Shown here: piece by piece, positions 1-64,000 of the stretch
Position numbering within the stretch: position 1 is the first letter of the stretch
Layout of the letters: the number at the start of each line of letters is the position of its first letter
Assembly: GCA_020724425.1 (NCBI GenBank)
Contig: DYGY01000004.1
Span: forward strand, 1-64,000
Length of the DNA: 64,000 nucleotides
Direction of reading: 5' to 3'
Origin: Thermaerobacter marianensis
GTDB lineage: Bacteria > Bacillota > Sulfobacillia > DVGY01
Position numbers and translations under genes: made by a program
The notes under the pieces: model-generated
The model's database searches: none
Seen by the model: only the letters and a program-made list of their open reading frames with translations
Told to the model about the DNA's origin: nothing

Positions 1-50
1 TATCAGGCTCACTTAGAATCTCGAATTTTTTGTCTTAATTCATGGGGACA

Positions 51-2876
51 TTATAGTTCTCTAAAGAGTTCATCAAGTGCTTCAGAATGTTTTTCCTGAA
101 AGTAGTTACCGAAAATAGAGTCGCTACCATAAAGGATATAGTCATCCATTAACATGTCATAATATTTTCGTTTACCTGGTTCAGCGGTGATGAGGAACTG
201 GTAGCGATCATTGCCAAACTGAACGTCTTTTAGAGCATCATTAAGGCGAGTAAATTCGTCTCTAGCCATTTCTATTTGTTCTCGCAGCTGGCTGATGAAG
301 TGTTCCTTAAATTCTTGTTCTGCATCTTTTCTAGCTAAGCTAACTTTCTCTTGGTAGTTAGGTAGTTCACTTTGTTCAAGCCGTATTAGTTCTTCTAGGT
401 ATTGGGAGACTCCTTGGATTGTTGGAGACCCACCAAATTGGAAGGTGATATTGTAATTGGTTTGTAGGGAATTTAGCTTGCTTTGCACTTTTTCTCGTTG
501 AGTTTTTTGACCTTCCTGATTGGTTCTAAAGTTAATAGCAATGCGTTCGGGATTTGTGGTTTTCCGTTCTTTAAGGTATCTTCTTAGAGCTAGGGGGAAT
601 GCTTTGGGATACTGATTGCGAAAGTCCTTAAGCTCCTTATTAGCCCTAGTTATTTCAAAGGAAATATTTTTTTGACTCTTCTTTAGTTGCTCTATTTTTT
701 CTTCTAGTCCACCTAAATGCTTAATAGACTGCTCTTTTTCTTGTTGGCTGTCTGCAATAGCTTTATCTATTGTTTCTAGACGCATTTGTAGATCTATTAT
801 TGTGGTGTCATCTAATTGAGCTAGTTTTGCTTTGGTGCGATCTATTGTTTGACTTAGTTCAATCCTTTTCTCAAGTTTCTGATGTATACTAATCAGATTG
901 ATTCTTTGGCTATAATCCTTAGCTAGGATGTTCTTTAATGTCAGGTGCCGGTGGGATATTATCTGTCTTTTTTCTTCTAGTTCTAAGAGTTGTTGTTTCT
1001 TTATGGCTAGTTGCCTTGGTAATGCCCTTTGACCTATAAATGGTTGGGCATAGATATCGGTATTTATTTGTCTGGCGGCATGGTTAATATAGGTCATGCA
1101 GTGTGGGGTAATGGCCCTAGTGAATCTCTTAAGTTCTTCTTCTGTTTGGGCTTTCATCAAGTTACCTAAGAGCAGATTGATATAGCCCCTGGCATAGGGG
1201 TTGTTTGTAGTTACCTCTTCAGCTAAGGAACCCTGATCATATCTATCAATATAGGTTAGAGCTTTCTCAGTGTTGATTAATCCGACACCGTGGATTCTAT
1301 ATTGCTGTCGTACTTCTTTGTATATCTTGAGTGCCTTATCAAAGTATTCTGGTCCTACGAGAAGATCAAAGCGACGGGTATTTAGGTAGCCTTCTACTGC
1401 ATTCTGCCATTTTTCATCAGGAATTTCTAGTTGTTCACAGAGAATTTGTACTGGTTCAGTGAGTCCTTGTTCTAGTAGTTGCTTTAGTTGGTTAACTTCT
1501 GGTTTGTACTGGAGCTTACCCTTTTCTAACTGCTTAATGTTTTCTCTTAGTTTGGTTATTTGTTCTTCTAGGTCCTTTAGTTGATTTTCAAGGTTCCATA
1601 ATTCTTGGTTAAAGGATTGAGATACCTGGTTTAGTTGTGTTTTATATTTTTCTAGCTCCTCTTTCTCAGGTATCTTTTCAGTATCTGAATAGATAGCGTG
1701 ATGGAGGTCCTTTAGGATTGTCCAATCCATAGCAGTGTTAAAGAGGTTCTCTTTGACCAGATTGTCTAGGAATTCCAAGGTTAGACCTAGATCTTTGCCA
1801 AGGGTTTCTAGTTCCTCATTTAGTGTCTTTTTGTTTTCCATAAGTCTGTTAAGTTCAGTTTTAAGCTTTTCAAGTTCCTGATAGACCGTATTAGAAAGGA
1901 GAGCACCTGTTAGAGATTTTTGCTCTTCTGTAAGGGTTTGCAGTTTGTTTTCTAGGGTCTTGATTGCTGTTTTGGTCTCATTTAGCTTACTAGCTGTCTT
2001 TTTTTCTTCGCTTCGCGTTTGTTGAAGCTTTTGTGCTAGATGTTCAAGGGAACCTAATCTAATCAGATAATCCTGTTCTATAACTACTTCTGTTAGGCGC
2101 TGTATTTCTTGGTATTGGTCCTTAATTATTGTCAGATTGCTTATTTTCTTAAGAATTTCCTCTACAAGATCTTCCATCTTTCTGTAGTGTTGGTAGTTTT
2201 CTCTCATGTCTGTTATATCAATGTCTTTTTCTTGAAGAATATAGTCATAGACGAATTTGCGGAGTTCGACAATGGGTGAAAAGCCGATACCCTTAACCAA
2301 TAGAGAGAAAAATCTCTCCGGGAGGATTCCTAGTTTTTGGAGCAGGTCTTCTCGGTATGACTGGACATTACTGTATACTTTAAGGCCCTGGTGGATTCGG
2401 GCTAGGTCTTTCATTTTCTTAAGGTTATGGGGAAACTCCTTGTTTCCAGTGACTGTAACGAGGAGGTTATCTGTAAGTCTGGTGTTTTCCCATTTATAGA
2501 AGGCATGACTATATGACCCGTCCTTAAAGACATCAACAACTACCCCTAAGATAAAGGTATTGTTAGTGGTAGTGTCGGCTAGTTCCAATGCCACATGGGA
2601 ACTAAAATCACCACTGCGGAGGAAACCACCCTGGCTGTTTTCTTCTCCGGTTTTACCTCTAACATAGCCAAGAAGATCTCGTCTGGTTTCAGAATAGGCG
2701 GAAACATTAAAACGAATCTCTGTTAGGTTAGCAATGAGAACTAGCTGCAAAGCATCAAGGATAGTTGATTTGCCAGCACCATTGGCACCTGTAATCAGGG
2801 TATTGCCATTAAGTATTATTGTTTGATCGGTGAAGTAGTGCCAGTTAATTAGTCTAATACCTGTTAAGGTCTTCAT
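51..2876 (-). CDS. jetC: Wadjet JetC-like SMC/MksB-type ATPase, apparently C-terminally truncated
   Basis: Start probably the internal Met (MKTLTGIRLINWHYF), not the upstream ORF start at 2936. Walker A GANGAGKST, long coiled coils, middle domain, located after jetA and jetB. No LSGG signature or Walker B seen in the ORF; stop at 51-53. Confidence 0.85.
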   Translation of the reverse strand: MKTLTGIRLINWHYFTDQTIILNGNTLITGANGAGKSTILDALQLVLIANLTEIRFNVSAYSETRRDLLGYVRGKTGEENSQGGFLRSGDFSSHVALELADTTTNNTFILGVVVDVFKDGSYSHAFYKWENTRLTDNLLVTVTGNKEFPHNLKKMKDLARIHQGLKVYSNVQSYREDLLQKLGILPERFFSLLVKGIGFSPIVELRKFVYDYILQEKDIDITDMRENYQHYRKMEDLVEEILKKISNLTIIKDQYQEIQRLTEVVIEQDYLIRLGSLEHLAQKLQQTRSEEKKTASKLNETKTAIKTLENKLQTLTEEQKSLTGALLSNTVYQELEKLKTELNRLMENKKTLNEELETLGKDLGLTLEFLDNLVKENLFNTAMDWTILKDLHHAIYSDTEKIPEKEELEKYKTQLNQVSQSFNQELWNLENQLKDLEEQITKLRENIKQLEKGKLQYKPEVNQLKQLLEQGLTEPVQILCEQLEIPDEKWQNAVEGYLNTRRFDLLVGPEYFDKALKIYKEVRQQYRIHGVGLINTEKALTYIDRYDQGSLAEEVTTNNPYARGYINLLLGNLMKAQTEEELKRFTRAITPHCMTYINHAARQINTDIYAQPFIGQRALPRQLAIKKQQLLELEEKRQIISHRHLTLKNILAKDYSQRINLISIHQKLEKRIELSQTIDRTKAKLAQLDDTTIIDLQMRLETIDKAIADSQQEKEQSIKHLGGLEEKIEQLKKSQKNISFEITRANKELKDFRNQYPKAFPLALRRYLKERKTTNPERIAINFRTNQEGQKTQREKVQSKLNSLQTNYNITFQFGGSPTIQGVSQYLEELIRLEQSELPNYQEKVSLARKDAEQEFKEHFISQLREQIEMARDEFTRLNDALKDVQFGNDRYQFLITAEPGKRKYYDMLMDDYILYGSDSIFGNYFQEKHSEALDELFREL

Positions 2877-3492
2877 TGCTATCCTCCTCGGGGTTAAATG
2901 CGTCTGGGTCTTTAGCGTAGTTGCGTAATCTATCATATACCTGTCTGATATCCTCTACAGGCAAGGCGTAACGGATTGAAGGATAGATTAGGAGGCGGTG
3001 TTCTGGGTTTACAGGATTAGAATCTAGGCTCTCTGCTAAATTGTACTTCTTCATAAGTGAGATGAAGTTACGCAAGGATTCTTTAGTTATTGGTCTATCT
3101 TTGATGTTAAGTGCTCTGTATTCAGCTTGGATATCTGCACTCTGGATAACTACTTTATCACTTAAGGCTAGCTCTTTTTTCTTACGTTCATAGATTAGCC
3201 TCACAATTAAGAGCAGGATGCTTTCTTCCATATTGAGTTGCAGTCTGTTATGGCCTGAGCTTTTAATATAATAGACTCCGTCTCCTTTGGCTAAAAAGAG
3301 TTCCAATTTGGCTAAAGATAAATACCCTTTGAAGATATCTTCGAATTTGCTGATTAGGTAGAAGTCACTCTTTGTTTCATCTTTGTCCCGTACTATAAAG
3401 GTGGAACCAAGAAGTTTGTGGATAATACGGGTGAAGCGTTCTTGTTCTGTTATTGTCAGTTCTTCATAGGCTGTATACCAAGGTTTTTCCAT
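2854..3492 (-). CDS. jetB: Wadjet JetB-like protein (DUF4194, MksE-like kleisin partner)
   Basis: 212 aa, wHTH-like composition, sits between jetA and jetC and overlaps the jetC start. Confidence 0.82.
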   Translation of the reverse strand: MEKPWYTAYEELTITEQERFTRIIHKLLGSTFIVRDKDETKSDFYLISKFEDIFKGYLSLAKLELFLAKGDGVYYIKSSGHNRLQLNMEESILLLIVRLIYERKKKELALSDKVVIQSADIQAEYRALNIKDRPITKESLRNFISLMKKYNLAESLDSNPVNPEHRLLIYPSIRYALPVEDIRQVYDRLRNYAKDPDAFNPEEDSNEDLNRY

Positions 3493-3506
3493 TAAAGAAC
3501 CCCCAT

Positions 3507-4901
3507 TTACTTTAAGGTTATCATAAAGTTTGGTAAGAGATATTGGCCATCTAAAGAAACAACCTCGGTATTACCAAAAGAGATTTTGTATTTGGCCTGG
3601 CGGTTATTCTTAAATACTAACGCATAGATGAGATAGATTAGGATTTCGGTAGATTCAATTCTGATTTCATTGGCTGCTATTGCTGTTTTGTTTTGTAATA
3701 GATCGAGTATGAATGTGTTTACCTTATCTATTGAAACCTGGTTTTGCATTTCCTTAAGCAGTCTTTCCTGTTTTTCCTTTTGTTGTGTTTCCGATAAGCT
3801 TGTATTTCTGTCCAAACTAAGGGGTTCATGCGTTTTTGCTTTGCTACGGGGTGTAAACAGGGATTGGTCATCAAGGAAGTTATGATCATAAATCTGAGAG
3901 AATCCTTCCTGAATCAGTTCTAGTTCAGCCTCGGTTGTTTCCTTGGCAAAGTATTTCAGGATTTCTTGAAGTTGTCCTTCTGTTGATTCTGCTGTTGTCA
4001 GCATATATTCTATTCTTCTTCGTGAGGCTGCTGTATACTGACTGTTTCTTCTATCAATTTCCTTTAAGATGGTATCCATTCCCCGATAACTAGTCTCAAT
4101 ATAGTTTAACATTTTTCTAATTTCAGTTTTAGGTTCATGTAGTAGCTCATCTGAAGAAGAGTATCTTTTAGCGAGTTCTTTTGCTGTTTGTTCTATCCAG
4201 ATATCGTTATTGGACCACTCACTAACTATCGCAATTATTTTAGGTCTATACTTATAGACACTGTCAGAGGTTTTTAAGCGATGATATCTCTGGTCAATTA
4301 TCTCAGTCATGTACTGTTCAAAGTGTTGTTCTAAGAGTTCTTTTGGTGTCTTGCTTTTAGTTACCCTCTCTATGTATGTTTTGATATTATGACTTAAGGA
4401 CTTCAATTGACGCACAAGCTCCATGGTTAGGCGATGGGCCTGTTCTAAAGCATCAAGTCTGTTTTGCATTGTATCAGGAGAAGCTAATACTGAATAGGTT
4501 GCATAAACCAGTCCCTTAAATTCCTGTCTTCTGTTGTTTTGAAGTTGATCAAAGGTATCCAGAAGCTCGATGGAGTAGTCGGGCAGGGTAACATATTGTT
4601 TGTAATTATCCTTTGTTTCTATATCTATCCAGCCGAATGCTTCCAATTGACGTATAAACCAGAGGGCTCTGCCTCTTGAGTCATCTGAGGAGAGTTCTTC
4701 TGTATCCATACTAGAGAGGTCTAGGGTATCAATACTCTCTAGATAATCAATGGCAGAACTAGTGATTACTTCTCTTTCGATGGAGAAGGGATGAATCTTG
4801 TACAGTTCATAGATGTTCATCAGAATCTGAGCATAGTCTTTTCTTAAAGGACCGGCCAGAGGTGCAAAGAGATTATCGGGGATGATGCCAAAAATGGCCA
4901 T
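3507..4901 (-). CDS. jetA: Wadjet JetA-like protein (MksF/kleisin-type, DUF5716)
   Basis: 464 aa; N-terminus LFAPLAGPLRKDYAQILMNIYELY typical of the JetA family; first gene of the jetABC order. Confidence 0.85.
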   Translation of the reverse strand: MAIFGIIPDNLFAPLAGPLRKDYAQILMNIYELYKIHPFSIEREVITSSAIDYLESIDTLDLSSMDTEELSSDDSRGRALWFIRQLEAFGWIDIETKDNYKQYVTLPDYSIELLDTFDQLQNNRRQEFKGLVYATYSVLASPDTMQNRLDALEQAHRLTMELVRQLKSLSHNIKTYIERVTKSKTPKELLEQHFEQYMTEIIDQRYHRLKTSDSVYKYRPKIIAIVSEWSNNDIWIEQTAKELAKRYSSSDELLHEPKTEIRKMLNYIETSYRGMDTILKEIDRRNSQYTAASRRRIEYMLTTAESTEGQLQEILKYFAKETTEAELELIQEGFSQIYDHNFLDDQSLFTPRSKAKTHEPLSLDRNTSLSETQQKEKQERLLKEMQNQVSIDKVNTFILDLLQNKTAIAANEIRIESTEILIYLIYALVFKNNRQAKYKISFGNTEVVSLDGQYLLPNFMITLK

Positions 4902-5387
4902 ACCGTTATCACCCTGTTCTAGTTTTCCTGTTGTATTTGTTGTTTCTTTTAAGTTCTATTAGCTTCCTTCACAATATCATAAAGAAGTGTGTTAAGGTAG
5001 ATTCTCTCTCTACCTATTTTTGTGGCACTAAGAACCTCTTAGCTTCTAACAGAATATCTTGCTGTTGTCTTTCTAGAAACATTAAGGACTTTTCCAAATA
5101 CACAATTGTATAGAACTCATCAAAAAGGTCGACTAGTTCTATTGAGTAGAGTTTTCGTAGGGTCCCTGCAGCAGTTGCTTTTTTGGCAGTGTGAAAACAA
5201 ATACATCTCTTTGCTGCCTTACCGCTCTACAAAAATGAGAATCAAAGTAAGGAGGTGGTGCTATGATGTATGAGAAAATTCTTGGTGGGTGTCTATTGTG
5301 AGGTGGAATTTGAAGGAAGTAGTAGGTTAAGTTCTGATCCGAACAAGAATCCCCTGGATTAATCCAGGGGGAGTATGTGAAGATAGG

Positions 5388-6635
5388 TCATATTAACCAA
5401 ACAGGAACATACCAGTTTTTCTGCTCGATTGGCAAGAGATCATTTGCCATGCAAATAACTGCACCGTTACCGATCTGTGCTCTATAAGGTTGATCTAGTC
5501 TTTCTGGTTGAGTAACGGGGTCTAATACTTTGAAATGTTTAATAGCGTTTTTTCCTGGGGAAGCAGATTTTTTGATTTCAATGGGATATAGGGTGTTGTT
5601 TTGATAGATCAACAGGTCTATTTCTTTTTTGTCTTTATCACGGTAATAGAAGAGGGGGGGTTCTTTTCCGGCATTGAGATAGCTTTTATAAATTTCTGAG
5701 AAGACATAACTCTCAAAGAATGCTCCGGACATGGCTCCCCTTTCTAGAACTTCAGGATCACTCCATTTTAAGAGATGGGCACAAAGACCTGTATCTAGGA
5801 AGTGCAACATTGGCTGCTTTGTTACTCGTTTTAAAAGATTATTGTGATATGGTCTGACCATAGCGATGATGTGTGAAGACATCAGGTTGGAGAGCCATTT
5901 TTTTGCAGTTGGAGCAGAGATGCCGCTTTCTTTAGCTATTTCTTCATAGACGACAGGTTTAGCTGTTCTCGCAGCAACTACTGTCATAAAGTTGTAGAAT
6001 GCCATTTCATCAGCAACCTGGGTGAGATCCCTTATATCGCGTTTGATATAGGTATCAATGTATGAGCGATAATAGATTTCTAGATCAATGTTGTCATCTG
6101 TATATAGCTTTGGCATTGATCCCTTAAAGATCCGGCTATATAGTTCATTGAGATTAAGCCTTTTGGCTACTTGAGTACGCTTTCCGAGTTTTTCTGGATC
6201 CGTAGTGAATACTTCAGAGGGTGTGGCATTAATCTCACTGGTAGAAAGGCCTAATAGCTTGATAATGCCGACTCGACCAGCTAGGGTTTCACTAACATTT
6301 TTCATCATGACAAAAGACTGTGAACCAGTAAGCCAGAAATCATTATTGCGCTGTGATTTGTCTACGGCCATTTTGATGTATGGGAGTAGCTCGGTAGCAT
6401 ACTGGATTTCATCGATTAACACAGGCGGGGTATATCGTTGCATAAATAAGCCAGGATCGTTTTTTGCTAGATAACGGATATCAGGGTCATCAAGTGTGAC
6501 GATTTTCCGATTAGGTTCGGCTAGTTTTTCTAGCATTGTTGATTTGCCTACCTGACGGGGACCTGTCACTAGTATTACTGGAAAGGTTTCAGTGGTTCTA
6601 AGAATATAATCTTCTATGGCTCTTTTTATATACAT
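5388..6635 (-). CDS. AAA ATPase with DUF4143 (AAA_14 family)
   Basis: GPRQVGKSTML Walker A, LDDPDIRYLAKNDP, LIDEIQYA Walker B, C-terminal nuclease-like FYYRDKDKKEIDLLI...PIEIKKS. Confidence 0.9.
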   Translation of the reverse strand: MYIKRAIEDYILRTTETFPVILVTGPRQVGKSTMLEKLAEPNRKIVTLDDPDIRYLAKNDPGLFMQRYTPPVLIDEIQYATELLPYIKMAVDKSQRNNDFWLTGSQSFVMMKNVSETLAGRVGIIKLLGLSTSEINATPSEVFTTDPEKLGKRTQVAKRLNLNELYSRIFKGSMPKLYTDDNIDLEIYYRSYIDTYIKRDIRDLTQVADEMAFYNFMTVVAARTAKPVVYEEIAKESGISAPTAKKWLSNLMSSHIIAMVRPYHNNLLKRVTKQPMLHFLDTGLCAHLLKWSDPEVLERGAMSGAFFESYVFSEIYKSYLNAGKEPPLFYYRDKDKKEIDLLIYQNNTLYPIEIKKSASPGKNAIKHFKVLDPVTQPERLDQPYRAQIGNGAVICMANDLLPIEQKNWYVPVWLI

Positions 6636-6820
6636 AAGTTTTCACCTCTCTTTATAGTTATTGTAGCCATGAATCTGAGAAGCTATACGTCTAAACTAAA
6701 ATTCAATTTTATTTTAGACGGTTTAGATGGTTTGTGTCAAGCGCTAAAGACGGGAGAAACTAGCTAATTCCACCATCATGTGAATGATGCTCTCTAGGTT
6801 CTGGAATAAGTAATATCAGG

Positions 6821-6856
6821 GCTGATGCAAAATGAACAGGTCTGCATCAGCTTTTT
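6821..6856 (+). terminator. Rho-independent terminator-like hairpin
   Basis: GCTGATGCA (6821-6829) / TGCATCAGC (6843-6851) followed by TTTTT. Confidence 0.6.
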
Positions 6857-7194
6857 CACTATGAGGATAGGGCAGCTGCCTAAGAAACTTGCAGTTGCCC
6901 TATTGATTAGTGATAAACTTAGCTTCAGGTATTAAGAGCTGAGAGTGACTCGGTAATCTGAGTAAATCATATTTAGCTGCCTCCTGTTTATAGAGGTCTG
7001 AATTCAAGGTGTATGATGACCTTATGTAGAAGGGCTGTTGCTGAAGCTATCATATCCCAGAGGCGGGCTGGTTGGGTCAGCAGTCTAGTGAGAGAAACTT
7101 CTTATCGGTAGTATCTACTCATATTAGAGGATGAGAGGGGTTTCTTGTTTGGAAGAGAAACAATACCTGTAATCTTACACTGGAGGTATCTAAT

Positions 7195-8187
7195 GTGAAT
7201 CTACCTAAGTGTATCTCTTTAGCGAATCTCCCCACTCCCATTCAGCCTTTGGAACGGTTATCCGCTGAGTTGGGTGTTAGTATTTCTGTGAAGCGTGATG
7301 ATTTTACCGGTATGGAGGTTAGTGGTAATAAGGTGAGAAAGCTTGAGTTTGCTGTGGCTTTAGCATTGGAACAGGGAGCAGATGTGTTAGTTACTTGTGG
7401 TGGGCTTCAGTCTAATCATGCTAGAGCTACTGCTGCTGTGGCCAGGAAGTTAGGATTGGAGTGTCATCTGGTTTTAAGGGGTAAGCCTGAAGAGGTAGAA
7501 GGGAATCTGTTTTTAGATTTGCTTTTGGGTGCTAAGGTGACTTTTTTGGAAGCAGAGGTTTTCAATAGTTCTCATCTTGAAGTGATGGAAGAATTAAAGA
7601 GGAATTATGAAAGAATGGGAAAGAAGGCATACTTGCTACCTATGGGTGCTTCCAATGCTATTGGCTCTTTTGGTTATTTTAAAGCTTATAAAGAGATATT
7701 AAGTCAGGATATTTTTTTTGATAATATTGTCTGTGCTGTGGGCTCTGGTGGAACTCAGGCGGGCTTAGTGTTGGGTAATATATTGCATGGATATAAACAT
7801 CAGGTTTATGGCATCCCTATTGTTGATGATAGTAGGGTTTTTGGTCCTGTAGTTAGGGGACTGGTAGGGGAGTGTCTTAATCTAATGGGTATGGACAGTG
7901 CTTTTGATGAAGAAGCTATTAAGTTTCTGGATGGTTATGCTGGGAGAGGTTATGCTTTAAATACAAGAGAAGAGTTGGCTTTCATTAGAAATATAGCAAG
8001 ACTTGAAGGAATATTGTTTGATCCTGTCTATACAGGAAAGGCTTTTAGAGGTATGGTAGAAGAGGTAAAGAAGGGAACATTACAAGGGAGAACTCTTTTT
8101 ATTCATACAGGGGGACTGTATGGATTGTTTCCTAAAGCTATGGAGTTTATGGAGGTATTGGATGAGAAAGATAGCGATTATTTATGA
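7195..8187 (+). CDS. dcyD: D-cysteine desulfhydrase / ACC deaminase family PLP enzyme
   Basis: PTPIQPLERLS..., KRDDFTGMEVSGNKVRKLE (PLP lysine), CGGLQSNHARATAAVA, GSGGTQAGL. Confidence 0.82.
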   Translation: MNLPKCISLANLPTPIQPLERLSAELGVSISVKRDDFTGMEVSGNKVRKLEFAVALALEQGADVLVTCGGLQSNHARATAAVARKLGLECHLVLRGKPEEVEGNLFLDLLLGAKVTFLEAEVFNSSHLEVMEELKRNYERMGKKAYLLPMGASNAIGSFGYFKAYKEILSQDIFFDNIVCAVGSGGTQAGLVLGNILHGYKHQVYGIPIVDDSRVFGPVVRGLVGECLNLMGMDSAFDEEAIKFLDGYAGRGYALNTREELAFIRNIARLEGILFDPVYTGKAFRGMVEEVKKGTLQGRTLFIHTGGLYGLFPKAMEFMEVLDEKDSDYL

Positions 8188-8851
8188 GGATAATCATTTG
8201 TTAGTTGTTGAAAAGCCTGTTAATGTAGCTACTCAGGCAGATGCTTCAGGGGATATGGATCTTTTAAGTATTCTAAAAGAGGATATCAAGAGAAGATATG
8301 ATAAGCCGGGGAATGTTTATCTGGGTTTAGTGCATCGCTTAGATAGACCTGTTGGGGGTGCAATGGTTTTTGCTAAGACGTCTAAGGCTGCTTCTCGGTT
8401 GTCTGACTCTATTAGAAAAAGAGAGATGAAAAAGGAGTATCTGGCTGTGGTGCATGGTAGTTTAAAGCCTGATAAGGGGATACTTAAGGACTATTTGTAT
8501 AAGGATCAGAAGACTAATATGGTGACAGTCGTTCCTTCTAGTCATAAGGAAGGCAAAGAGGCTATTTTAGAATATGAGGTACTTGAGAGTTCAGGGAAAT
8601 ATAGCTTGGTAGCAGTAAATTTAGTGACTGGAAGACCACATCAGGTTAGGGTGCAACTAGCTAACAAGGGTAATCCCTTGTATGGTGATCAGAAGTATGG
8701 AGGGAAATTGAGTGAAGTGGGGCAACAGCTTGCTTTATGGTCCCATAGAGTTACTGTGAGCCACCCTACCTTGAAGGAAGAGATGATTTTCACTTCCTAT
8801 CCTGCTGAGTTTCATCCTTGGAAGTCGTTTAAATATATATCGAAGAGATGA
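8162..8851 (+). CDS. RluA/RluD-family pseudouridine synthase
   Basis: HRLDRPVGGAMVFAKTSKAA catalytic motif, TGRPHQVRVQLA. The internal ATG at 8162 is the better start; overlaps the upstream gene by 26 nt. Confidence 0.9.
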   Translation: MRKIAIIYEDNHLLVVEKPVNVATQADASGDMDLLSILKEDIKRRYDKPGNVYLGLVHRLDRPVGGAMVFAKTSKAASRLSDSIRKREMKKEYLAVVHGSLKPDKGILKDYLYKDQKTNMVTVVPSSHKEGKEAILEYEVLESSGKYSLVAVNLVTGRPHQVRVQLANKGNPLYGDQKYGGKLSEVGQQLALWSHRVTVSHPTLKEEMIFTSYPAEFHPWKSFKYISKR

Positions 8852-8875
8852 GATTAGGCTATCATAGTAGAGCTT

Positions 8876-8909
8876 AAAGGATGTAGTTTGCGAAACTACA
8901 TCCTTTTTT
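8876..8909 (+). terminator. Intrinsic terminator
   Basis: AAAGGATGTAGTTT-GCG-AAACTACATCCTTT followed by further Ts. Confidence 0.8.
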
Positions 8910-8914
8910 GGTGT

Positions 8915-9409
8915 TTAGGGTCTGCTTTTAGCTCTGCGTAGAGCTATGAAGCCAAAGGCAAGGAGCAAGAGTGCTCCTAGGATATATACGGTTGAAGAAG
9001 AGTCTTGTTCTGTTGTCATTGTGGTGACCTCTCCAGTTGTATCTGAAGCAAAGAATGTATATGCTTGATTTCCTTCTACTACCTGGACTAGTTCTGTGCC
9101 GAAGATGTCATAGAGGTAGTTGGCATATTCCTCACTGTAGGGAGTAATCCCTATCTCGACATGGGTCATGGTAGGGGATGTATGGGTTACAGTGAAGTCT
9201 TGTTGTTTAAGTTCATCAATGTTATCGATGAAGAGATATTGGTCTATCTCTTTTTGTTTTCCTAGTATTTCTGGATTTGCTTGATCTGGTATGTCACTAG
9301 AGACTGGTCTATCTGGTGATTCGGGTTTTGTCGCTGCCATAGCTGGTGTTGCTAGTGTTAATAGGCAGAGACCTAGTAGTGCTGTTTTTAGGATCTTTGA
9401 TTTGAGCAT
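8915..9409 (-). CDS. Secreted, C-terminally membrane-anchored protein of unknown function
   Basis: N-terminal signal peptide (LCLLTLATPAMAA) and C-terminal hydrophobic segment followed by RRAKSRP. Confidence 0.6.
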   Translation of the reverse strand: MLKSKILKTALLGLCLLTLATPAMAATKPESPDRPVSSDIPDQANPEILGKQKEIDQYLFIDNIDELKQQDFTVTHTSPTMTHVEIGITPYSEEYANYLYDIFGTELVQVVEGNQAYTFFASDTTGEVTTMTTEQDSSSTVYILGALLLLAFGFIALRRAKSRP

Positions 9410-9576
9410 GGTCTAGAGTCCTTTCTGTGTAAGTTTTGTTCCTTTGTATGGTTTAGACGGGGGAGTAGGGGGTTTTGTTCCTGTGATTTGGGGTTTTGTT
9501 GTTAGAGAGGATTAGCAGGAACATTTGCTTGGATAGTGAAAGCATATGGTATGTTTATCCATGGGGAGGATTTGCT

Positions 9577-11605
9577 GTGACTAGAGACGCTTATATTAAT
9601 CATGAAAAGGGAATACATGCTCGTGTAGCGGCTATGATCGTCCAGAAGGCTAGAGAGCTAGAAGAAAGCTATGAGGTTAGAATTTATCTTAAATATGGGA
9701 AGAAGGCTGAGATTCCAGCTACTAATATGATGCCTTTGGTCTCTTTGCAAATAAAAAAAAGGAGACACGGTTATCGTGGAGGCCAGGGGTAGGGATGCAA
9801 AGAGTGCTGTTGATGAGATGGTAGGGTTCTTGGAGAGTGATTTTCAGATTAATGACTTAAGGTTGCAGGAGTTAGATAGCGTAATTCAAGATACTACTTT
9901 TACCGCAGAGCAGGTCTTTTTCAGTATGGTGAATGGCTTGCTGGTTATTGATGACAATGAGGTGGTAACTATTTTTAATCCAGCCGCGGAGAGGATTTTG
10001 GGGTTATCTGCGGCTGATGTGATTGGGAAGAAAATATTTGAGGTCCTACCTAATTCCAGGCTGCATGTTGTTTTAAAAACGAGGGAGGCTGAGTTAGGGA
10101 AGAAGCAGGTCATCGGTGAGTCTGTCATTATCACTAACCGGACACCTATAGTGGTTGATGGGAAGACTAGGGGAGCCATGGCTATTTTTGAAGACATTTC
10201 GGCTTTGGAGCAGACGGTCGGGGAATTAAGAGAGGTTAAGGAGTTAAAGGAGAGGCTTCATCTTGTTCTAGAGTCAGTTGAAGATGGTATCTGTGTGGTA
10301 AACAAGGAGGGAGAAATCACCTATGTAAATCCTGCTTATATAAAGATTGTGGGGCAGGATGAACTTATTGGGAAGAATGTCTTTAACATTGCACCAGAGG
10401 GGGTTAGGTGCAGGGTATTAAAGACTGGTAAACCTGTCTTGGGAGAGATTAGTCAGAAGGCTAATGGTGTGAGAATAGTGGCAAACGTCAATCCTATTGT
10501 GGTTGATGGAGAGGTTGCTGGGGTAGTTTCAACAATTAAGGATTTAACTGAGGTTAGAGAGTTGATGGAAAAACTGAATCAGATTACCGCTAGAGCTGAG
10601 TATCTGGAGCAGGAACTCATTAGGACTAAGAAGCCGCATGAGGCTTTCAACAAGATTATTGGGAGCAACAGTAAATTAATGGAATCTCTGGCTGTTGCGG
10701 GAAAGGCTGCCGATACTAGTTCTACCGTTATGATTAGAGGTGAGAGTGGAACGGGGAAGGAATTGGTTGCTGAAGGAATCCACTATTCTAGTTCGCGTAG
10801 AGAGGGACCTTTCATAAGGGTAAATTGTGCAGCAATCCCTGGTAGTTTGTTGGAAAGTGAGCTATTTGGGCATGAGAGAGGTGCCTTTACAGGAGCGATA
10901 AAGAGAAAACTAGGGAAGTTTGAGTTGGCTCATCAGGGTACAATTTTCTTGGATGAGATTGGGGACATGGATAAGCAGATGCAGGTAAAGCTTTTAAGGG
11001 TTATTCAAGAACGCAAGTTTGAAAGAGTTGGTGGCGAGGAGACCATAGCTGTGGATGTACGTATAATTGCTGCCACTAATAGGAGTCTTGAAGAAATGGT
11101 TGAAGAAGGGAGTTTTCGAGAGGATCTCTATTATCGTTTGAATGTAATTCCGGTGTTTTTGCCTCCACTAAGAGATAGAAGAGATGATATTCCTGTCTTG
11201 GTTGATCATTTTATCAGTAAGTTTAATCAGAGCCTAGGGAAGAGTGTTAAGTGTCTAAAGGCTGAAGCTTTAGAGGTTATGTCAGGATATGGGTGGCCGG
11301 GAAATGTAAGAGAACTAGAGAATGTTATTGAGCGACTAGTTACTCTGACTGATAGTCACTTTGTGGATATTGATGAGTTACCTGGGTATTTACGAAGGGG
11401 TGACAAAGACAAGGAAGTTTTTGATGATGAGGTGATTTTGTCTTGGGAGGAATATGAACGCCAGATAATTACCAGGGCGTTAGAAAAGTATGGCACCTAC
11501 AATCGGGCCGGTAAGGTGTTGGGCTTAACTCACAAAACTATTGCCAATAAAGCTAGGAAATATGGGATAGAAAAAAAGGTTCATTGGGAAAAAGGAACAA
11601 GATGA
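9577..11605 (+). CDS. HPr-PAS-PAS-sigma54 AAA+-HTH transcriptional activator (enhancer-binding protein), frameshift-interrupted at an A8 run
   Basis: HPr-like domain (KGIHARVAAMIVQKA) in one frame up to about 9758, continuing in the next frame as GDTVIVEARGRDAKSAVDEMVGFLES. Then two PAS domains, GESGTGKE Walker A, GAFTGA, LDEIGDM, Fis-type HTH. GGAGG precedes GTG at 9577. Track ORFs 9496..9792 and 9776..11605. Confidence 0.85.
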
Positions 11606-11606
11606 T

Positions 11607-11647
11607 AACAAAGTATCAAGAAAAGAGGTCTCTCTTGATACTTTGTT
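11607..11647. promoter_or_regulatory. 15-bp perfect inverted repeat, candidate enhancer (UAS) for the sigma54 activator
   Basis: AACAAAGTATCAAGA (11607-11621) / TCTTGATACTTTGTT (11633-11647), about 60-100 nt upstream of the -24 element; not followed by a T-tract. Confidence 0.55.
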
Positions 11648-11702
11648 CCAATTGTTGTTATTGGCCTTTGGGTATACCCCTGAATCTCTCTTGTTTTTCT
11701 CT

Positions 11703-11718
11703 TGGCACGATTCTTGCT
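11703..11718 (+). promoter_or_regulatory. Sigma54 -24/-12 promoter of the dha-pts operon
   Basis: TTGGCACGATTCTTGCT: GG at 11704-11705, GC at 11716-11717, 10-nt spacing; near-perfect match to TGGCACG-N4-TTGCW. Confidence 0.9.
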
Positions 11719-11762
11719 GGTAATAGTATATAGAAGAATACTTCTTGAAAGGAGAACTTGGC

Positions 11763-12755
11763 GTGAAAAAACTGATAAACAGCACGGAGAGTGTAGTAGA
11801 AGAGATGTTAGCGGGTATTGAAGCTGCTCATCCTGAGGTGAGGAAACTAGATACAGCAAATGTTTTGGTTAGAAAAGATTCCCCCGTTAATAAGGTTGCC
11901 TTGATTAGCGGGGGTGGCAGTGGCCATGAACCTGCTCATGGAGGTTTTGTCGGCAAAGGAATGTTGGATGCAGCGGTTGCTGGTGCTGTCTTTACCTCTC
12001 CTACTCCGGATCAGATATATGAGGCTATTAAGGCTGTAGCTACAGAGGCTGGGGTCCTACTAGTTATTAAGAACTATACCGGTGATGTTATGAATTTTGA
12101 AATGGCGGGAGAAATGGCTGCTGCTGACGGATTAAGAGTGGATCAGATAATAGTTAATGATGATGTTGCCGTAGAGGACAGTACCTATACCACTGGGAGA
12201 AGAGGAGTAGCGGGTACGGTTTTTGTTCATAAGATTGCTGGAGCTAAGGCAGAAGAAAGGGCTTCTCTGGACGAGGTAAAGGCTGTGGCGGAAAAGGTAA
12301 TTCTAAACACCAGAACTATGGGTATGGCTTTAACTTCTTGTACTGTTCCAGCAGCAGGAAAGCCTACCTTTACTCTTGGGGAGAACGAAATGGAGATTGG
12401 TATTGGTATTCATGGTGAGCCTGGTACTCATAGGGAGGAACTGAAAACTGCCGATGAGATTACTGAGCATCTTGTTGATAGGATTCTTGCTGATCTGCCT
12501 TTAACAACTACTGATGAGGTTGCTGTGATGATTAATGGTTTGGGAGCTACACCTTTGATGGAGCTTTATATTGTCAACAGAAAGGTTCAAGAGATTTTAG
12601 AGACTAAAGGGATCAGTGTTTACAAGACATTTATTGGTGAATATATGACCTCTTTAGAAATGGCGGGGACATCTGTTTCCTTGTTGAAGCTGGATGAGGA
12701 ACTCAAGGTGTTGCTCGATGCACCTGCTGATACACCTGCTTTCAAGGTATTTTAG
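11763..12755 (+). CDS. dhaK: Dihydroxyacetone kinase subunit DhaK
   Basis: GTG start MKKLINSTESVVEEMLAGI; SGGGSGHEPAHGGFVGKGMLDAAVAG; conserved HGEPG. Confidence 0.95.
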   Translation: MKKLINSTESVVEEMLAGIEAAHPEVRKLDTANVLVRKDSPVNKVALISGGGSGHEPAHGGFVGKGMLDAAVAGAVFTSPTPDQIYEAIKAVATEAGVLLVIKNYTGDVMNFEMAGEMAAADGLRVDQIIVNDDVAVEDSTYTTGRRGVAGTVFVHKIAGAKAEERASLDEVKAVAEKVILNTRTMGMALTSCTVPAAGKPTFTLGENEMEIGIGIHGEPGTHREELKTADEITEHLVDRILADLPLTTTDEVAVMINGLGATPLMELYIVNRKVQEILETKGISVYKTFIGEYMTSLEMAGTSVSLLKLDEELKVLLDAPADTPAFKVF

Positions 12756-12767
12756 GAGAGCGAGGCT

Positions 12768-13445
12768 ATGACCTTGCTCTCGAGGAAAAAGGGGGAACAT
12801 GGGTTGAAATTAAGCACTTCTGACATATTGGAGATAGTCAGGGATATAGGTAAAGTAATTGAAGACAACAAGCAGTACCTGACTGAATTAGATGCCGCTA
12901 TTGGTGATGCTGATCATGGCATAAATATGGCTAGAGGATTTAGAGCTGTGTCACAAAAACTAGAGGGAATGCGCTCAGAGGATATTGGTGAGATACTTAA
13001 AGCAGTGGGAATGACTCTGGTTTCTAATGTTGGTGGAGCATCAGGACCTCTATATGGAACAGCTTTTATAAGGGCTGCTAGTGCAGTCCAAGGTAAATCA
13101 AGTGCGGGTTTAGATGACTTTGTAAGTATGCTGGATGCCGCTATTGAGGGTATTAAGAGTAGAGGTAAGGCAGAACTTGAGGATAAAACCATGCTTGATG
13201 CACTTATACCTGCTGTTGCTGCTTTAAGAGAGGCTGAAGCTGAGGGGATGAGCCTGGTTGCTGCCTTTGCTAGGGCTAAAGAAGCAGCTAATACTGGTAT
13301 GCTGCATACTAAAGATATTGTGGCTAGGAAAGGCAGAGCAAGCTATTTAGGAGAGAGAAGTTTTGGGCATCAAGATCCAGGAGCAACATCAAGCTATCTG
13401 ATGCTAGCAAGTATACATGAATCTTTACAGGAACTAAGGCGTTAG
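12768..13445 (+). CDS. dhaL: Dihydroxyacetone kinase subunit DhaL
   Basis: ELDAAIGDADHGINMARGF, SNVGGASGPLYGTAF, GERSFGHQDPGATSS. Start could be the TTG at 12804. Confidence 0.95.
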   Translation: MTLLSRKKGEHGLKLSTSDILEIVRDIGKVIEDNKQYLTELDAAIGDADHGINMARGFRAVSQKLEGMRSEDIGEILKAVGMTLVSNVGGASGPLYGTAFIRAASAVQGKSSAGLDDFVSMLDAAIEGIKSRGKAELEDKTMLDALIPAVAALREAEAEGMSLVAAFARAKEAANTGMLHTKDIVARKGRASYLGERSFGHQDPGATSSYLMLASIHESLQELRR

Positions 13446-13455
13446 GAGGATAGGA

Positions 13456-13848
13456 ATGGTTGGTCTGGTGATTGTATCTCATAGTCCAAAGATTGCAGAG
13501 GGTATAAGGGATCTTGCCTTGCAGATGACACCGGCTGGTATACCCCTGGCCTTGGTTGGTGGGCTAAGCACTGGTGAGTTAGGAACTAATCCAGAACAGG
13601 TACTAGAAGCTATTAACCAGGTTTATTCTGATGATGGTGTATTAATTCTCTTTGATCTTGGGAGTGCTTTTATGAGTGCTGAAACAGCCGTTGAGTTCTT
13701 GCCTGAAGACAAGCAAGAACGTATATATATTTCTGGTGCAGCATTGGTTGAAGGAGCTATCACTGCAGCTGTTGAGATTAGTCTGGGTAAACCCTTAGAG
13801 GAGATTAACCAGAGTTTAGAGTCTTTGAACGTGGGTAAGATTGGTTAG
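13456..13848 (+). CDS. dhaM: PTS-dependent dihydroxyacetone kinase phosphotransferase DhaM (EIIA-Man-like)
   Basis: VIVSHSPKIAEGIRDL, ILFDLGSAFMSAE; follows dhaL. Confidence 0.93.
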   Translation: MVGLVIVSHSPKIAEGIRDLALQMTPAGIPLALVGGLSTGELGTNPEQVLEAINQVYSDDGVLILFDLGSAFMSAETAVEFLPEDKQERIYISGAALVEGAITAAVEISLGKPLEEINQSLESLNVGKIG

Positions 13849-13864
13849 CGTGGAGGCTAGAGTT

Positions 13865-14134
13865 GTGGAAATCGAAAAAACAGTAGTCGTTAAAGGTGAA
13901 AATGGGTTGCATGCGCGACCTGCAGCAAAATTTGTGAAGAAAGCCAATGGCTTTAACTCGACAATCACCCTAATGGTCAATGATAAGCAGGGTAATGGTA
14001 AGAGCATGATTGGTGTTCTAGCGCTCAATGCTCGTAATGGTTCTTCTCTGGTAATTAAGGCTACTGGACCAGATGCCAGAGAGGCTGTTGACATACTGTC
14101 CAAGTATGTCGAGAGTGGATTTAAGGAGATTTAG
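13865..14134 (+). CDS. ptsH: HPr phosphocarrier protein
   Basis: GLHARPAAKFVKKA (His15 site), GKSMIGVLAL (Ser46 site). GTG at 13865 preceded by GGAGG; track ORF starts at 13841. Confidence 0.93.
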   Translation: MEIEKTVVVKGENGLHARPAAKFVKKANGFNSTITLMVNDKQGNGKSMIGVLALNARNGSSLVIKATGPDAREAVDILSKYVESGFKEI

Positions 14135-14145
14135 GAGGAACCAAC

Positions 14146-15876
14146 ATGTTGAAAGGAGTTAGGGTAGCTTCAGGATTTGCTATTGGAGAAGCGATAGTTC
14201 TTAGAGAAATCAATTTTACCAAGGTCGTTAAGTCATTAAATGAGGGACAGCTAGAAGCTGAGATGGAGAGATTCAAAGAAGCTGTTGATAAGGCAAAACA
14301 GCAGCTGCAGCAGATAGAGAATAATTTTCGTAGAGATGTGGGTGAGGAACAGGCAGCTATTTTTGTTGCTCAACAGATGTTTTTAGAGGATCCAGCTCTG
14401 GTTGATGAGGTAATCGAACAGATTAGAACTCGCAAGGTTAATGCAGAACAGATTGTTCAGGAACTATTTGAGGCCTATGCAGAAACCTTTGAGCAAATGG
14501 AAGATATGTACTTAAGGGAACGTGCCAGTGATATTCGTGATGTTGGTAGTCGTCTCCTTGCTAATCTCCAGGGTGTCACAGCGACACTAACTGCTATCAA
14601 AGAAGAATCCATTGTGATTGCTAGGGAGTTAACTCCATCCACTTTAGCTCAGTTGGATAGACAGAAAGTTATTGGTATTGCCATAGAGGAAGGGGGTTCC
14701 ACCTCTCATACAGCCATTCTGGCTAGAACTTTGGGTATACCGACAGTCATTGGAATCAGAAACCTTATCGATATGGTTTCTAGTGGCGATAAGGTCATCA
14801 TCGATGGTCAGGCAGGGGTTATTTATCTTAATCCTGATGAAGATATGCTGATTAGTTATAGGGTTAAAGAGGCTACATGGAAAAAGGAACAGCAGATATT
14901 AGAGGGGTTGAAGGATTTGCCTTCAGTAACTCAAGATGGGTATGAAGTTCAGTTAATGGCTAATATTGGTATGCCCGCTGATGTTCCTTTGGCTAATTTC
15001 TGGAACGCTGCTGGTGTAGGATTGTTCAGGACCGAGTTTTTGTATCTAGACCGTGATAGTTTTCCTAATGAAGAGGAACAGTTTCAAGCATATAAGGTTG
15101 TAGCTGCAGAGATGCAGGGAAAGCCTGTAATTATCCGTACCCTTGATATTGGTGGAGATAAGGAGTTAGCATATTTCCCTTTACCTAAGGAGGATAATCC
15201 TTTTCTAGGATTAAGGGCCATTCGTCTTTCATTAAAGCAGCAAGATATATTCAAGACACAATTAAGAGCTATTCTTAGGGCTAGTAGTTATGGAAATATA
15301 AAGATCATGTACCCTATGGTTAGTAGTGTTAAGGAGCTACTTGAGGCAAATCATTTGCTAGCAGAAGCTAAGCGAGAGTTGGAAAAAGAGGGATATACCT
15401 TTAGTAAGGATATAGAAGTAGGGATTATGGTGGAAACACCGGCAGTAGCTATGTTGGCAGATATATTTGCTCAAGAAGTAGATTTTTTCTCCATTGGAAC
15501 TAATGATTTGGTTCAATATACCTTAGCGGTTGATCGGTTGAATCAGGATATTGCTGTTCTTTACGATCACTATCATCCGGCGGTTCTTAGAATGATTAAG
15601 ATGGTTGTAGATGCAGCCCACAAGGAAGGTATCTGGGCAGGGATTTGTGGAGAAATGGCAGCTGATGTTCTCTGTACCCCCGTATTTCTAGGAATGGAAA
15701 TAGATGAGTTGTCTATGAATGCTATCGCTCTGCCTGAGATTAAGAGGGTGGTAGGTTCTCTGACTCAATCTAATAGTAAAGAGGTTATGACAAAAACACT
15801 AGCTTTAAGAACAGGTAGTGAGGTCAAAGAATATCTGCAAGAGGTATATCAAGAACACGGAGGTGGTTCTGTATGA
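14146..15876 (+). CDS. ptsI: PTS enzyme I (phosphoenolpyruvate-protein phosphotransferase)
   Basis: GGSTSHTAILARTLGIPTVIG, GLFRTEFLYLDR, IRTLDIGGDKELAYF, FFSIGTNDLVQYTLAVDR, GICGEMA. Confidence 0.96.
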   Translation: MLKGVRVASGFAIGEAIVLREINFTKVVKSLNEGQLEAEMERFKEAVDKAKQQLQQIENNFRRDVGEEQAAIFVAQQMFLEDPALVDEVIEQIRTRKVNAEQIVQELFEAYAETFEQMEDMYLRERASDIRDVGSRLLANLQGVTATLTAIKEESIVIARELTPSTLAQLDRQKVIGIAIEEGGSTSHTAILARTLGIPTVIGIRNLIDMVSSGDKVIIDGQAGVIYLNPDEDMLISYRVKEATWKKEQQILEGLKDLPSVTQDGYEVQLMANIGMPADVPLANFWNAAGVGLFRTEFLYLDRDSFPNEEEQFQAYKVVAAEMQGKPVIIRTLDIGGDKELAYFPLPKEDNPFLGLRAIRLSLKQQDIFKTQLRAILRASSYGNIKIMYPMVSSVKELLEANHLLAEAKRELEKEGYTFSKDIEVGIMVETPAVAMLADIFAQEVDFFSIGTNDLVQYTLAVDRLNQDIAVLYDHYHPAVLRMIKMVVDAAHKEGIWAGICGEMAADVLCTPVFLGMEIDELSMNAIALPEIKRVVGSLTQSNSKEVMTKTLALRTGSEVKEYLQEVYQEHGGGSV

Positions 15877-16385
15877 GAATACTAGCCTTGGTGGATCATG
15901 AGTTTGAAGACTTAGAACTTTGGTATCCGGTTCTCAGGTTACAAGAAGAAGAAATAGTTGTGGATTTAGTTGGGGCCAAGGAGAAACAAACATATTACGG
16001 TAAGTATGGTGTACCTGCGGTATCTGATTATTCCTATACAGATGTTGATGCAGAAAATTATGATGGTATTCTGGTACCTGGTGGCTGGGCTCCTGACAAA
16101 CTAAGGCGTTCTCCTGAGGTTATCAGGTTAATACAGGAAATGAATGAAATGAAAAAACCTATTGGGCAGATTTGTCATGCTGGTTGGGTGTTGATTTCTG
16201 CCCAGGTTGTTAAAGGGGTCAAGGTAACCTCTACTCCAGGTATCCGAGATGATTTAGAGAATGCAGGGGCGATCTGGTTTGATAAACCGGTGGTAACTGA
16301 TGGACACATTATTTCAGCTCGTCGACCACCAGATCTGCCCCTGTATATGAAAGAATATCTAAGAGTCCTAGATAGCAACAGGTAG
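15873..16385 (+). CDS. DJ-1/PfpI family protein
   Basis: LVPGGWAPDKLRR..., IGQICHAGWVL nucleophile elbow; 4-nt overlap with ptsI. Confidence 0.9.
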   Translation: MRILALVDHEFEDLELWYPVLRLQEEEIVVDLVGAKEKQTYYGKYGVPAVSDYSYTDVDAENYDGILVPGGWAPDKLRRSPEVIRLIQEMNEMKKPIGQICHAGWVLISAQVVKGVKVTSTPGIRDDLENAGAIWFDKPVVTDGHIISARRPPDLPLYMKEYLRVLDSNR

Positions 16386-16386
16386 G

Positions 16387-17661
16387 GTGGTAGTAGTGGA
16401 ATTGCAACTCAGGCAAAGTCAAGTACAGATAATGTCTCAGGAGATGCAAGAATCTTTGCGTCTCCTTGAGTTGCCCTTGTTGGAATTAAACACTTATCTA
16501 ACGGAGCAGGCCTCAGCAAATCCTCTCCTGGATTTTAGTGAGAGTTATCCTCTGAATAGCCGATACTCACTAGGTGATTGGAAAAGAGAAATCCCTGCTG
16601 AAGAGGGACTCTTGGAATATCTGGATAAACAGTTGGGTTTTTTAGAGGTATCAACAGATATCCAGAAGATAATTAGGTTCCTTATAGGTAGTCTCGATAG
16701 TAGTGGCTACCTTAGGGCGAGTATCAGTGATCTGGCAAAAGACTTACGGGTTAGTCAACAAAGTGTGAATGCAGCTTTAGAAATATTGCAACGGTTTGAT
16801 CCGGCAGGAATCGGTGCCCGTACTCTTGGTGAGTGTCTTTTGTTGCAGCTAGAGAGATTTGGTATCAGGGATGGACTTGCAGTAGCGGTTATTCAGGATC
16901 ATCTATTTGATGTGGCTAATGGTAGTCTTAAGAAAATAGCAAAGGAGAGACAGTGTTCTCTTAAAGAAGTTCAGGATGCTATCAACCTCATTAAATCACT
17001 GAATCCAAGGCCAGGTCAGATCTATGGCTCCTCGCAAGCTCCCTATATATTACCAGATATCTATATACATAGGATTGATGGTGAGTATCTGATTCTTCCA
17101 AATGAAAAGAGTAATTCTTTATTAAATGTAAATAGGGAGTATGTACGTCTTATAGATAATCCTACAACTGATTCGGAGACCAGGAATTATCTAAAACAGA
17201 AATACAGTCAGGCTCTTCATGTCATTAATAATTTGCATAAACGTAATCTGACACTAATAAGTATCGTTGAAGTACTGGTTGAAGAACAAAGACTCTTTTT
17301 TGATGAGGGTATAGACTTAAAACCGCTAACTAGAGAAGTTGTAGCCAAGAGATTAGGTTTACATGAGTCAACAGTTAGCAGAGCTGTTAGGGATAAGTAC
17401 ATATCTACTCCTTATGGTGTTTTCCCACTGGCTTTCTTTTTTTCGTCTACTCTGAGTGGGATTAGTGGAGAGGTCTCATCAATATCTGTAAAGGACCTAC
17501 TAAGAGAGATAGTTGCAGGAGAAGATCCCCTATCACCTTATACAGACAGTGCATTGCAAGAGCTGCTGGCTAAAGAAGGGATAACTATTTCTAGAAGGAC
17601 AGTGGCCAAGTATCGTAATCAGTTAGGTATTCCACCTGTTAAACTACGAATAAGGTATTGA
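16387..17661 (+). CDS. rpoN: RNA polymerase sigma-54 factor
   Basis: N-terminal Gln/Leu-rich region I, core-binding domain (DPAGIGARTLGECLLLQL), C-terminal RpoN box ISRRTVAKYRNQLGIPPVKLR. Confidence 0.95.
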   Translation: MVVVELQLRQSQVQIMSQEMQESLRLLELPLLELNTYLTEQASANPLLDFSESYPLNSRYSLGDWKREIPAEEGLLEYLDKQLGFLEVSTDIQKIIRFLIGSLDSSGYLRASISDLAKDLRVSQQSVNAALEILQRFDPAGIGARTLGECLLLQLERFGIRDGLAVAVIQDHLFDVANGSLKKIAKERQCSLKEVQDAINLIKSLNPRPGQIYGSSQAPYILPDIYIHRIDGEYLILPNEKSNSLLNVNREYVRLIDNPTTDSETRNYLKQKYSQALHVINNLHKRNLTLISIVEVLVEEQRLFFDEGIDLKPLTREVVAKRLGLHESTVSRAVRDKYISTPYGVFPLAFFFSSTLSGISGEVSSISVKDLLREIVAGEDPLSPYTDSALQELLAKEGITISRRTVAKYRNQLGIPPVKLRIRY

Positions 17662-17674
17662 ATGGAGGCAGGAC

Positions 17675-18232
17675 ATGAGTTTAGCGTCTCTTGGCCCGGT
17701 CATAGCGGCTATACGAGAGGAGTCTGAACTGGAACAGGCTATTAATAGTCCAGTTAAGACTATTTTCCTTCTCTCTAGTGATCTGATAAATAGTAAGCGT
17801 GTGGTACAGATGGTTCAGGGAGAAGGAAAACAGATCTTTCTTCATGTTGACCTTGTCAGGGGATTAGGTTCTGATCCAGAGGCCATTAGGTATATCGCTA
17901 GAGAGATTAAACCAGACGGGATAATATCAACAAAGACTCAGGCTGTTATGGCTGCAAAGGTGGAGGGATTACCTAGTATTCAACGTGTTTTTGCTCTAGA
18001 TTCACAAGCATTAGCTAAACTCACAAGAAGTATTTCAGCAGTTGAACCCGATGCTATTGAGATTTTGCCAGGCCTGTTACCAAAAGTAATTATGGACTTG
18101 AAGAAGAAATTTAGTATACCAGTAATCACCGGGGGATTAATCTCTGAAGAGGATGAAGTAGAGATTCTCTTGAAAGTGGGGGCTAGTGGAATATCTACAA
18201 GTTCTTCAAAACTGTGGAATTGGACTAGATAG
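17675..18232 (+). CDS. glpP: Glycerol-3-phosphate responsive antiterminator GlpP
   Basis: FLLSSDLINSKRVVQMVQGEGKQIFLHVDLVRGLGSD...EILPGLLPKVI...PVITGGLI. Confidence 0.92.
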   Translation: MSLASLGPVIAAIREESELEQAINSPVKTIFLLSSDLINSKRVVQMVQGEGKQIFLHVDLVRGLGSDPEAIRYIAREIKPDGIISTKTQAVMAAKVEGLPSIQRVFALDSQALAKLTRSISAVEPDAIEILPGLLPKVIMDLKKKFSIPVITGGLISEEDEVEILLKVGASGISTSSSKLWNWTR

Positions 18233-18244
18233 GCATATCCCGGG

Positions 18245-18270
18245 CCTCTGTGAAGAATTAATCACAGAGG
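18245..18270 (+). terminator. Hairpin after glpP, weak terminator-like
   Basis: CCTCTGTGA-N8-TCACAGAGG followed by TGTTTAGTT. Confidence 0.5.
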
Positions 18271-18421
18271 TGTTTAGTTATTAGAGAGAAGAGTAAGGGT
18301 AATTTCCGAACATATGATGAAAAACATAAAGGATGCTAGAAACAAGCTGGTTCACTACAAAGATCTTAAGTATTTGACGAGTTTAATGTTGTACTCAAAA
18401 TAGTTCGTGACTTAGAATAGG

Positions 18422-18462
18422 TAGTACACTTAGAGAGGAGGGTCTCCTCTCTAAGTGTACTA
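18422..18462. repeat. Long perfect inverted repeat (19-bp stem, 3-nt loop)
   Basis: TAGTACACTTAGAGAGGAG-GGT-CTCCTCTCTAAGTGTACTA; no T-tract. Confidence 0.8.
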
Positions 18463-18545
18463 GAAACGCATATTATCACATACATATTAACAGCAATCGT
18501 AAGTTTAGCGGCCGACTAAGCAGATAAACGCAACTAAATACCGCA

Positions 18546-18561
18546 ACTGGTATAGACAACT
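18546..18561. promoter_or_regulatory. NagR/DasR (GntR-HutC) operator-like site upstream of nagA
   Basis: ACTGGTATAGACAACT compared with the recalled dre-type consensus ACTGGTCTAGACCACT. Confidence 0.7.
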
Positions 18562-18581
18562 AAACAACTAGATGTTATACT
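18553..18581 (+). promoter_or_regulatory. SigA-type promoter of the nag/PTS operon
   Basis: TAGACA (-35, 18553-18558), 17-nt spacer, TATACT (-10, 18576-18581); -35 lies inside the operator-like site. Confidence 0.65.
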
Positions 18582-18597
18582 GTTCCTAGTATGTTAT

Positions 18598-19782
18598 GTG
18601 GGGTGGTCTGGTTTGGGTGATAAGAAGCTAATTGTTGGTGGAACTATAGTGACGGGTTTTGAGGTTATACAGGGTGGTTTTGTGCTCATTGAAGGGCAGA
18701 AGATTGTGGATGCGGGGAGGATTGATCAGCTACCTGATACCGATGCGAGGGTTATCATGGTTCCTAGTGGCTATCTGGTGATGCCGGGATTTATTGATAT
18801 GCATGTGCATGGGGCGCTGGGTGCTGATGTTATGGATGGCAGGGATGCCCTAGAGGTTATTTCAACTGCTTTAGCTGCTGAAGGAGTTACTGGTTTCCTT
18901 CCTACTGTTATGACTGATAGCGAAGAAAAGATTAGCAGAGCTTTGAGTGGTGTTGGTAGTGTGGATGGGGCTGAGGTTCTAGGGATTCATCTGGAGGGTC
19001 CTTTTATTAATAGGGCTAAGGCCGGTGCACAACCGGTTGAGTATATCAGGAAGTATGATAAAGAGCTTTTTAGAGAGTGGCAGATGACAGCTGCCGGGAT
19101 GATTAAACTGATTACTGTAGCTCCAGAGACCGATGTTTCCATGGTGAGGGAATTGGTTTCTGAAGGAGTTATTGTTTCAGCAGGTCATACAGATGCTACA
19201 TATCTTGAGATGATTCAGGCGATTGATCAAGGAGTTAGTCATGTGACTCATCTCTTTAATGGGATGAGGGGGATGCATCATCGGGAACCAGGGATTGTTG
19301 GGGCTTCATTGTTAGATAAAAGGGTTCAGGTTGAGATAATTTATGATGGGATTCATGTACGGGATGAGATGGTAGAACTAGTTTATCGCTTGAAGGGTAG
19401 TGAGGGAATAATCCTAGTTACTGATGGGATGAGGGCTAAGGGGCTTAGTGATGGGGAGTATGAGTTAGCAGGACAAAAGGTGGTTGTTAGAAACAAAGAA
19501 GCAAGGTTAGAATCGGGTGTGCTTGCTGGTAGCACTTTGAGGATGAATGAGGCTGTTAGGAGAGCTAGCTCTTTAGGTGATTTAGCGGATCTAGTACGGA
19601 TGTCATCATTAAATGCAGCTATCAAGTTAGGGATAGAGAAGCGTAAGGGGAGTATTGAGAGAGGCAAGGATGCTGATCTTGTCATTGTGGATTCAGAGTT
19701 TGGGGTCTGGAAGACTTATTGTCGTGGAGATGAGGTATATGATGCAGGTGCTATGGGTAAGTGGTTATCAGGAACTATCTGA
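18598..19782 (+). CDS. nagA: N-acetylglucosamine-6-phosphate deacetylase
   Basis: PGFIDMHVHGALGADVMDG, LGIHLEGPFINRAKAGAQP, SAGHTDA, THLFNGMRGMHHREPG. Start may be the TTG at 18613 behind GGGGTGG. Confidence 0.93.
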   Translation: MGWSGLGDKKLIVGGTIVTGFEVIQGGFVLIEGQKIVDAGRIDQLPDTDARVIMVPSGYLVMPGFIDMHVHGALGADVMDGRDALEVISTALAAEGVTGFLPTVMTDSEEKISRALSGVGSVDGAEVLGIHLEGPFINRAKAGAQPVEYIRKYDKELFREWQMTAAGMIKLITVAPETDVSMVRELVSEGVIVSAGHTDATYLEMIQAIDQGVSHVTHLFNGMRGMHHREPGIVGASLLDKRVQVEIIYDGIHVRDEMVELVYRLKGSEGIILVTDGMRAKGLSDGEYELAGQKVVVRNKEARLESGVLAGSTLRMNEAVRRASSLGDLADLVRMSSLNAAIKLGIEKRKGSIERGKDADLVIVDSEFGVWKTYCRGDEVYDAGAMGKWLSGTI

Positions 19783-20482
19783 GTTGGTTGCTGAACATAT
19801 ATATAGGTCCATAGAAGAGAAGCCAGAGGCTAACTGGGGTCTGGCAACCGGGTCTAGTTTTGTAGGTACCTATAGATTGTTAGTGGAGAAGCATAGGCCT
19901 AGACCATTAGATCTAGAGGGTATTAGGACATTTAATCTTGATGAGTATGTGGGGTTAGATGGTTCCTCTCCGTATAGTTTTCGGTACTTTATGAACAGGT
20001 CTTTATTCTATCCATTGGGGTTGGATTTAGGGCAGACTAATATCCCTAATGGAATGGCCAAGGACTTGGAGCTAGAGTGTAAACGGTATGAAGAAAAAAT
20101 TGAAGCTTCTGGGCGAATAGATTATCAGTTGCTCGGAGTGGGTGTAAATGGCCATATAGGCTTTAATGAGCCGGGGACTGAGTTTAGTAGCAGGACACAT
20201 GTGGCAAGGTTGACTGAGTCAACTAGAAGGGCTAATTCAAGGTTTTTTGGCAGTATTGAGAGTGTCCCCACTCATGCCATTACTATGGGTATAGGTAGCA
20301 TAATGAGGGCTAGGGAGATAATTCTTGTGGTTAGTGGAGATGGGAAAGAAGAGGTTGTGCAACAATTGCTAGGGCATCAGGTTGTAAGCAAAAGATGGCC
20401 AGTTACAATCTTAAAGAAACATCCCAAGGTAACAGTTATTGTAGATGAAAGCCTTGTGTCAGAGAGGGTGGGTGTTGGATGA
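19742..20482 (+). CDS. nagB: Glucosamine-6-phosphate deaminase
   Basis: LATGSSFVGTYRLL, FNLDEYVGLDGSSPYSFRYFMN, GVGVNGHIGFNEPGTEFSSRTHV. ATG at 19742 overlaps the nagA end. Confidence 0.93.
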   Translation: MQVLWVSGYQELSELVAEHIYRSIEEKPEANWGLATGSSFVGTYRLLVEKHRPRPLDLEGIRTFNLDEYVGLDGSSPYSFRYFMNRSLFYPLGLDLGQTNIPNGMAKDLELECKRYEEKIEASGRIDYQLLGVGVNGHIGFNEPGTEFSSRTHVARLTESTRRANSRFFGSIESVPTHAITMGIGSIMRAREIILVVSGDGKEEVVQQLLGHQVVSKRWPVTILKKHPKVTVIVDESLVSERVGVG

Positions 20483-21201
20483 TAAATAAGAGTTCGCCGA
20501 TTCCAATTTACTTTCAATTAGAGGAACTATTAAGAACAGCAGTTGAGAATGGGGAATTGATTCCCGGTCAGTTGATTCCTTCAGAAAGGGAGTTAGCTGA
20601 GAAATATGATATTAGTCGTATGACTGTACGGCAGGCCATTAATAATCTGGTTAATCAGGGTCTTCTAGTGAGGGAACAGGGCAAGGGCACTTTTGTGGCC
20701 GATAAGAAGATTGAGCAACCCTTAATGACTCTTACCAGTTTCTCTGAGGATATGCGGAGCAGGGGTCTTGTACCTGGGACAGAGATTAGGGAGTTTGAGG
20801 TTATTTCGGCATCTATGCGCGAGAGCATGGAGTTACAGATAGAAGAGAGTGAACCTATTTATCGGGTAAGCAGGGTCAGGTTAGCTGATGCAGAGCCGAT
20901 GGCTTATGAGATTCTGTTCTTGCCCAAGAGTATTTTTCCAGAGATCACTGAAGCCACTATTAGCAGCTCTTTCTACAAGTATGTGGAAAAGGAGCTGGGA
21001 ATGAAGATTGAAAGAGCAAGACAGACTTTAGAGCCTGCCTTAGCAACAGACATTGAGAGTGAGTTTCTTAATGTAAAGAAGGGTTCTCCTGTACTACTGA
21101 TGAGGAGAACTAGTTATCTAAGTAATGGTAGGCCGTTTGAGTATGTTAAGTCAGTCTACCGTGGAGATAGATACAAGTTCATCACTGAAATGAAGAGATA
21201 G
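20479..21201 (+). CDS. GntR-family (HutC/UTRA) transcriptional regulator, NagR-like
   Basis: N-terminal wHTH PSERELAEKYDISRMTVRQAINNLVNQGLLVREQGKGTFV plus UTRA domain. Confidence 0.9.
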   Translation: MINKSSPIPIYFQLEELLRTAVENGELIPGQLIPSERELAEKYDISRMTVRQAINNLVNQGLLVREQGKGTFVADKKIEQPLMTLTSFSEDMRSRGLVPGTEIREFEVISASMRESMELQIEESEPIYRVSRVRLADAEPMAYEILFLPKSIFPEITEATISSSFYKYVEKELGMKIERARQTLEPALATDIESEFLNVKKGSPVLLMRRTSYLSNGRPFEYVKSVYRGDRYKFITEMKR

Positions 21202-21211
21202 GTGATAGTTA

Positions 21212-21652
21212 ATGAGGTTCTTAGATGAGAAATTGGTAGAGTTAGGTGCTGTCGTGAAGACCCCTCAAGAAGCAATAAGAAGGGCTGGATTCTTGCTGGT
21301 TCAAGAGGGAATTATCAAAGAGGAATACGTTCTAGCAATGGTTGATAGTTATGAAAAACAGGGACCCTATATTGTTTTAGCTCCTGGTATTGCTATGCCT
21401 CATGCCAGGCCGGAAATGGGGGTTAACTCTCCTGGAGTGTCTCTTGTTCAGTTAGCTACACCTGTTGAGTTTGGTCATTCAAGTAATGACCCGGTTTACC
21501 TGGTAGTGGCTTTAGCTGGATCTACTAGTGAAGAACATGTGGGTATTTTGCAAAGACTGTCTTTGGTGTTAGGTAATCAGGATAAGGTTGATGGATTAAA
21601 AAGCGCAGTGAGCTATAAGGAAATTCAAAAGATAGTGGAGGGATTGGTATGA
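21212..21652 (+). CDS. PTS sugar transporter subunit IIA (UlaC/fructose-mannitol type)
   Basis: YIVLAPGIAMPHARPEMGVNSPGVSLVQL phosphorylation site. Confidence 0.9.
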   Translation: MRFLDEKLVELGAVVKTPQEAIRRAGFLLVQEGIIKEEYVLAMVDSYEKQGPYIVLAPGIAMPHARPEMGVNSPGVSLVQLATPVEFGHSSNDPVYLVVALAGSTSEEHVGILQRLSLVLGNQDKVDGLKSAVSYKEIQKIVEGLV

Positions 21653-21921
21653 AGATACTGGCTGTATGTGGTCTTGGGCAGGGAACAAGTCTAATTTTGA
21701 GGATGAGTATAGAGACAGTCTTAAGTGAAAAGGGAGTGGTAGCTGATGTAGACCATATGGATGTTTCTTTAGCAGCAGGAACAGACGCCGATTACATTGT
21801 TACTAGCAACGAGTTGGCGCAGAACCTGAGGAATCATCGTGCCAAGGTCATCGTGGTAAACAACTACTTTGACAAGAAAGAGGTTGAAACTGCGCTACAG
21901 GAGGTATTTGAAAAACTCTAA
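21649..21921 (+). CDS. PTS sugar transporter subunit IIB (ascorbate/Ula type)
   Basis: MKILAVCGLGQGTSLILRMSIE, N-terminal phosphocysteine motif. Confidence 0.88.
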   Translation: MKILAVCGLGQGTSLILRMSIETVLSEKGVVADVDHMDVSLAAGTDADYIVTSNELAQNLRNHRAKVIVVNNYFDKKEVETALQEVFEKL

Positions 21922-21936
21922 AAGGGGAGAGAGCAA

Positions 21937-23232
21937 ATGCAATTTGTCGAGTGGTTAGCTACTAATGTTTTTGGGCAACCGGCAATTCTACTTGGATTGA
22001 TTGTTCTGTTAGGTCTTGTTTTGCAGAGAAAAACCTTTAGCCAGACAATGAGTGGAACTCTTAAAGCTGTAATTGGCTTTATCATTATTGGTGCTGGTGC
22101 TGGAATTATTGTAAACTCTCTTTTGATCTTCCAACCCATGTGGAAAGAGGTATTTAACCTTGAAACTCAGGCACTAGGGAGCTTTATGGGTCAAGAGGGT
22201 TTTATGGCCAAGTATGGAGGAGCGGTTGCTCTGGCTATGACTCTAGGTTTTCTTCTGAATGTGTTGCTTGCTAGAATTACGCCTCTTAAATATATCTATC
22301 TGACTGGACATATGATGTTCTGGACAGCAGTTATTTTTGCAGGTGTTGTTGTAACGTCTGTCGGTGAAGTTGATACTCTTAAGTTAGCATTGTTTCTAGC
22401 AGTGATCTTAGGTATATACTGGACGGTTCAGCCGGCCTTAACCCAACCTTTTATGAGAAAAATTATGGGTCATGATGAGATTGCTTTAGGTCACACTTCT
22501 GCTTCTGCCGCCTTATTAGGTGCTCTGATGGGCTATCTGTTTGGAAATAAGGAGCAGGATTCAGAGAAGTTACAGGTACCTAAAGGTTTGGAGTTCTTGC
22601 GTGATTCTAATGTAGTCACTGCTTTAACGATGGGTATTCTGTTCCTGGTAGGTGCAATTATCTTGTCTACTAAGGATACACCCGGGGCTCAGGAATTAAT
22701 AGCCATGTCTGGGGACCAGAGCTTTTTGATGTATTCTTTAATGCAGGCCGTTACCTTTGCAGCAGGTATTGCTGTAGTCTTGATGGGTGTTCGTATGTTT
22801 GTTGGTGAGATGGTTCCTGCTTTCCGCGGCATTGCCACCAAGTTAGTACCTGGAGCAAGACCAGCACTTGATGTTCCGGTTATCTATCCGGCTGCACCTA
22901 ATGCAGTTATTCTAGGTTTCCTTGGTGCTTTTGTTGGTGCCTTGATTTGGCTTGTCGTACTGGGTAATACTGTGGGATATGTCTTTGTACCAACAATGAT
23001 TGTATTGTTCTTCCATGGTGCTGCTGCTGGTGTTTTCGGTAATGTCACTGGTGGTGTTAGAGGAGCTGTGTTAGGTGGTTTTATGACAGCCACTTTGGTA
23101 GCTTGGGGTCAGTACTTCATGGTTACCTTCTTGATTCATGACACAATTCCGGATACTGCCATGTGGGCTGCAGACTCGGATATGTTTATTCTTGGACCAC
23201 TTGTAAGTCTGCTAGCCAAGTTATTCTTCTAA
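21937..23232 (+). CDS. PTS sugar transporter subunit IIC (ascorbate/UlaA type)
   Basis: Multi-TM; LLGLVLQRKTFSQTMSGTLKAVIGFIIIGAGAGIIV typical of the UlaA/SgaT family. Confidence 0.92.
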   Translation: MQFVEWLATNVFGQPAILLGLIVLLGLVLQRKTFSQTMSGTLKAVIGFIIIGAGAGIIVNSLLIFQPMWKEVFNLETQALGSFMGQEGFMAKYGGAVALAMTLGFLLNVLLARITPLKYIYLTGHMMFWTAVIFAGVVVTSVGEVDTLKLALFLAVILGIYWTVQPALTQPFMRKIMGHDEIALGHTSASAALLGALMGYLFGNKEQDSEKLQVPKGLEFLRDSNVVTALTMGILFLVGAIILSTKDTPGAQELIAMSGDQSFLMYSLMQAVTFAAGIAVVLMGVRMFVGEMVPAFRGIATKLVPGARPALDVPVIYPAAPNAVILGFLGAFVGALIWLVVLGNTVGYVFVPTMIVLFFHGAAAGVFGNVTGGVRGAVLGGFMTATLVAWGQYFMVTFLIHDTIPDTAMWAADSDMFILGPLVSLLAKLFF

Positions 23233-23240
23233 AATTGTAA

Positions 23241-23270
23241 GGAAGAAAGGGCTTTTTGGCCCTTTCTTCC
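23241..23270 (+). promoter_or_regulatory. Intercistronic stem-loop between IIC and the lactonase gene
   Basis: GGAAGAAAGGGC-TTTTTG-GCCCTTTCTTCC, 12-bp perfect stem without a T-tail. Confidence 0.6.
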
Positions 23271-23287
23271 AACCATTTGGCGGTGGG

Positions 23288-24280
23288 ATGATGAGTTTTG
23301 TTAGAACTATGCTGGCTGATATTGATCCTTCAGAGTTAGGTTTCACCTATACTCATGAGCACCTAGTTTGCAAACCACCATACTGGGTTGAAAAAGGTGA
23401 AGCTGATCTATTGTTAGATAATCCTGAGTTAACAAGGTTAGAGGTCTTAGATTTTAAGGCTCTCGGTGGTGAGTCTATTGTTGATGCGACTGCTGTAGAC
23501 TATGGTCGCAATGTGAAGGCCGTTTATGAAATTGCTATTAGTACCGGGGTTAATATTATTGGAACTGCCGGGTTTAATAAGGGGATTTTATGGTCTGCAA
23601 GGCTTCCTGAAAGAATTAAGGAGTTTGTAGGTAGTTATGATACCTATAATCATTGGATTGAGAGTGCTAGTTTGGATGAGCTTGTTGGTTATATTGTAAA
23701 CGAAGTTACTGAGGGTCTTGAAGCTACCAGTATCAAAGCCGGACAGATTAAATTTGGTACAAGCTATAACTCAATTAAACCGTTGGAGGTTAAGACATTA
23801 AGAGCAGCAGCAAGGGCTCATTTGGAGACTAATGCGCCTCTAACAGCTCATACAGAAGCAGGTACAATGGCTTTGGAGCAGATAGATTTGTTAAAGGCAG
23901 AAGGGATAGATCTTTCTTCTATATCTTTTGGTCATATGGATCGTAACCTTGATCCCTTTTATCATGAGGAGATTGCTAAGACTGGTGCCTATCTCTCTTT
24001 TGATGGTGTTGGTAAGGTGAAGTATGGGCCTGAGAGTGACAGGATAGCTGCAATTATTGATCTGGTGAGGAAGGGGTATGAAGATCAGATACTGATAAGT
24101 GGGGATATGGCCAGAAAATCATACTACAAACACTATGACTATGGGTTGGGTTTTGAGTATATTATCAGCAAATGGATTCCTCGCTTCCTTGTTGAAGCGG
24201 ACAGAGCGGGGTTTGATGGAGAAGTATTGGTGGATAAGTTCTTTAGGGTCAATTCAGCACGGTGTTTATCTTTTAAGTAA
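23288..24280 (+). CDS. Phosphotriesterase-family protein (cog1735 sugar-phosphate lactonase-like)
   Basis: YTHEHLVC (HxH), IKAGQIKFGTSY (Lys), AHTEAGTMA, FGHMDRNLD, LISGDMARKSYYKHYDYG. Confidence 0.88.
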   Translation: MMSFVRTMLADIDPSELGFTYTHEHLVCKPPYWVEKGEADLLLDNPELTRLEVLDFKALGGESIVDATAVDYGRNVKAVYEIAISTGVNIIGTAGFNKGILWSARLPERIKEFVGSYDTYNHWIESASLDELVGYIVNEVTEGLEATSIKAGQIKFGTSYNSIKPLEVKTLRAAARAHLETNAPLTAHTEAGTMALEQIDLLKAEGIDLSSISFGHMDRNLDPFYHEEIAKTGAYLSFDGVGKVKYGPESDRIAAIIDLVRKGYEDQILISGDMARKSYYKHYDYGLGFEYIISKWIPRFLVEADRAGFDGEVLVDKFFRVNSARCLSFK

Positions 24281-24292
24281 GGGGAGAGAGAA

Positions 24293-25021
24293 TTGCTATA
24301 TCAACAGAAGACTTCTGAAGATATTAAGAACAAATCTAAAGATTCCCCAGTCATTCTACCTGTTGGTGCTGTTGAGGCTCATGGACCTCATTTACCTTTA
24401 GGGACTGATAGTATGCTGGCTGAAAAACTGGCAATTATGCTGGCAAGAAGGGTAGGAGGGGTAGTCTTACCCGTATTACCGTATGGTCAGGTTTGGAGTC
24501 TTAAGGATTTCCCTGGAAGTATTAGTATCAGTGATAACTCGTTGATTAACATGGTCTATGATATCGGGTTGGGTGTATTTGAACAGGGGTTCAAATACTA
24601 TGTCATTGTTAATGGCCATTTGGGGAACAGTCTGGCACTTAATCAAACTGCCAGACTGCTATATAGGGACTGTCCTGACCTAAAGGTCTATGTTTTTACC
24701 TATCCTGGACTTGAAGAAATTGCATCTAGAGTGTGTGAGAGTCCTCGTTTGAGTAGTTCATTTTTTCATGCTGAGGAAATAGAGACATCTTTGATGTTGT
24801 ATTTATGTGCACAGGAAGTTGATATGTCTAGAGCGATTAGGGATATACCGGTAATACCTGAGCAGATAGCATATACTCCGATTCCTTGGAGTAAGTTCTC
24901 AAAGACTGCTGTTTTAGGTGACGCCACTCTAGCGAGCAGGGAAAAGGGAGAACAGATCGCTTTATACTGTCTTGACAGGATGGTCGAGATATTAGAGGGT
25001 GACAAAGATGAAGAAGATTGA
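24293..25021 (+). CDS. Creatininase-family amidohydrolase
   Basis: ILPVGAVEAHGPHLPLGTDS, VNGHLGNSLAL, FHAEEIETSLML. Confidence 0.9.
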   Translation: MLYQQKTSEDIKNKSKDSPVILPVGAVEAHGPHLPLGTDSMLAEKLAIMLARRVGGVVLPVLPYGQVWSLKDFPGSISISDNSLINMVYDIGLGVFEQGFKYYVIVNGHLGNSLALNQTARLLYRDCPDLKVYVFTYPGLEEIASRVCESPRLSSSFFHAEEIETSLMLYLCAQEVDMSRAIRDIPVIPEQIAYTPIPWSKFSKTAVLGDATLASREKGEQIALYCLDRMVEILEGDKDEED

Positions 25022-25703
25022 TGGTTTTCTTGTCTTTAACTTCCTAGTTAAGGATAAGGAAAATCTTGAGGAGATATTGGCTGTAACAGATTGTGTCATC
25101 CCCGGGATTGTAGCGGCTGATTTTAGTGATATCAATCTGGCTGTACAAACAATTGATGAGCTAAAGAGCCTTAGTGAAATAGTTAGTGTGGGTCTAGGTG
25201 ATGATGGTAATCCGGCTCTTTGGGAGAAGGTTCTATTGATAGCTGAACAGGCTAATCCCGGTCATCTAAACCAGCCCTTTGAGAAAAGCAGTTATGTAAA
25301 GGGGTATCTTGAGGGTAAGGGGATGCCACAGCTAGTTAATGCTTTAGTTAATCCCACAGGGAGACCAGGTCTTTTAAGGCTACCCTCGGGTATGGAGATG
25401 GAAGTTGAGAGTTTTTTAGACCTTATCAAGATTATTGGCATTGAGTCAGTAAAACTGATGCCTGCTACAGGTCATCTAGATGAGTTAAGATATCTTGCTT
25501 ACGCAGCAGCGGAAAGAGGTATTAGGGGGATAGAGCCGGCTGGAGGTATTAATGAAAGTAACGTTAGGGAGATTGTGGCTATTGGCAAGGGAAGTGGTAT
25601 CGAGTTTTTTATGCCCCATATATTTGGTTCTGTATTAGATAGGGATACAGGAAGAACTAATCCAGTTAAGGTAGGCAATATTCTTGAAGCAGTGGGGGGT
25701 TAG
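25008..25703 (+). CDS. KDGP aldolase family protein (DgaF-like)
   Basis: VSVGLGDDGNP, ALVNPTGRPGLLRLPSG, ESVKLMPATGHLDELRYLAYAAAERGIRGIEPAGGI. MKKIDGFLVF start at 25008; overlaps the creatininase gene. Confidence 0.82.
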   Translation: MKKIDGFLVFNFLVKDKENLEEILAVTDCVIPGIVAADFSDINLAVQTIDELKSLSEIVSVGLGDDGNPALWEKVLLIAEQANPGHLNQPFEKSSYVKGYLEGKGMPQLVNALVNPTGRPGLLRLPSGMEMEVESFLDLIKIIGIESVKLMPATGHLDELRYLAYAAAERGIRGIEPAGGINESNVREIVAIGKGSGIEFFMPHIFGSVLDRDTGRTNPVKVGNILEAVGG

Positions 25704-25706
25704 GTT

Positions 25707-26441
25707 ATGATTACAGAATATCTTGAAGGCATTAAAGAACTGTTGGATAGACTACAGAAGACAGAGATGAATCAATTAGAGTCGGCAGCAGGGATGGTTG
25801 CTTCGAGTCTGGCTGATGGAGGTATTGTCCATGTTTTTGGTTCAGGTCATTCTCATATTTTAGCTGAGGAGGTTTTCTTTAGGTCAGGAGGAATGGTACC
25901 TGTCAGACCTATTCTAAAGGAAGAACTTATGCTGCATAAGGGAGCTATTAGTTCATCCATGTTAGAAAGACAGAATGACTATGCAAAAGAGTTCATGAAG
26001 ACTGAGGATATCCGGTCAGAAGATGTGGTTTTTGTTATTTCGACTTCAGGGCGCAATCCGGTACCTGTAGATGTGGCTATTCTAGCTAAGGATAAGGGTG
26101 CTTATGTAATCGGGATTACCTCTTTAGAGTATAGCAATAGTCAGCCATCAAGACATAAGAGTGGTAGACATTTGCATGAGGTAGTAGACTTGGTTTTGGA
26201 CAATAAGGCACCTGAAGGTGATGCAATCCTGAGTCATAAGGATATTCCCGTGAGGTTTGGACCTAGTTCAACGATTATGGGAGCTGCCATTTTAAACAGT
26301 ATCCTTGCTCAAGCAGGATGTCTTTTAAAGGAGCAGGGACTTGAACCACCTATCTTTATCAGTGGTAATGTTGAGGGTGCTGATGAGCATAATCAAAAGC
26401 TAATAGAAAAATACCAAGGGAGAATAGAGTATTTATCCTGA
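25707..26441 (+). CDS. SIS-domain phosphosugar-binding protein (UPF0309-like)
   Basis: VHVFGSGHSHILAEEVFFRSGG, VVFVISTSGRNPVPVDVA. Confidence 0.87.
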   Translation: MITEYLEGIKELLDRLQKTEMNQLESAAGMVASSLADGGIVHVFGSGHSHILAEEVFFRSGGMVPVRPILKEELMLHKGAISSSMLERQNDYAKEFMKTEDIRSEDVVFVISTSGRNPVPVDVAILAKDKGAYVIGITSLEYSNSQPSRHKSGRHLHEVVDLVLDNKAPEGDAILSHKDIPVRFGPSSTIMGAAILNSILAQAGCLLKEQGLEPPIFISGNVEGADEHNQKLIEKYQGRIEYLS

Positions 26442-26456
26442 GTTGGGGGAGAGGTT

Positions 26457-26714
26457 ATGGTTAAGGTGCAGGTAGAGATACAACTGAAATCAGGTTTGCA
26501 TGCAAGACCGACTACTAGGCTTGTCCAGGAAGCCATGAAATATACCAGTGAGATTACCCTTGTTAAGGGTGAACGTTCTGTTAATGCTAAGAGCATGATG
26601 AGTGTGCTCAGTCTTGGAGCTACTAAGGGAGACATCATTGAACTAGAAGTATCAGGAGAAGATGAGGACCAGGCTAAAAATGCGATATTGGATATTCTCA
26701 AGAGTGAAGAGTAG
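26457..26714 (+). CDS. HPr family phosphocarrier protein (second copy)
   Basis: SGLHARPTTRLVQEA, NAKSMMSVLSLGA. Confidence 0.92.
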   Translation: MVKVQVEIQLKSGLHARPTTRLVQEAMKYTSEITLVKGERSVNAKSMMSVLSLGATKGDIIELEVSGEDEDQAKNAILDILKSEE

Positions 26715-26722
26715 GTGGTTTA

Positions 26723-28399
26723 ATGATCTTAGAAGGAACAGGAGTATCATCAGGTATTTCTATGGGGAAAGCATTGGTGCTAGAGGATGAGAATATAGCT
26801 ATCTCCAAAAGGGGTAGGGAACCTGTAGAAGAGATAGCCAGGTTTAAAGATGCTCTAGGGTTAGCCAAGGAGCAGTTAAACACCTTGAAAGAGAAAGTAG
26901 CGGAGGAACAAAGAGGTATCCTTGAAGCCCAGGTAATGATGCTAGAGGATCCTCTATTGCTTAACCAGGTAGAGTCAGGCATTAGGGAGCAGTCTGTTTC
27001 TGCTGAATTTGCGGTAGAACAGGTAATGGACTCCTTTATTACGCTGTTTGAAGGTATGACTGATGAATACATGAAAGAGCGTTCTCTAGATGTAATAGAT
27101 TTAAAGAAGAGGTTGATAAAAAACCTTATCGGATTGGTTTCTTCATTAAACATACTTCCTGATGATGTCATTATTGTTGCAGATGATCTAACTCCTTCGC
27201 ATACAGCGGAAATGGATCGAGAAAAGGTGTTGGGGTTTGTACTTTTTAGAGGGGGTAAGACATCGCATACAGCCATAATGGCAAGATCTCTGCAAATTCC
27301 CGCAGTTGTTGGAGTTAGTGGTGAGATAATGACTGGTGATTTCCTAGCTATAGATGGTGCTTCAGGAGTTATTTACGTTAACCCTGATGAAGAAACCATT
27401 GAAATTATGAAAGAGAGAAGGAAAGCTATACAAGAAAGAAAGCTTCATTTGGAGAAGCTTAAGGGAGTCTCAACAGAGACCTTGGATGGAAAAAGAGTTG
27501 AGCTTGTTGCCAATATAGGTAGTATAGAGGATCTAGAATATGTGGTTAAGAATGATGCTGAAGGTATCGGCCTTTTCAGGACAGAGTTCTTATTTATGAA
27601 TAGAGATACCGCTCCTGATGAGGAAGAACAGTATAAGGTATATAAAGAGATACTAAAGACAATGGCTGGTAAGCCAGTAGTTGTTAGGACGTTGGATATT
27701 GGTGGGGATAAGGATATAAGCTATCTTGACTTGCCCAAAGAAATGAATCCGTTTTTGGGATACAGGGGTATTCGCCTCTGTTTAGGGGAAACAGACCTGT
27801 TTAAAACCCAGTTGAGAGCTCTTCTAAGATCTAGTATCTATGGTAACCTGAAGATTATGTACCCAATGATAGCTTCTTTAACTGAATTACAAAAGGCAAA
27901 TGGAATCCTTAAAGAGGTAAGAGAGGAGTTAAGCCTTCAGGGCCTTCCTTTTGGTGAGGTTGAAGTGGGGATTATGATTGAGACTCCTGCTGCCGCCTTG
28001 ATTTCGGATGTATTAGCCCGAGAAGTTGACTTCTTCAGTATTGGTACTAATGATTTGACCCAATATACCCTAGCAGTGGATCGATTGAATGAAAGGATTA
28101 CTTCTCTTTATGATTCCTTTCATCCCGCGGTTCTCTCACTAGTTGAAACTACCATCAAGAATGGTCATGCTAACGGTATTTGGGTAGGGATGTGTGGTGA
28201 GGCAGCTGGTGATAGAAGGATGATCCCTATTCTCCTGGCCATGGGTCTAGATGAGTTTAGTATGAATCCTTCAGACATTTTGCCGGCTAGAGAGTTGATT
28301 AGAAGCTTAAAGAGGGATGAGTTAGAGAAGCTGTTAGTGAAGATAAGGGGTCTTAGTACGGGAGAGGAAGTGCGGAAGCTTATTGATGGGTTGCATTAG
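26723..28399 (+). CDS. ptsI: PTS enzyme I (second copy)
   Basis: RGGKTSHTAIMARSLQIPAVVG, GLFRTEFLFMNRDTAP, VRTLDIGGDKDISYL, FFSIGTNDLTQYTLAVDR. Confidence 0.95.
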   Translation: MILEGTGVSSGISMGKALVLEDENIAISKRGREPVEEIARFKDALGLAKEQLNTLKEKVAEEQRGILEAQVMMLEDPLLLNQVESGIREQSVSAEFAVEQVMDSFITLFEGMTDEYMKERSLDVIDLKKRLIKNLIGLVSSLNILPDDVIIVADDLTPSHTAEMDREKVLGFVLFRGGKTSHTAIMARSLQIPAVVGVSGEIMTGDFLAIDGASGVIYVNPDEETIEIMKERRKAIQERKLHLEKLKGVSTETLDGKRVELVANIGSIEDLEYVVKNDAEGIGLFRTEFLFMNRDTAPDEEEQYKVYKEILKTMAGKPVVVRTLDIGGDKDISYLDLPKEMNPFLGYRGIRLCLGETDLFKTQLRALLRSSIYGNLKIMYPMIASLTELQKANGILKEVREELSLQGLPFGEVEVGIMIETPAAALISDVLAREVDFFSIGTNDLTQYTLAVDRLNERITSLYDSFHPAVLSLVETTIKNGHANGIWVGMCGEAAGDRRMIPILLAMGLDEFSMNPSDILPARELIRSLKRDELEKLLVKIRGLSTGEEVRKLIDGLH

Positions 28400-28511
28400 A
28401 TAGCCCTTGCCGTTTTGGTAATGGTTACATTCTGCTCTGAGAGTGATGTTTGCTTGACGTATGTCTTTTCTTTGCTCATACTGATAACAAACTGTATTCT
28501 AGGAGGACCTT

Positions 28512-29684
28512 ATGAAGATATCTAAAGAGGTAGCCAGAAGATTCTTGCTTGTACATCATCATCTTTTGCCTGCAAGGGAGCTAGAAGGCAAGAATGATAT
28601 TCTGGCATACATAGAGAAGGTTAGCTGTATTCAGTATGATCCTTTGGATGTGGTGGGGTATAACCCCTATCTAGTCTTACAATCTAGAGTGAAAGGGTTT
28701 AAACCATGGCAGCTACAGGAGTTGCTCTATCAGGATAGATTGCTTCTGGATGGCTGGGATAAGAATATGGCAATCTATCTAGTAAGAGATTGGCCATACT
28801 TTGAGAGATACCGTAAGGAAGCTAAAGAACTGTATGGTAATATGCTTGGTGATGTTTCTCTGGCATTATTAGTTGTTCAGGAACAGTTAGAGAAGGGACC
28901 TCTATCATCACTTGATCTAAAGCAGGATGAGAAGATTAACTGGTACTGGGCACCTACTAAGACTACTAGAGCTATTCTAGAGAGTATGTTCCTTTGGGGT
29001 GATCTGGTTATTCATCACAAGGAAGGTACAAGAAAGATATATGACCTAGCAGAAAAGTGTATTCCCAAGGAAGTTCTATATGCTAAAGACCCTAATGATA
29101 CTGATGAGGAGTATTATGCCTGGCATGTGAGGCGAAGGATTGGTGGGGTCGGGTTACTCTGGAACAGAAGATCAGATGCTTTCTTAGGTATCAGTGGTAT
29201 GAAGAGCAAAGAAAGACAGGCTGCTTTTCAATTGCTAGAAGAGAGGGGCGAGATTCTATCTGTTTTTGTAGAGGGTATCAAGGAACCACTGTATTTAAGG
29301 AAAGAAGATGAAGCTTTATTGTATGAAGTCAGGGAAGAAGAGAAGAAGGTATCTTTTCTTGCTCCGTTAGATAACTTACTGTGGGACCGTAAGCTGATTA
29401 AAGAGTTATTTGGCTTTGAGTATATCTGGGAGGTATATAAGCCTAAAGAGGAGAGGAAATATGGGTACTATGTTTTGCCTGTTCTTTATGGAGATAGATT
29501 TGTAGCCAGATTTGAACCTAGTTTTGATAAGAAGAACAGGGTGTTAAGGATTCTTAACTGGTGGTGGGAACCAGGAGTAGTGGTGACTAGAGAGATGAAA
29601 GAAACGATTAAAGAAGCTTTGGATGATTTCTTAGTGTATCTTGAGGGGGATTACATAGATTGGATTAGGCCCTTTAATCTTTAA
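28512..29684 (+). CDS. Winged-helix DNA-binding protein, YcaQ/AlkX-type DNA glycosylase family
   Basis: LLVHHHLLPARELEGKNDILAYIEKVSCIQYDPLDVVGYNPYLVLQSRV, LAPLDNLLWDRKLIKELFGFEYIWEVYKP. Confidence 0.85.
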   Translation: MKISKEVARRFLLVHHHLLPARELEGKNDILAYIEKVSCIQYDPLDVVGYNPYLVLQSRVKGFKPWQLQELLYQDRLLLDGWDKNMAIYLVRDWPYFERYRKEAKELYGNMLGDVSLALLVVQEQLEKGPLSSLDLKQDEKINWYWAPTKTTRAILESMFLWGDLVIHHKEGTRKIYDLAEKCIPKEVLYAKDPNDTDEEYYAWHVRRRIGGVGLLWNRRSDAFLGISGMKSKERQAAFQLLEERGEILSVFVEGIKEPLYLRKEDEALLYEVREEEKKVSFLAPLDNLLWDRKLIKELFGFEYIWEVYKPKEERKYGYYVLPVLYGDRFVARFEPSFDKKNRVLRILNWWWEPGVVVTREMKETIKEALDDFLVYLEGDYIDWIRPFNL

Positions 29685-29700
29685 GATTACAGGGCCTAAT
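29664..29700 (+). terminator. Long hairpin overlapping the 3' end of the ycaQ-like gene
   Basis: ATTAGGCCCT.TAATCTT-T-AAGATTA.AGGGCCTAAT; lies between convergent genes. Confidence 0.55.
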
Positions 29701-29704
29701 CATG

Positions 29705-32700
29705 TCATCTTAGTTCATAATCAATATGGACTGAGATAGTATCACCAAAATGAGTGAAGGTATAGAAGTTACCTTCATTCGTTATTTTGAGGTCAGGGCC
29801 GGATAGTGTTACTGGTATTGGTGAATAGAACTTTACTTCTTGCATTCCTCTGGTGGTGCTTTCTAGAATAAAACCATTTTCTGTTTGGGTTATGTTTAGG
29901 GGTCCGTTGGACCTTATTATATGGAGCTGATCGTTCATAGTAGAGATATCCACAAATGATATTGTTGTAGGTTCTGCTAAGCCGATATAGTAGCCTTGGT
30001 CTTTATGAGTATAGAAGAAACTAGATGTATCAATGTCTTTGTTGCTATAGGTTTCACCTAGTTCGATTTTGAGACCTAGTGTACCGGTATATTCTTTAGC
30101 TAATTCTGGTACGTTTTTGGTATCAGGGTGAATCTGGAGAGTGTCTTCTTCTATGATTATGTTTAGTTCTGTATGGAAGGTTTAAGCATGGCTCTTGCCA
30201 TTTGTTCTTCGGTCATAAAGTTGTATTCATGTCTATCCTTAAAATCATTCATAAAATTTATTGTTAATATTAAATTATCATAGTGCTTAGTACCTCTATA
30301 CAGGCTGTGTTCGATGTGTTCAAAGTATGTTAAGGGAATATCAAAATGGGCCATGCTCTCCCAGGTCTGGCTATAGTTTAGTGCATGTGGAGCAGGAGAA
30401 AATAGAATCAGGTCTTCCTGAGGGTACAAGAAGGGAATTACCCAGAGGAATTCCTTGCCATCACGGGGAGCAGATCCAACATTAGGAGGATTAAAACCAA
30501 AGTTCCACCATATACCGGCATCGGTAAGGTTCTTAAAGGTTCTAGAGGGTTCTTCTCTGGAAATTCGCCAGGTATGATGGTTGGCGCCCATGTCATCTGT
30601 CCAAGGGATACCTAAAGAATTAAAGGCTTGTTTATGCAGTTTTATCTCACGAATCTCCATTTCATTGTTCTTAAATTCATGGATGTATATATGTGGTACC
30701 AGGGGAACGTATTTGTCCTTAGCATACTGTATGTTTTTAGACAGGCTTTCTTTATGGGGAAAGAACTCACTGTCGATTGCATAGGGAATACCATATTCCA
30801 GCTGACCAATTAAGAGGTCTTTTTTGCCATCGTTATTCCAGTCTACGATGATAGGTACTGCATTGTTACCAATATCAATGTGGTTTGTACCAAAGAAGTT
30901 GCGGTTTTCTCCATTGATATAGCCAGAATCAGTTAGATTGTCTTTATCTCTAAGGTATAGTTTGATTCGTCCGTCTCCTGTTCCGATAAGCAAATCTAGT
31001 TGCCCGTTGTTGTTCCAATCAACAGCGAAGGGTGAGGCATGACGATTGACTTTTACATAGTCTGTTGATGTTTTTAGTGGCTCTCCATTCTTAAAGCAGA
31101 GCTGACCGTTATCTAGATAACCAGGAAAAAGGATGACTTGTCCTGAGCTTTCGCCGACAAGGAGATCATCTATGCCATCATTGTTCCAGTCTACTATAAA
31201 GGGAGTAGCACTGCCACTTACCTGTAAGGGTTGACCATCTACTCTAAGAAAGCCATGATTGGTTAAACGTGCTTGTTCTCTGGTACCGGTATTTAAGAAT
31301 ACAGTGATTCTGCCTTTTTCATCGCCAACTAGGATATCATTTAAGCTATTGCCGTTAAAGTCATAGATCAAGGGTGCTGCTGCTTTGGATACTTCCAAAG
31401 GAGTACCATTGCTTAGCAGTACTTGTTCTTTCTTTTCAAAAAGAGGTTTCTCATCTGTTCCGAGGTTTTCTAGAAAGTATATTCTACCGTTATGTTGACC
31501 AATTAGGAGGTCTTTCTTGCCGTTATTATTCCAGTCTGTCACCTGGGGGTAGGCACGGACAGGCTGATCTAGATCAGCCAAAAGTGATGAATACTGGGGA
31601 TATGAGCCAAAAGTTAGGTAGTCTTTACTGGAAGTAAGTCTTTGTCCAGAGGAATAGAAGGAATCCTCTGTTTCTCCAGCAAAGATGGGCTCTGAATCAG
31701 TACCCTCGTTAATATGGATACTTATGCTACTAACCCATTGGCCCCAGGGATATGAGCTTCTGATTAGCGAATAGCTGGGGATTTGGTTATGTTCTTCAAG
31801 GATATCAATCCATTTAATCATGCTATCTATCGGGAAAGATGAAAGAGATTCATAGTGGTTTTGCCAGGATAGTCCTGGTCTTCCATAGGGACCATGACTT
31901 TTGCTTAAGCTAAAACCATATTTCTCTTTAGAGACAAATTTCACTAGTTCGGTACGGAATAGGTAGTTGGCACTGGCATAACCAAAGTGAAAGTATTTCT
32001 GGTTGTCTTCAGAGATCATGTCAAATCTGGTTATGAACTGTTCATTAGGGAGAAAGTTATTGGCCCAGATGACAGTGCCTTTGCCGTATTGATTGGCTAG
32101 AAGGTATGCTAAACCATCCTGTTCCACCAGAGTTGTTGCTGTGTTGACTTTCGCAGCATACTCATAGTTGATATGGTAGTCAGGGTTAAGTCCTCTATAT
32201 TGTTGGTAGTCACTGGCAAATAGGCGCCAGGTATCCTGTAGTCCTGTTAGATTTGGGCGTACAGCTGGATACGTAAAGTCCATGGCTACTGTTTCTGCTA
32301 TATGCACCCCACTGATTCCGAGAAATTCCTTGGGCAGGTGTTCAAGGTATTCGTGTGAGAGAAAAAGGATGCCACCCTGGTTTACATACTCGATGAGAGC
32401 AGACTCTGTTATTTGGAACTGGGAATTAGCTGACAAACCTGTATCTAGGTAGACCAGGTCATATTGCTTAAGGGATATTTCTGCATCAATGGTTTCTATG
32501 TAGATATTGAGATTAGGTACTAGGGATTGTTCTAGGTGTTGATAGATACTCTGGGAGTTCATCTCTGGATTATCTGTGAGAAGCAGTACATTAATGCTGT
32601 AACTTATTGGGCCTGTATTGGGTTCCATGTCTGTTAATGGTATCTCAGGTTCTTCAACGGTCTGATTGGTATTGGTAATCTGAAAACCGACTATGAATAT

Positions 32701-32742
32701 GCTTATGGATAAGATGAAAATTAGTATAAGGTATCTTTTCAT
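29705..32742 (-). CDS. Signal-anchored FG-GAP/VCBS repeat surface protein with C-terminal beta domain, interrupted by a frameshift near 30165-30180
   Basis: N-terminal hydrophobic anchor; at least five DWNNxGxxDLLIG repeats. After the in-frame stop at 30163 the neighbouring frame stays open (TELNIIIEEDTLQIHPDTKNVPELAKEYTGTLGLKIELGETY...) into the 82-aa ORF 29705..29953. Confidence 0.75.
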
Positions 32743-32754
32743 TAGACTCTCCTC

Positions 32755-33927
32755 TCAAATATCATGTGTTTGACTTGTTGTCCTTGTTGCCTGTGGTTGT
32801 TTTCTTTTGAGACCAAATATCATCCAAGACCAGGGGACGTATTTCTGAACTAGATAGACTATGCCCCAAGAGCCAAACAGGGATAACAGAAATACAACAA
32901 GGATTGAACTATGGTAGATCAAAGGTTCTGAACTTATGGATACTTTCTCCCAGATGATCAGGAAGACCAGATGAACAAGGTAAATACCAAACGATGCTAG
33001 CCCTAGTTCTCTTAGCAACTTTAAGGGTTTTTTAGGTGCATTATTCAATGCATATTTAGCTAAGTAGAAGAGCACTAGAATTGACCAGAGGGTATAGAGA
33101 TTCCAAGATAGTTCATACCAGAGACTATGAGTCCAGATGCCATAGCCAAAACCGTAGTAGAAGAGAACTGTGTATGCTAAGCCTAGTAGGAGCCAGATTA
33201 GGGTGATGGGTCTAGAGACTGGGACAAGTCCTTTTACTTTGTATTCTGTAAGCCATTTGCTTATAGTGGGGAAGTATATCGCAGCTACTGCCCCTAAGCT
33301 ATAGTTAGAAAAGTATGATAAGGCTAAGCTTCCCTTATAGGGAAAATGTAACACTTGATTGTTGTATAAAACAAAGATCCACTGAATGGCAAAACCAAAA
33401 AAGAAGAAATACTTGGCTAGGTTCTGGTATCTCTTAAGTACATACCAGAACACAGGGAAAAGCAAATAGAACTGGATGTTGATAATGACAAAATACAGGT
33501 GTGCTGCAGCTTTGCCAAACATAAGTTTCCAACCGAAATCAGCCCAGTTGAAAGAGGTGATCTTGGTAGGGTCTAGGGAAACACCATCAAGGATTAATAT
33601 GTAATAGAAGAGGGTCCAGACTATGTAAGGTACCACTATATTGGTGACCCTTCTTTTATAGAAATGGCTAATTGTTTCTTTAGTTATTTGCTGAGAATAG
33701 TAGGTGTAGAAAAGTACAAAACTGCTTAAAAAGATAAAGGTTGGGGTACTTAATTTACCAAAGCGGTTAAGGGCAAGGTATAAGGGATAAAGGCTTGAAC
33801 TAGGATCAAGTTGGACTGCGGGAAATGAAGTACTATGGGTAATTAGTACTCCGAGTATGGCGAAGGCTCGAATGATATCTATTTCATTAAGATAAAGTTT
33901 TTTCATGAGATCTCTCTTTTCTGCCAC
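32755..33927 (-). CDS. Acyltransferase family 3 membrane protein (OafA/YrhL-like)
   Basis: LNEIDIIRAFAILGVLITHSTSFP, multi-TM, YLVHLVFLIIW. Confidence 0.88.
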   Translation of the reverse strand: MAEKRDLMKKLYLNEIDIIRAFAILGVLITHSTSFPAVQLDPSSSLYPLYLALNRFGKLSTPTFIFLSSFVLFYTYYSQQITKETISHFYKRRVTNIVVPYIVWTLFYYILILDGVSLDPTKITSFNWADFGWKLMFGKAAAHLYFVIINIQFYLLFPVFWYVLKRYQNLAKYFFFFGFAIQWIFVLYNNQVLHFPYKGSLALSYFSNYSLGAVAAIYFPTISKWLTEYKVKGLVPVSRPITLIWLLLGLAYTVLFYYGFGYGIWTHSLWYELSWNLYTLWSILVLFYLAKYALNNAPKKPLKLLRELGLASFGIYLVHLVFLIIWEKVSISSEPLIYHSSILVVFLLSLFGSWGIVYLVQKYVPWSWMIFGLKRKQPQATRTTSQTHDI

Positions 33928-33996
33928 AGATTGTCTTTTCTATTATACCAATTCCTTTCTGTATATGAAAATATCGAATCTTGGCAGCATCTTCTT

Positions 33997-35229
33997 TCAC
34001 TTATACATATAGGCATATACTTTGGCAGCTATGTCTCTTTGTATCTGCTCTATATAGTCTAGCTGTACTGGGTTTTCACTGTTGTACATGATGACAATTA
34101 TGTAGGGGTTATCTTCTAGACAGACTATTCCGGCATCATGGACTGCATAGTTATTGGTACCTATTTTGTGGGGTACTGGTACCTGGTAGTCTATAGCCCT
34201 TGGTAATCTGCTATCATCTATGCTGTCAGTGAGGGAGTCAAGGAATACTTGAGAATACTGGCCAAACTCTTTATGGTATATCTTTTCTAAGACCTTACCT
34301 GCATCTTTAGCCGAGGTTAGCAGTTCTCCCTGTGTGTACTGAATTGTTTCAGTATGAGCAGGAAAGAGGTTTCTCTCAATAGTTGATTGGTTATAACCCA
34401 TTTTAGAAATTTCGTTAGACACTGTCTCTTGACCAAGGAAGTTAAAGAGAATGTTGTAGGCATCATTATCCGAATAGTTAATCATTATATCGGTTAGGTG
34501 GCCGATGGTCTGATAGCCATTAGGGGTCATGATCTTCTGGTTTAGATCTAGTTTATCTCTGTCCGCCCAATCATAAATGATGGCTGCTAGATAGAGCTTG
34601 GCTAAAGAAGCGCTGTGGCCAATATGGTCAGGGTTATAGGTATACTCATAACCAGTATTAAGCTCTTTGACATAGATTGAGAAGGTGCCCTCTTGAAGTG
34701 AATAATTGTTAATAGAGTCTTTAATGAGTTTAAAGAGATCTTTTTGAAATTGGGTTGTTGCCTGTTTGGTCAGATAGAATTGTATGTCAGCGTGCCCAAT
34801 TTTACTGAGGTTGATTACTGATGGAGTGGTTTTATATGGCTGGAAGCGTGCAAAAATACGACTTAAGATTATTTTTGTCTCTTCAGTGCTGGCATAGTTT
34901 GTGGGTCTTAAGGTATTGTCACCATAGCCTGAGATTATTCCTTGCTGGATGGCTTGAGCCATCTTTTCCCGGGCAAAGAAAGATACTTGATGAGCATCAG
35001 TATAGTTGTTAAGAATCATAGTGGTCTCTTGAGGGGTTAATGGTTCAAGATCTAATAGGCTCATACCTTTTACTATTAGTTCTTCTCTGGTTAGGGGTTC
35101 TATCTGTTGTTCTTCCCAGATTAGCCCATAGAGGAATGCCTCAGTTACTGTGGTTGCTGAGGCAGGATTGGATGTGTATAGTATTAGCAATATCATTAAG
35201 AGTATTAGGTGGCGTGACATACTAATCAT
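33997..35229 (-). CDS. SLH-domain protein with class A beta-lactamase-type serine hydrolase domain
   Basis: Signal peptide; SLH-like GIISGYGDNTLRPTNYASTEETKIILSRI; active-site SLAK, SDN (YSDNDAYNIL) and KIGT motifs. Confidence 0.82.
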   Translation of the reverse strand: MISMSRHLILLMILLILYTSNPASATTVTEAFLYGLIWEEQQIEPLTREELIVKGMSLLDLEPLTPQETTMILNNYTDAHQVSFFAREKMAQAIQQGIISGYGDNTLRPTNYASTEETKIILSRIFARFQPYKTTPSVINLSKIGHADIQFYLTKQATTQFQKDLFKLIKDSINNYSLQEGTFSIYVKELNTGYEYTYNPDHIGHSASLAKLYLAAIIYDWADRDKLDLNQKIMTPNGYQTIGHLTDIMINYSDNDAYNILFNFLGQETVSNEISKMGYNQSTIERNLFPAHTETIQYTQGELLTSAKDAGKVLEKIYHKEFGQYSQVFLDSLTDSIDDSRLPRAIDYQVPVPHKIGTNNYAVHDAGIVCLEDNPYIIVIMYNSENPVQLDYIEQIQRDIAAKVYAYMYK

Positions 35230-35353
35230 TCCTTTAGTGAGTATTTCGATATTTTGGTTATGAACCCTGTTAGCGGAGGTAAATATCTAGGATTTAATAG
35301 GAAAACGTAACACCGACATCGATGTCCTACGAATTACCAAAATAATACGGGGG

Positions 35354-35382
35354 TTGACAGATGTTTTATGACAATGTACATT
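35354..35382 (+). promoter_or_regulatory. SigA-type promoter upstream of the AGCS symporter
   Basis: TTGACA-17 nt-TACATT. Confidence 0.55.
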
Positions 35383-35427
35383 AAGAGAAACCACCCAAAA
35401 TACTACTAAAGTGGAAGGAGTGTTAGT

Positions 35428-36759
35428 GTGCTGGAGTTTTTAGAAATGCTGGGTGATATTGTTTGGGGTCCTATTACGTTGACTTTGCTTGTTGGTACTG
35501 GTCTGTTTTTAACTTATCGTCTCCGTGGTTTGCAGTTTAGGAAGCTAGTATTTGCTCACAAACTAATGTTTACCAAGGATGAAAACAGTGAGGGTGATAT
35601 TAGTCACTTTCAGGCTTTAACAACAGCTTTAGCAGCAACAATAGGTACAGGTAACATTGCCGGTGTTGCCACAGCGATTTTCTTGGGTGGTCCTGGGGCA
35701 GTATTCTGGATGTGGGTGACTGGTTTGGTTGGTATGGCTACTAAGTATGCAGAGGCTATACTGGCTGTAAAGTACAGGGTTAAGAATGATGCTGGTGAGA
35801 TGAGCGGCGGGCCTATGTACTATATTGAGCGAGGGCTTGGCTGGAAATGGTTAGGTATGCTTTTTGCCTTCTTTGCAGCTATTGCAGCGTTTGGTATTGG
35901 TAATATGGTTCAGTCTAACTCAGTGGCTAGTGCAGTAAAGCTTACGTTTAATATTGATCCTGTTTATACCGGTATTATTTTAGCTGCTTTAACAGCTGTA
36001 GTAATTATCGGTGGTATTAAGAGTATTGGAAGAGTTACTGCTTATTTAGTGCCATTTATGGCATTCTTCTATTTTGTTGGCGGTCTTATTGTATTATTTA
36101 TCAACTTTGAAGCTATACCTCAGGCTTTTGCTGATATCTTTACTTATGCTTTTAGCAGTGAAGCTGTTGGTGGTGGTATTGTTGGTGCTGCTATTAGATA
36201 CGGTGTTGCTAGAGGTGTATTTTCTAATGAAGCTGGTCTGGGTAGTGCTCCTATTGCAGCAGCTGCTGCTAAGACAGACTATCCTGGTAGACAAGCACTC
36301 GTTAGTATGACTCAGACATTTATTGATACTATTGTTGTCTGTACAGTCACAGCTCTTGCAATTCTTACTTCTGGAGCTTTAGCATCAGGTCAAACAGGAG
36401 CTGCATTAACTAGTACTGCTTTCAATATGGCATTGGGTAATACTGGTAGCCTAATCGTTACTACCGGTTTAATTCTCTTTGCATACTCAACTGTGTTGGG
36501 CTGGTCATATTATGGTGAGAAGTCTCTTGAGTATCTAGTTGGCTCAAAGGCTACCATCTACTATCGCTGGCTCTTTGTAGTTGCAGTTGCTGTAGGTGCC
36601 ATTGTTGAATTGGATCTGGTTTGGGCTTTAGCTGATGTTATGAATGGTTTGATGGCTATACCTAACCTTATTGGTCTGTTAGGGCTGAGTGGTGTGGTTG
36701 TGGCTGAGACAAACAGATTCTTAAAAGCAGTTGATGAGGGCAAGACATTACAAGGATAA
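35428..36759 (+). CDS. Sodium:alanine/glycine symporter (AGCS family)
   Basis: [71 protein letters not shown]. Confidence 0.95.
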
Positions 36760-36771
36760 TATAAGGTACAG

Positions 36772-36804
36772 AAGACCCCACAGCCTGGCTGTGGGGTCTT
36801 TTTT
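36772..36804 (+). terminator. Intrinsic terminator
   Basis: AAGACCCCACAG-cctgg-CTGTGGGGTCTTTTTT. Confidence 0.88.
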
Positions 36805-36868
36805 ATGCCGACGTTGTATGACGGCAAGGCCTGTTATCATTAAAATAGAAGATTTCTCACCAAGGGGG

Positions 36869-37675
36869 ATGGTAATGATAGACAGGCAAGATGACTCGGT
36901 AGTTAGGGTTAGGTCTGTTTTTCAAGAGTTGTTTAGGTTTGATCCTACGGGTATGAGCTGGTTAAAAGGCTTAGTAAGCTTAGCAGTTCCTTTTGGTAAA
37001 AGAGTTCCAGAGGATTTAGGGATAATTGATGAAAAGGTTTTAGCAACAAGGTTTCAGACGGTGCTTGATGCAGAAAACCTCACATACAGGAGAGTTGGAA
37101 TTGAAAGGGCTTTTGAGAGAAGGATACCTCCAGCTCAGAGCTTTCTAGAGTGGGCAGTAGATAATGTGGCTGAACTAGATGTAAATATGCTATCGCGAAA
37201 AATGTCTCCGGAAAGCAGAGAGAGGAGACGTAAGCTGTTTCAAGGTGATAAGGAGACTCTGGCTCTAGCAAAGGGGAAAGTACGAAGGCTTGGGGCAAGG
37301 AAGTGTGATAGAGAATGGTGGGCTTTTGAGGAACATGTTGTAGTTAATTGTCTGCTGGAAACAGATAAGGCAGTACTTGCTTTTGAGAGTCTAGGGAAAG
37401 GTGCTAGTAGCAGGATTACTTGGTATGCAGAACGGCACTATCTAATCAGAGTTCTTGAAGCTTTGACTCAGTATGCAGGGGAGAAATATTGTGCTTTGGT
37501 TTTGTTGGCTCAAAGTGAAGAGGAAGGAACAAAGGGGTTTAGTGAGGCTTTAGAGTCCAACAGTTTGCCTCACCTAGAGGCTGATATGAAGCAGTCTGTA
37601 TTAGATGGTTTTCTTGGTTACATTACCTTTGACAGGCTGAAGAGGGAGGGTCTATATGTGGGAGAAGGTAATTAG
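36869..37675 (+). CDS. Uncharacterised protein
   Basis: Long ORF with coding-like composition; plausible ATG start MVMIDRQDDS near 36869; the longer ORF start at 36731 overlaps the upstream gene and terminator. Confidence 0.6.
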   Translation: MVMIDRQDDSVVRVRSVFQELFRFDPTGMSWLKGLVSLAVPFGKRVPEDLGIIDEKVLATRFQTVLDAENLTYRRVGIERAFERRIPPAQSFLEWAVDNVAELDVNMLSRKMSPESRERRRKLFQGDKETLALAKGKVRRLGARKCDREWWAFEEHVVVNCLLETDKAVLAFESLGKGASSRITWYAERHYLIRVLEALTQYAGEKYCALVLLAQSEEEGTKGFSEALESNSLPHLEADMKQSVLDGFLGYITFDRLKREGLYVGEGN

Positions 37676-38006
37676 AGTTCTTGAAGCTGAAGATGTGTAT
37701 GAGTCAGTGGTTCTGCCAGAGAAGTTTGGGTTGGTTCCCTATGGAGAGTTTGGGTATCAGGAATCTCTGGTAGTGATTGTTGATGGTGAAAGATCTATCC
37801 ATCTAGTGTTGGCTGAGGCCTTAATTAGAGCTGGTAACTGGTGTAGAGATGTGGTTAAGGATGTACTTATCTATGTTGATTGCGATAGGGAAGTTTGGCT
37901 CAAATATTGGAAGGTCTTTGAACCCTCATTTTCGGTGTTGATGGCTGATACTGGTGTTAACATAGAGATTGTGGCAGCTTCAGAGCTGGCTAAAGTTGCA
38001 GGCTGA
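37656..38006 (+). CDS. Uncharacterised protein
   Basis: 116 aa ORF overlapping the preceding ORF by 20 nt (translational coupling). Confidence 0.6.
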   Translation: MWEKVIRVLEAEDVYESVVLPEKFGLVPYGEFGYQESLVVIVDGERSIHLVLAEALIRAGNWCRDVVKDVLIYVDCDREVWLKYWKVFEPSFSVLMADTGVNIEIVAASELAKVAG

Positions 38007-38012
38007 TGAGAG

Positions 38013-38034
38013 GGCTCTCCGTATCGGGAGAGCC
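38013..38034 (+). terminator. Terminator-like hairpin
   Basis: GGCTCTCC-gtatc-GGGAGAGCC; weak T content downstream. Confidence 0.4.
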
Positions 38035-38106
38035 TCAGTTATTTGAAGATTATCCCCCAATTGAAGGAGAAGTGTTCTTGTTAGAGAATTCAGGGATATT
38101 GACTTA

Positions 38107-38904
38107 ATGGGGGATATGATTATGCACTATTTATCGCTGGCCAGTTCTAGTACATATGGCAATTCTTTTTTGGTTGTAGCAGAGTCAGGGGACATGGTAA
38201 TGATTGATGTGGGATTGGGATTAAAGAGGACCCTTGAAGGTATCAATAGAGTGGGTTTAGATGTGAAGAGACTTAAAGGTATCTTTGTTACTCACGAACA
38301 TGGGGATCATACCAGGGCATTAATGTTGAAGAAGTCTCTAGCTGAAAGATTAGGGGTGCCTCTTTATGCTCCAAGGGCTCTATGGAGAATATGGGGTGGG
38401 GACTTTGGTGAAAGGCATAGAAGTCTTGGTTTAAGACAGTATATTGAACCGGGTAGTATTGTTAGTTTGGGGGATATCTCTGTAGATGTGGTAGAGAAAC
38501 CACATGACAGTGTGGTCTCTCAGGGATATATTGTATCTGAAGGAGAAAAGCAGTTGGCTGTATTGACTGACCTTGGGTATGTTTCTGATGTTCTAGTTGA
38601 AAGACTACAGAGTGTGCAGCATTTGATTCTTGAAAGTAATCATGATGTGGATATGCAGCTTAGGTCAGAAAGACCATACTTCCTTATTCAAAGAGTTTTA
38701 GGGGATTATGGGCATTTATCTAATGAACAGGCAGGGGAGCTTTTGGCAAGGCTGTCAGGGTTGGAATCGGTTTTGTTAGCTCATTTGAGTATGGATTGTA
38801 ACAGTCCTAGACTAGCTAGGAGTTCTGGATTGAAGTGGTTAGAACATCGGGATGTGGTTTTGGAAGTTGCTCCAGCGGATCATCCCTCTGTGTTGATGGG
38901 ATAG
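38107..38904 (+). CDS. MBL-fold metallohydrolase (YycJ/WalJ-like)
   Basis: SSSTYGNSFLV, VTHEHGDHTRAL, HDSVVSQGYIV, LLAHLSMDCNSPRLA. Confidence 0.88.
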   Translation: MGDMIMHYLSLASSSTYGNSFLVVAESGDMVMIDVGLGLKRTLEGINRVGLDVKRLKGIFVTHEHGDHTRALMLKKSLAERLGVPLYAPRALWRIWGGDFGERHRSLGLRQYIEPGSIVSLGDISVDVVEKPHDSVVSQGYIVSEGEKQLAVLTDLGYVSDVLVERLQSVQHLILESNHDVDMQLRSERPYFLIQRVLGDYGHLSNEQAGELLARLSGLESVLLAHLSMDCNSPRLARSSGLKWLEHRDVVLEVAPADHPSVLMG

Positions 38905-38913
38905 GATAGAGAG

Positions 38914-38945
38914 GACCGGCGATTGGTGTCGGTCTTTTGTTTTTT
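38914..38945 (+). terminator. Intrinsic terminator
   Basis: GACCG...CGGTC followed by TTTTGTTTTTT. Confidence 0.65.
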
Positions 38946-38964
38946 GGGAAAAGGGGGTTATGTG

Positions 38965-39291
38965 AATGGTTTACAATGCAAGTCGGCTTGCTGGAGTTGT
39001 CTGTTATCTCTCGGGGTTAGTTTTGCTGGTGAAATCGATTCTGGTTATTTTTTTGTATTTCCGTAGCTTCCGATTGTTTTTACTGTCTAGTTAACTGTAA
39101 CCAATCCATGTTACTCATTTAGGCTATGGTTTGTGGGATTTCAATGATGTAGTTTTTGTGGACCTCACTGATGTTGTTGATGGAGATATTGTCAGGGTTT
39201 ATGGTGAGATCACTGGAGAGTTCTCTTATACCTCTGTTGCAGGATGGGAGATAACTATTCCCTCTATGAGGGCAGAATGGGTAGAGAGGTA
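38965..39291 (+). pseudogene. Remnant of a small membrane-anchored protein with OB-fold-like C-terminus
   Basis: ATG at 38965 gives MVYNASRLAGVVCYLSGLVLLVKSILVIFLYFRSFRLFLLSS*; 39101-39291 gives ...YGLWDFNDVVFVDLTDVVDGDIVRVYGEITGEFSYTSVAGWEITIPSMRAEWVER* without a start codon. Confidence 0.5.
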
Positions 39292-39593
39292 GGGGCCGGT
39301 AAGGATCTTCTCTGTTTTTGGTAGGTGGGCTGTTCTGTAAGTAACAGGAAAAAATATTTATCCTTACGCAAAGACTTAGGTATCAAAATATGTCAATCTT
39401 AGGTTAGTTTAATTTATCAAAAGGGGGTATGGATGGAAGTAGTTGTGTCGGAAAGCGTTGTAGCATGGAGAAAATAGTGAAAATCTTCACGTTCGTGGGT
39501 ATGTTGTCGTAGGTCTCGATTGTTATTATGGTCTAATTTTTTCTTAACGGTCTTAAAAAGGTAGTTATTTAGACATGAGAGGGGACTTTACCT

Positions 39594-40424
39594 ATGATTG
39601 AAGAAAGAACTCAACAAGGTGCTTGGATTGCTTTATTTGGTGCTTTATTTGGAATTATTGGTTTCCTTATTCTTTTTGTAAGTGAATGGCACACCATGTG
39701 GTATGCTAAGGCTAGTATGGATAGGCCTGATGAGAGCTTTATTGTTACTTACATCATTCCAACTTTGAATGATATAGGCCTTATTGGTTCAGTGGTTTTA
39801 GCTGTTGCAGCCTTTGGCTTTTTTAAGAAGCAATCATGGGCCTGGGGTGTAGCGATGCTTGGTCTAGTGTTGATGATCCAGGGTAGTTTCTTCCCTATGA
39901 TTCCTGCCGCTAGTGCCGGTGTGGCACCCTGGTATGGTATCCTTTATGTACCAATTATGGTTCTATATTTTGTCATGGCTATGTATGTTAGGAATCTGAG
40001 TGGTAAATTGGTTGGTTTGAGTCTTCTAGGTGGTATGGCTTATGTCTTGACTTTCATGAATGGTATTGCTGCAACTAATCGTATCTGGATGTCAATTCAG
40101 GATTATGGTTTGGGTAATCCTGTTTATGTGGTTGCAGAAAGGCTAAACTGGTATGCCGCTATTGCCTGGGGCGTATTTGTAGTTGCTTTGTTCTTGCAGC
40201 AGAAGTGGGCAGTACCTGTTGGTATTGGTGCCGGTATTATGGGCATTATTGGTGGAACTCCAGTAGCGTATTTGAGTATGGTTGATCAAGGTGGTTTCTC
40301 CATGTTTATTCCTGGTCCGGCTTTGAGTGCAGCTTTGCTTATCTACCTATTGTTACCTTCAGGTCAGGAGTTTGTCTATAACTGGGCTGAGAGCAAGTAT
40401 GAGGGTAAGTCGGTAGGGATGTAG
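39594..40424 (+). CDS. Multi-TM membrane protein of unknown function
   Basis: 276 aa with several hydrophobic helices. Confidence 0.7.
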   Translation: MIEERTQQGAWIALFGALFGIIGFLILFVSEWHTMWYAKASMDRPDESFIVTYIIPTLNDIGLIGSVVLAVAAFGFFKKQSWAWGVAMLGLVLMIQGSFFPMIPAASAGVAPWYGILYVPIMVLYFVMAMYVRNLSGKLVGLSLLGGMAYVLTFMNGIAATNRIWMSIQDYGLGNPVYVVAERLNWYAAIAWGVFVVALFLQQKWAVPVGIGAGIMGIIGGTPVAYLSMVDQGGFSMFIPGPALSAALLIYLLLPSGQEFVYNWAESKYEGKSVGM

Positions 40425-40441
40425 TTTAGAAAAGAATTTGG

Positions 40442-40471
40442 AAGGAGACTCCGTTGTGGAGTCTCCTTTTT
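40442..40471 (+). terminator. Intrinsic terminator
   Basis: AAGGAGACTCC-gttgt-GGAGTCTCCTTTTT. Confidence 0.8.
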
Positions 40472-41642
40472 ACATGCCTGGGATACGGGGTATTTTCTTG
40501 AGCTTTGAGAGTCTGTAGTATTGGCGCCAGCCTCTTTTGAGCCAACCACCGATGACCGGGAGTGGTACCAATCTCTCTTTGTGATCATCTCTGTAGATAT
40601 AGGCGGCTCCGTTGCCGGTATCCATAATACAGAGGATATTTAAGTGTTCTTTGTAGCCGTGGCGTTTGGGAGAACCCTGAATGGATGCTTTGATGTTCTG
40701 GGCTGTAACTCTTGCCATTACTTCAGCAACATGACCTTGTTTTGATCGCCATTGCGGTCCTTCGAGGTTTGCTATATCGCCAATGGCATAGACGTTATCA
40801 AGGCCTTTTACCTGACAGTGTTCATCTATTTTAATAAAGCCTGCTTCTGTAAGGGGGAGATCAGAGTTTCTAAGTTCTTCTTTTACTGTGCCAGCAGAGA
40901 TGAACATAGTTAGATCACTATCAAGTTTGGTTTCATCTTCAAAGATGATGCCATCTTGGCTAAATTCTTTAATCTTTTTGCCAAAGTGAGTATTTATGTT
41001 GGTTCTTTTAAAGAACTGATTCATGGTAACCAAAGCATTTTCACCCATTCTGGCACCGGGGTTAGTCATGGGTGCAAAAAAGGTGAGTTCAAAGTTGTCT
41101 CTTAATCCTTTCCTGCGCAGGTAGTGATCAATGTTGAATATTACTTCGTAGGCTGGTCCTCCACGGGTTGCGGAAGGATCCTTGGGATTGCCACCAAAAC
41201 CAATAGCTATCTTTCCTTCACCCTGGGATATTAGGGTATCGAGCTTTTCTCTAAGTTTTAGAGAGTCTTCTGGTTTGCCACAGATGGATAGGGTGTTTTC
41301 AATTCCAGGATGTTTTATCTTATCTGCTCCTAGAGAAACTACTAGGTATTCATAGGAGATGGTCTGGTTTTCTAAGACCACTGAGTTTGTGTTTGTCTTA
41401 ATTTCTTTTACCCTATCAATAATGAGGTTGAAGTTATGTTTCTTTGCTAGTTCTTCTAAAGGAATTATTACATCTTCAAATTCAATTTGTCTTGTTGGTA
41501 TCCAAATGGATACTGGCCAGATATAAAGGTATTCTCGGTCTGATACCAGGGTGACATCGAGTCCCTCTTTACGCAAGGCAATAGCTGCTTCAATGCCCCC
41601 GATACCACCACCTAAGACTGTTACATTCTTCATGTAGTTCAC
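40470..41642 (-). CDS. FAD-dependent pyridine nucleotide-disulfide oxidoreductase (sulfide:quinone oxidoreductase-like)
   Basis: VTVLGGGIGGIEAAIALRKEGLDVTLVSD, DNVYAIGDIANLEGPQWRSKQGHVAEVMA, SQR-like C-terminus. Confidence 0.85.
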   Translation of the reverse strand: MNYMKNVTVLGGGIGGIEAAIALRKEGLDVTLVSDREYLYIWPVSIWIPTRQIEFEDVIIPLEELAKKHNFNLIIDRVKEIKTNTNSVVLENQTISYEYLVVSLGADKIKHPGIENTLSICGKPEDSLKLREKLDTLISQGEGKIAIGFGGNPKDPSATRGGPAYEVIFNIDHYLRRKGLRDNFELTFFAPMTNPGARMGENALVTMNQFFKRTNINTHFGKKIKEFSQDGIIFEDETKLDSDLTMFISAGTVKEELRNSDLPLTEAGFIKIDEHCQVKGLDNVYAIGDIANLEGPQWRSKQGHVAEVMARVTAQNIKASIQGSPKRHGYKEHLNILCIMDTGNGAAYIYRDDHKERLVPLPVIGGWLKRGWRQYYRLSKLKKIPRIPGM

Positions 41643-41703
41643 CTCGCTTATACTTAGTATGACACAGATTGCCGGATATTAGTTGTGACCTTAGTCACAC
41701 AAA

Positions 41704-41718
41704 TGAGAATGAGAATCA
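41704..41718. promoter_or_regulatory. Fur-box-like site in the divergent sqr-like/DUF255 intergenic region
   Basis: TGAGAATGAGAATCA compared with 7-1-7 TGATAATNATTATCA, 11/14 by hand. Confidence 0.4.
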
Positions 41719-41765
41719 GGAGAGACTGATAAGTTATTGGGCATACTGACAATGGAGGTGTGAAA

Positions 41766-43751
41766 ATGAGAAATCGGTTAATTAATGAGAAGAGTCCGTA
41801 TCTTTTGCAGCATGCAACTAATCCTGTTGATTGGTATCCCTGGGGAGAAGAGGCTTTTAAGAGGGCTAAGGAGGAGGATAAGCCGGTTTTTTTGTCAATT
41901 GGGTATTCAACTTGTCACTGGTGTCATGTGATGGCTAGGGAGTCCTTTGAAGATGATGAGGTCGCTAAGGTACTAAATGAGATCTTTGTATGTATCAAGG
42001 TTGATAGGGAGGAACGTCCTGATATTGATAATGTCTATATGGCTGTCTGTCAGGCGATGACTGGTAGTGGGGGGTGGCCTTTGAGTATCTTCATGACTGC
42101 TGAGAAAAAACCCTTCTATGCTGGTACATATTTCTCAAAGGAGAATAGATATGGCAGACCCGGGATTGTTGAGTTAGCTAGAGCCATTAGTGAAGCTTGG
42201 AAGCATAACCGGCAGGAGTTAGTACAGACAGGTGAAAAAATAGTTGACCATTTGCAAAGAGGTGTTGAAGGAAAGGGCACTCTGGATAAGGCTATATTGG
42301 ATAAGGCGTATGCTATTCTTAGTCACAATTTTGATGAGGTCCATGGTGGTTTTGGTAGGAGGCCTAAGTTCCCTACCCCCCATAATCTATATTTCCTTCT
42401 GAGATACTGGAAGAGAACTGGACAAGAGCAGGCCTTGCATATGGTAGAGAAAACTTTAGAGGCCATGGGCAGAGGTGGAATCTATGATCAGTTAGGTTTT
42501 GGTTTTCACAGGTATTCAACTGATAGGAAGTGGCTCTTGCCTCATTTTGAGAAGATGCTCTATGATCAGGCCTTAATTGCTATGGCATATCTTGAGGCCT
42601 ATCAGGTTACCAAGAATGAGGAGTATGGTAAGAAGGCTAAAGAGATCTTGGCCTATGTCTTAAGAGATATGACTTCACCAGAAGGTGCCTTCTATTCTGC
42701 ATTAGATGCAGATAGTGAAGGTGAAGAGGGTAGGTTTTATGTCTGGAGTATTGATGAATTTAAGGATGCCCTCGGTGTTAAGGCAGAAGAGGCCATAGGG
42801 ATGTTTGGTTTAGAAAAAGAGGGTAACTTCCTAGAAGAAGCTAGTGGGCAAAAGACAGGAAAGAATGTCCTCTGGCAAAAGGAAGTTGTCTTAGAGGATA
42901 TCAGAGAGCAACTATTTGCGGCTAGAGAGAAAAGAATACGGCCGATGCTAGATGATAAGGTTTTGACTGATTGGAATGGTTTGATGATAGCGAGTCTCGC
43001 TCTAGGTGGAAGAATTCTTGAGGGGGGTTTCCTTAAAGCTGCAGAAAGAGCTATGGGGTTTGTCTTGGGTAAGTTATGTAAAGAGGACGGCCGGTTGTTT
43101 AAGAGGTACAGGGATGGTGAGGCTTCTTTAGTGGCTCATGTGGATGACTATGCTTTTATCATCTGGGCCCTTATTGAGCTATATGAGAGTAGCTTCAAGG
43201 TTGAGTATCTTAAAGAGGCTTTAAGGCTAAATGAGGTTCTCTTTGAGGATTTTTGGGATGATAGTATTGGTGGGTATTTCTTTACAGCTAGGGATAGTGA
43301 GGAGTTGTTTGTTAGGAATAAGGAGATCTATGATGGAGCTATACCTTCTGGGAATTCGGTGGCTTTGCTGAACAACTTACGGTTAGCTAGGCTGACTGGT
43401 AATCTAGAGTTAGAGAAGAGAGCAGAGGATATTATGCAGGCTTTTGCTGGGGAAGTTAAGAGACATCCCTCTGCCTATACAATGTTTCTTTGTGGTCTTG
43501 ACTTCTATTTTGGTCCCGGGTATGAGGTAGTGTTAACTGCTGGGGACGGTCTAGAAGAACTACTAGGAATCCTAAGAGAGGAGTTTTCACCTAATACGGT
43601 AGTCCTGTTAGAAGAGGAAGGGCTAGAGGAATTAGTGCCCTTTGTGGCTGATTATCGGGGTGGGGATAGGGCTAGAGCATATGTGTGTACCGATTATGCT
43701 TGTAAGGCTCCGGTAACGGAAGGACAGGCTTTAAGAGACATGCTTGTTTAA
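41766..43751 (+). CDS. DUF255 thioredoxin-domain protein (YyaL/SSP411 family)
   Basis: [50 protein letters not shown], six-hairpin glycosidase-like C-terminus. Confidence 0.93.
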
Positions 43752-43767
43752 GGGAGATATGATTGAA

Positions 43768-43798
43768 GGCACGGCAAGGACCGTGTCTTTTTCTTTTT
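43768..43798 (+). terminator. Intrinsic terminator
   Basis: GGCACGG-caagga-CCGTGTC followed by TTTTTCTTTTT. Confidence 0.75.
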
Positions 43799-43818
43799 CC
43801 AGTAATAATTACCAGTAG

Positions 43819-43845
43819 TAAATGTTTTTCGACATTTTTCGATAT
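43819..43845 (+). promoter_or_regulatory. Sigma-D/sigma28-type promoter upstream of MCP-cheW
   Basis: TAAA (43819-43822), N15, TTCGATAT (43838-43845), compared with TAAA-N15-GCCGATAT. Confidence 0.65.
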
Positions 43846-43894
43846 AAGTAGTAGGGGTTAGCATATACGCTCAGGCAAAGGAGAGTGATGGACA

Positions 43895-46123
43895 GTGTTG
43901 AAGAAACTAGATGTTGGAACGATGATTAAGGGGATTTTCACCAGGGATGCAGTTAAGGGTGTCAGAGGCAAGATGTTGATTCTTTTTCTGGTATTGTCCT
44001 TAGTCCCTGTCGGGGTACTGACTTGGAAGGCTGTTGATGTGGGAAAACAGGCTGTAAGGCAATCGGAGTCAGCTCGTATTATGGATCTTTCAGTAAGGAA
44101 AATGGAGAGGGGTTCTCTCTGGTTTACCAATCACTTTGCCAGACAGAGAAGCATTGCTAACAGGATAGAGGGAGATATTTCTGGGGGACTAACAGTTTCT
44201 GAGGCATTACAGATAAACTTAAGGGATAATACGTTTGAGGGAGCTAATGGCATAGCTCTATTTGATTCTAATGGCAGATTAAGGGGTTCAGTGGGTTTCT
44301 TAGAGGCTTTTTCTGAGTGGGATCCTATAAAGGGAGATTCGGCCTATGCAGAAGCATTGAAGGGAAAAGAAGGTCTATCTAGAGTTTTTTATCCAGGTAC
44401 TTCTGGAAAGGTTGATAGGCCACTGGTGTTAGTCTATACTCCAACCAATTATGCTGGTAGGGTTACTGGTGTTCTTGTTACATCTTTAAACTTAGATGTG
44501 TTGGCTCAATTTGTGGGAGCTCATCAGAGTGATGAATTTGAGAAGATGTATATCTTGGATGCTTATGGGGATATGATTGTAGCTTCTTATCATTATGAGG
44601 ATGCCTGGTTAGCCGGTGAACAGGTTACTTTTGACAATGCAGTGTTTAGGCCCGGGGAGGGTCAGTTTGCTAAGACTAGCGTTGCTAGGTATGGTGATCT
44701 CAAAGATGTGGATGTTCTAGGAGCTCATGTTGAAGGCAACTATGGTCTTGTTTCTGTAGTGGAAATGGAGATAGCTGAGATTGAAAAGAGTTTTGCTGAA
44801 CTAGATCAAATTGTTAATGTTGGTTTAGCTTCTGTAAGTCTTATTGTAGTGGTTATTGCCTTTTTGTTTTCATATGGTTTGACAAAACCTATCAGTGGGG
44901 TAAGTCTTCAGCTTGAAGCAATATCTGGGGGTGGTGCTGATTTAACTCACCGGTTACCTGATAGGGGTAGGGATGAGATAGCTAGGTTATCTAAAGCGTT
45001 TAATGCCTTGATGGAGTCATTAGGGAATCTGGTAACCGATATAGCCAGAGGCGCAGAACATACTGATGATGCAACTAAGGAGATAGCTAGAGCGACTGAA
45101 GATATGGGAGAAGTGAGTAATCAAATAGCTACAGCTATAGATCAGGTTGCTAGAGGTGCAGGTGAGCAGACTGAGGGTATTCAAGAGGTATCTGTTAAAG
45201 TAGAGCAATTAGCTCAGGCCATTAATGAGATTGCCATTAGAGCAAGAGAACAGGTTAAACAGGTTAAGGTTTCTCAGGAGACCATAGCTAATAGTGTTGC
45301 CCATGGAGAAGAGTTAGAGGGTGCTGTAAAGACTCTCGCTGATAAGTCAGAGGGTGCTTTAGAAACAGCAGATAGTGGTATTGCAGCTGTTGGTTCAGTT
45401 ATTAGTGGTATGCAGAAGATTAATGACACAGTAGGTGCAGCTGGTGCTAAGGTACAGCATTTTAATTCTCTTTCTGAAGAGATAGAGATGATTATTGAAG
45501 TTATCTCTGATATTGCTGAACAGACCAACTTGCTGGCTCTGAATGCTGCTATTGAGGCTGCCAGAGCTGGTGAACATGGAAGAGGGTTTGCGGTAGTTGC
45601 TGACGAAATCAGGAAGTTAGCAGAACGCTCTTCAAAATCTACTAGGGATATTGATACTTTAATCCAGAGGATTAAAGATGGTACGGTTGAGGCTGTTGGG
45701 GCTATGAATGAAGGTCTAAAGGAGGTCTCTGCGGGCAAGGAGCTAGCTGATCAGGCTGGAGAGGTATTAAAGCTTCTACAAGTGGTTGTTAGAGAGACCA
45801 ATGACTATGCTCACAACATGGATGAGCTTGTTAGCAAGACCCAGAAAGCTATGCTTGATGTATCCAAAGACATGGAAAAGCTTGAAGTGCTGGCTAATGA
45901 GAATGATAGTGCCAGTTCGATGATGACAGGTCTAACCGAAGAGGTTGTCTCAGCCACTACTCAAATTGCTGCTATCAGTGAAGAGAATGCTGCAAGTTCT
46001 GAAGAGGTTTCTGCTTCGGTTGAGGAGTTAACTGCCAGTGCTGAAGAGGTTGCTGCATCTGCCAAGCAACTAGCGGATGCATCTGCTGAGTTAAAGAGAC
46101 TGGTAAGTTCCTTTGAAGTCTAG
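43895..46123 (+). CDS. Methyl-accepting chemotaxis protein
   Basis: Cache-like sensor, TM, HAMP, signalling hairpin [38 protein letters not shown]. Confidence 0.96.
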
Positions 46124-46135
46124 GGGGTATGAAGA

Positions 46136-46573
46136 GTGGGTCAATATGTGGTTTTTGGTCTAGGCAAGCAGAACTATGCTTTACCAGTACGGAATGTACG
46201 GGAGATTGTTCCCGTAAAAGAGATTACCAAAGTGCCACATGCTCCTGAACATGTGGCCGGAATCGTTGATATCCGTGGCCTTGTTATCCCTGTGATTGAT
46301 TTACACAAGCGGTTTAGTTTGGCTGATTGGCAGGTTACTGATGATTCTCGGATAATGGTTGTGGAGTCTTCAGACGAAGATGTCGGTTTTCTCGTTGATA
46401 GTGTGTCTGAAGTAGTCCACATTCAGGAAGATGAGATTGGTGAACCTTCAGGTCTCCTTAAGGGGAAAGAGGGAGACTACCTGATAGGTGTGGCTAATCT
46501 AGAAGAGAAACTAATTCTTGTTCTAGATTTAGAAAAAGTTGTAGGGGAAAAGCTAAGTGAATTAGAAGTCTAG
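46136..46573 (+). CDS. cheW: Chemotaxis coupling protein CheW
   Basis: VFGLGKQNYALPVRNVREIVPV...HAPEHVAGIVDIRGLVIPVIDLHKRF. Confidence 0.95.
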   Translation: MGQYVVFGLGKQNYALPVRNVREIVPVKEITKVPHAPEHVAGIVDIRGLVIPVIDLHKRFSLADWQVTDDSRIMVVESSDEDVGFLVDSVSEVVHIQEDEIGEPSGLLKGKEGDYLIGVANLEEKLILVLDLEKVVGEKLSELEV

Positions 46574-46576
46574 GCT

Positions 46577-46608
46577 AAGAAAGGTTGTCCTCTAGGGCAA
46601 CCTTTCTT
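46577..46608 (+). terminator. Intrinsic terminator-like hairpin
   Basis: AAGAAAGGTTG...CAACCTTTCTT. Confidence 0.65.
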
Positions 46609-46865
46609 GTTAAATGGGGGGCTAGCTGTTTTTCCCTACCCCATCTAATCCATTATAGAGTCATCTTTCCACTTATAGAAGAACATAGATTGAATAACAT
46701 GGTGCCTTCTGTTTTGACCGGACAGATATGAGAGGTCAGTATATAAGAAGCAGTTAAGCTACCATAAGTTGAGCAAGTCTTGTTTGATGATTGTAACCTG
46801 TTAATCTTGACTAGCTTGCTACCTTTTTTGACACAACATGGTATACCAAAACGGTACAATGATGA

Positions 46866-47456
46866 TTAGTACAGGGGCAGGATGAGGAAGATGAGGAGAT
46901 CCCAGATGACATGAGAGATGATGTTTAGGGTTAGGTCTTGATAACGCAGGTAGAGGTAGCCCCAAAACAGCCCTGCTGTTAGAGCTGCTAGTATTAGCAT
47001 GGGATTTCCGGAAACTAGATGAATACTTGAGTACAGGATAGTTGTAAGGTATAGGGCTTTAACAGGGCTATATTTTGCTGAATAGTGATCCTGGATGAGT
47101 CTGCGCCAGAAAATCTCTTCTCCTGAGCCAATGATTAGTATCAGAAGTATGGCTAGTGTGGCAGAGATTTGATCTCCTAATGAGTATAGCTCAGTTACCT
47201 GGTCTGTCAGGAAGGGTAGATATTGGATTAGGATATTGCCAAGATAAAAGACACCATAGAGAATAGTGGCTGAAATTGAGCCGAGGGCCAGATTCCTAGT
47301 GGTTATCTTTAGGGGTATGCCTCTTAAGTATATGGTAATGCTGATGAGTATTAGCTGGGCGAGGGTCATCAAGAACCAGAAGTTTAGAGGCTGCCAGGCA
47401 AAGATAATAATCCACATGGTTAGAACTAGTATTAGAATGTGAGTCATTTGTTTCAC
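46866..47456 (-). CDS. CPBP family intramembrane metalloprotease
   Basis: SGEEIFWRRLIQ, SSIHLVSGNP, SHVIWDLLIF. Confidence 0.88.
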   Translation of the reverse strand: MKQMTHILILVLTMWIIIFAWQPLNFWFLMTLAQLILISITIYLRGIPLKITTRNLALGSISATILYGVFYLGNILIQYLPFLTDQVTELYSLGDQISATLAILLILIIGSGEEIFWRRLIQDHYSAKYSPVKALYLTTILYSSIHLVSGNPMLILAALTAGLFWGYLYLRYQDLTLNIISHVIWDLLIFLILPLY

Positions 47457-47460
47457 CTCT

Positions 47461-48324
47461 TTACAGTATGACTCCTAGGATTAGTAACAGGCCAAAAGAG
47501 AGATGTATTTTGGCTGTTTCCTGATCAATAGTTGTAAGGTCAGCTTTGGTTAGAACCTGCTTAATTGCTTTTAATGCCAGCGGTAGGGTAACTAGAGGTA
47601 GAAGACCCCATAGACCTACTTGCGCTTTTAAGACGCTAGCTATAACGATAAGGTAGGCAAGAGAGATAAGTATGGCATAGAGCATGGAGGCCCTTTGTTT
47701 GCCAATTAGGATTGATAGGGTTAGAATCTGTACCTTGCTATCTTCTTCAATGTCTCTAACATCATTGGCATGGAGAATGGAGGCAACAAGCAAGCCTATG
47801 GGCAGTGATAGCCAGAGGAGTGTTGTTGTCAGATACCCGGTCTGTACATAATAGGAGCCAATGACCATAAATGGTCCCATAAGAAGAAATACTAGTGGAA
47901 CACCCATAGCTCTGTACTTAAGTGAAATAGGTTCTGCTGTGTAGTAGTAGCCACCTAGAATGCCAAGTACTCCAAGAAAGAATATACTTGGTCCTCTAAG
48001 AATACCAAGATAGATAGCTATAATTAGGGCAATAGAGAAGAGCACTATTGCACCTTTGTAGGCTGAAGCAGAAGAAACTTCTTTCTTTAGGATTATCTTT
48101 GAGTCCCTTTGAGTCTCCAGAGTATCAATACCTTTTTTGACATCCACGATTTCATTTATGATGTTTGTACCGCTTTGTAGAGCCATACCACCAATGAGGG
48201 CTAAGAGGAACACTAGAATACTAAAGTATCCTTCTTTCCAGGCAAGAGCTGTTCCAAGTAGTACTGGTATTGCTGAGGCTGTTAGTGACCAAGGTCTTAG
48301 AAGAATTAACCATGCTTTATTCAT
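47461..48324 (-). CDS. UbiA-family prenyltransferase (MenA-like)
   Basis: LLRPWSLTASAIPVLLGTALA, GTNIINEIVDVKKGIDT, GGYYYTAEPISLKYRAMG, HANDVRDIEED. Confidence 0.88.
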   Translation of the reverse strand: MNKAWLILLRPWSLTASAIPVLLGTALAWKEGYFSILVFLLALIGGMALQSGTNIINEIVDVKKGIDTLETQRDSKIILKKEVSSASAYKGAIVLFSIALIIAIYLGILRGPSIFFLGVLGILGGYYYTAEPISLKYRAMGVPLVFLLMGPFMVIGSYYVQTGYLTTTLLWLSLPIGLLVASILHANDVRDIEEDSKVQILTLSILIGKQRASMLYAILISLAYLIVIASVLKAQVGLWGLLPLVTLPLALKAIKQVLTKADLTTIDQETAKIHLSFGLLLILGVIL

Positions 48325-48445
48325 AATATCACTCCTTGTCCATATTCTACCGACTTTTCGTTTCTTTTGCCATCCAGTTAGCAGGAAAACTGGGAGGGAT
48401 TAGAGAAACTGGAGACTAAATTCCATATGAAAGGACGGTCTGCTT

Positions 48446-48976
48446 ATGGCTCGGGGGCTTCTCCGGTGTTCCCAGAAGGATATTGTATGGGATATTCTTC
48501 TGGAGGAGGTATCTAATCCGGTGAAGGTACAGGAACTAAGGGTACTGGATAAGGTGCTTCTTTTGCATGGTGATTATGCTAAAGAAGTCGGTATGGGTGT
48601 GTGGGGTTCCTTAGAGGAATTAAAGGAACTCGAGTCTTTGTTGAGGGAACAGGAGCTAACAAAGGATCTTTTAGATATGCTAAGTGGTCAGTTGGTTGGT
48701 GTTTTAAAAACCAGAGTTGATAGTTCCTTGTGGTCAGGTTATCAGGGGTTAGCATATCTTAAAGAGGGATTAAGAAGTTTTCTTGTTGAACACAGGAGTA
48801 TGTTTGAACATAATGCAACTCTAATCCTATCGGTTCAAGGTGCGTTGACTGTTGCTGAGTTAGGAGATCTTTTAGATGTGGTTGAAGAAGAAGTACAGTT
48901 ACATTTGACTTCTGCAGGTGGTAGAGATCCGCTTGAGCTTATTGCCTTCCTTCTTATCAATTCCGAGGTTAACTAA
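48446..48976 (+). CDS. Uncharacterised protein
   Basis: 176 aa ORF in a co-directional run; no family recognised. Confidence 0.55.
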   Translation: MARGLLRCSQKDIVWDILLEEVSNPVKVQELRVLDKVLLLHGDYAKEVGMGVWGSLEELKELESLLREQELTKDLLDMLSGQLVGVLKTRVDSSLWSGYQGLAYLKEGLRSFLVEHRSMFEHNATLILSVQGALTVAELGDLLDVVEEEVQLHLTSAGGRDPLELIAFLLINSEVN

Positions 48977-49034
48977 AGGGATTTCTTTTTGCAAAAGCCA
49001 ATATACAGTTTAGAAACCAGAGACAGGAGGGAGT

Positions 49035-49334
49035 ATGATGTTTTGCCGTCATTGCGGGCAAGCAGTTTCTGCTGAGGTATGTTCACACTGTGGTGAGTCT
49101 TTGAAGAAGACTATGCATGTCACTGTTGAGAAGGGTACCAGATATGTGACTTGGGTATGGCTAGCTGGGGTGTTTTCGGTTTTGGCTCTTTTCTGGTGGC
49201 CAGTTGTTTTTGGGGGTATAGGCATATATTCTGGTTTTAGGGCTATGGAAGAGGGGAATGAGAAGGCTGGAAAGCTAATGATGGTTATAGCTACTGCCTG
49301 TTTGTTAACTGGGTTGCTGTTTTTTAGAGCTTGA
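49035..49334 (+). CDS. Zinc-ribbon plus TM small membrane protein
   Basis: FCRHCGQAVSAEVCSHCGESL followed by two hydrophobic helices. Confidence 0.75.
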   Translation: MMFCRHCGQAVSAEVCSHCGESLKKTMHVTVEKGTRYVTWVWLAGVFSVLALFWWPVVFGGIGIYSGFRAMEEGNEKAGKLMMVIATACLLTGLLFFRA

Positions 49335-49338
49335 AATT

Positions 49339-50046
49339 ATGTCTAGGGAGGGTGATTCTTTGTCTGATACTATCTCAAAGATAATTGAAGAGAGTACTAT
49401 GAGTGACAGACTTACAAAAGAGAGTCTTGACAAAGCAAGTGCTGTTCTTGATGAGATGTTGACAGAGAATGATGGTAATCCTTTTGATGCTGAATTTCTA
49501 AAAGAAGCTAAGAAACATTTGAATGAGTCTCTTGAGAATGCATACTTGGCAGCTAAAATGGCGGTGTTTGTCCCTACTGGAGTTTATGGTTTTAGTGAGG
49601 GGTTAACGGCACCGGATATGGATATTTCTCTTCTGGGTATTGGTAAGCATCGATTCTTCTTTTTTCATAGCGCCATTGGCTTAGTGATTTTGCGTAAGCT
49701 ATATCTTAATTGGCTTGATCCTCGAGAAGAAGCGGCGAACTTTCCCAAGAGAGTTTTACGTAAGGTTACCGGTGTACTATTAGGGAGCTATGCTATAGGT
49801 GTAGGTATTCATCTGGCTATTGATGTTTTTCAACCAAAGGCAGTCATCTTCCCCTATTTTGGGTCATTGGTAAATGGAACTATGGTTGATGATAATATCT
49901 GGTTGATGGGTAATTCTTTATGGGCCTTTAAGATTGGACATAGTGTTTTTTCTCTGGTTTTAGCTGATGATATCCGGGTTGCCAAGAGATATGTGAACAA
50001 GCATTTCGACAGGAGGACTGTTGATGCTATTTATGCTCGGGATTGA
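49339..50046 (+). CDS. Uncharacterised protein
   Basis: 235 aa; conserved-looking ORF, overlaps the next gene. Confidence 0.6.
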   Translation: MSREGDSLSDTISKIIEESTMSDRLTKESLDKASAVLDEMLTENDGNPFDAEFLKEAKKHLNESLENAYLAAKMAVFVPTGVYGFSEGLTAPDMDISLLGIGKHRFFFFHSAIGLVILRKLYLNWLDPREEAANFPKRVLRKVTGVLLGSYAIGVGIHLAIDVFQPKAVIFPYFGSLVNGTMVDDNIWLMGNSLWAFKIGHSVFSLVLADDIRVAKRYVNKHFDRRTVDAIYARD

Positions 50047-50935
50047 TAGATTGCCTAGAGAGGATAAAGTGATGCTGCTAACCCAGTTAGATATCCTCAC
50101 TGGCTGGAACATTCTTCATGAGGGTAGCAGTGGCACCCTCATGAAGTCAAAACATACAGTTTTGCAGGCAACTAACAGGGTCTTACGTAGGCCCAAAGAG
50201 ATAGAGGAGCCTACAGTACGGGTTTTGCAGAAGAAACTTGAGGAAAGAAGACTGGTAGTTGACAGGATGACCCAGCGAGAGATTGATATGCGAATAAGGG
50301 ATCATCTGGTGGTTCTAGCTGGGGTGGATAGCAGAAAAGATAATACAGCTATTGCTAGGGGAATACTCTATCGTGCAGCCAGATCCTTAAAGCTCAAACC
50401 CGAGGAATATAGAGATTTAGTAAGCTTAGAGAACCAGATTTATATGGATGCTGTTAGTGTGATATCAAAAGAGATAAAGAAAAGGGTAAATACTATGACT
50501 TCTGAGCAGCAGATAGCATTTGAACAGTTGGTGAGACAGGAGCTTAATAGGTTGTCTACAGCTGAACAGGACGCTATTCGGACCTTTACAGGTCTAGATG
50601 AGCTTTCTAGTCAATCATTGATAAGGTTTTTTAAGACTACTTCGAGTACGGCTATGGCTCAGCTTGTTTTAGGCAGTTTTGGTTTTGGAGCATATTTGTT
50701 TCTTAGTACTATGATTAAATCCATAAGTCTGCTTTTTGGCACTACCTTTAGTTTTGCCACCTATACTACGGCAGCAACTATGCTATCTTTTACTTTGTCT
50801 TCCTGGTTTTTGTTGTTGGTTGCTGTTTTTTCTGCAGGTTTTATGTTTAAAGGTACGGGCAATGCTCTTAAGGATCAGTTGGCGAGAATGATTGTAGTGA
50901 TTGGGAGATTATATGGTGAGGTGCTCTCCGAGTAG
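50036..50935 (+). CDS. Uncharacterised protein with C-terminal TM hairpin (vaguely YaaW-like)
   Basis: Helical N-terminal half, two hydrophobic segments at the C-terminus; start MLGIDRLPREDK within the longer ORF. Confidence 0.55.
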   Translation, partial: LGIDRLPREDKVMLLTQLDILTGWNILHEGSSGTLMKSKHTVLQATNRVLRRPKEIEEPTVRVLQKKLEERRLVVDRMTQREIDMRIRDHLVVLAGVDSRKDNTAIARGILYRAARSLKLKPEEYRDLVSLENQIYMDAVSVISKEIKKRVNTMTSEQQIAFEQLVRQELNRLSTAEQDAIRTFTGLDELSSQSLIRFFKTTSSTAMAQLVLGSFGFGAYLFLSTMIKSISLLFGTTFSFATYTTAATMLSFTLSSWFLLLVAVFSAGFMFKGTGNALKDQLARMIVVIGRLYGEVLSE

Positions 50936-50943
50936 GAGAGCAC
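50921..50943. terminator. Shared hairpin at convergent gene ends
   Basis: GTGCTCTCC-gagta-GGAGAGCAC overlapping the 3' end of the plus-strand ORF and abutting the minus-strand ABC permease. Confidence 0.5.
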
Positions 50944-51677
50944 TACTTGTCGATGTCTGCTAGGCGAACATAGGTCAGATTAGCTATGGAGCTGATAAGG
51001 AAGGTTCCTGCCATTATCATGTAGGATGAACTAGGTAGGTATTCTCCTTGGGTTAGCTGAATGGTATAGATTCCTGGAATGGACCAGGGAAAGTAGATAC
51101 TAAAGTCACTGTTGAGAAGAATTAGGCCAATCATTGTCATGATTCCTGCTAGAGCCATGGCGGGTATATATCCTCTGGTTAACATGGTCACAAGAGAGAC
51201 AATGGGTAAAAGGGCATAAAGCATGAGCCCAACTATTAAGTACTGAATTAATGAGTTTATCATCAGGGTTAATGAGAGGTCACTAGCCCTGATGATAAAG
51301 CCCATGGGTATCGTAATTAGAAAGGCAAAGAGAACTAGAGTCAATGACCACAACAAGAGAATAACTAGTTTGGCTATAATGATGGACTCTCTGCTGAGAG
51401 GAATAGTAAAAAGGGTTTTGATTGTGTTCTCTGTATACTCTCGGCCAAAGACATAGGTAGCGGTAAGGGAGAAAAGCAAGATTCCTATAAAGACAGCAAT
51501 GAAAGAGATTGATTGTATGAGGAAAGCCTCCCAGGTAATACTGTCCTTGAAAAGTTGTTTGAGGTAATAGAAGATTAGGGCATTTAGTATTGGTGAGATA
51601 GATACTCCAAGGAAACTAATCCAGATCATTGGGGCTTTTTTGAGCTTCTTCAGTTCTACTTGTATGGCTCTAAGCAT
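50943..51677 (-). CDS. ABC-2 type transporter permease
   Basis: Six-TM permease partnered with the adjacent ATPase. Confidence 0.85.
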   Translation of the reverse strand: MLRAIQVELKKLKKAPMIWISFLGVSISPILNALIFYYLKQLFKDSITWEAFLIQSISFIAVFIGILLFSLTATYVFGREYTENTIKTLFTIPLSRESIIIAKLVILLLWSLTLVLFAFLITIPMGFIIRASDLSLTLMINSLIQYLIVGLMLYALLPIVSLVTMLTRGYIPAMALAGIMTMIGLILLNSDFSIYFPWSIPGIYTIQLTQGEYLPSSSYMIMAGTFLISSIANLTYVRLADIDK

Positions 51678-52584
51678 GGTTTTTCACCTCGCTGGTTAAT
51701 TTGAGAAAGTGGTCCTCAAGGTTATCTTCGTTAAGAAATATTGATGATACATCAATGTTTTCGGTTACTAGAATTCTATTGATGGTAGAACTGTTTTCCA
51801 AGTGGCTGTAAATACGAATTGTGTTTTCCTCGTGTACAGAGTAGTCTTTGATTTGTAGTTTTTCTTCTAGAATCCAGGTAGTTCTAACAGGATTCGATAC
51901 TTTGAACTCCAGGTAGGTTCGGTTTTTTCTTTTCAGTTCCTCATAGTCTATTTCTTCTAAGAGTTCTCCCCGATGGATAATCCCTATTCTTGTTGCTAGT
52001 TGTTGTATTTCAGCCAAGATGTGGCTAGACATAAATATGGTTATTTTGCGGTCTTCAGAGAGTCGCTTCAGGAGGAGTCGAATCTCTTTGATTCCTGCCG
52101 GGTCAAGGCCATTCGTAGGTTCATCAAGTATTAGAATTTCTGGTTTGTGGAGAAGAGCTCGAGCGAGTCCTAGTCTTTGCAGCGTACCTGTTGACAGTGT
52201 ACTTGCCTTTTTGTCTTCATCTTTTGTTAGGTTAACAAGGTCTAAGGTTTCAGTTACTGCTATAGGGCTGTTAATCCCTAGAAGCTGACGCTGGATTTCC
52301 AGGTTTTCCTTAATTGATAGGTTAGGGTAGGCACCGGGCGTTTCAACTAGGGAACCTATGCGAGCAAAGGATTGTATACCTGGCTTTTCATTGAAAAGTT
52401 CCACATAACCTGATGTTGGTTTAATTAGAGAGAGTATCAGTCTGATGGTTGTGCTTTTTCCTGCTCCGTTACGACCTAAGAAACCATAGATGTCTCCTCT
52501 GTTAACATTTAGGTTAAGGTTCTTAACTGCTAGATGAGTTCCATACTGTTTTGATAGATTGTAAGTTCTGATTATGGGTTCCAC
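51670..52584 (-). CDS. ABC transporter ATP-binding protein (antimicrobial-peptide resistance type)
   Basis: GRNGAGKSTTIRL, LSTGTLQRLGLARALLHKPEILILDEPTNGLDPAG. Confidence 0.95.
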   Translation of the reverse strand: MEPIIRTYNLSKQYGTHLAVKNLNLNVNRGDIYGFLGRNGAGKSTTIRLILSLIKPTSGYVELFNEKPGIQSFARIGSLVETPGAYPNLSIKENLEIQRQLLGINSPIAVTETLDLVNLTKDEDKKASTLSTGTLQRLGLARALLHKPEILILDEPTNGLDPAGIKEIRLLLKRLSEDRKITIFMSSHILAEIQQLATRIGIIHRGELLEEIDYEELKRKNRTYLEFKVSNPVRTTWILEEKLQIKDYSVHEENTIRIYSHLENSSTINRILVTENIDVSSIFLNEDNLEDHFLKLTSEVKNHA

Positions 52585-52645
52585 CTTGCATACCTCCTTA
52601 GGTTCTAGTATAGAGTTCAGTTTTTACATAACTCTAAAGTATTTC

Positions 52646-53497
52646 TTACAAAATTCTTAATTCTTTAGGGAACTTGAGAATGAAGGAGGTATTAAGAGTC
52701 GTATCAAGGCTTAGGGATATTTCTTGTTTTTCTGCTAGTTCCTTTGCGATTGGAAGACCTAAGCCTGTACCATTGTGGCTGAAGCCTCTGTTAAATATTT
52801 TCTCAGGGTCGATATTTGTTTTGCCATCATCCCAGATTGTTAGGGTATTGTTTTTGAGGGTGATTCCAAAGTTTTCTTTTCCCTTACCATGTTTGATGCT
52901 GTTGGCAATGATATTGACAAGAATTCTTCTTAGAGAACGAATATCGGCCCTAAGATAATATGGGTTTTCTGGTAGTTCTATATGGACACTGATGTCTTCT
53001 AGTTGGTTTTGGAAGGTGAGAATGGTCTGTTTTAAGAGTTCGTTTAGATCTAGTTGTTCTTGTTCTAGAATTAGATCACCCGAGCTGAGTCTAGTTAGAT
53101 AGAAGAGATCATCGGTTAGTTGGATAACCTCTTCAGTTTTTAAGCTGATAATGTCAAGATATCGCTGGCTGTTTTCTTTGTATCTCTTGAGTGCATCTGT
53201 ATAACCTGCTATTGAGGTTAACGGGGTACGTAGGTCATGGGAGATGTTTGTCAAAAGTTCCTGATATGCTTTCTTTTGTTGTTCCTCTCTCTCTTGTTCC
53301 TGTTGATTTTTTTCAATTAGGGCATTTAGTTTTTCGGCTATCCGGCTTGTCTGACTTTTGCCAGGTATTATGGTGCGGTAGGATAGGTTGTTGGCTAGAT
53401 ATTCATCCAATGCTTTGTTAATCTGTTTCAATTCTTTAGAATTCTTATGGAGAAACCAGACTGCTATTAGGACTAGAATGAGAAGCATCTGTGTCAT
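52646..53497 (-). CDS. Sensor histidine kinase
   Basis: NISHDLRTPLTSIAGYTDAL, NIIANSIKHG, GTGLGLPIAKELAE. Confidence 0.93.
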   Translation of the reverse strand: MTQMLLILVLIAVWFLHKNSKELKQINKALDEYLANNLSYRTIIPGKSQTSRIAEKLNALIEKNQQEQEREEQQKKAYQELLTNISHDLRTPLTSIAGYTDALKRYKENSQRYLDIISLKTEEVIQLTDDLFYLTRLSSGDLILEQEQLDLNELLKQTILTFQNQLEDISVHIELPENPYYLRADIRSLRRILVNIIANSIKHGKGKENFGITLKNNTLTIWDDGKTNIDPEKIFNRGFSHNGTGLGLPIAKELAEKQEISLSLDTTLNTSFILKFPKELRIL

Positions 53498-54207
53498 AAC
53501 TCTTCCTCCTTAGTGTAACGATAGCCTATCCCCCAAACTGTCTGGATTAGCTGTGGTTGGCTTGCATCTTTTTCGATTTTGCTTCTAAGACGTCTGATAT
53601 GGACCATGACAGTATTTTCATCACTCAGATATTCTTCTCCCCAGACTTGCTGAAATATTTGGGCCTTGGTGTAGATGGCTCCGGGATATGATACAAGTAG
53701 TTTGAGGATAGAGAATTCTTTAGCTGTTAGTTGGATCTCTCTTTCATAGAGCCAGGTTCGGTGGGAAGTAAGGTCTAGTCTGATTGGATATGCTTCAATG
53801 ATTTCCTGGTTCCTATGAGTTGTTTTTTGGTAGCGTCTTAGGAGTGCCTTTACTCTGGCTATGAGCTCTATGGGGCTAAAGGGCTTGGTGATGTAGTCAT
53901 CCGCTCCTATACCGAGTCCTAAGGCTTTATCCATATCAGAGTCTTTGGCACTGAGCATCAGGATTGGAATATCAGAGAATTTTCTGATTTCTCTGGCGAC
54001 ATCTAGCCCATCAATTCCGGGTAGCATAATATCTAGGATAATCAGGTCGTAGGTGGAGGCTTTTAGTTTTTGTAGGGCTTCCTCACCGGTTTTAGCCATA
54101 TCTATCTGGTATCCCTCCCCTTTGAGATTCAGGGTGATTAGTTCAAGGATATGTTTATCATCGTCTACGGTTAGAATTCTTGCTTTAGTCATGATAGCTA
54201 CCCCCAA
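53494..54207 (-). CDS. OmpR-family response regulator
   Basis: ILTVDDDKHILELI, LIILDIMLPGIDGLD, C-terminal wHTH. Confidence 0.95.
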   Translation of the reverse strand: MGVAIMTKARILTVDDDKHILELITLNLKGEGYQIDMAKTGEEALQKLKASTYDLIILDIMLPGIDGLDVAREIRKFSDIPILMLSAKDSDMDKALGLGIGADDYITKPFSPIELIARVKALLRRYQKTTHRNQEIIEAYPIRLDLTSHRTWLYEREIQLTAKEFSILKLLVSYPGAIYTKAQIFQQVWGEEYLSDENTVMVHIRRLRSKIEKDASQPQLIQTVWGIGYRYTKEEEL

Positions 54208-54285
54208 TCTTCTACTTAGTGTACCATAAGGGAAAAGGATAACGTAGCTAGCTGGTGAATATCCTTAACTGGAGGAGGGGATTTT

Positions 54286-54783
54286 TTGAGATATATCTAC
54301 CGAGAAGTTCAGTATTTCCGGCAGTGGTGGCTCTGGGTCCTTATTTTGCCTTGGTCTTTGTTGACTATCTGGGGGATGTTTCAGCAGCTGGTTTTAGGTA
54401 TTCCCTTTGGTACTAATCCGGCTTCAGATACGGGAATGTTAGTAATTGGGCTTGTTTTTGGAATAGGTTTTCCTATAACCTTCTATTTTATGGGTCTTGT
54501 AACAGAAATTAGAGAAGATGGCATCTCAGTACGCTTTAAGCCTTTTCATGTGTCATTCAGGAAGTTCCTCTGGATGGAGATTGAGAGTATTGAGGTTAGA
54601 AAATACAATGCCTTTAAGGAGTTTGGTGGCTGGGGGATCCGCTGGGGTGCTGGTGGCAAGGCATATAATGTGGCTGGAGATATGGGTATTCAACTGACTT
54701 TCAAGAATGGGAAAAAGCTCCTCATTGGTACAGCTAAAGAAAAAGAGATTATGGAAGCTATTAAGGTAGCCAGAGGTGAATAG
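54286..54783 (+). CDS. Membrane protein of unknown function
   Basis: 165 aa, two TM helices and a PH-like soluble tail. Confidence 0.65.
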   Translation: MRYIYREVQYFRQWWLWVLILPWSLLTIWGMFQQLVLGIPFGTNPASDTGMLVIGLVFGIGFPITFYFMGLVTEIREDGISVRFKPFHVSFRKFLWMEIESIEVRKYNAFKEFGGWGIRWGAGGKAYNVAGDMGIQLTFKNGKKLLIGTAKEKEIMEAIKVARGE

Positions 54784-54785
54784 AT

Positions 54786-55430
54786 ATGTGTGGCCGATAT
54801 TCCCTTGCTGTTGATGAAGAGAAGATACGAAAGTTTTTTGACCTAGTTAGGGTTAATTTTGAACATTCTCCCCGGCATAATGTTGCTCCTGGGCAGTTAG
54901 CACCGGTTATCATTGAAAAGAAAATGGGGCTAATGAAGTGGGGTCTGGTTCCATACTGGGCCCAGGATGAGAAGATTGGTTACAAACTAATTAACGCTAG
55001 AGCTGAAACTATTGCGGAAAAACCCAGTTTTAGAGATTCCTTTCTGAAGAGAAGATGCCTTATCCCGGCTGATGGTTTCTATGAGTGGCTAAAGGAAGGG
55101 CAGGAAAAGAGACCATTCCGTTTTGTTTCAAATGATCTTTTTGCTTTTGCCGGTATCTATGATACCTGGAGGTCTAAAGACAAGGTATTACACAGTTTTA
55201 GTATCATTACTTGTGAGGCCAATGATACTGTTAGGGGTATTCATCATAGGATGCCAGTTATTTTAGATAAGGGAGCGAGAGACATCTGGTTAGATAGGAG
55301 TATTGCTGATAAGGAATTGCTGCTATCCTTTTTAAGACCATATGGGGGAGAATTGAGGATGTATGAGGTTTCTCCTTTGGTTAATAGGGTAGCTAATGAT
55401 GATGAATCAGTTATTGAACCGGTGAGATAA
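54786..55430 (+). CDS. SRAP domain protein (YedK/HMCES family)
   Basis: MCGRYSLAVDEE (catalytic Cys2), LINARAET, LIPADGFYEWLK, GIHHRMPVIL. Confidence 0.95.
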   Translation: MCGRYSLAVDEEKIRKFFDLVRVNFEHSPRHNVAPGQLAPVIIEKKMGLMKWGLVPYWAQDEKIGYKLINARAETIAEKPSFRDSFLKRRCLIPADGFYEWLKEGQEKRPFRFVSNDLFAFAGIYDTWRSKDKVLHSFSIITCEANDTVRGIHHRMPVILDKGARDIWLDRSIADKELLLSFLRPYGGELRMYEVSPLVNRVANDDESVIEPVR

Positions 55431-55479
55431 TATTAGAGTCTTGCAAAAGTTAGTAAGACTCTATATAATGATAGATAAA

Positions 55480-55494
55480 TGAGAATGAAATTCA
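55480..55494. promoter_or_regulatory. Fur-box-like site upstream of the DUF438 pseudogene
   Basis: TGAGAATGAAATTCA inside ATAAATGA...TCATTTAT (55475-55499). Confidence 0.35.
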
Positions 55495-55520
55495 TTTATA
55501 GTTAGGAAAGGAATAAAAAT

Positions 55521-56376
55521 ATGAGTGAATACATTAATAATCAAGGATATAGGGTTGGGCAGTTAAGTAGTATGAGGAAGGAATTGGTTAGGGGGGAAGC
55601 TACAAGCACACTCAAAGAGAAATATCGTGATATGTTAAAGCAAGATGACTCCTCTTGATGTCTTTGAGGTGGAAAATGAGATCTTTATGGGGTAAGGGAT
55701 ACCAAAGGGTATCTTGATAGCTATATGGAGTTGATTAAGCCTTTTTTGAGTGGGCATGAAAGAAGCTAGCTGTTGAACATCCTCTTTCTTTATTGAAACA
55801 GGAGAACCAGATGTTAAGGAGATATCTTGATAGGTTAAAGGATGAAGATGTACTTAATGAGATAGGGAAATATGAGGTACATCTATTAAGATAGGAGGAG
55901 TATCTCTTTCCTTTGCTAGAAGAAAAGGGATATGGAGGTTCTGTTACGCTTTTAAGGGGTATGTATCAAGAGTTGAGGCAGGCCTTTACTGATCCTGACC
56001 GGGTTATTGGTGCTGCAGAGGTGGTTTTGGATTATGAGGATAGTAGTCTCTATCCGGTGCTGATGGATCTCTTAATGAAAGAGGAGTCGGAGATATTAAA
56101 GGATGATTCTAGAGGATACTTTATGATTAGGGATTTAGATAGGGTTTCGCGCTTGCTAGAGTTTGTGCAGAGAATGAAACAGGAAGATTTGGAAGCACTA
56201 AAAGAGGTCTATGGGGAGGAAATCAAGGGGGTTACACCCCATGACATCCTTACTCTAGAGGGTGTCTTGCTAAATAAGGGTGTTAGTGTTAAAGAAATCG
56301 GGGTGTTTTAGAGGTATCTCAGGATGTCACTGAACTTAAGGCCTTAGAGGGTGAGAGGCGTCTGCTTGATGATTAG
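55521..56376 (+). pseudogene. Decayed DUF438-hemerythrin-PAS protein gene
   Basis: MSEYINNQGYRVGQLSSMRKELVRGEATSTLKEKYRDMLKQ (DUF438 start), frameshift to TPLDVFEVENEIFMG*, HPLSLLKQENQMLRRYLDRL...YEVHLLR[TAG]EEYLFPLLEEKGY with in-frame TAG at 55892-55894, and C-terminal EVSQDVTELKALEGERRLLDD* in another frame. Confidence 0.8.
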
Positions 56377-57266
56377 GCAAGACGGGTAAGACCTAGTTCT
56401 TTTGCAAGGCTAAGAGCTTCCTTAAATTCCTTTGAGGTGAGGGGTCTTTTGAGGAAAGGGTGTTTATGGGCTTTGTAGGCCGGGTAGTATTGGTCCATCA
56501 GGTTAAGATAGGTGTCTTTTGAAAGGTCTTCTGCTATATAGGTGAGGACCTTTCTTGTGTTGTCTAGGTGGTTAGGAAGGACTAGATGCCTTATGATAAG
56601 GCCTTTAGTGGCAAGATCGTTTTCTATTTGAAGGTCGCCTACTTGCTTATGCATTTCTTTAATTGCTTTCTTAGTGATGTCAGCATAATTGGGTGTTCTG
56701 GAGAGTTCTTTAGCAAGGTCGTTTTTGGAAAACTTAAAATCGGGCATATAGATATCGATTATGCCATCAAGGAGTTTTAGGGTTTCTAGTGAGTCATAAC
56801 CAGAGCTATTGTATACTAGAGGGATCTTTAACCCTGCTGGGATAGCTATTAGCAAGGCTTTCAGTATCTGGGGCACCACATGGCTTGGGGTAACAAGATT
56901 GATATTGTGGCAACCTCTATTTTGTAGGGATAGCATCATGGTTGCTATTTGTTCTTCTGATACTTCTTTACCTTCACCCCATTGACTTAGTTCATAGTTC
57001 TGACAGAAGATGCATCTGAGGTTACAGAAACTAAAGAAGATTGTACCGGAGCCTTTTGTACCCACTAGGGGTTCTTCTTCTCCATGGTGAGGTATGGAGC
57101 TAGAGACGATTGCTTTTTTAGCTACTCTGCAGACACCAATCTCTCCCTCAAGGCGGTTTACATGACAGTCCCAAGGGCAGATGGTGCAGTCTGAGAGTTG
57201 CTTATAGGCCTGCTCTACTCTTTTTTTTAGTTCTCCACTCTGGTAGAGATCGTATGCCATGGACAT
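56373..57266 (-). CDS. Radical SAM protein (PflA-like)
   Basis: CTICPWDCHVNRLEGEIGVC, FSFCNLRCIFCQNYELSQ (CxxxCxxC), HNINLVTPSHVVPQI. Confidence 0.92.
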   Translation of the reverse strand: MSMAYDLYQSGELKKRVEQAYKQLSDCTICPWDCHVNRLEGEIGVCRVAKKAIVSSSIPHHGEEEPLVGTKGSGTIFFSFCNLRCIFCQNYELSQWGEGKEVSEEQIATMMLSLQNRGCHNINLVTPSHVVPQILKALLIAIPAGLKIPLVYNSSGYDSLETLKLLDGIIDIYMPDFKFSKNDLAKELSRTPNYADITKKAIKEMHKQVGDLQIENDLATKGLIIRHLVLPNHLDNTRKVLTYIAEDLSKDTYLNLMDQYYPAYKAHKHPFLKRPLTSKEFKEALSLAKELGLTRLA

Positions 57267-57427
57267 TTCTCCTCTTGGGTATATTATATATTTTCCTGTT
57301 GGCTGGCAAAATATTTGAATGGTGATAGGAGATTAAAAGAGATAGAAGAAAATATATGCTAGTGACTCTGATTACAGGAAGTTTACCCGGGATAGGGTAC
57401 ACTATGTAAGTAAAGGAGGGCTTTGTA

Positions 57428-59032
57428 TTGATTAAGAGAGAATATGGCATAGCGATGCGCGATGGAATAGAGTTAAAGAGTTTGGTTTTCTTACCGGGGG
57501 AGGGTTCACATCCTCTGGTAATGGTGAGAACCCCTTATGGGAAGGAACAGTTTGAAGCCTATACTGGACTTTTCTTGCAGGCTGGACTAGGGGTGTTTCT
57601 CCAGGATGTAAGAGGGACAGGGGCATCAGCTGGAGAGTTTACACCCATTGTCAATGAAGAGAATGATAGCTTGGATACCCTAGCCTGGTTAAAGGAACAA
57701 GAGTGGTATAATGGTCGGTTAGGTCTTCTAGCTCTTTCCTATCTTGGTTCCGCTACCTTAGCTTTAGCTGCTTTGAGTGATGATGTTAAAGCTGTGGTAG
57801 CTAGTTCTGTCCCATATGAGATTAATAACGGGGTTTTAGGTGATGGTAATGTCTTCATGTTACATCATACTTTGCCTTGGCATATCCTTACTAGCAAAGA
57901 CAAAAAGATGGTGGATTTCTCCTGGCCTGATACCTATAAGCAGTTGCCTCTAGTTGATGTTCTTGATGATCCTAACTGGGAGACTTGGCTTAAGAATATG
58001 GATAATGAAGAGTTTTGGGAACAGTTTAACCTTGAAGGTTATGTGCGCAAGATAGAGGCACCGGTCTTACATTTTGGTGGTTGGTGGGATTTCCTGCTTT
58101 CCTCGGTTACCGGTATGTACAGAATTCTTGAGGAAGAAGGTAACTATAGGCAGAAACTGATTCTTGGTCCCTGGAGCCATAATGGTATCTTGGGGAATGC
58201 TACAGAGCTAGCTGGAATTGATTATGGATCTTCTAGTCCTTTTCTGGAGGAAACCTTGGCCTGGTTTAGTAACTGGCTCAAAGAGGTTAATTATGAGATG
58301 GAAGGACCTGAGGTTAAGGCTTTTCTTATGAATAGTAATGAGTGGGTTGAAGGTAATGCTTGGCCTCATGAGAAGCTTGTCAATATTGCCTGGGCAATGA
58401 CTGGAGCAGGTGAATTGAATCTGTTACAAGGACCTCAGGCATTCCCACCGAGTTCTGGTGCAGCAGAGACCTTTTTTGAGTATGACCCCAAGCACCCGGC
58501 TAAAACTCAGGGGGGTGCTGTTTGGGAGTTTCCGGCTGGGGGATTGGAACCTGGGTCAGTGGAACAGGATAAGGCGAAACCGGGTAGGGCCCTAATCTAT
58601 ACTTCTGTACCTTTGGCTCAAGAGATCACTATCCTTGGTGAGATAGTGGTACAGTTGGTAGTCTCTACTGATGCTCCCGCTACTGATTTTGCTGTTAAGC
58701 TGATTGATATCTATCCTGATGGTTCAAGAAGGCTTGTTAAGGATGGTATTAGAGAGGTTTGTTTTAATCATCTGGAAAAAGAGCCTGATGATAGATATCC
58801 GGCAACAAGAATCAGTCTTTCTTTAGGTGAAACAGGTTATACCTATAAGGTGGGGCATAGGCTTCAGGTTGAGGTTGGCAGCAGCAATTTCCCTAAGTAT
58901 GCTAGGAGCTTAAATCAACCTGACCGGTTCTTTAGTGAAGAGACACCTGTGGCTTTGAATGCTATGCATTTTGATGCTTCTTTTGCCAATAGGATTATCA
59001 CTCCTCTTCTTTTTCAGGGGGAAGAAGATTGA
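57428..59032 (+). CDS. CocE/NonD family hydrolase (X-Pro dipeptidyl-peptidase fold)
   Basis: MRDGIELKSLVFLP, VRTPYGKEQF, QDVRGTGASAGEF, LGLLALSYLGS, HFGGWWDFLL. Confidence 0.92.
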   Translation: MIKREYGIAMRDGIELKSLVFLPGEGSHPLVMVRTPYGKEQFEAYTGLFLQAGLGVFLQDVRGTGASAGEFTPIVNEENDSLDTLAWLKEQEWYNGRLGLLALSYLGSATLALAALSDDVKAVVASSVPYEINNGVLGDGNVFMLHHTLPWHILTSKDKKMVDFSWPDTYKQLPLVDVLDDPNWETWLKNMDNEEFWEQFNLEGYVRKIEAPVLHFGGWWDFLLSSVTGMYRILEEEGNYRQKLILGPWSHNGILGNATELAGIDYGSSSPFLEETLAWFSNWLKEVNYEMEGPEVKAFLMNSNEWVEGNAWPHEKLVNIAWAMTGAGELNLLQGPQAFPPSSGAAETFFEYDPKHPAKTQGGAVWEFPAGGLEPGSVEQDKAKPGRALIYTSVPLAQEITILGEIVVQLVVSTDAPATDFAVKLIDIYPDGSRRLVKDGIREVCFNHLEKEPDDRYPATRISLSLGETGYTYKVGHRLQVEVGSSNFPKYARSLNQPDRFFSEETPVALNAMHFDASFANRIITPLLFQGEED

Positions 59033-59460
59033 TATATTTAGTTAATCAGGAAAAGGTGTTAAGGAGTATTGCAGAAAGACTTGCTGGTGAATATTCAGAT
59101 CAAAGGGTATTTATAGATGAAGGAAATGGGGATGGCTTTACAGTCGATTTTACCCCTACTGTACCTGATGGAGTACGGATTGGCTATGTGTTGGACTATG
59201 GTGAAAAGCAGTCTATAAGACGTAAGGAACTACAGCAGTTTTTCAAAGTCAAAAGGGATATGGTAGAGGAGATTCTTGCCTGTCCCGTATACTTTAAGGA
59301 ATCCACTGATGTGAAAAGGTATGTTAAGGTAACTGCAGACAGACGTTTTGGTGTCTATCAAATAGTTAGGCTTAATAGCTGGAAGGACGAAGAGGAACTT
59401 GTAAATGATATTGTTTTGGCCTTAGAGGAGTATATGGAGGCTATTTTGCAAATAAGGTAA
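59029..59460 (+). CDS. Uncharacterised protein
   Basis: 143 aa, overlaps the cocE-like stop by 4 nt. Confidence 0.55.
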   Translation: MIYLVNQEKVLRSIAERLAGEYSDQRVFIDEGNGDGFTVDFTPTVPDGVRIGYVLDYGEKQSIRRKELQQFFKVKRDMVEEILACPVYFKESTDVKRYVKVTADRRFGVYQIVRLNSWKDEEELVNDIVLALEEYMEAILQIR

Positions 59461-59516
59461 TGGCAATGCCTTGCACTGGATAAAGATTCCCTGTATAAGA
59501 TAGCATTACTTGAGGG

Positions 59517-60335
59517 GTGAGTTGTTTGCAGTCATTTAAGGTGGCAATGATTCAGATGTTGGTGACAGGGGATAAGGAGAGGAATCTTAAGCGAGCTGGT
59601 GAGCTTGTTAGAGAGGCAAGCAGGAAGGGTGCAAGGTTAATTGTCCTACCCGAGTTCTTTGTCTGTCCTCTTGATTTAAGTGTTTTACCTGATTGTGCTG
59701 AAGAGATACAGGGAAAGATAAGTACCTTTCTATCCGAATTAGCTAAGGAAACAGGCAGTTATCTGGTTGGGGGATCTTTTCCTGAAAGAGAAGGAGAAAG
59801 GCTGTATAATACTAGTCTCTTCTATTCTCCAGAGGGGATAGTTATAGCCAAACATAGAAAGATCCATCTTTTTGATGTGGATATTAAGGGTGGTATCAGT
59901 TTTCAGGAATCAAAGGTATTAGATTCGGGAGAAGAGACTACGGTTGTTGAAACTGAGCTTGGCAGGATTGGGATAGGTATTTGCTATGATATTCGTTTCC
60001 CTGAGCTTTGGCGAAAGATGGTGTTGCAGGGAGCAGAGATGTTTGTTGTGCCTGCTGCTTTCAATATGACCACAGGCCCGGCCCATTGGCATCTGTTGAT
60101 GAGGACTAGAGCTCTTGATAATCAAGTGTACCTAGCTGTTGCTTCTCCGGCAAGGGATGAGTTTGGTAAATATGTAGCTTATGGTCATTCTTTGGGTGTT
60201 GACCCCTTTGGGAAGGTAGTAGTAGAGGCTGATATTGGTGAAGAGATTGTCTATATGATTGTGGATAGGGAAAGAATTGAAAAGGTTAGAGAACAACTGC
60301 CCGTGCTTAGACAAAGAAGACCTGAGGTATATTGA
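59517..60335 (+). CDS. Carbon-nitrogen hydrolase (nitrilase/omega-amidase-like)
   Basis: Glu-Lys-Cys triad contexts: LIVLPEFFVCP, KHRKIHLFDVD, GIGICYDIRFPE. Confidence 0.93.
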   Translation: MSCLQSFKVAMIQMLVTGDKERNLKRAGELVREASRKGARLIVLPEFFVCPLDLSVLPDCAEEIQGKISTFLSELAKETGSYLVGGSFPEREGERLYNTSLFYSPEGIVIAKHRKIHLFDVDIKGGISFQESKVLDSGEETTVVETELGRIGIGICYDIRFPELWRKMVLQGAEMFVVPAAFNMTTGPAHWHLLMRTRALDNQVYLAVASPARDEFGKYVAYGHSLGVDPFGKVVVEADIGEEIVYMIVDRERIEKVREQLPVLRQRRPEVY

Positions 60336-60341
60336 AATGGA

Positions 60342-60364
60342 CCCCCGGAAATTTCCGGGGGTTT
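60342..60364 (+). terminator. Terminator-like palindrome
   Basis: CCCCCGGAAATTTCCGGGGG followed by TTT. Confidence 0.6.
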
Positions 60365-60588
60365 AGTAATGTAGTGGGTTTTCCATTTTAAAAAGAAGGA
60401 TACTGAGTACCGAAAAAGAAATATTTCTAGAACAGCCCTAATAGTTTAGTAGCAAAATACTCTGCCTAGATTGACGGAAAACGACAAAGCCGTTGGGGTT
60501 TTCTCTCTGGAAGAGGTGTCTCTTGGAATAGGGAAGGAGGTTATGGCTGAAGAGTTCTAAGAGGCAATAGTCTATATATACAGGAGGT

Positions 60589-62280
60589 ATGGAGATGACT
60601 CAACCGTGGCTGAATAAGTATCCAGAAGGTATAAGGCATAGTTTAGATTATAATGGACGGGCCTTACATGCTTTTCTGGATGAAGCCGCAGCAAAGTATC
60701 CAGAGGTTACTGCTACGTATTTTATTGGTGGGACTTTGACGTATCGGGAATTGGCTCAAAAAACAGAGAGTTTTGCAAAGGTGTTAGTTGATCTAGGTGT
60801 GAAGAAGGGCGATAGGGTTGCGGTAATGCTTCCGAATATGCCCCAGTTCATTATTGCTTTTTACGGGCTATTAAAGGCAGGGGCAATTGGTGTACCGGTT
60901 AATCCCTTGTACACAGAAAGGGAATTGGAGTTTCAGTTGAATAATTCCGGCGCTGAGACAATTATTGCTTTGGATATTCTGTATCCTCGTATTGAAAAAG
61001 TAAGAAAGAAGACTTCTTTGAAGAATGTTGTTGTTACTAAGGTTGGAGAGTATTTACCCTGGCATTTAAGGATGCTTTATCCCCTCAAAGAGAAAAAAGA
61101 GGGTACTGCAGTAAAGATTTCCGCCGATGCTGATGTTTTGTGGTTCCAAGACTTGCTGGAGCGTGGTGCTAAGGCTTCTGTTGCTTTGCCAACTGATATT
61201 AAGCCTGAGGATATCGCTTTGTTTCAATATACCGGTGGAACAACCGGAACATCTAAGGGTGCTGTGCTAACTCACGGGAATCTTGTTGCGAATGCTTTAC
61301 AGACTAGAGAGTGGTTTAAGGATGCCAAGGAGGGGCAGGAGAAGGTACTAGCAGCTATACCTTTCTTCCATGTCTATGGTATGACTGTGGCTATGAATCT
61401 TGGTATTGCCATAGCTGCTACTCTAGTTTTGATGCCTAGACCTACTCCGATTGATGATGTCTTAAAGACTATTCAGAAGACTAAGCCGAATATGTTCCCT
61501 GGAGTTCCGACTCTGTATGTGGGAATTATTAATCATCCGGATGTTAAGAAGTATGATCTTTCTTCGATTACAGCTTGTATCAGCGGTGCAGCTCCATTAC
61601 CTGTAGAGGTGCAGCAAAAGTTTGAAGAAATTACTGGTGGTACTCTGGTTGAAGGTTATGGTTTGACAGAGGCTTCACCGGTTACCCATGCTAATCCGCT
61701 GTATGGTGAACGCAAATATGGTAGCATCGGTTTGCCGCTCCCAGATACCGATGTTCGTATTCGCGATCTTGAGACAGGTGAGAAGGATCTTGGTCCTGAT
61801 GAAATAGGGGAACTTGTTATTAGAGGTCCTCAGGTTATGACTGGATATTGGCAGAAGCCAGAAGAAAATGCAAGAACTATTCGCGATGGCTGGCTATATA
61901 CCGGTGATGTTGCTAAAATGGATGAAGACGGCTACTTCTATATTGTTGATCGTCTTAAGGACATGATTATCGCCGGTGGCTATAATATTTATCCAAGAGA
62001 AGTTGAAGAGGTTCTTTATGAACATCCAAAGGTGCTTGAAGCTGCAGTAGTTGGTGTACCTGATGAGTATAGAGGTGAGACTGTTAAGGCTTTTGTGGTC
62101 TTAAAAGAGGGTGAAACCGCTACTGAAGAAGAGATTATTAACTTCACAAAAGAGCATCTAGCCAAGTATAAGGCACCAAAGGTAGTGGAGTTTAGGACCG
62201 AGCTACCTAAGAGTCTTGTCGGTAAGGTCTTAAGACGTAAGCTTTTGGAAGAGGAGTTACAGAAAGCCGAAGCAAAATAG
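60589..62280 (+). CDS. fadD: Long-chain fatty acid-CoA ligase (AMP-binding)
   Basis: FQYTGGTTGTSKGAVLTHGNL, EGYGLTEASPV, GWLYTGDVAKMDEDGYFYIVDRLKDMIIAGGYNIYPREVE. Confidence 0.95.
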   Translation: MEMTQPWLNKYPEGIRHSLDYNGRALHAFLDEAAAKYPEVTATYFIGGTLTYRELAQKTESFAKVLVDLGVKKGDRVAVMLPNMPQFIIAFYGLLKAGAIGVPVNPLYTERELEFQLNNSGAETIIALDILYPRIEKVRKKTSLKNVVVTKVGEYLPWHLRMLYPLKEKKEGTAVKISADADVLWFQDLLERGAKASVALPTDIKPEDIALFQYTGGTTGTSKGAVLTHGNLVANALQTREWFKDAKEGQEKVLAAIPFFHVYGMTVAMNLGIAIAATLVLMPRPTPIDDVLKTIQKTKPNMFPGVPTLYVGIINHPDVKKYDLSSITACISGAAPLPVEVQQKFEEITGGTLVEGYGLTEASPVTHANPLYGERKYGSIGLPLPDTDVRIRDLETGEKDLGPDEIGELVIRGPQVMTGYWQKPEENARTIRDGWLYTGDVAKMDEDGYFYIVDRLKDMIIAGGYNIYPREVEEVLYEHPKVLEAAVVGVPDEYRGETVKAFVVLKEGETATEEEIINFTKEHLAKYKAPKVVEFRTELPKSLVGKVLRRKLLEEELQKAEAK

Positions 62281-62294
62281 AGAAAGAAGGAAGC

Positions 62295-62843
62295 ATGTTG
62301 ATTGAAACACCACAGATATTGCTGAACAGGACAAAGACGTTGCAGATCTACTTGCATTCGGAAGATGAGTATCTCTTTGTTTCCACATTCAAGGATGAGG
62401 AACATGATATGGAGGTCAGGCTATTAGTTGAAAAGGGTTCAGGAACCATTCTTTCGGCTGATGCCAAGATGAATATTGTTCCTTACGGAAAGATTTGTCG
62501 TCAGTCTTTAGGGGTTATTAAGACCCTAGAAGGTATGAAGATTACCAAGGGTATTACTAAGGATGTGTACAAGAATGTTGGTGGTGTTACCGGCTGTACC
62601 CATCTTGTCGAGATTGCTTTAGAGGCTATGAGGGGTTATGTACCTGCTTTAGGCACGGAAATGGCTTATCAGGAGGCAGACAGGCTTGCTAGAGAGGGTG
62701 TTTCTGTAGATGAGGTTGAAGAACAGGTGCGAGAGAAATATTATCTCATGGGACGGAAACTTATACCTAACACCTGTCTGGTATATAACCTGGAAAATGA
62801 GTATGATCTAGAGGATATTAGAAAAGGGAATATGAATGGGTAA
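62295..62843 (+). CDS. DUF2889 domain protein
   Basis: EVRLLVEKGSGTILSADAKMNIVPYGKICRQSL...GGVTGCTHLVEIALEAMRG. Confidence 0.8.
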   Translation: MLIETPQILLNRTKTLQIYLHSEDEYLFVSTFKDEEHDMEVRLLVEKGSGTILSADAKMNIVPYGKICRQSLGVIKTLEGMKITKGITKDVYKNVGGVTGCTHLVEIALEAMRGYVPALGTEMAYQEADRLAREGVSVDEVEEQVREKYYLMGRKLIPNTCLVYNLENEYDLEDIRKGNMNG

Positions 62844-62903
62844 GGAGGCTTTGGCCTCCTTTCCTTATGATGAAAGAGGAGATCGGGTGACCTCCTCTTT
62901 CAT
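62842..62903. terminator. Two tandem hairpins between convergent genes
   Basis: AAGGAGGC-tttg-GCCTCCTT, then ATGAAAGAGGAG-N10-CTCCTCTTTCAT. Confidence 0.65.
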
Positions 62904-62933
62904 TTCGAAGCGCTTGGGAGCTTCAGAAATAAG

Positions 62934-64000
62934 CTAGAAGATATATTTTTGCTGATTACCGGTAGCATCAGCAATCTCACGGAGCAGTGTAACAGTATCC
63001 ACTGAGCTTCTGCGAGTGAGTTTGCGGGTTAATGCGATTAGGGTTCGCAGGGTATCTCCTTCTTCCATGCGAGAGAGGGTTTCTCTAGCTAGTTGATCTA
63101 TTTCAGTGATGGTCCATTCAGCATAAACCTTTACAGCTGCTTCTCTTAGTTTGTGAAGTTCTTGGTCTTCTTCGTCCTTTAGTTTCAGTGTACGCAGTAG
63201 TGCACTTTCTAGAGCATAGATCTTGGTGATCATGTCTGCTAGGTTAGCTAGAACTTCTTGTTCACCCTCTAGTGCTGTTTGGTATTTTTGGACTGCTAAG
63301 CCACCAACAGTTAAGAAAATCTTTTTGGTAGCTTTAAGGATCCACTGTTGTTCTTCTAGATCCGGTTCATTGCCACTGAAGGTGGGTGGCATGAGACTGA
63401 CTAGTTCCTTTTCTAATGCCTGTGCTGCTTGAAGGAGGGGTATTTGTCCTTTAAGGGCTCTTCTTAACAGCATATCAGGAATTAGAAGCCTGTTAATTTC
63501 GTTTGTACCTTCAAAGATACGGTTGATTCTTGAGTCTCTGTAGGCTCTCTCTACTTCATATTCTTGCATGTAGCCATAGCCACCATGGATCTGAACTGCT
63601 TCATCAACCACAAAATCAAGGGTTTCGGAACCAAAGATCTTATTTACTGATGCTTCAAGAGCGTATTCGGCAATGGCTTTAGCTGCCAAGGTTCCATCAT
63701 CTTCACTAGCAGAGTCTAGTTCACTTAGTTTTTCTTCCATTAATCCAGCTGTTCTATAGACCATGCTTTCGAGGGCATAGGTCTTTACGGTCATCTCTGC
63801 AAGTTTCCTGCCGATTAGGGGGAAGGAAACAATGGGTTTGTTAAATTGTTTGCGTTCATTGGCATAGGTGGAGGCAGTACCGATGGTTCTCTTGGAACCA
63901 CCTAGACAGCCGGCAGCCAGCTTAAATCTACCAATGTTAAGGATGTTAAAGGCAATTATGTGACCTTTCCCTATTTCGCCTAAGACATTGTCTACTGGAA
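62934..64000 (-). CDS. Acyl-CoA dehydrogenase, partial (5' end beyond window)
   Basis: Frame stays open from 63794 to the edge: VDNVLGEIGKGHIIAFNILNIGRFKLAAGCLGGSKRTIGTASTYANERKQFNKPI...; VQIHGGYGYMQEYEVERAYRDSRINRIFEGTNEINRLL. Confidence 0.93.
   Translation of the reverse strand, partial: PVDNVLGEIGKGHIIAFNILNIGRFKLAAGCLGGSKRTIGTASTYANERKQFNKPIVSFPLIGRKLAEMTVKTYALESMVYRTAGLMEEKLSELDSASEDDGTLAAKAIAEYALEASVNKIFGSETLDFVVDEAVQIHGGYGYMQEYEVERAYRDSRINRIFEGTNEINRLLIPDMLLRRALKGQIPLLQAAQALEKELVSLMPPTFSGNEPDLEEQQWILKATKKIFLTVGGLAVQKYQTALEGEQEVLANLADMITKIYALESALLRTLKLKDEEDQELHKLREAAVKVYAEWTITEIDQLARETLSRMEEGDTLRTLIALTRKLTRRSSVDTVTLLREIADATGNQQKYIF

Follow-up and report, generated by a model that had tools for sequence, protein, structure and literature searches.

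A twelve-gene PTS operon of Thermaerobacter marianensis, predicted to be under NagR-type control, probably degrades an amino-sugar-derived substrate

The 64-kb stretch of Thermaerobacter marianensis DNA analysed here (the window; 64,000 nucleotides of contig DYGY01000004.1) carries an operon that probably imports and degrades an amino-sugar-derived substrate. We propose, as a possibility that falls short of likely, a NagR-type operon importing and degrading an N-acetylhexosamine-derived lactone or aldonate by a six-step scheme. The exact substrate and step order, from an N-acetylhexosaminolactone 6-phosphate to 2-keto-3-deoxy-6-phosphogluconate (KDPG), are put forward more tentatively. More tentative again is the general form, in which phosphorylated N-acetylhexosaminolactone of oxidised chitin or peptidoglycan type would be degraded to KDPG, cofactor-free, by the SIS, PTE and creatininase-family proteins in a widespread unrecognised Gram-positive pathway. 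The data behind these proposals are the operon itself, its operator motif and regulon linkage, the SIS pocket, the phospho-lactonase residues, a non-ascorbate IIC and the recurrence of KDPG aldolases.

The operon consists of 12 intact, co-directional genes at 18598-28399 on the plus strand, gap-free, with intergenic distances of -53 to +55 nt, in the order nagA, nagB, GntR/UTRA, IIA, IIB, UlaA-like IIC, cog1735 PTE, creatininase-family gene, DgaF-like aldolase, SIS, HPr and EI (Table 1). The nagB start is probably 19730 or 19742, rather than the mechanical 19655. All the genes listed by an earlier sequence-only reading were found and its family calls reproduced, while its names "lactonase" and "KDGP aldolase" hold at Pfam level as family inferences; none of the three enzymes PTE, creatininase and aldolase reaches its NCBIfam equivalog cut-off. 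The operon does have its own HPr and EI, as that reading stated: full EI genes number exactly two in the genome, and the window contains both of them (at 14146 and 26723). The two EI copies are 46% and the two HPr copies 37% identical. Its description of the island as insulated applies to this duplication only, since dozens of named genomes share the core.

Table 1. Positions of the operon genes and upstream elements in the window
Feature	Position	Strand	Basis
Near-perfect inverted repeat with two identical 18-nt arms around a 3-nt loop	18423..18461	.	Upstream of operon promoter; z = -5.7
NagR/DasR-type dre operator (predicted), ACTGGTATAGACAACT	18546..18561	+	Motif match; overlaps -35 hexamer at 18553
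Sigma-70-type promoter-like site, TAGACA-17-TATACT with TG	18553..18581	+	Consensus match only; regional site count equals chance
nagA, N-acetylglucosamine-6-phosphate deacetylase	18598..19782	+	TIGR00221, 373.7 bits (cut-off 225.65)
nagB, glucosamine-6-phosphate deaminase	19730..20482	+	TIGR00502, 262 bits (cut-off 236.9)
GntR/HutC (UTRA) repressor	20479..21201	+	GntR and UTRA domains; position and operator resemble those of NagR
PTS EIIA, fructose/mannitol type, Ula-like	21212..21652	+	PF00359 (PTS_EIIA_2)
PTS EIIB, UlaB-like	21649..21921	+	PF02302 (PTS_IIB); PRK09548
PTS EIIC, UlaA/GAT family	21937..23232	+	EIIC-GAT
cog1735 PTE-fold lactonase	23288..24280	+	PF02126, above cut-off
Creatininase-family metallo-amidohydrolase	24293..25021	+	PF02633, 200.8 bits, above cut-off
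KDGP (DgaF-like) aldolase, divergent subfamily	24999..25703	+	PF07071 (KDGP_aldolase), 166 bits, above cut-off
SIS protein, PRK02947/NagS superfamily	25707..26441	+	PRK02947, above cut-off
Second HPr, carrying His and Ser46-type sites	26457..26714	+	TIGR01003, above cut-off
EI, second copy	26723..28399	+	TIGR01417, above cut-off

The operon looks like a member of a NagR-type GlcNAc regulon, as predicted from the operator motif and the GntR/HutC gene adjoining nagA-nagB. The operator matches the NagR operator 5'-GTGGTCTAGACCAC-3' at 11 of 14 positions and the DasR consensus with two mismatches, and the promoter-like site that it overlaps ends 17 nt ahead of the nagA start. The pattern GGT[AC]TAGACAACT has a single occurrence in the window, at the operon promoter. 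Across 2.81 Mb of loci there are 22 occurrences against about 0.7 expected by arithmetic, a count that reflects consistent position and not genome-wide enrichment, as the loci were picked around this operon family. Island homologues lying within 400 nt downstream of the motif are nagA, nagB, GntR or a cassette-first IIA (L104, L206, L207, L216, L219). Moreover, the GntR protein is 65% identical to the one heading the same cassette in Evansella. The arms of the inverted repeat are found nowhere else in the window. In Bacillus subtilis, the NagR operators of nagA and nagP likewise overlap the -35 element (PMC3648570), the order nagA-nagB-GntR is the same, and the NagR effectors are GlcN-6P and GlcNAc-6P, although that operon is without Ula-type PTS, lactonase, creatininase, aldolase or SIS (PMC4333415, PMC3648570).

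The SIS protein belongs to the nag system. Among 400 evenly sampled Bacilli genomes it is present in 37, and of the 33 contexts fetched, 15 include PTE and the creatininase-family gene, while 13 more have NagA adjoining (12 with NagB too) and neither of those two; the rule that SIS always accompanies PTE and creatininase was broken by this unbiased sample. Its neighbours there were sought by tblastn, ORF calling having missed genes in high-GC relatives. Some operons combine SIS with nothing but NagA/NagB, others with a Ula-type PTS only, and the gene order is NagB-II-NagA-SIS in Rhizobium and NagB-like-SIS-NagA-like in Microvirga (Nitratireductor and Martelella alike). Residues were compared by aligning sequences to relatives of solved structure. 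At the ligand or catalytic positions of Streptomyces NagS, 10 of 11 residues are identical in the window protein, the exception being Ser for Ala at position 65, a main-chain contact. Residues H53, S54, R64, S91, E94, S119, S121, D179 and N228 are identical in it and in nearly all 58 relatives, and the catalytic and sugar-contacting side chains are kept in all 58 cassette SIS proteins except for one Ser54 to Ala change. According to previous work, NagS dehydrates GlcNAc-6P and NagA deacetylates the product to an enamine and then an imine; the NagS pocket also accommodates 6-phosphogluconate (PMC12680351). The cassette likewise pairs a protein of the same fold with NagA, whereas NagS and NagA serve a toxicity/sensing pathway in Streptomycetaceae for which no cluster with PTS, lactonase, creatininase and aldolase is reported; non-streptomycete homologues were inactive or negligible in GlcNAc-6P dehydration (PMC12680351), so NagS chemistry is an extrapolation for the cassette SIS. 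Together with the operator and the repeated nagA/nagB linkage, the pocket supports the amino-sugar link made in the sequence-only reading.

SIS is also related to MurQ (PMC12680351), and an unlikely alternative is that the substrate is cyclised muramic acid, either the spore-cortex muramic delta-lactam or MurNAc lactone. Once the sugar is a 6-phosphate, its lactam or lactone ring would be opened by the creatininase-family enzyme and PTE, and SIS, as a MurQ-like etherase, would release lactate and GlcNAc-6P or GlcN-6P for NagA and NagB, the aldolase being accessory. A lactonase with a cyclic amidohydrolase suits such a ring, SIS feeds NagA/NagB in many operons lacking PTE and creatininase, a GH3 glycosidase, as read from sequence, adjoins it in some of them (L222, L229), and many hosts are spore formers. 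However, cassettes occur in the non-spore-forming genera Listeria and Planococcus, the KDPG-type aldolase is left without a role, and PTE retains the residues for binding a sugar-lactone phosphate. In addition, MurQ is commoner rather than rarer with SIS (30 of 37 SIS genomes versus 196 of 363 others in the 400 Bacilli, kinship uncontrolled), and SIS as a MurQ substitute was rejected for this over-representation.

PTE is 61% identical to PDB 3pnz from Listeria, which we take to be Lmo2620. Its metal ligands (H22, H24, K154, H187, H215, D272) and K242, K244, R275 and Y278, presumably phosphate-binding as in Lmo2620, are conserved and invariant in 63 of 63 PTEs, a pattern consistent with the earlier suggestion of a phosphorylated-lactone substrate. 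Lmo2620 was reportedly assayed on D-lyxono- and L-ribono-1,4-lactone-5-phosphate; these are pentonolactone phosphates and not amino-sugar lactones, which counts against our scheme. The creatininase-family protein keeps E28, H30, D39, H109 and E164, while the NGHYEN motif reads NGHLGN, the Glu being replaced by Gly111, which is conserved among relatives. With this Glu missing and an equivalog score of 129.6 bits below the cut-off of 235, a creatininase sensu stricto was rejected.

Less probable than the muramic acid reading is that a nitrogen-free aldonolactone is imported and phosphorylated, after which PTE would open the ring, SIS would act as the dehydratase and the aldolase would split the product, with nagAB and the NagR site present as both sugars co-occur. 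Operons in Deinococcus, Persicobacter, Spirosoma and Haliscomenobacter do pair PTE and SIS with oxidoreductases and without amidohydrolase, three of the four having a kinase and one Eda. However, the SIS proteins of these four differ from NagS at positions 65, 91 and 228, whereas the cassette proteins match it; the variants departing there are all (5 of 5) in operons without the creatininase-family gene. The N-acetyl group is needed for NagS binding (PMC12680351), the invariant creatininase gene would be unexplained, and several different arrangements acquired nag linkage and NagR-type sites.

IIA, IIB and IIC belong to the Ula family, and IIC passes an NCBIfam model named for ascorbate. Of the UlaA ascorbate contacts His135, Gln139, His194, Gln195 and Asp314, the two His and the Asp are retained in IIC, whereas Trp129 and Thr187 stand in place of Gln139 and Gln195, both Gln being replaced in 59 of 59 cassette IICs. 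Profile matches revealed no UlaD, UlaE or UlaF homologue among the 12 operon genes, including those between the PTS and EI genes, and control appears to be of NagR type. The earlier judgement that the substrate is not ascorbate is borne out by these replacements, and use of L-ascorbate or isoascorbate via the Ula pathway is highly improbable.

The aldolase conserves the catalytic-type Lys152 (K-x-M-P) and fits its Pfam family, scoring 151.7 bits against the DgaF equivalog cut-off of 300 (NF047796). It is optional in the cassette, and Eda takes its place in two related operons, PTS-Creat-PTE-Eda-HPr (G063) and, in Deinococcus, ABC-kinase-SDR-FADox-PTE-Eda-SIS, the latter with no other recognised dehydratase. 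The previously suggested end point, pyruvate and glyceraldehyde-3-phosphate, is plausible given this replacement. Every aldolase-less cassette genome tested carries Eda, weak evidence as Eda is near-universal, and DgaF/Eda complementarity was discarded as uninformative for that reason. The Salmonella Dga pathway for D-glucosaminate similarly uses PTS phosphorylation, a KDPG intermediate and a DgaF-type aldolase yielding pyruvate and glyceraldehyde-3-phosphate, and differs in having the DgaABCD PTS and a PLP ammonia-lyase and no lactonase, creatininase or SIS (PMC9529869). A glucosaminate route of this kind, with the PTS giving an aldonate 6-phosphate, the creatininase-family enzyme deacetylating it, DgaE encoded elsewhere deaminating it and DgaF cleaving it, fits the DgaF homology, a plausible N-deacetylase role and two PTE loci without creatininase and SIS (L116, L123) in DgaE-bearing genomes. 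We regard it as improbable, as DgaE (TIGR01437, E<=1e-20) has no match in the genome and occurs in 5 of 22 cassette genomes tested, and SIS is left without a step.

The gene arrangement is not new, contrary to the suggestion that the combination is special to this DNA. Its core, IIA-IIB-IIC-PTE-Creat-(Aldo)-SIS, occurs widely, with Listeria monocytogenes, Planococcus, Evansella, Paenibacillus, Virgibacillus and many other Bacilli among the carriers; two Bacilli loci keep the order from nagA through SIS with the aldolase missing. PTE-Creat-aldolase operons without SIS also exist, and therefore another dehydratase must be assumed there, a point against the scheme set out below. The L. monocytogenes operon, whose PTE is 99.1% identical to 3pnz and, to our knowledge, its only assayed member, has the same order (BglG-type regulator-IIA-IIB-IIC-PTE-creatininase-KDGP aldolase-SIS) but is without nagA, nagB and GntR, a PRD regulator taking the place of GntR, and without HPr and EI. 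The route appears undescribed, as had been supposed: no functional study of the Listeria cassette genes or cog1735 lactonases was found in the open-access literature, and nothing there contradicts it, an absence that is weak evidence. The oxidative-chitin (GlcNAc1A) Ong pathway of Pseudoalteromonas also leads from N-acetylglucosaminate to 2-keto-3-deoxygluconate-6-phosphate, unlike the cassette by an SSS symporter, the D-aminoacylase OngB, the PLP deaminase OngC and a kinase acting last, with no PTS, phospho-lactone or SIS step (PMC9537276).

In the N-acetylhexosaminolactone scheme, (1) a NagR/DasR-kind repressor at the operator would be released by GlcNAc-6P or GlcN-6P, and (2) EI, HPr, IIA, IIB and the UlaA-like IIC would take up the sugar with phosphorylation at O6. 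Subsequently, (3) the NagS-like SIS would remove H-2 and O-3 from the lactone form of a 2-acetamido sugar-6-phosphate, giving a 2,3-unsaturated furanose (1,4-)lactone, which (4) PTE would open. Then (5) the creatininase-family enzyme (or NagA) would remove the N-acyl group, and the enamine would collapse to an imine that water converts to KDPG and ammonia, before (6) the DgaF-type aldolase or housekeeping Eda would cleave KDPG to pyruvate and glyceraldehyde-3-phosphate. NagA and NagB would drain accompanying GlcNAc-6P in a side branch. The substrate and steps 3-5, with their order, are what we infer. Against the scheme, SIS with NagA/NagB or a Ula-type PTS alone is unexplained by a lactone-to-KDPG route, and these operons without PTE and creatininase suggest that SIS yields or handles GlcNAc-6P itself. 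As well, LPMO co-occurrence was rejected as support for an oxidised-chitin substrate: LPMOs would be an obvious origin for GlcNAc aldonate, yet their genes are no commoner with the cassette (2 of 19 cassette genomes versus 47 of 381 others), and none was found in the T. marianensis genome.

Placement in a NagR-type GlcNAc regulon would give a testable function to a wide set of mis-named genes, the cassette EIIC being annotated as an ascorbate transporter in Bacilli hosts. This placement also puts the 3pnz-type lactonase in a physiological context and points to a role of NagS-like SIS proteins outside Streptomyces. If true, the proposed chemistry, which would bypass the PLP ammonia-lyase of known routes, would give N-acetylated amino-sugar acids a second, PLP-free entry to the Entner-Doudoroff pathway.

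The sequence-only reading had the gene list right, since all twelve genes of the operon were found with their expected family matches, in one direction and with intergenic gaps of -53 to +55 nt, and its own genome holds only two full EI genes, the operon copy and a copy at 14146. These two EI genes lie less than 15 kb apart, both in the window, and are 46% identical, while the two HPr of the window share 37% identity. A terminator-like hairpin, an inverted repeat and a promoter-like site precede nagA in that order. The inverted repeat, which folds with z = -5.7 and has no second copy elsewhere in the 64-kb window, might represent a hairpin with a regulatory role or the remnant of an insertion. 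A stretch of the window also matches group-II-D1D4-3, an Rfam family of group II introns, at 39 bits against a cut-off of 32.

Features of the operon and its upstream region in the window
Feature	Position	Remark
Group-II-D1D4-3 match	5292-5391	
Housekeeping HPr-EI, PfpI/DJ-1, RpoN (sigma-54), 185-aa protein	13841-18232	just upstream of the operon; 185-aa protein read as putatively GlpP-like
Terminator-like hairpin	18244-18271	end of the gene preceding the operon
Near-perfect inverted repeat	18423-18461	39 nt, 18-nt identical arms; after the terminator of the preceding gene, before the operon promoter
Predicted dre operator (NagR/DasR-type), ACTGGTATAGACAACT	18546-18561	overlaps -35 of the operon promoter
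nagA, nagB, GntR/UTRA regulator, IIA, IIB, UlaA-family IIC, cog1735 (PTE-fold) protein, creatininase-family protein, KDGP-aldolase-family protein, SIS protein, HPr, EI	18598-28399	all one direction

The predicted dre operator matches 14 of the 16 positions of what we take to be the DasR consensus. It also agrees at 11 of 14 positions with the NagR operator 5'-GTGGTCTAGACCAC-3' (PMC4333415), and its overlap with the -35 is shared with the NagR operators of B. subtilis (PMC3648570). The 64-kb window has a single copy of the core GGT[AC]TAGACAACT, at the operon promoter, and 2.81 Mb of fetched loci contain 22 sites against a chance expectation of ~0.7, an enrichment that speaks of position and not of genomes at large, these loci having been gathered around this operon family. 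At some sites the 400 nt downstream of the motif include the start of an island homologue, in every case nagA, nagB, GntR or IIA; no such start was found within that distance of the remaining sites. In Evansella the motif heads GntR-IIA-IIB-IIC-PTE-Creat-SIS-NagA-NagB (PTE, the cog1735 lactonase-like protein; Creat, the creatininase-family protein), and in two further loci (L216 and L219) it lies between the cassette and divergent nag genes. Judged from the predicted site, the operon probably belongs under GlcNAc control. A predicted dre site is also on record for ptsH of B. thuringiensis (PMC6141813), which may bear on the presence of HPr and EI here.

The operon had also been called insulated, which was not borne out: a PTE search of named genomes returned 80 loci, and most Bacilli among them keep the order IIA-IIB-IIC-PTE-Creat-(aldolase)-SIS, with 60-67% identity to the window protein for PTE and about 70-75% for IIC. 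The arrangement is thus common, not exceptional. Among 64 operons parsed from automatic ORF calls, which slightly undercount, Creat and SIS were each present in 58 and the aldolase in 26. Two Bacilli loci (L206, L207) show the window's order exactly from nagA to SIS (nagA-nagB-GntR-IIA-IIB-IIC-PTE-Creat-SIS), but without the aldolase and the HPr/EI tail, and several Paenibacillus loci carry SIS followed by HPr/EI. Listeria monocytogenes possesses the full core, aldolase included, with a PTE that shares 99.1% identity with PDB 3pnz, which we take to be the lactonase Lmo2620. Parageobacillus caldoxylosilyticus and Planococcus also carry copies. In Virgibacillus halotolerans (L085, 1069-5443) a GalNAc-type operon of AgaS, NagA-like, LacD and PfkB genes lies upstream of the cassette.

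The PTE keeps all metal ligands and four candidate phosphate residues, presumably the distal-phosphate binders of Lmo2620, both sets being conserved in 63/63 PTEs. The creatininase-family protein would likely act on another small amide, because it lacks the Glu of the creatininase NGHYEN motif and scores below the creatininase equivalog. The aldolase is related to DgaF but divergent, and its lysine lies in a K-x-M-P motif; an Eda-family KDPG aldolase, of an unrelated family, takes the matching place in genome G063 (PTS-Creat-PTE-Eda-HPr) and in Deinococcus (kinase-SDR-FADox-PTE-Eda-SIS), while Alicyclobacillus dauci carries PTE-Creat-KDGP aldolase and an FGGY kinase with an adjoining ABC transporter and no PTS. 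As the sequence-only reading had proposed, ascorbate is unlikely as the substrate, because all 59 IICs of the cassette carry Trp and Thr at the positions of Gln139 and Gln195 in UlaA.

SIS is present in 37 of 400 evenly sampled Bacilli. Among the 33 contexts fetched, PTE and Creat accompany it in 15, NagA adjoins it without them in 13 (with NagB in 12 of these), and neither arrangement is seen in five; plasmids carry nagE-nagA-nagB-GntR-SIS in Planococcus lenghuensis and Priestia, and NagB-II-NagA-SIS in Rhizobium. SIS is a nag gene. A muramic lactam or lactone, in place of an N-acetylhexosaminolactone, would be an alternative substrate that accounts better for the nag-SIS operons but leaves the aldolase unexplained; nor is SIS a stand-in for MurQ, which occurs in 30/37 SIS genomes versus 196/363 others, in statistics that ignore kinship. 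In Carnobacterium, Lacticaseibacillus and Enterococcus raffinosus (L192, L194, L200), Ula-type IIA-IIB-IIC is followed by SIS alone, an operon complete with two functions only.

The closest characterised relative of the window SIS is Streptomyces NagS, a GlcNAc-6P dehydratase. NagA deacetylates the NagS product to an enamine and an imine, and 6-phosphogluconate also fits the NagS pocket (PMC12680351). Ten of 11 pocket positions are identical in the window SIS, position 65 (a main-chain contact) being Ser for Ala, and the pockets of cassette relatives are essentially identical to that of NagS. However, the only non-streptomycete homologues that others have assayed showed no appreciable GlcNAc-6P dehydration (PMC12680351), and real caution is needed in assigning a NagS-type dehydration to the cassette SIS. 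The pocket departs at 65, 91 and 228 in Deinococcus, Persicobacter, Spirosoma (which retains 228), Haliscomenobacter and a Chloroflexi MAG, whose SIS operons have oxidoreductases and no creatininase. SDR - FAD oxidoreductase - PTE - SIS recurs in Deinococcota, Bacteroidota and Chloroflexi (L186 5422-11452, L187, L190, L198, L136), with a kinase in most and Eda in Deinococcus; it is probably a non-amino-sugar sister pathway, of which SIS may be the dehydratase.

Taken with the predicted NagR control, these proteins point to an N-acetylhexosaminolactone or -aldonate as substrate: PTE to a phosphorylated lactone, the SIS pocket, creatininase and NagA to an N-acylated hexose-6P, and the aldolase to a 2-keto-3-deoxy acid phosphate. 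In the most likely order, of which we infer all steps after import, the substrate would be phosphorylated by the PTS on import, SIS, acting in analogy to NagS, would eliminate O-3 from the lactone to give a 2,3-unsaturated 1,4-lactone, PTE would hydrolyze this product, the creatininase-family enzyme would remove the N-acyl group so that the enamine yields KDPG and ammonia, and the aldolase would perform aldol cleavage. Three observations weaken the scheme: some SIS operons lack PTE/Creat, some PTE-Creat-aldolase operons lack SIS, and LPMO genes are not linked to the cassette. The Ong pathway of Pseudoalteromonas for GlcNAc1A (PMC9537276) and the Dga pathway of Salmonella (PMC9529869) would be parallels.

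LPMO genes showed no association with the cassette in the Bacilli sample (2/19 cassette genomes versus 47/381 others). Canonical DgaF lies 3-15 kb from LPMO_10 in four Bacilli genomes (G171:C45:19285-22603, G157:C3, G178:C2, G200:C44) and adjoins DgaE in G157, G164, G178 and G202; these genes are perhaps a separate oxidised-chitin route.

The direction of the earlier interpretation stands, and a NagR-controlled pathway for an amino-sugar-derived phospho-lactone is quite probable, while the whole explanation, although the best, falls somewhat short of an even chance, and the particular class of substrate and sequence of steps given here are more doubtful still. The PLP ammonia-lyase DgaE was not found in the operon's own genome, and the proposed sequence, if true, would take its place.
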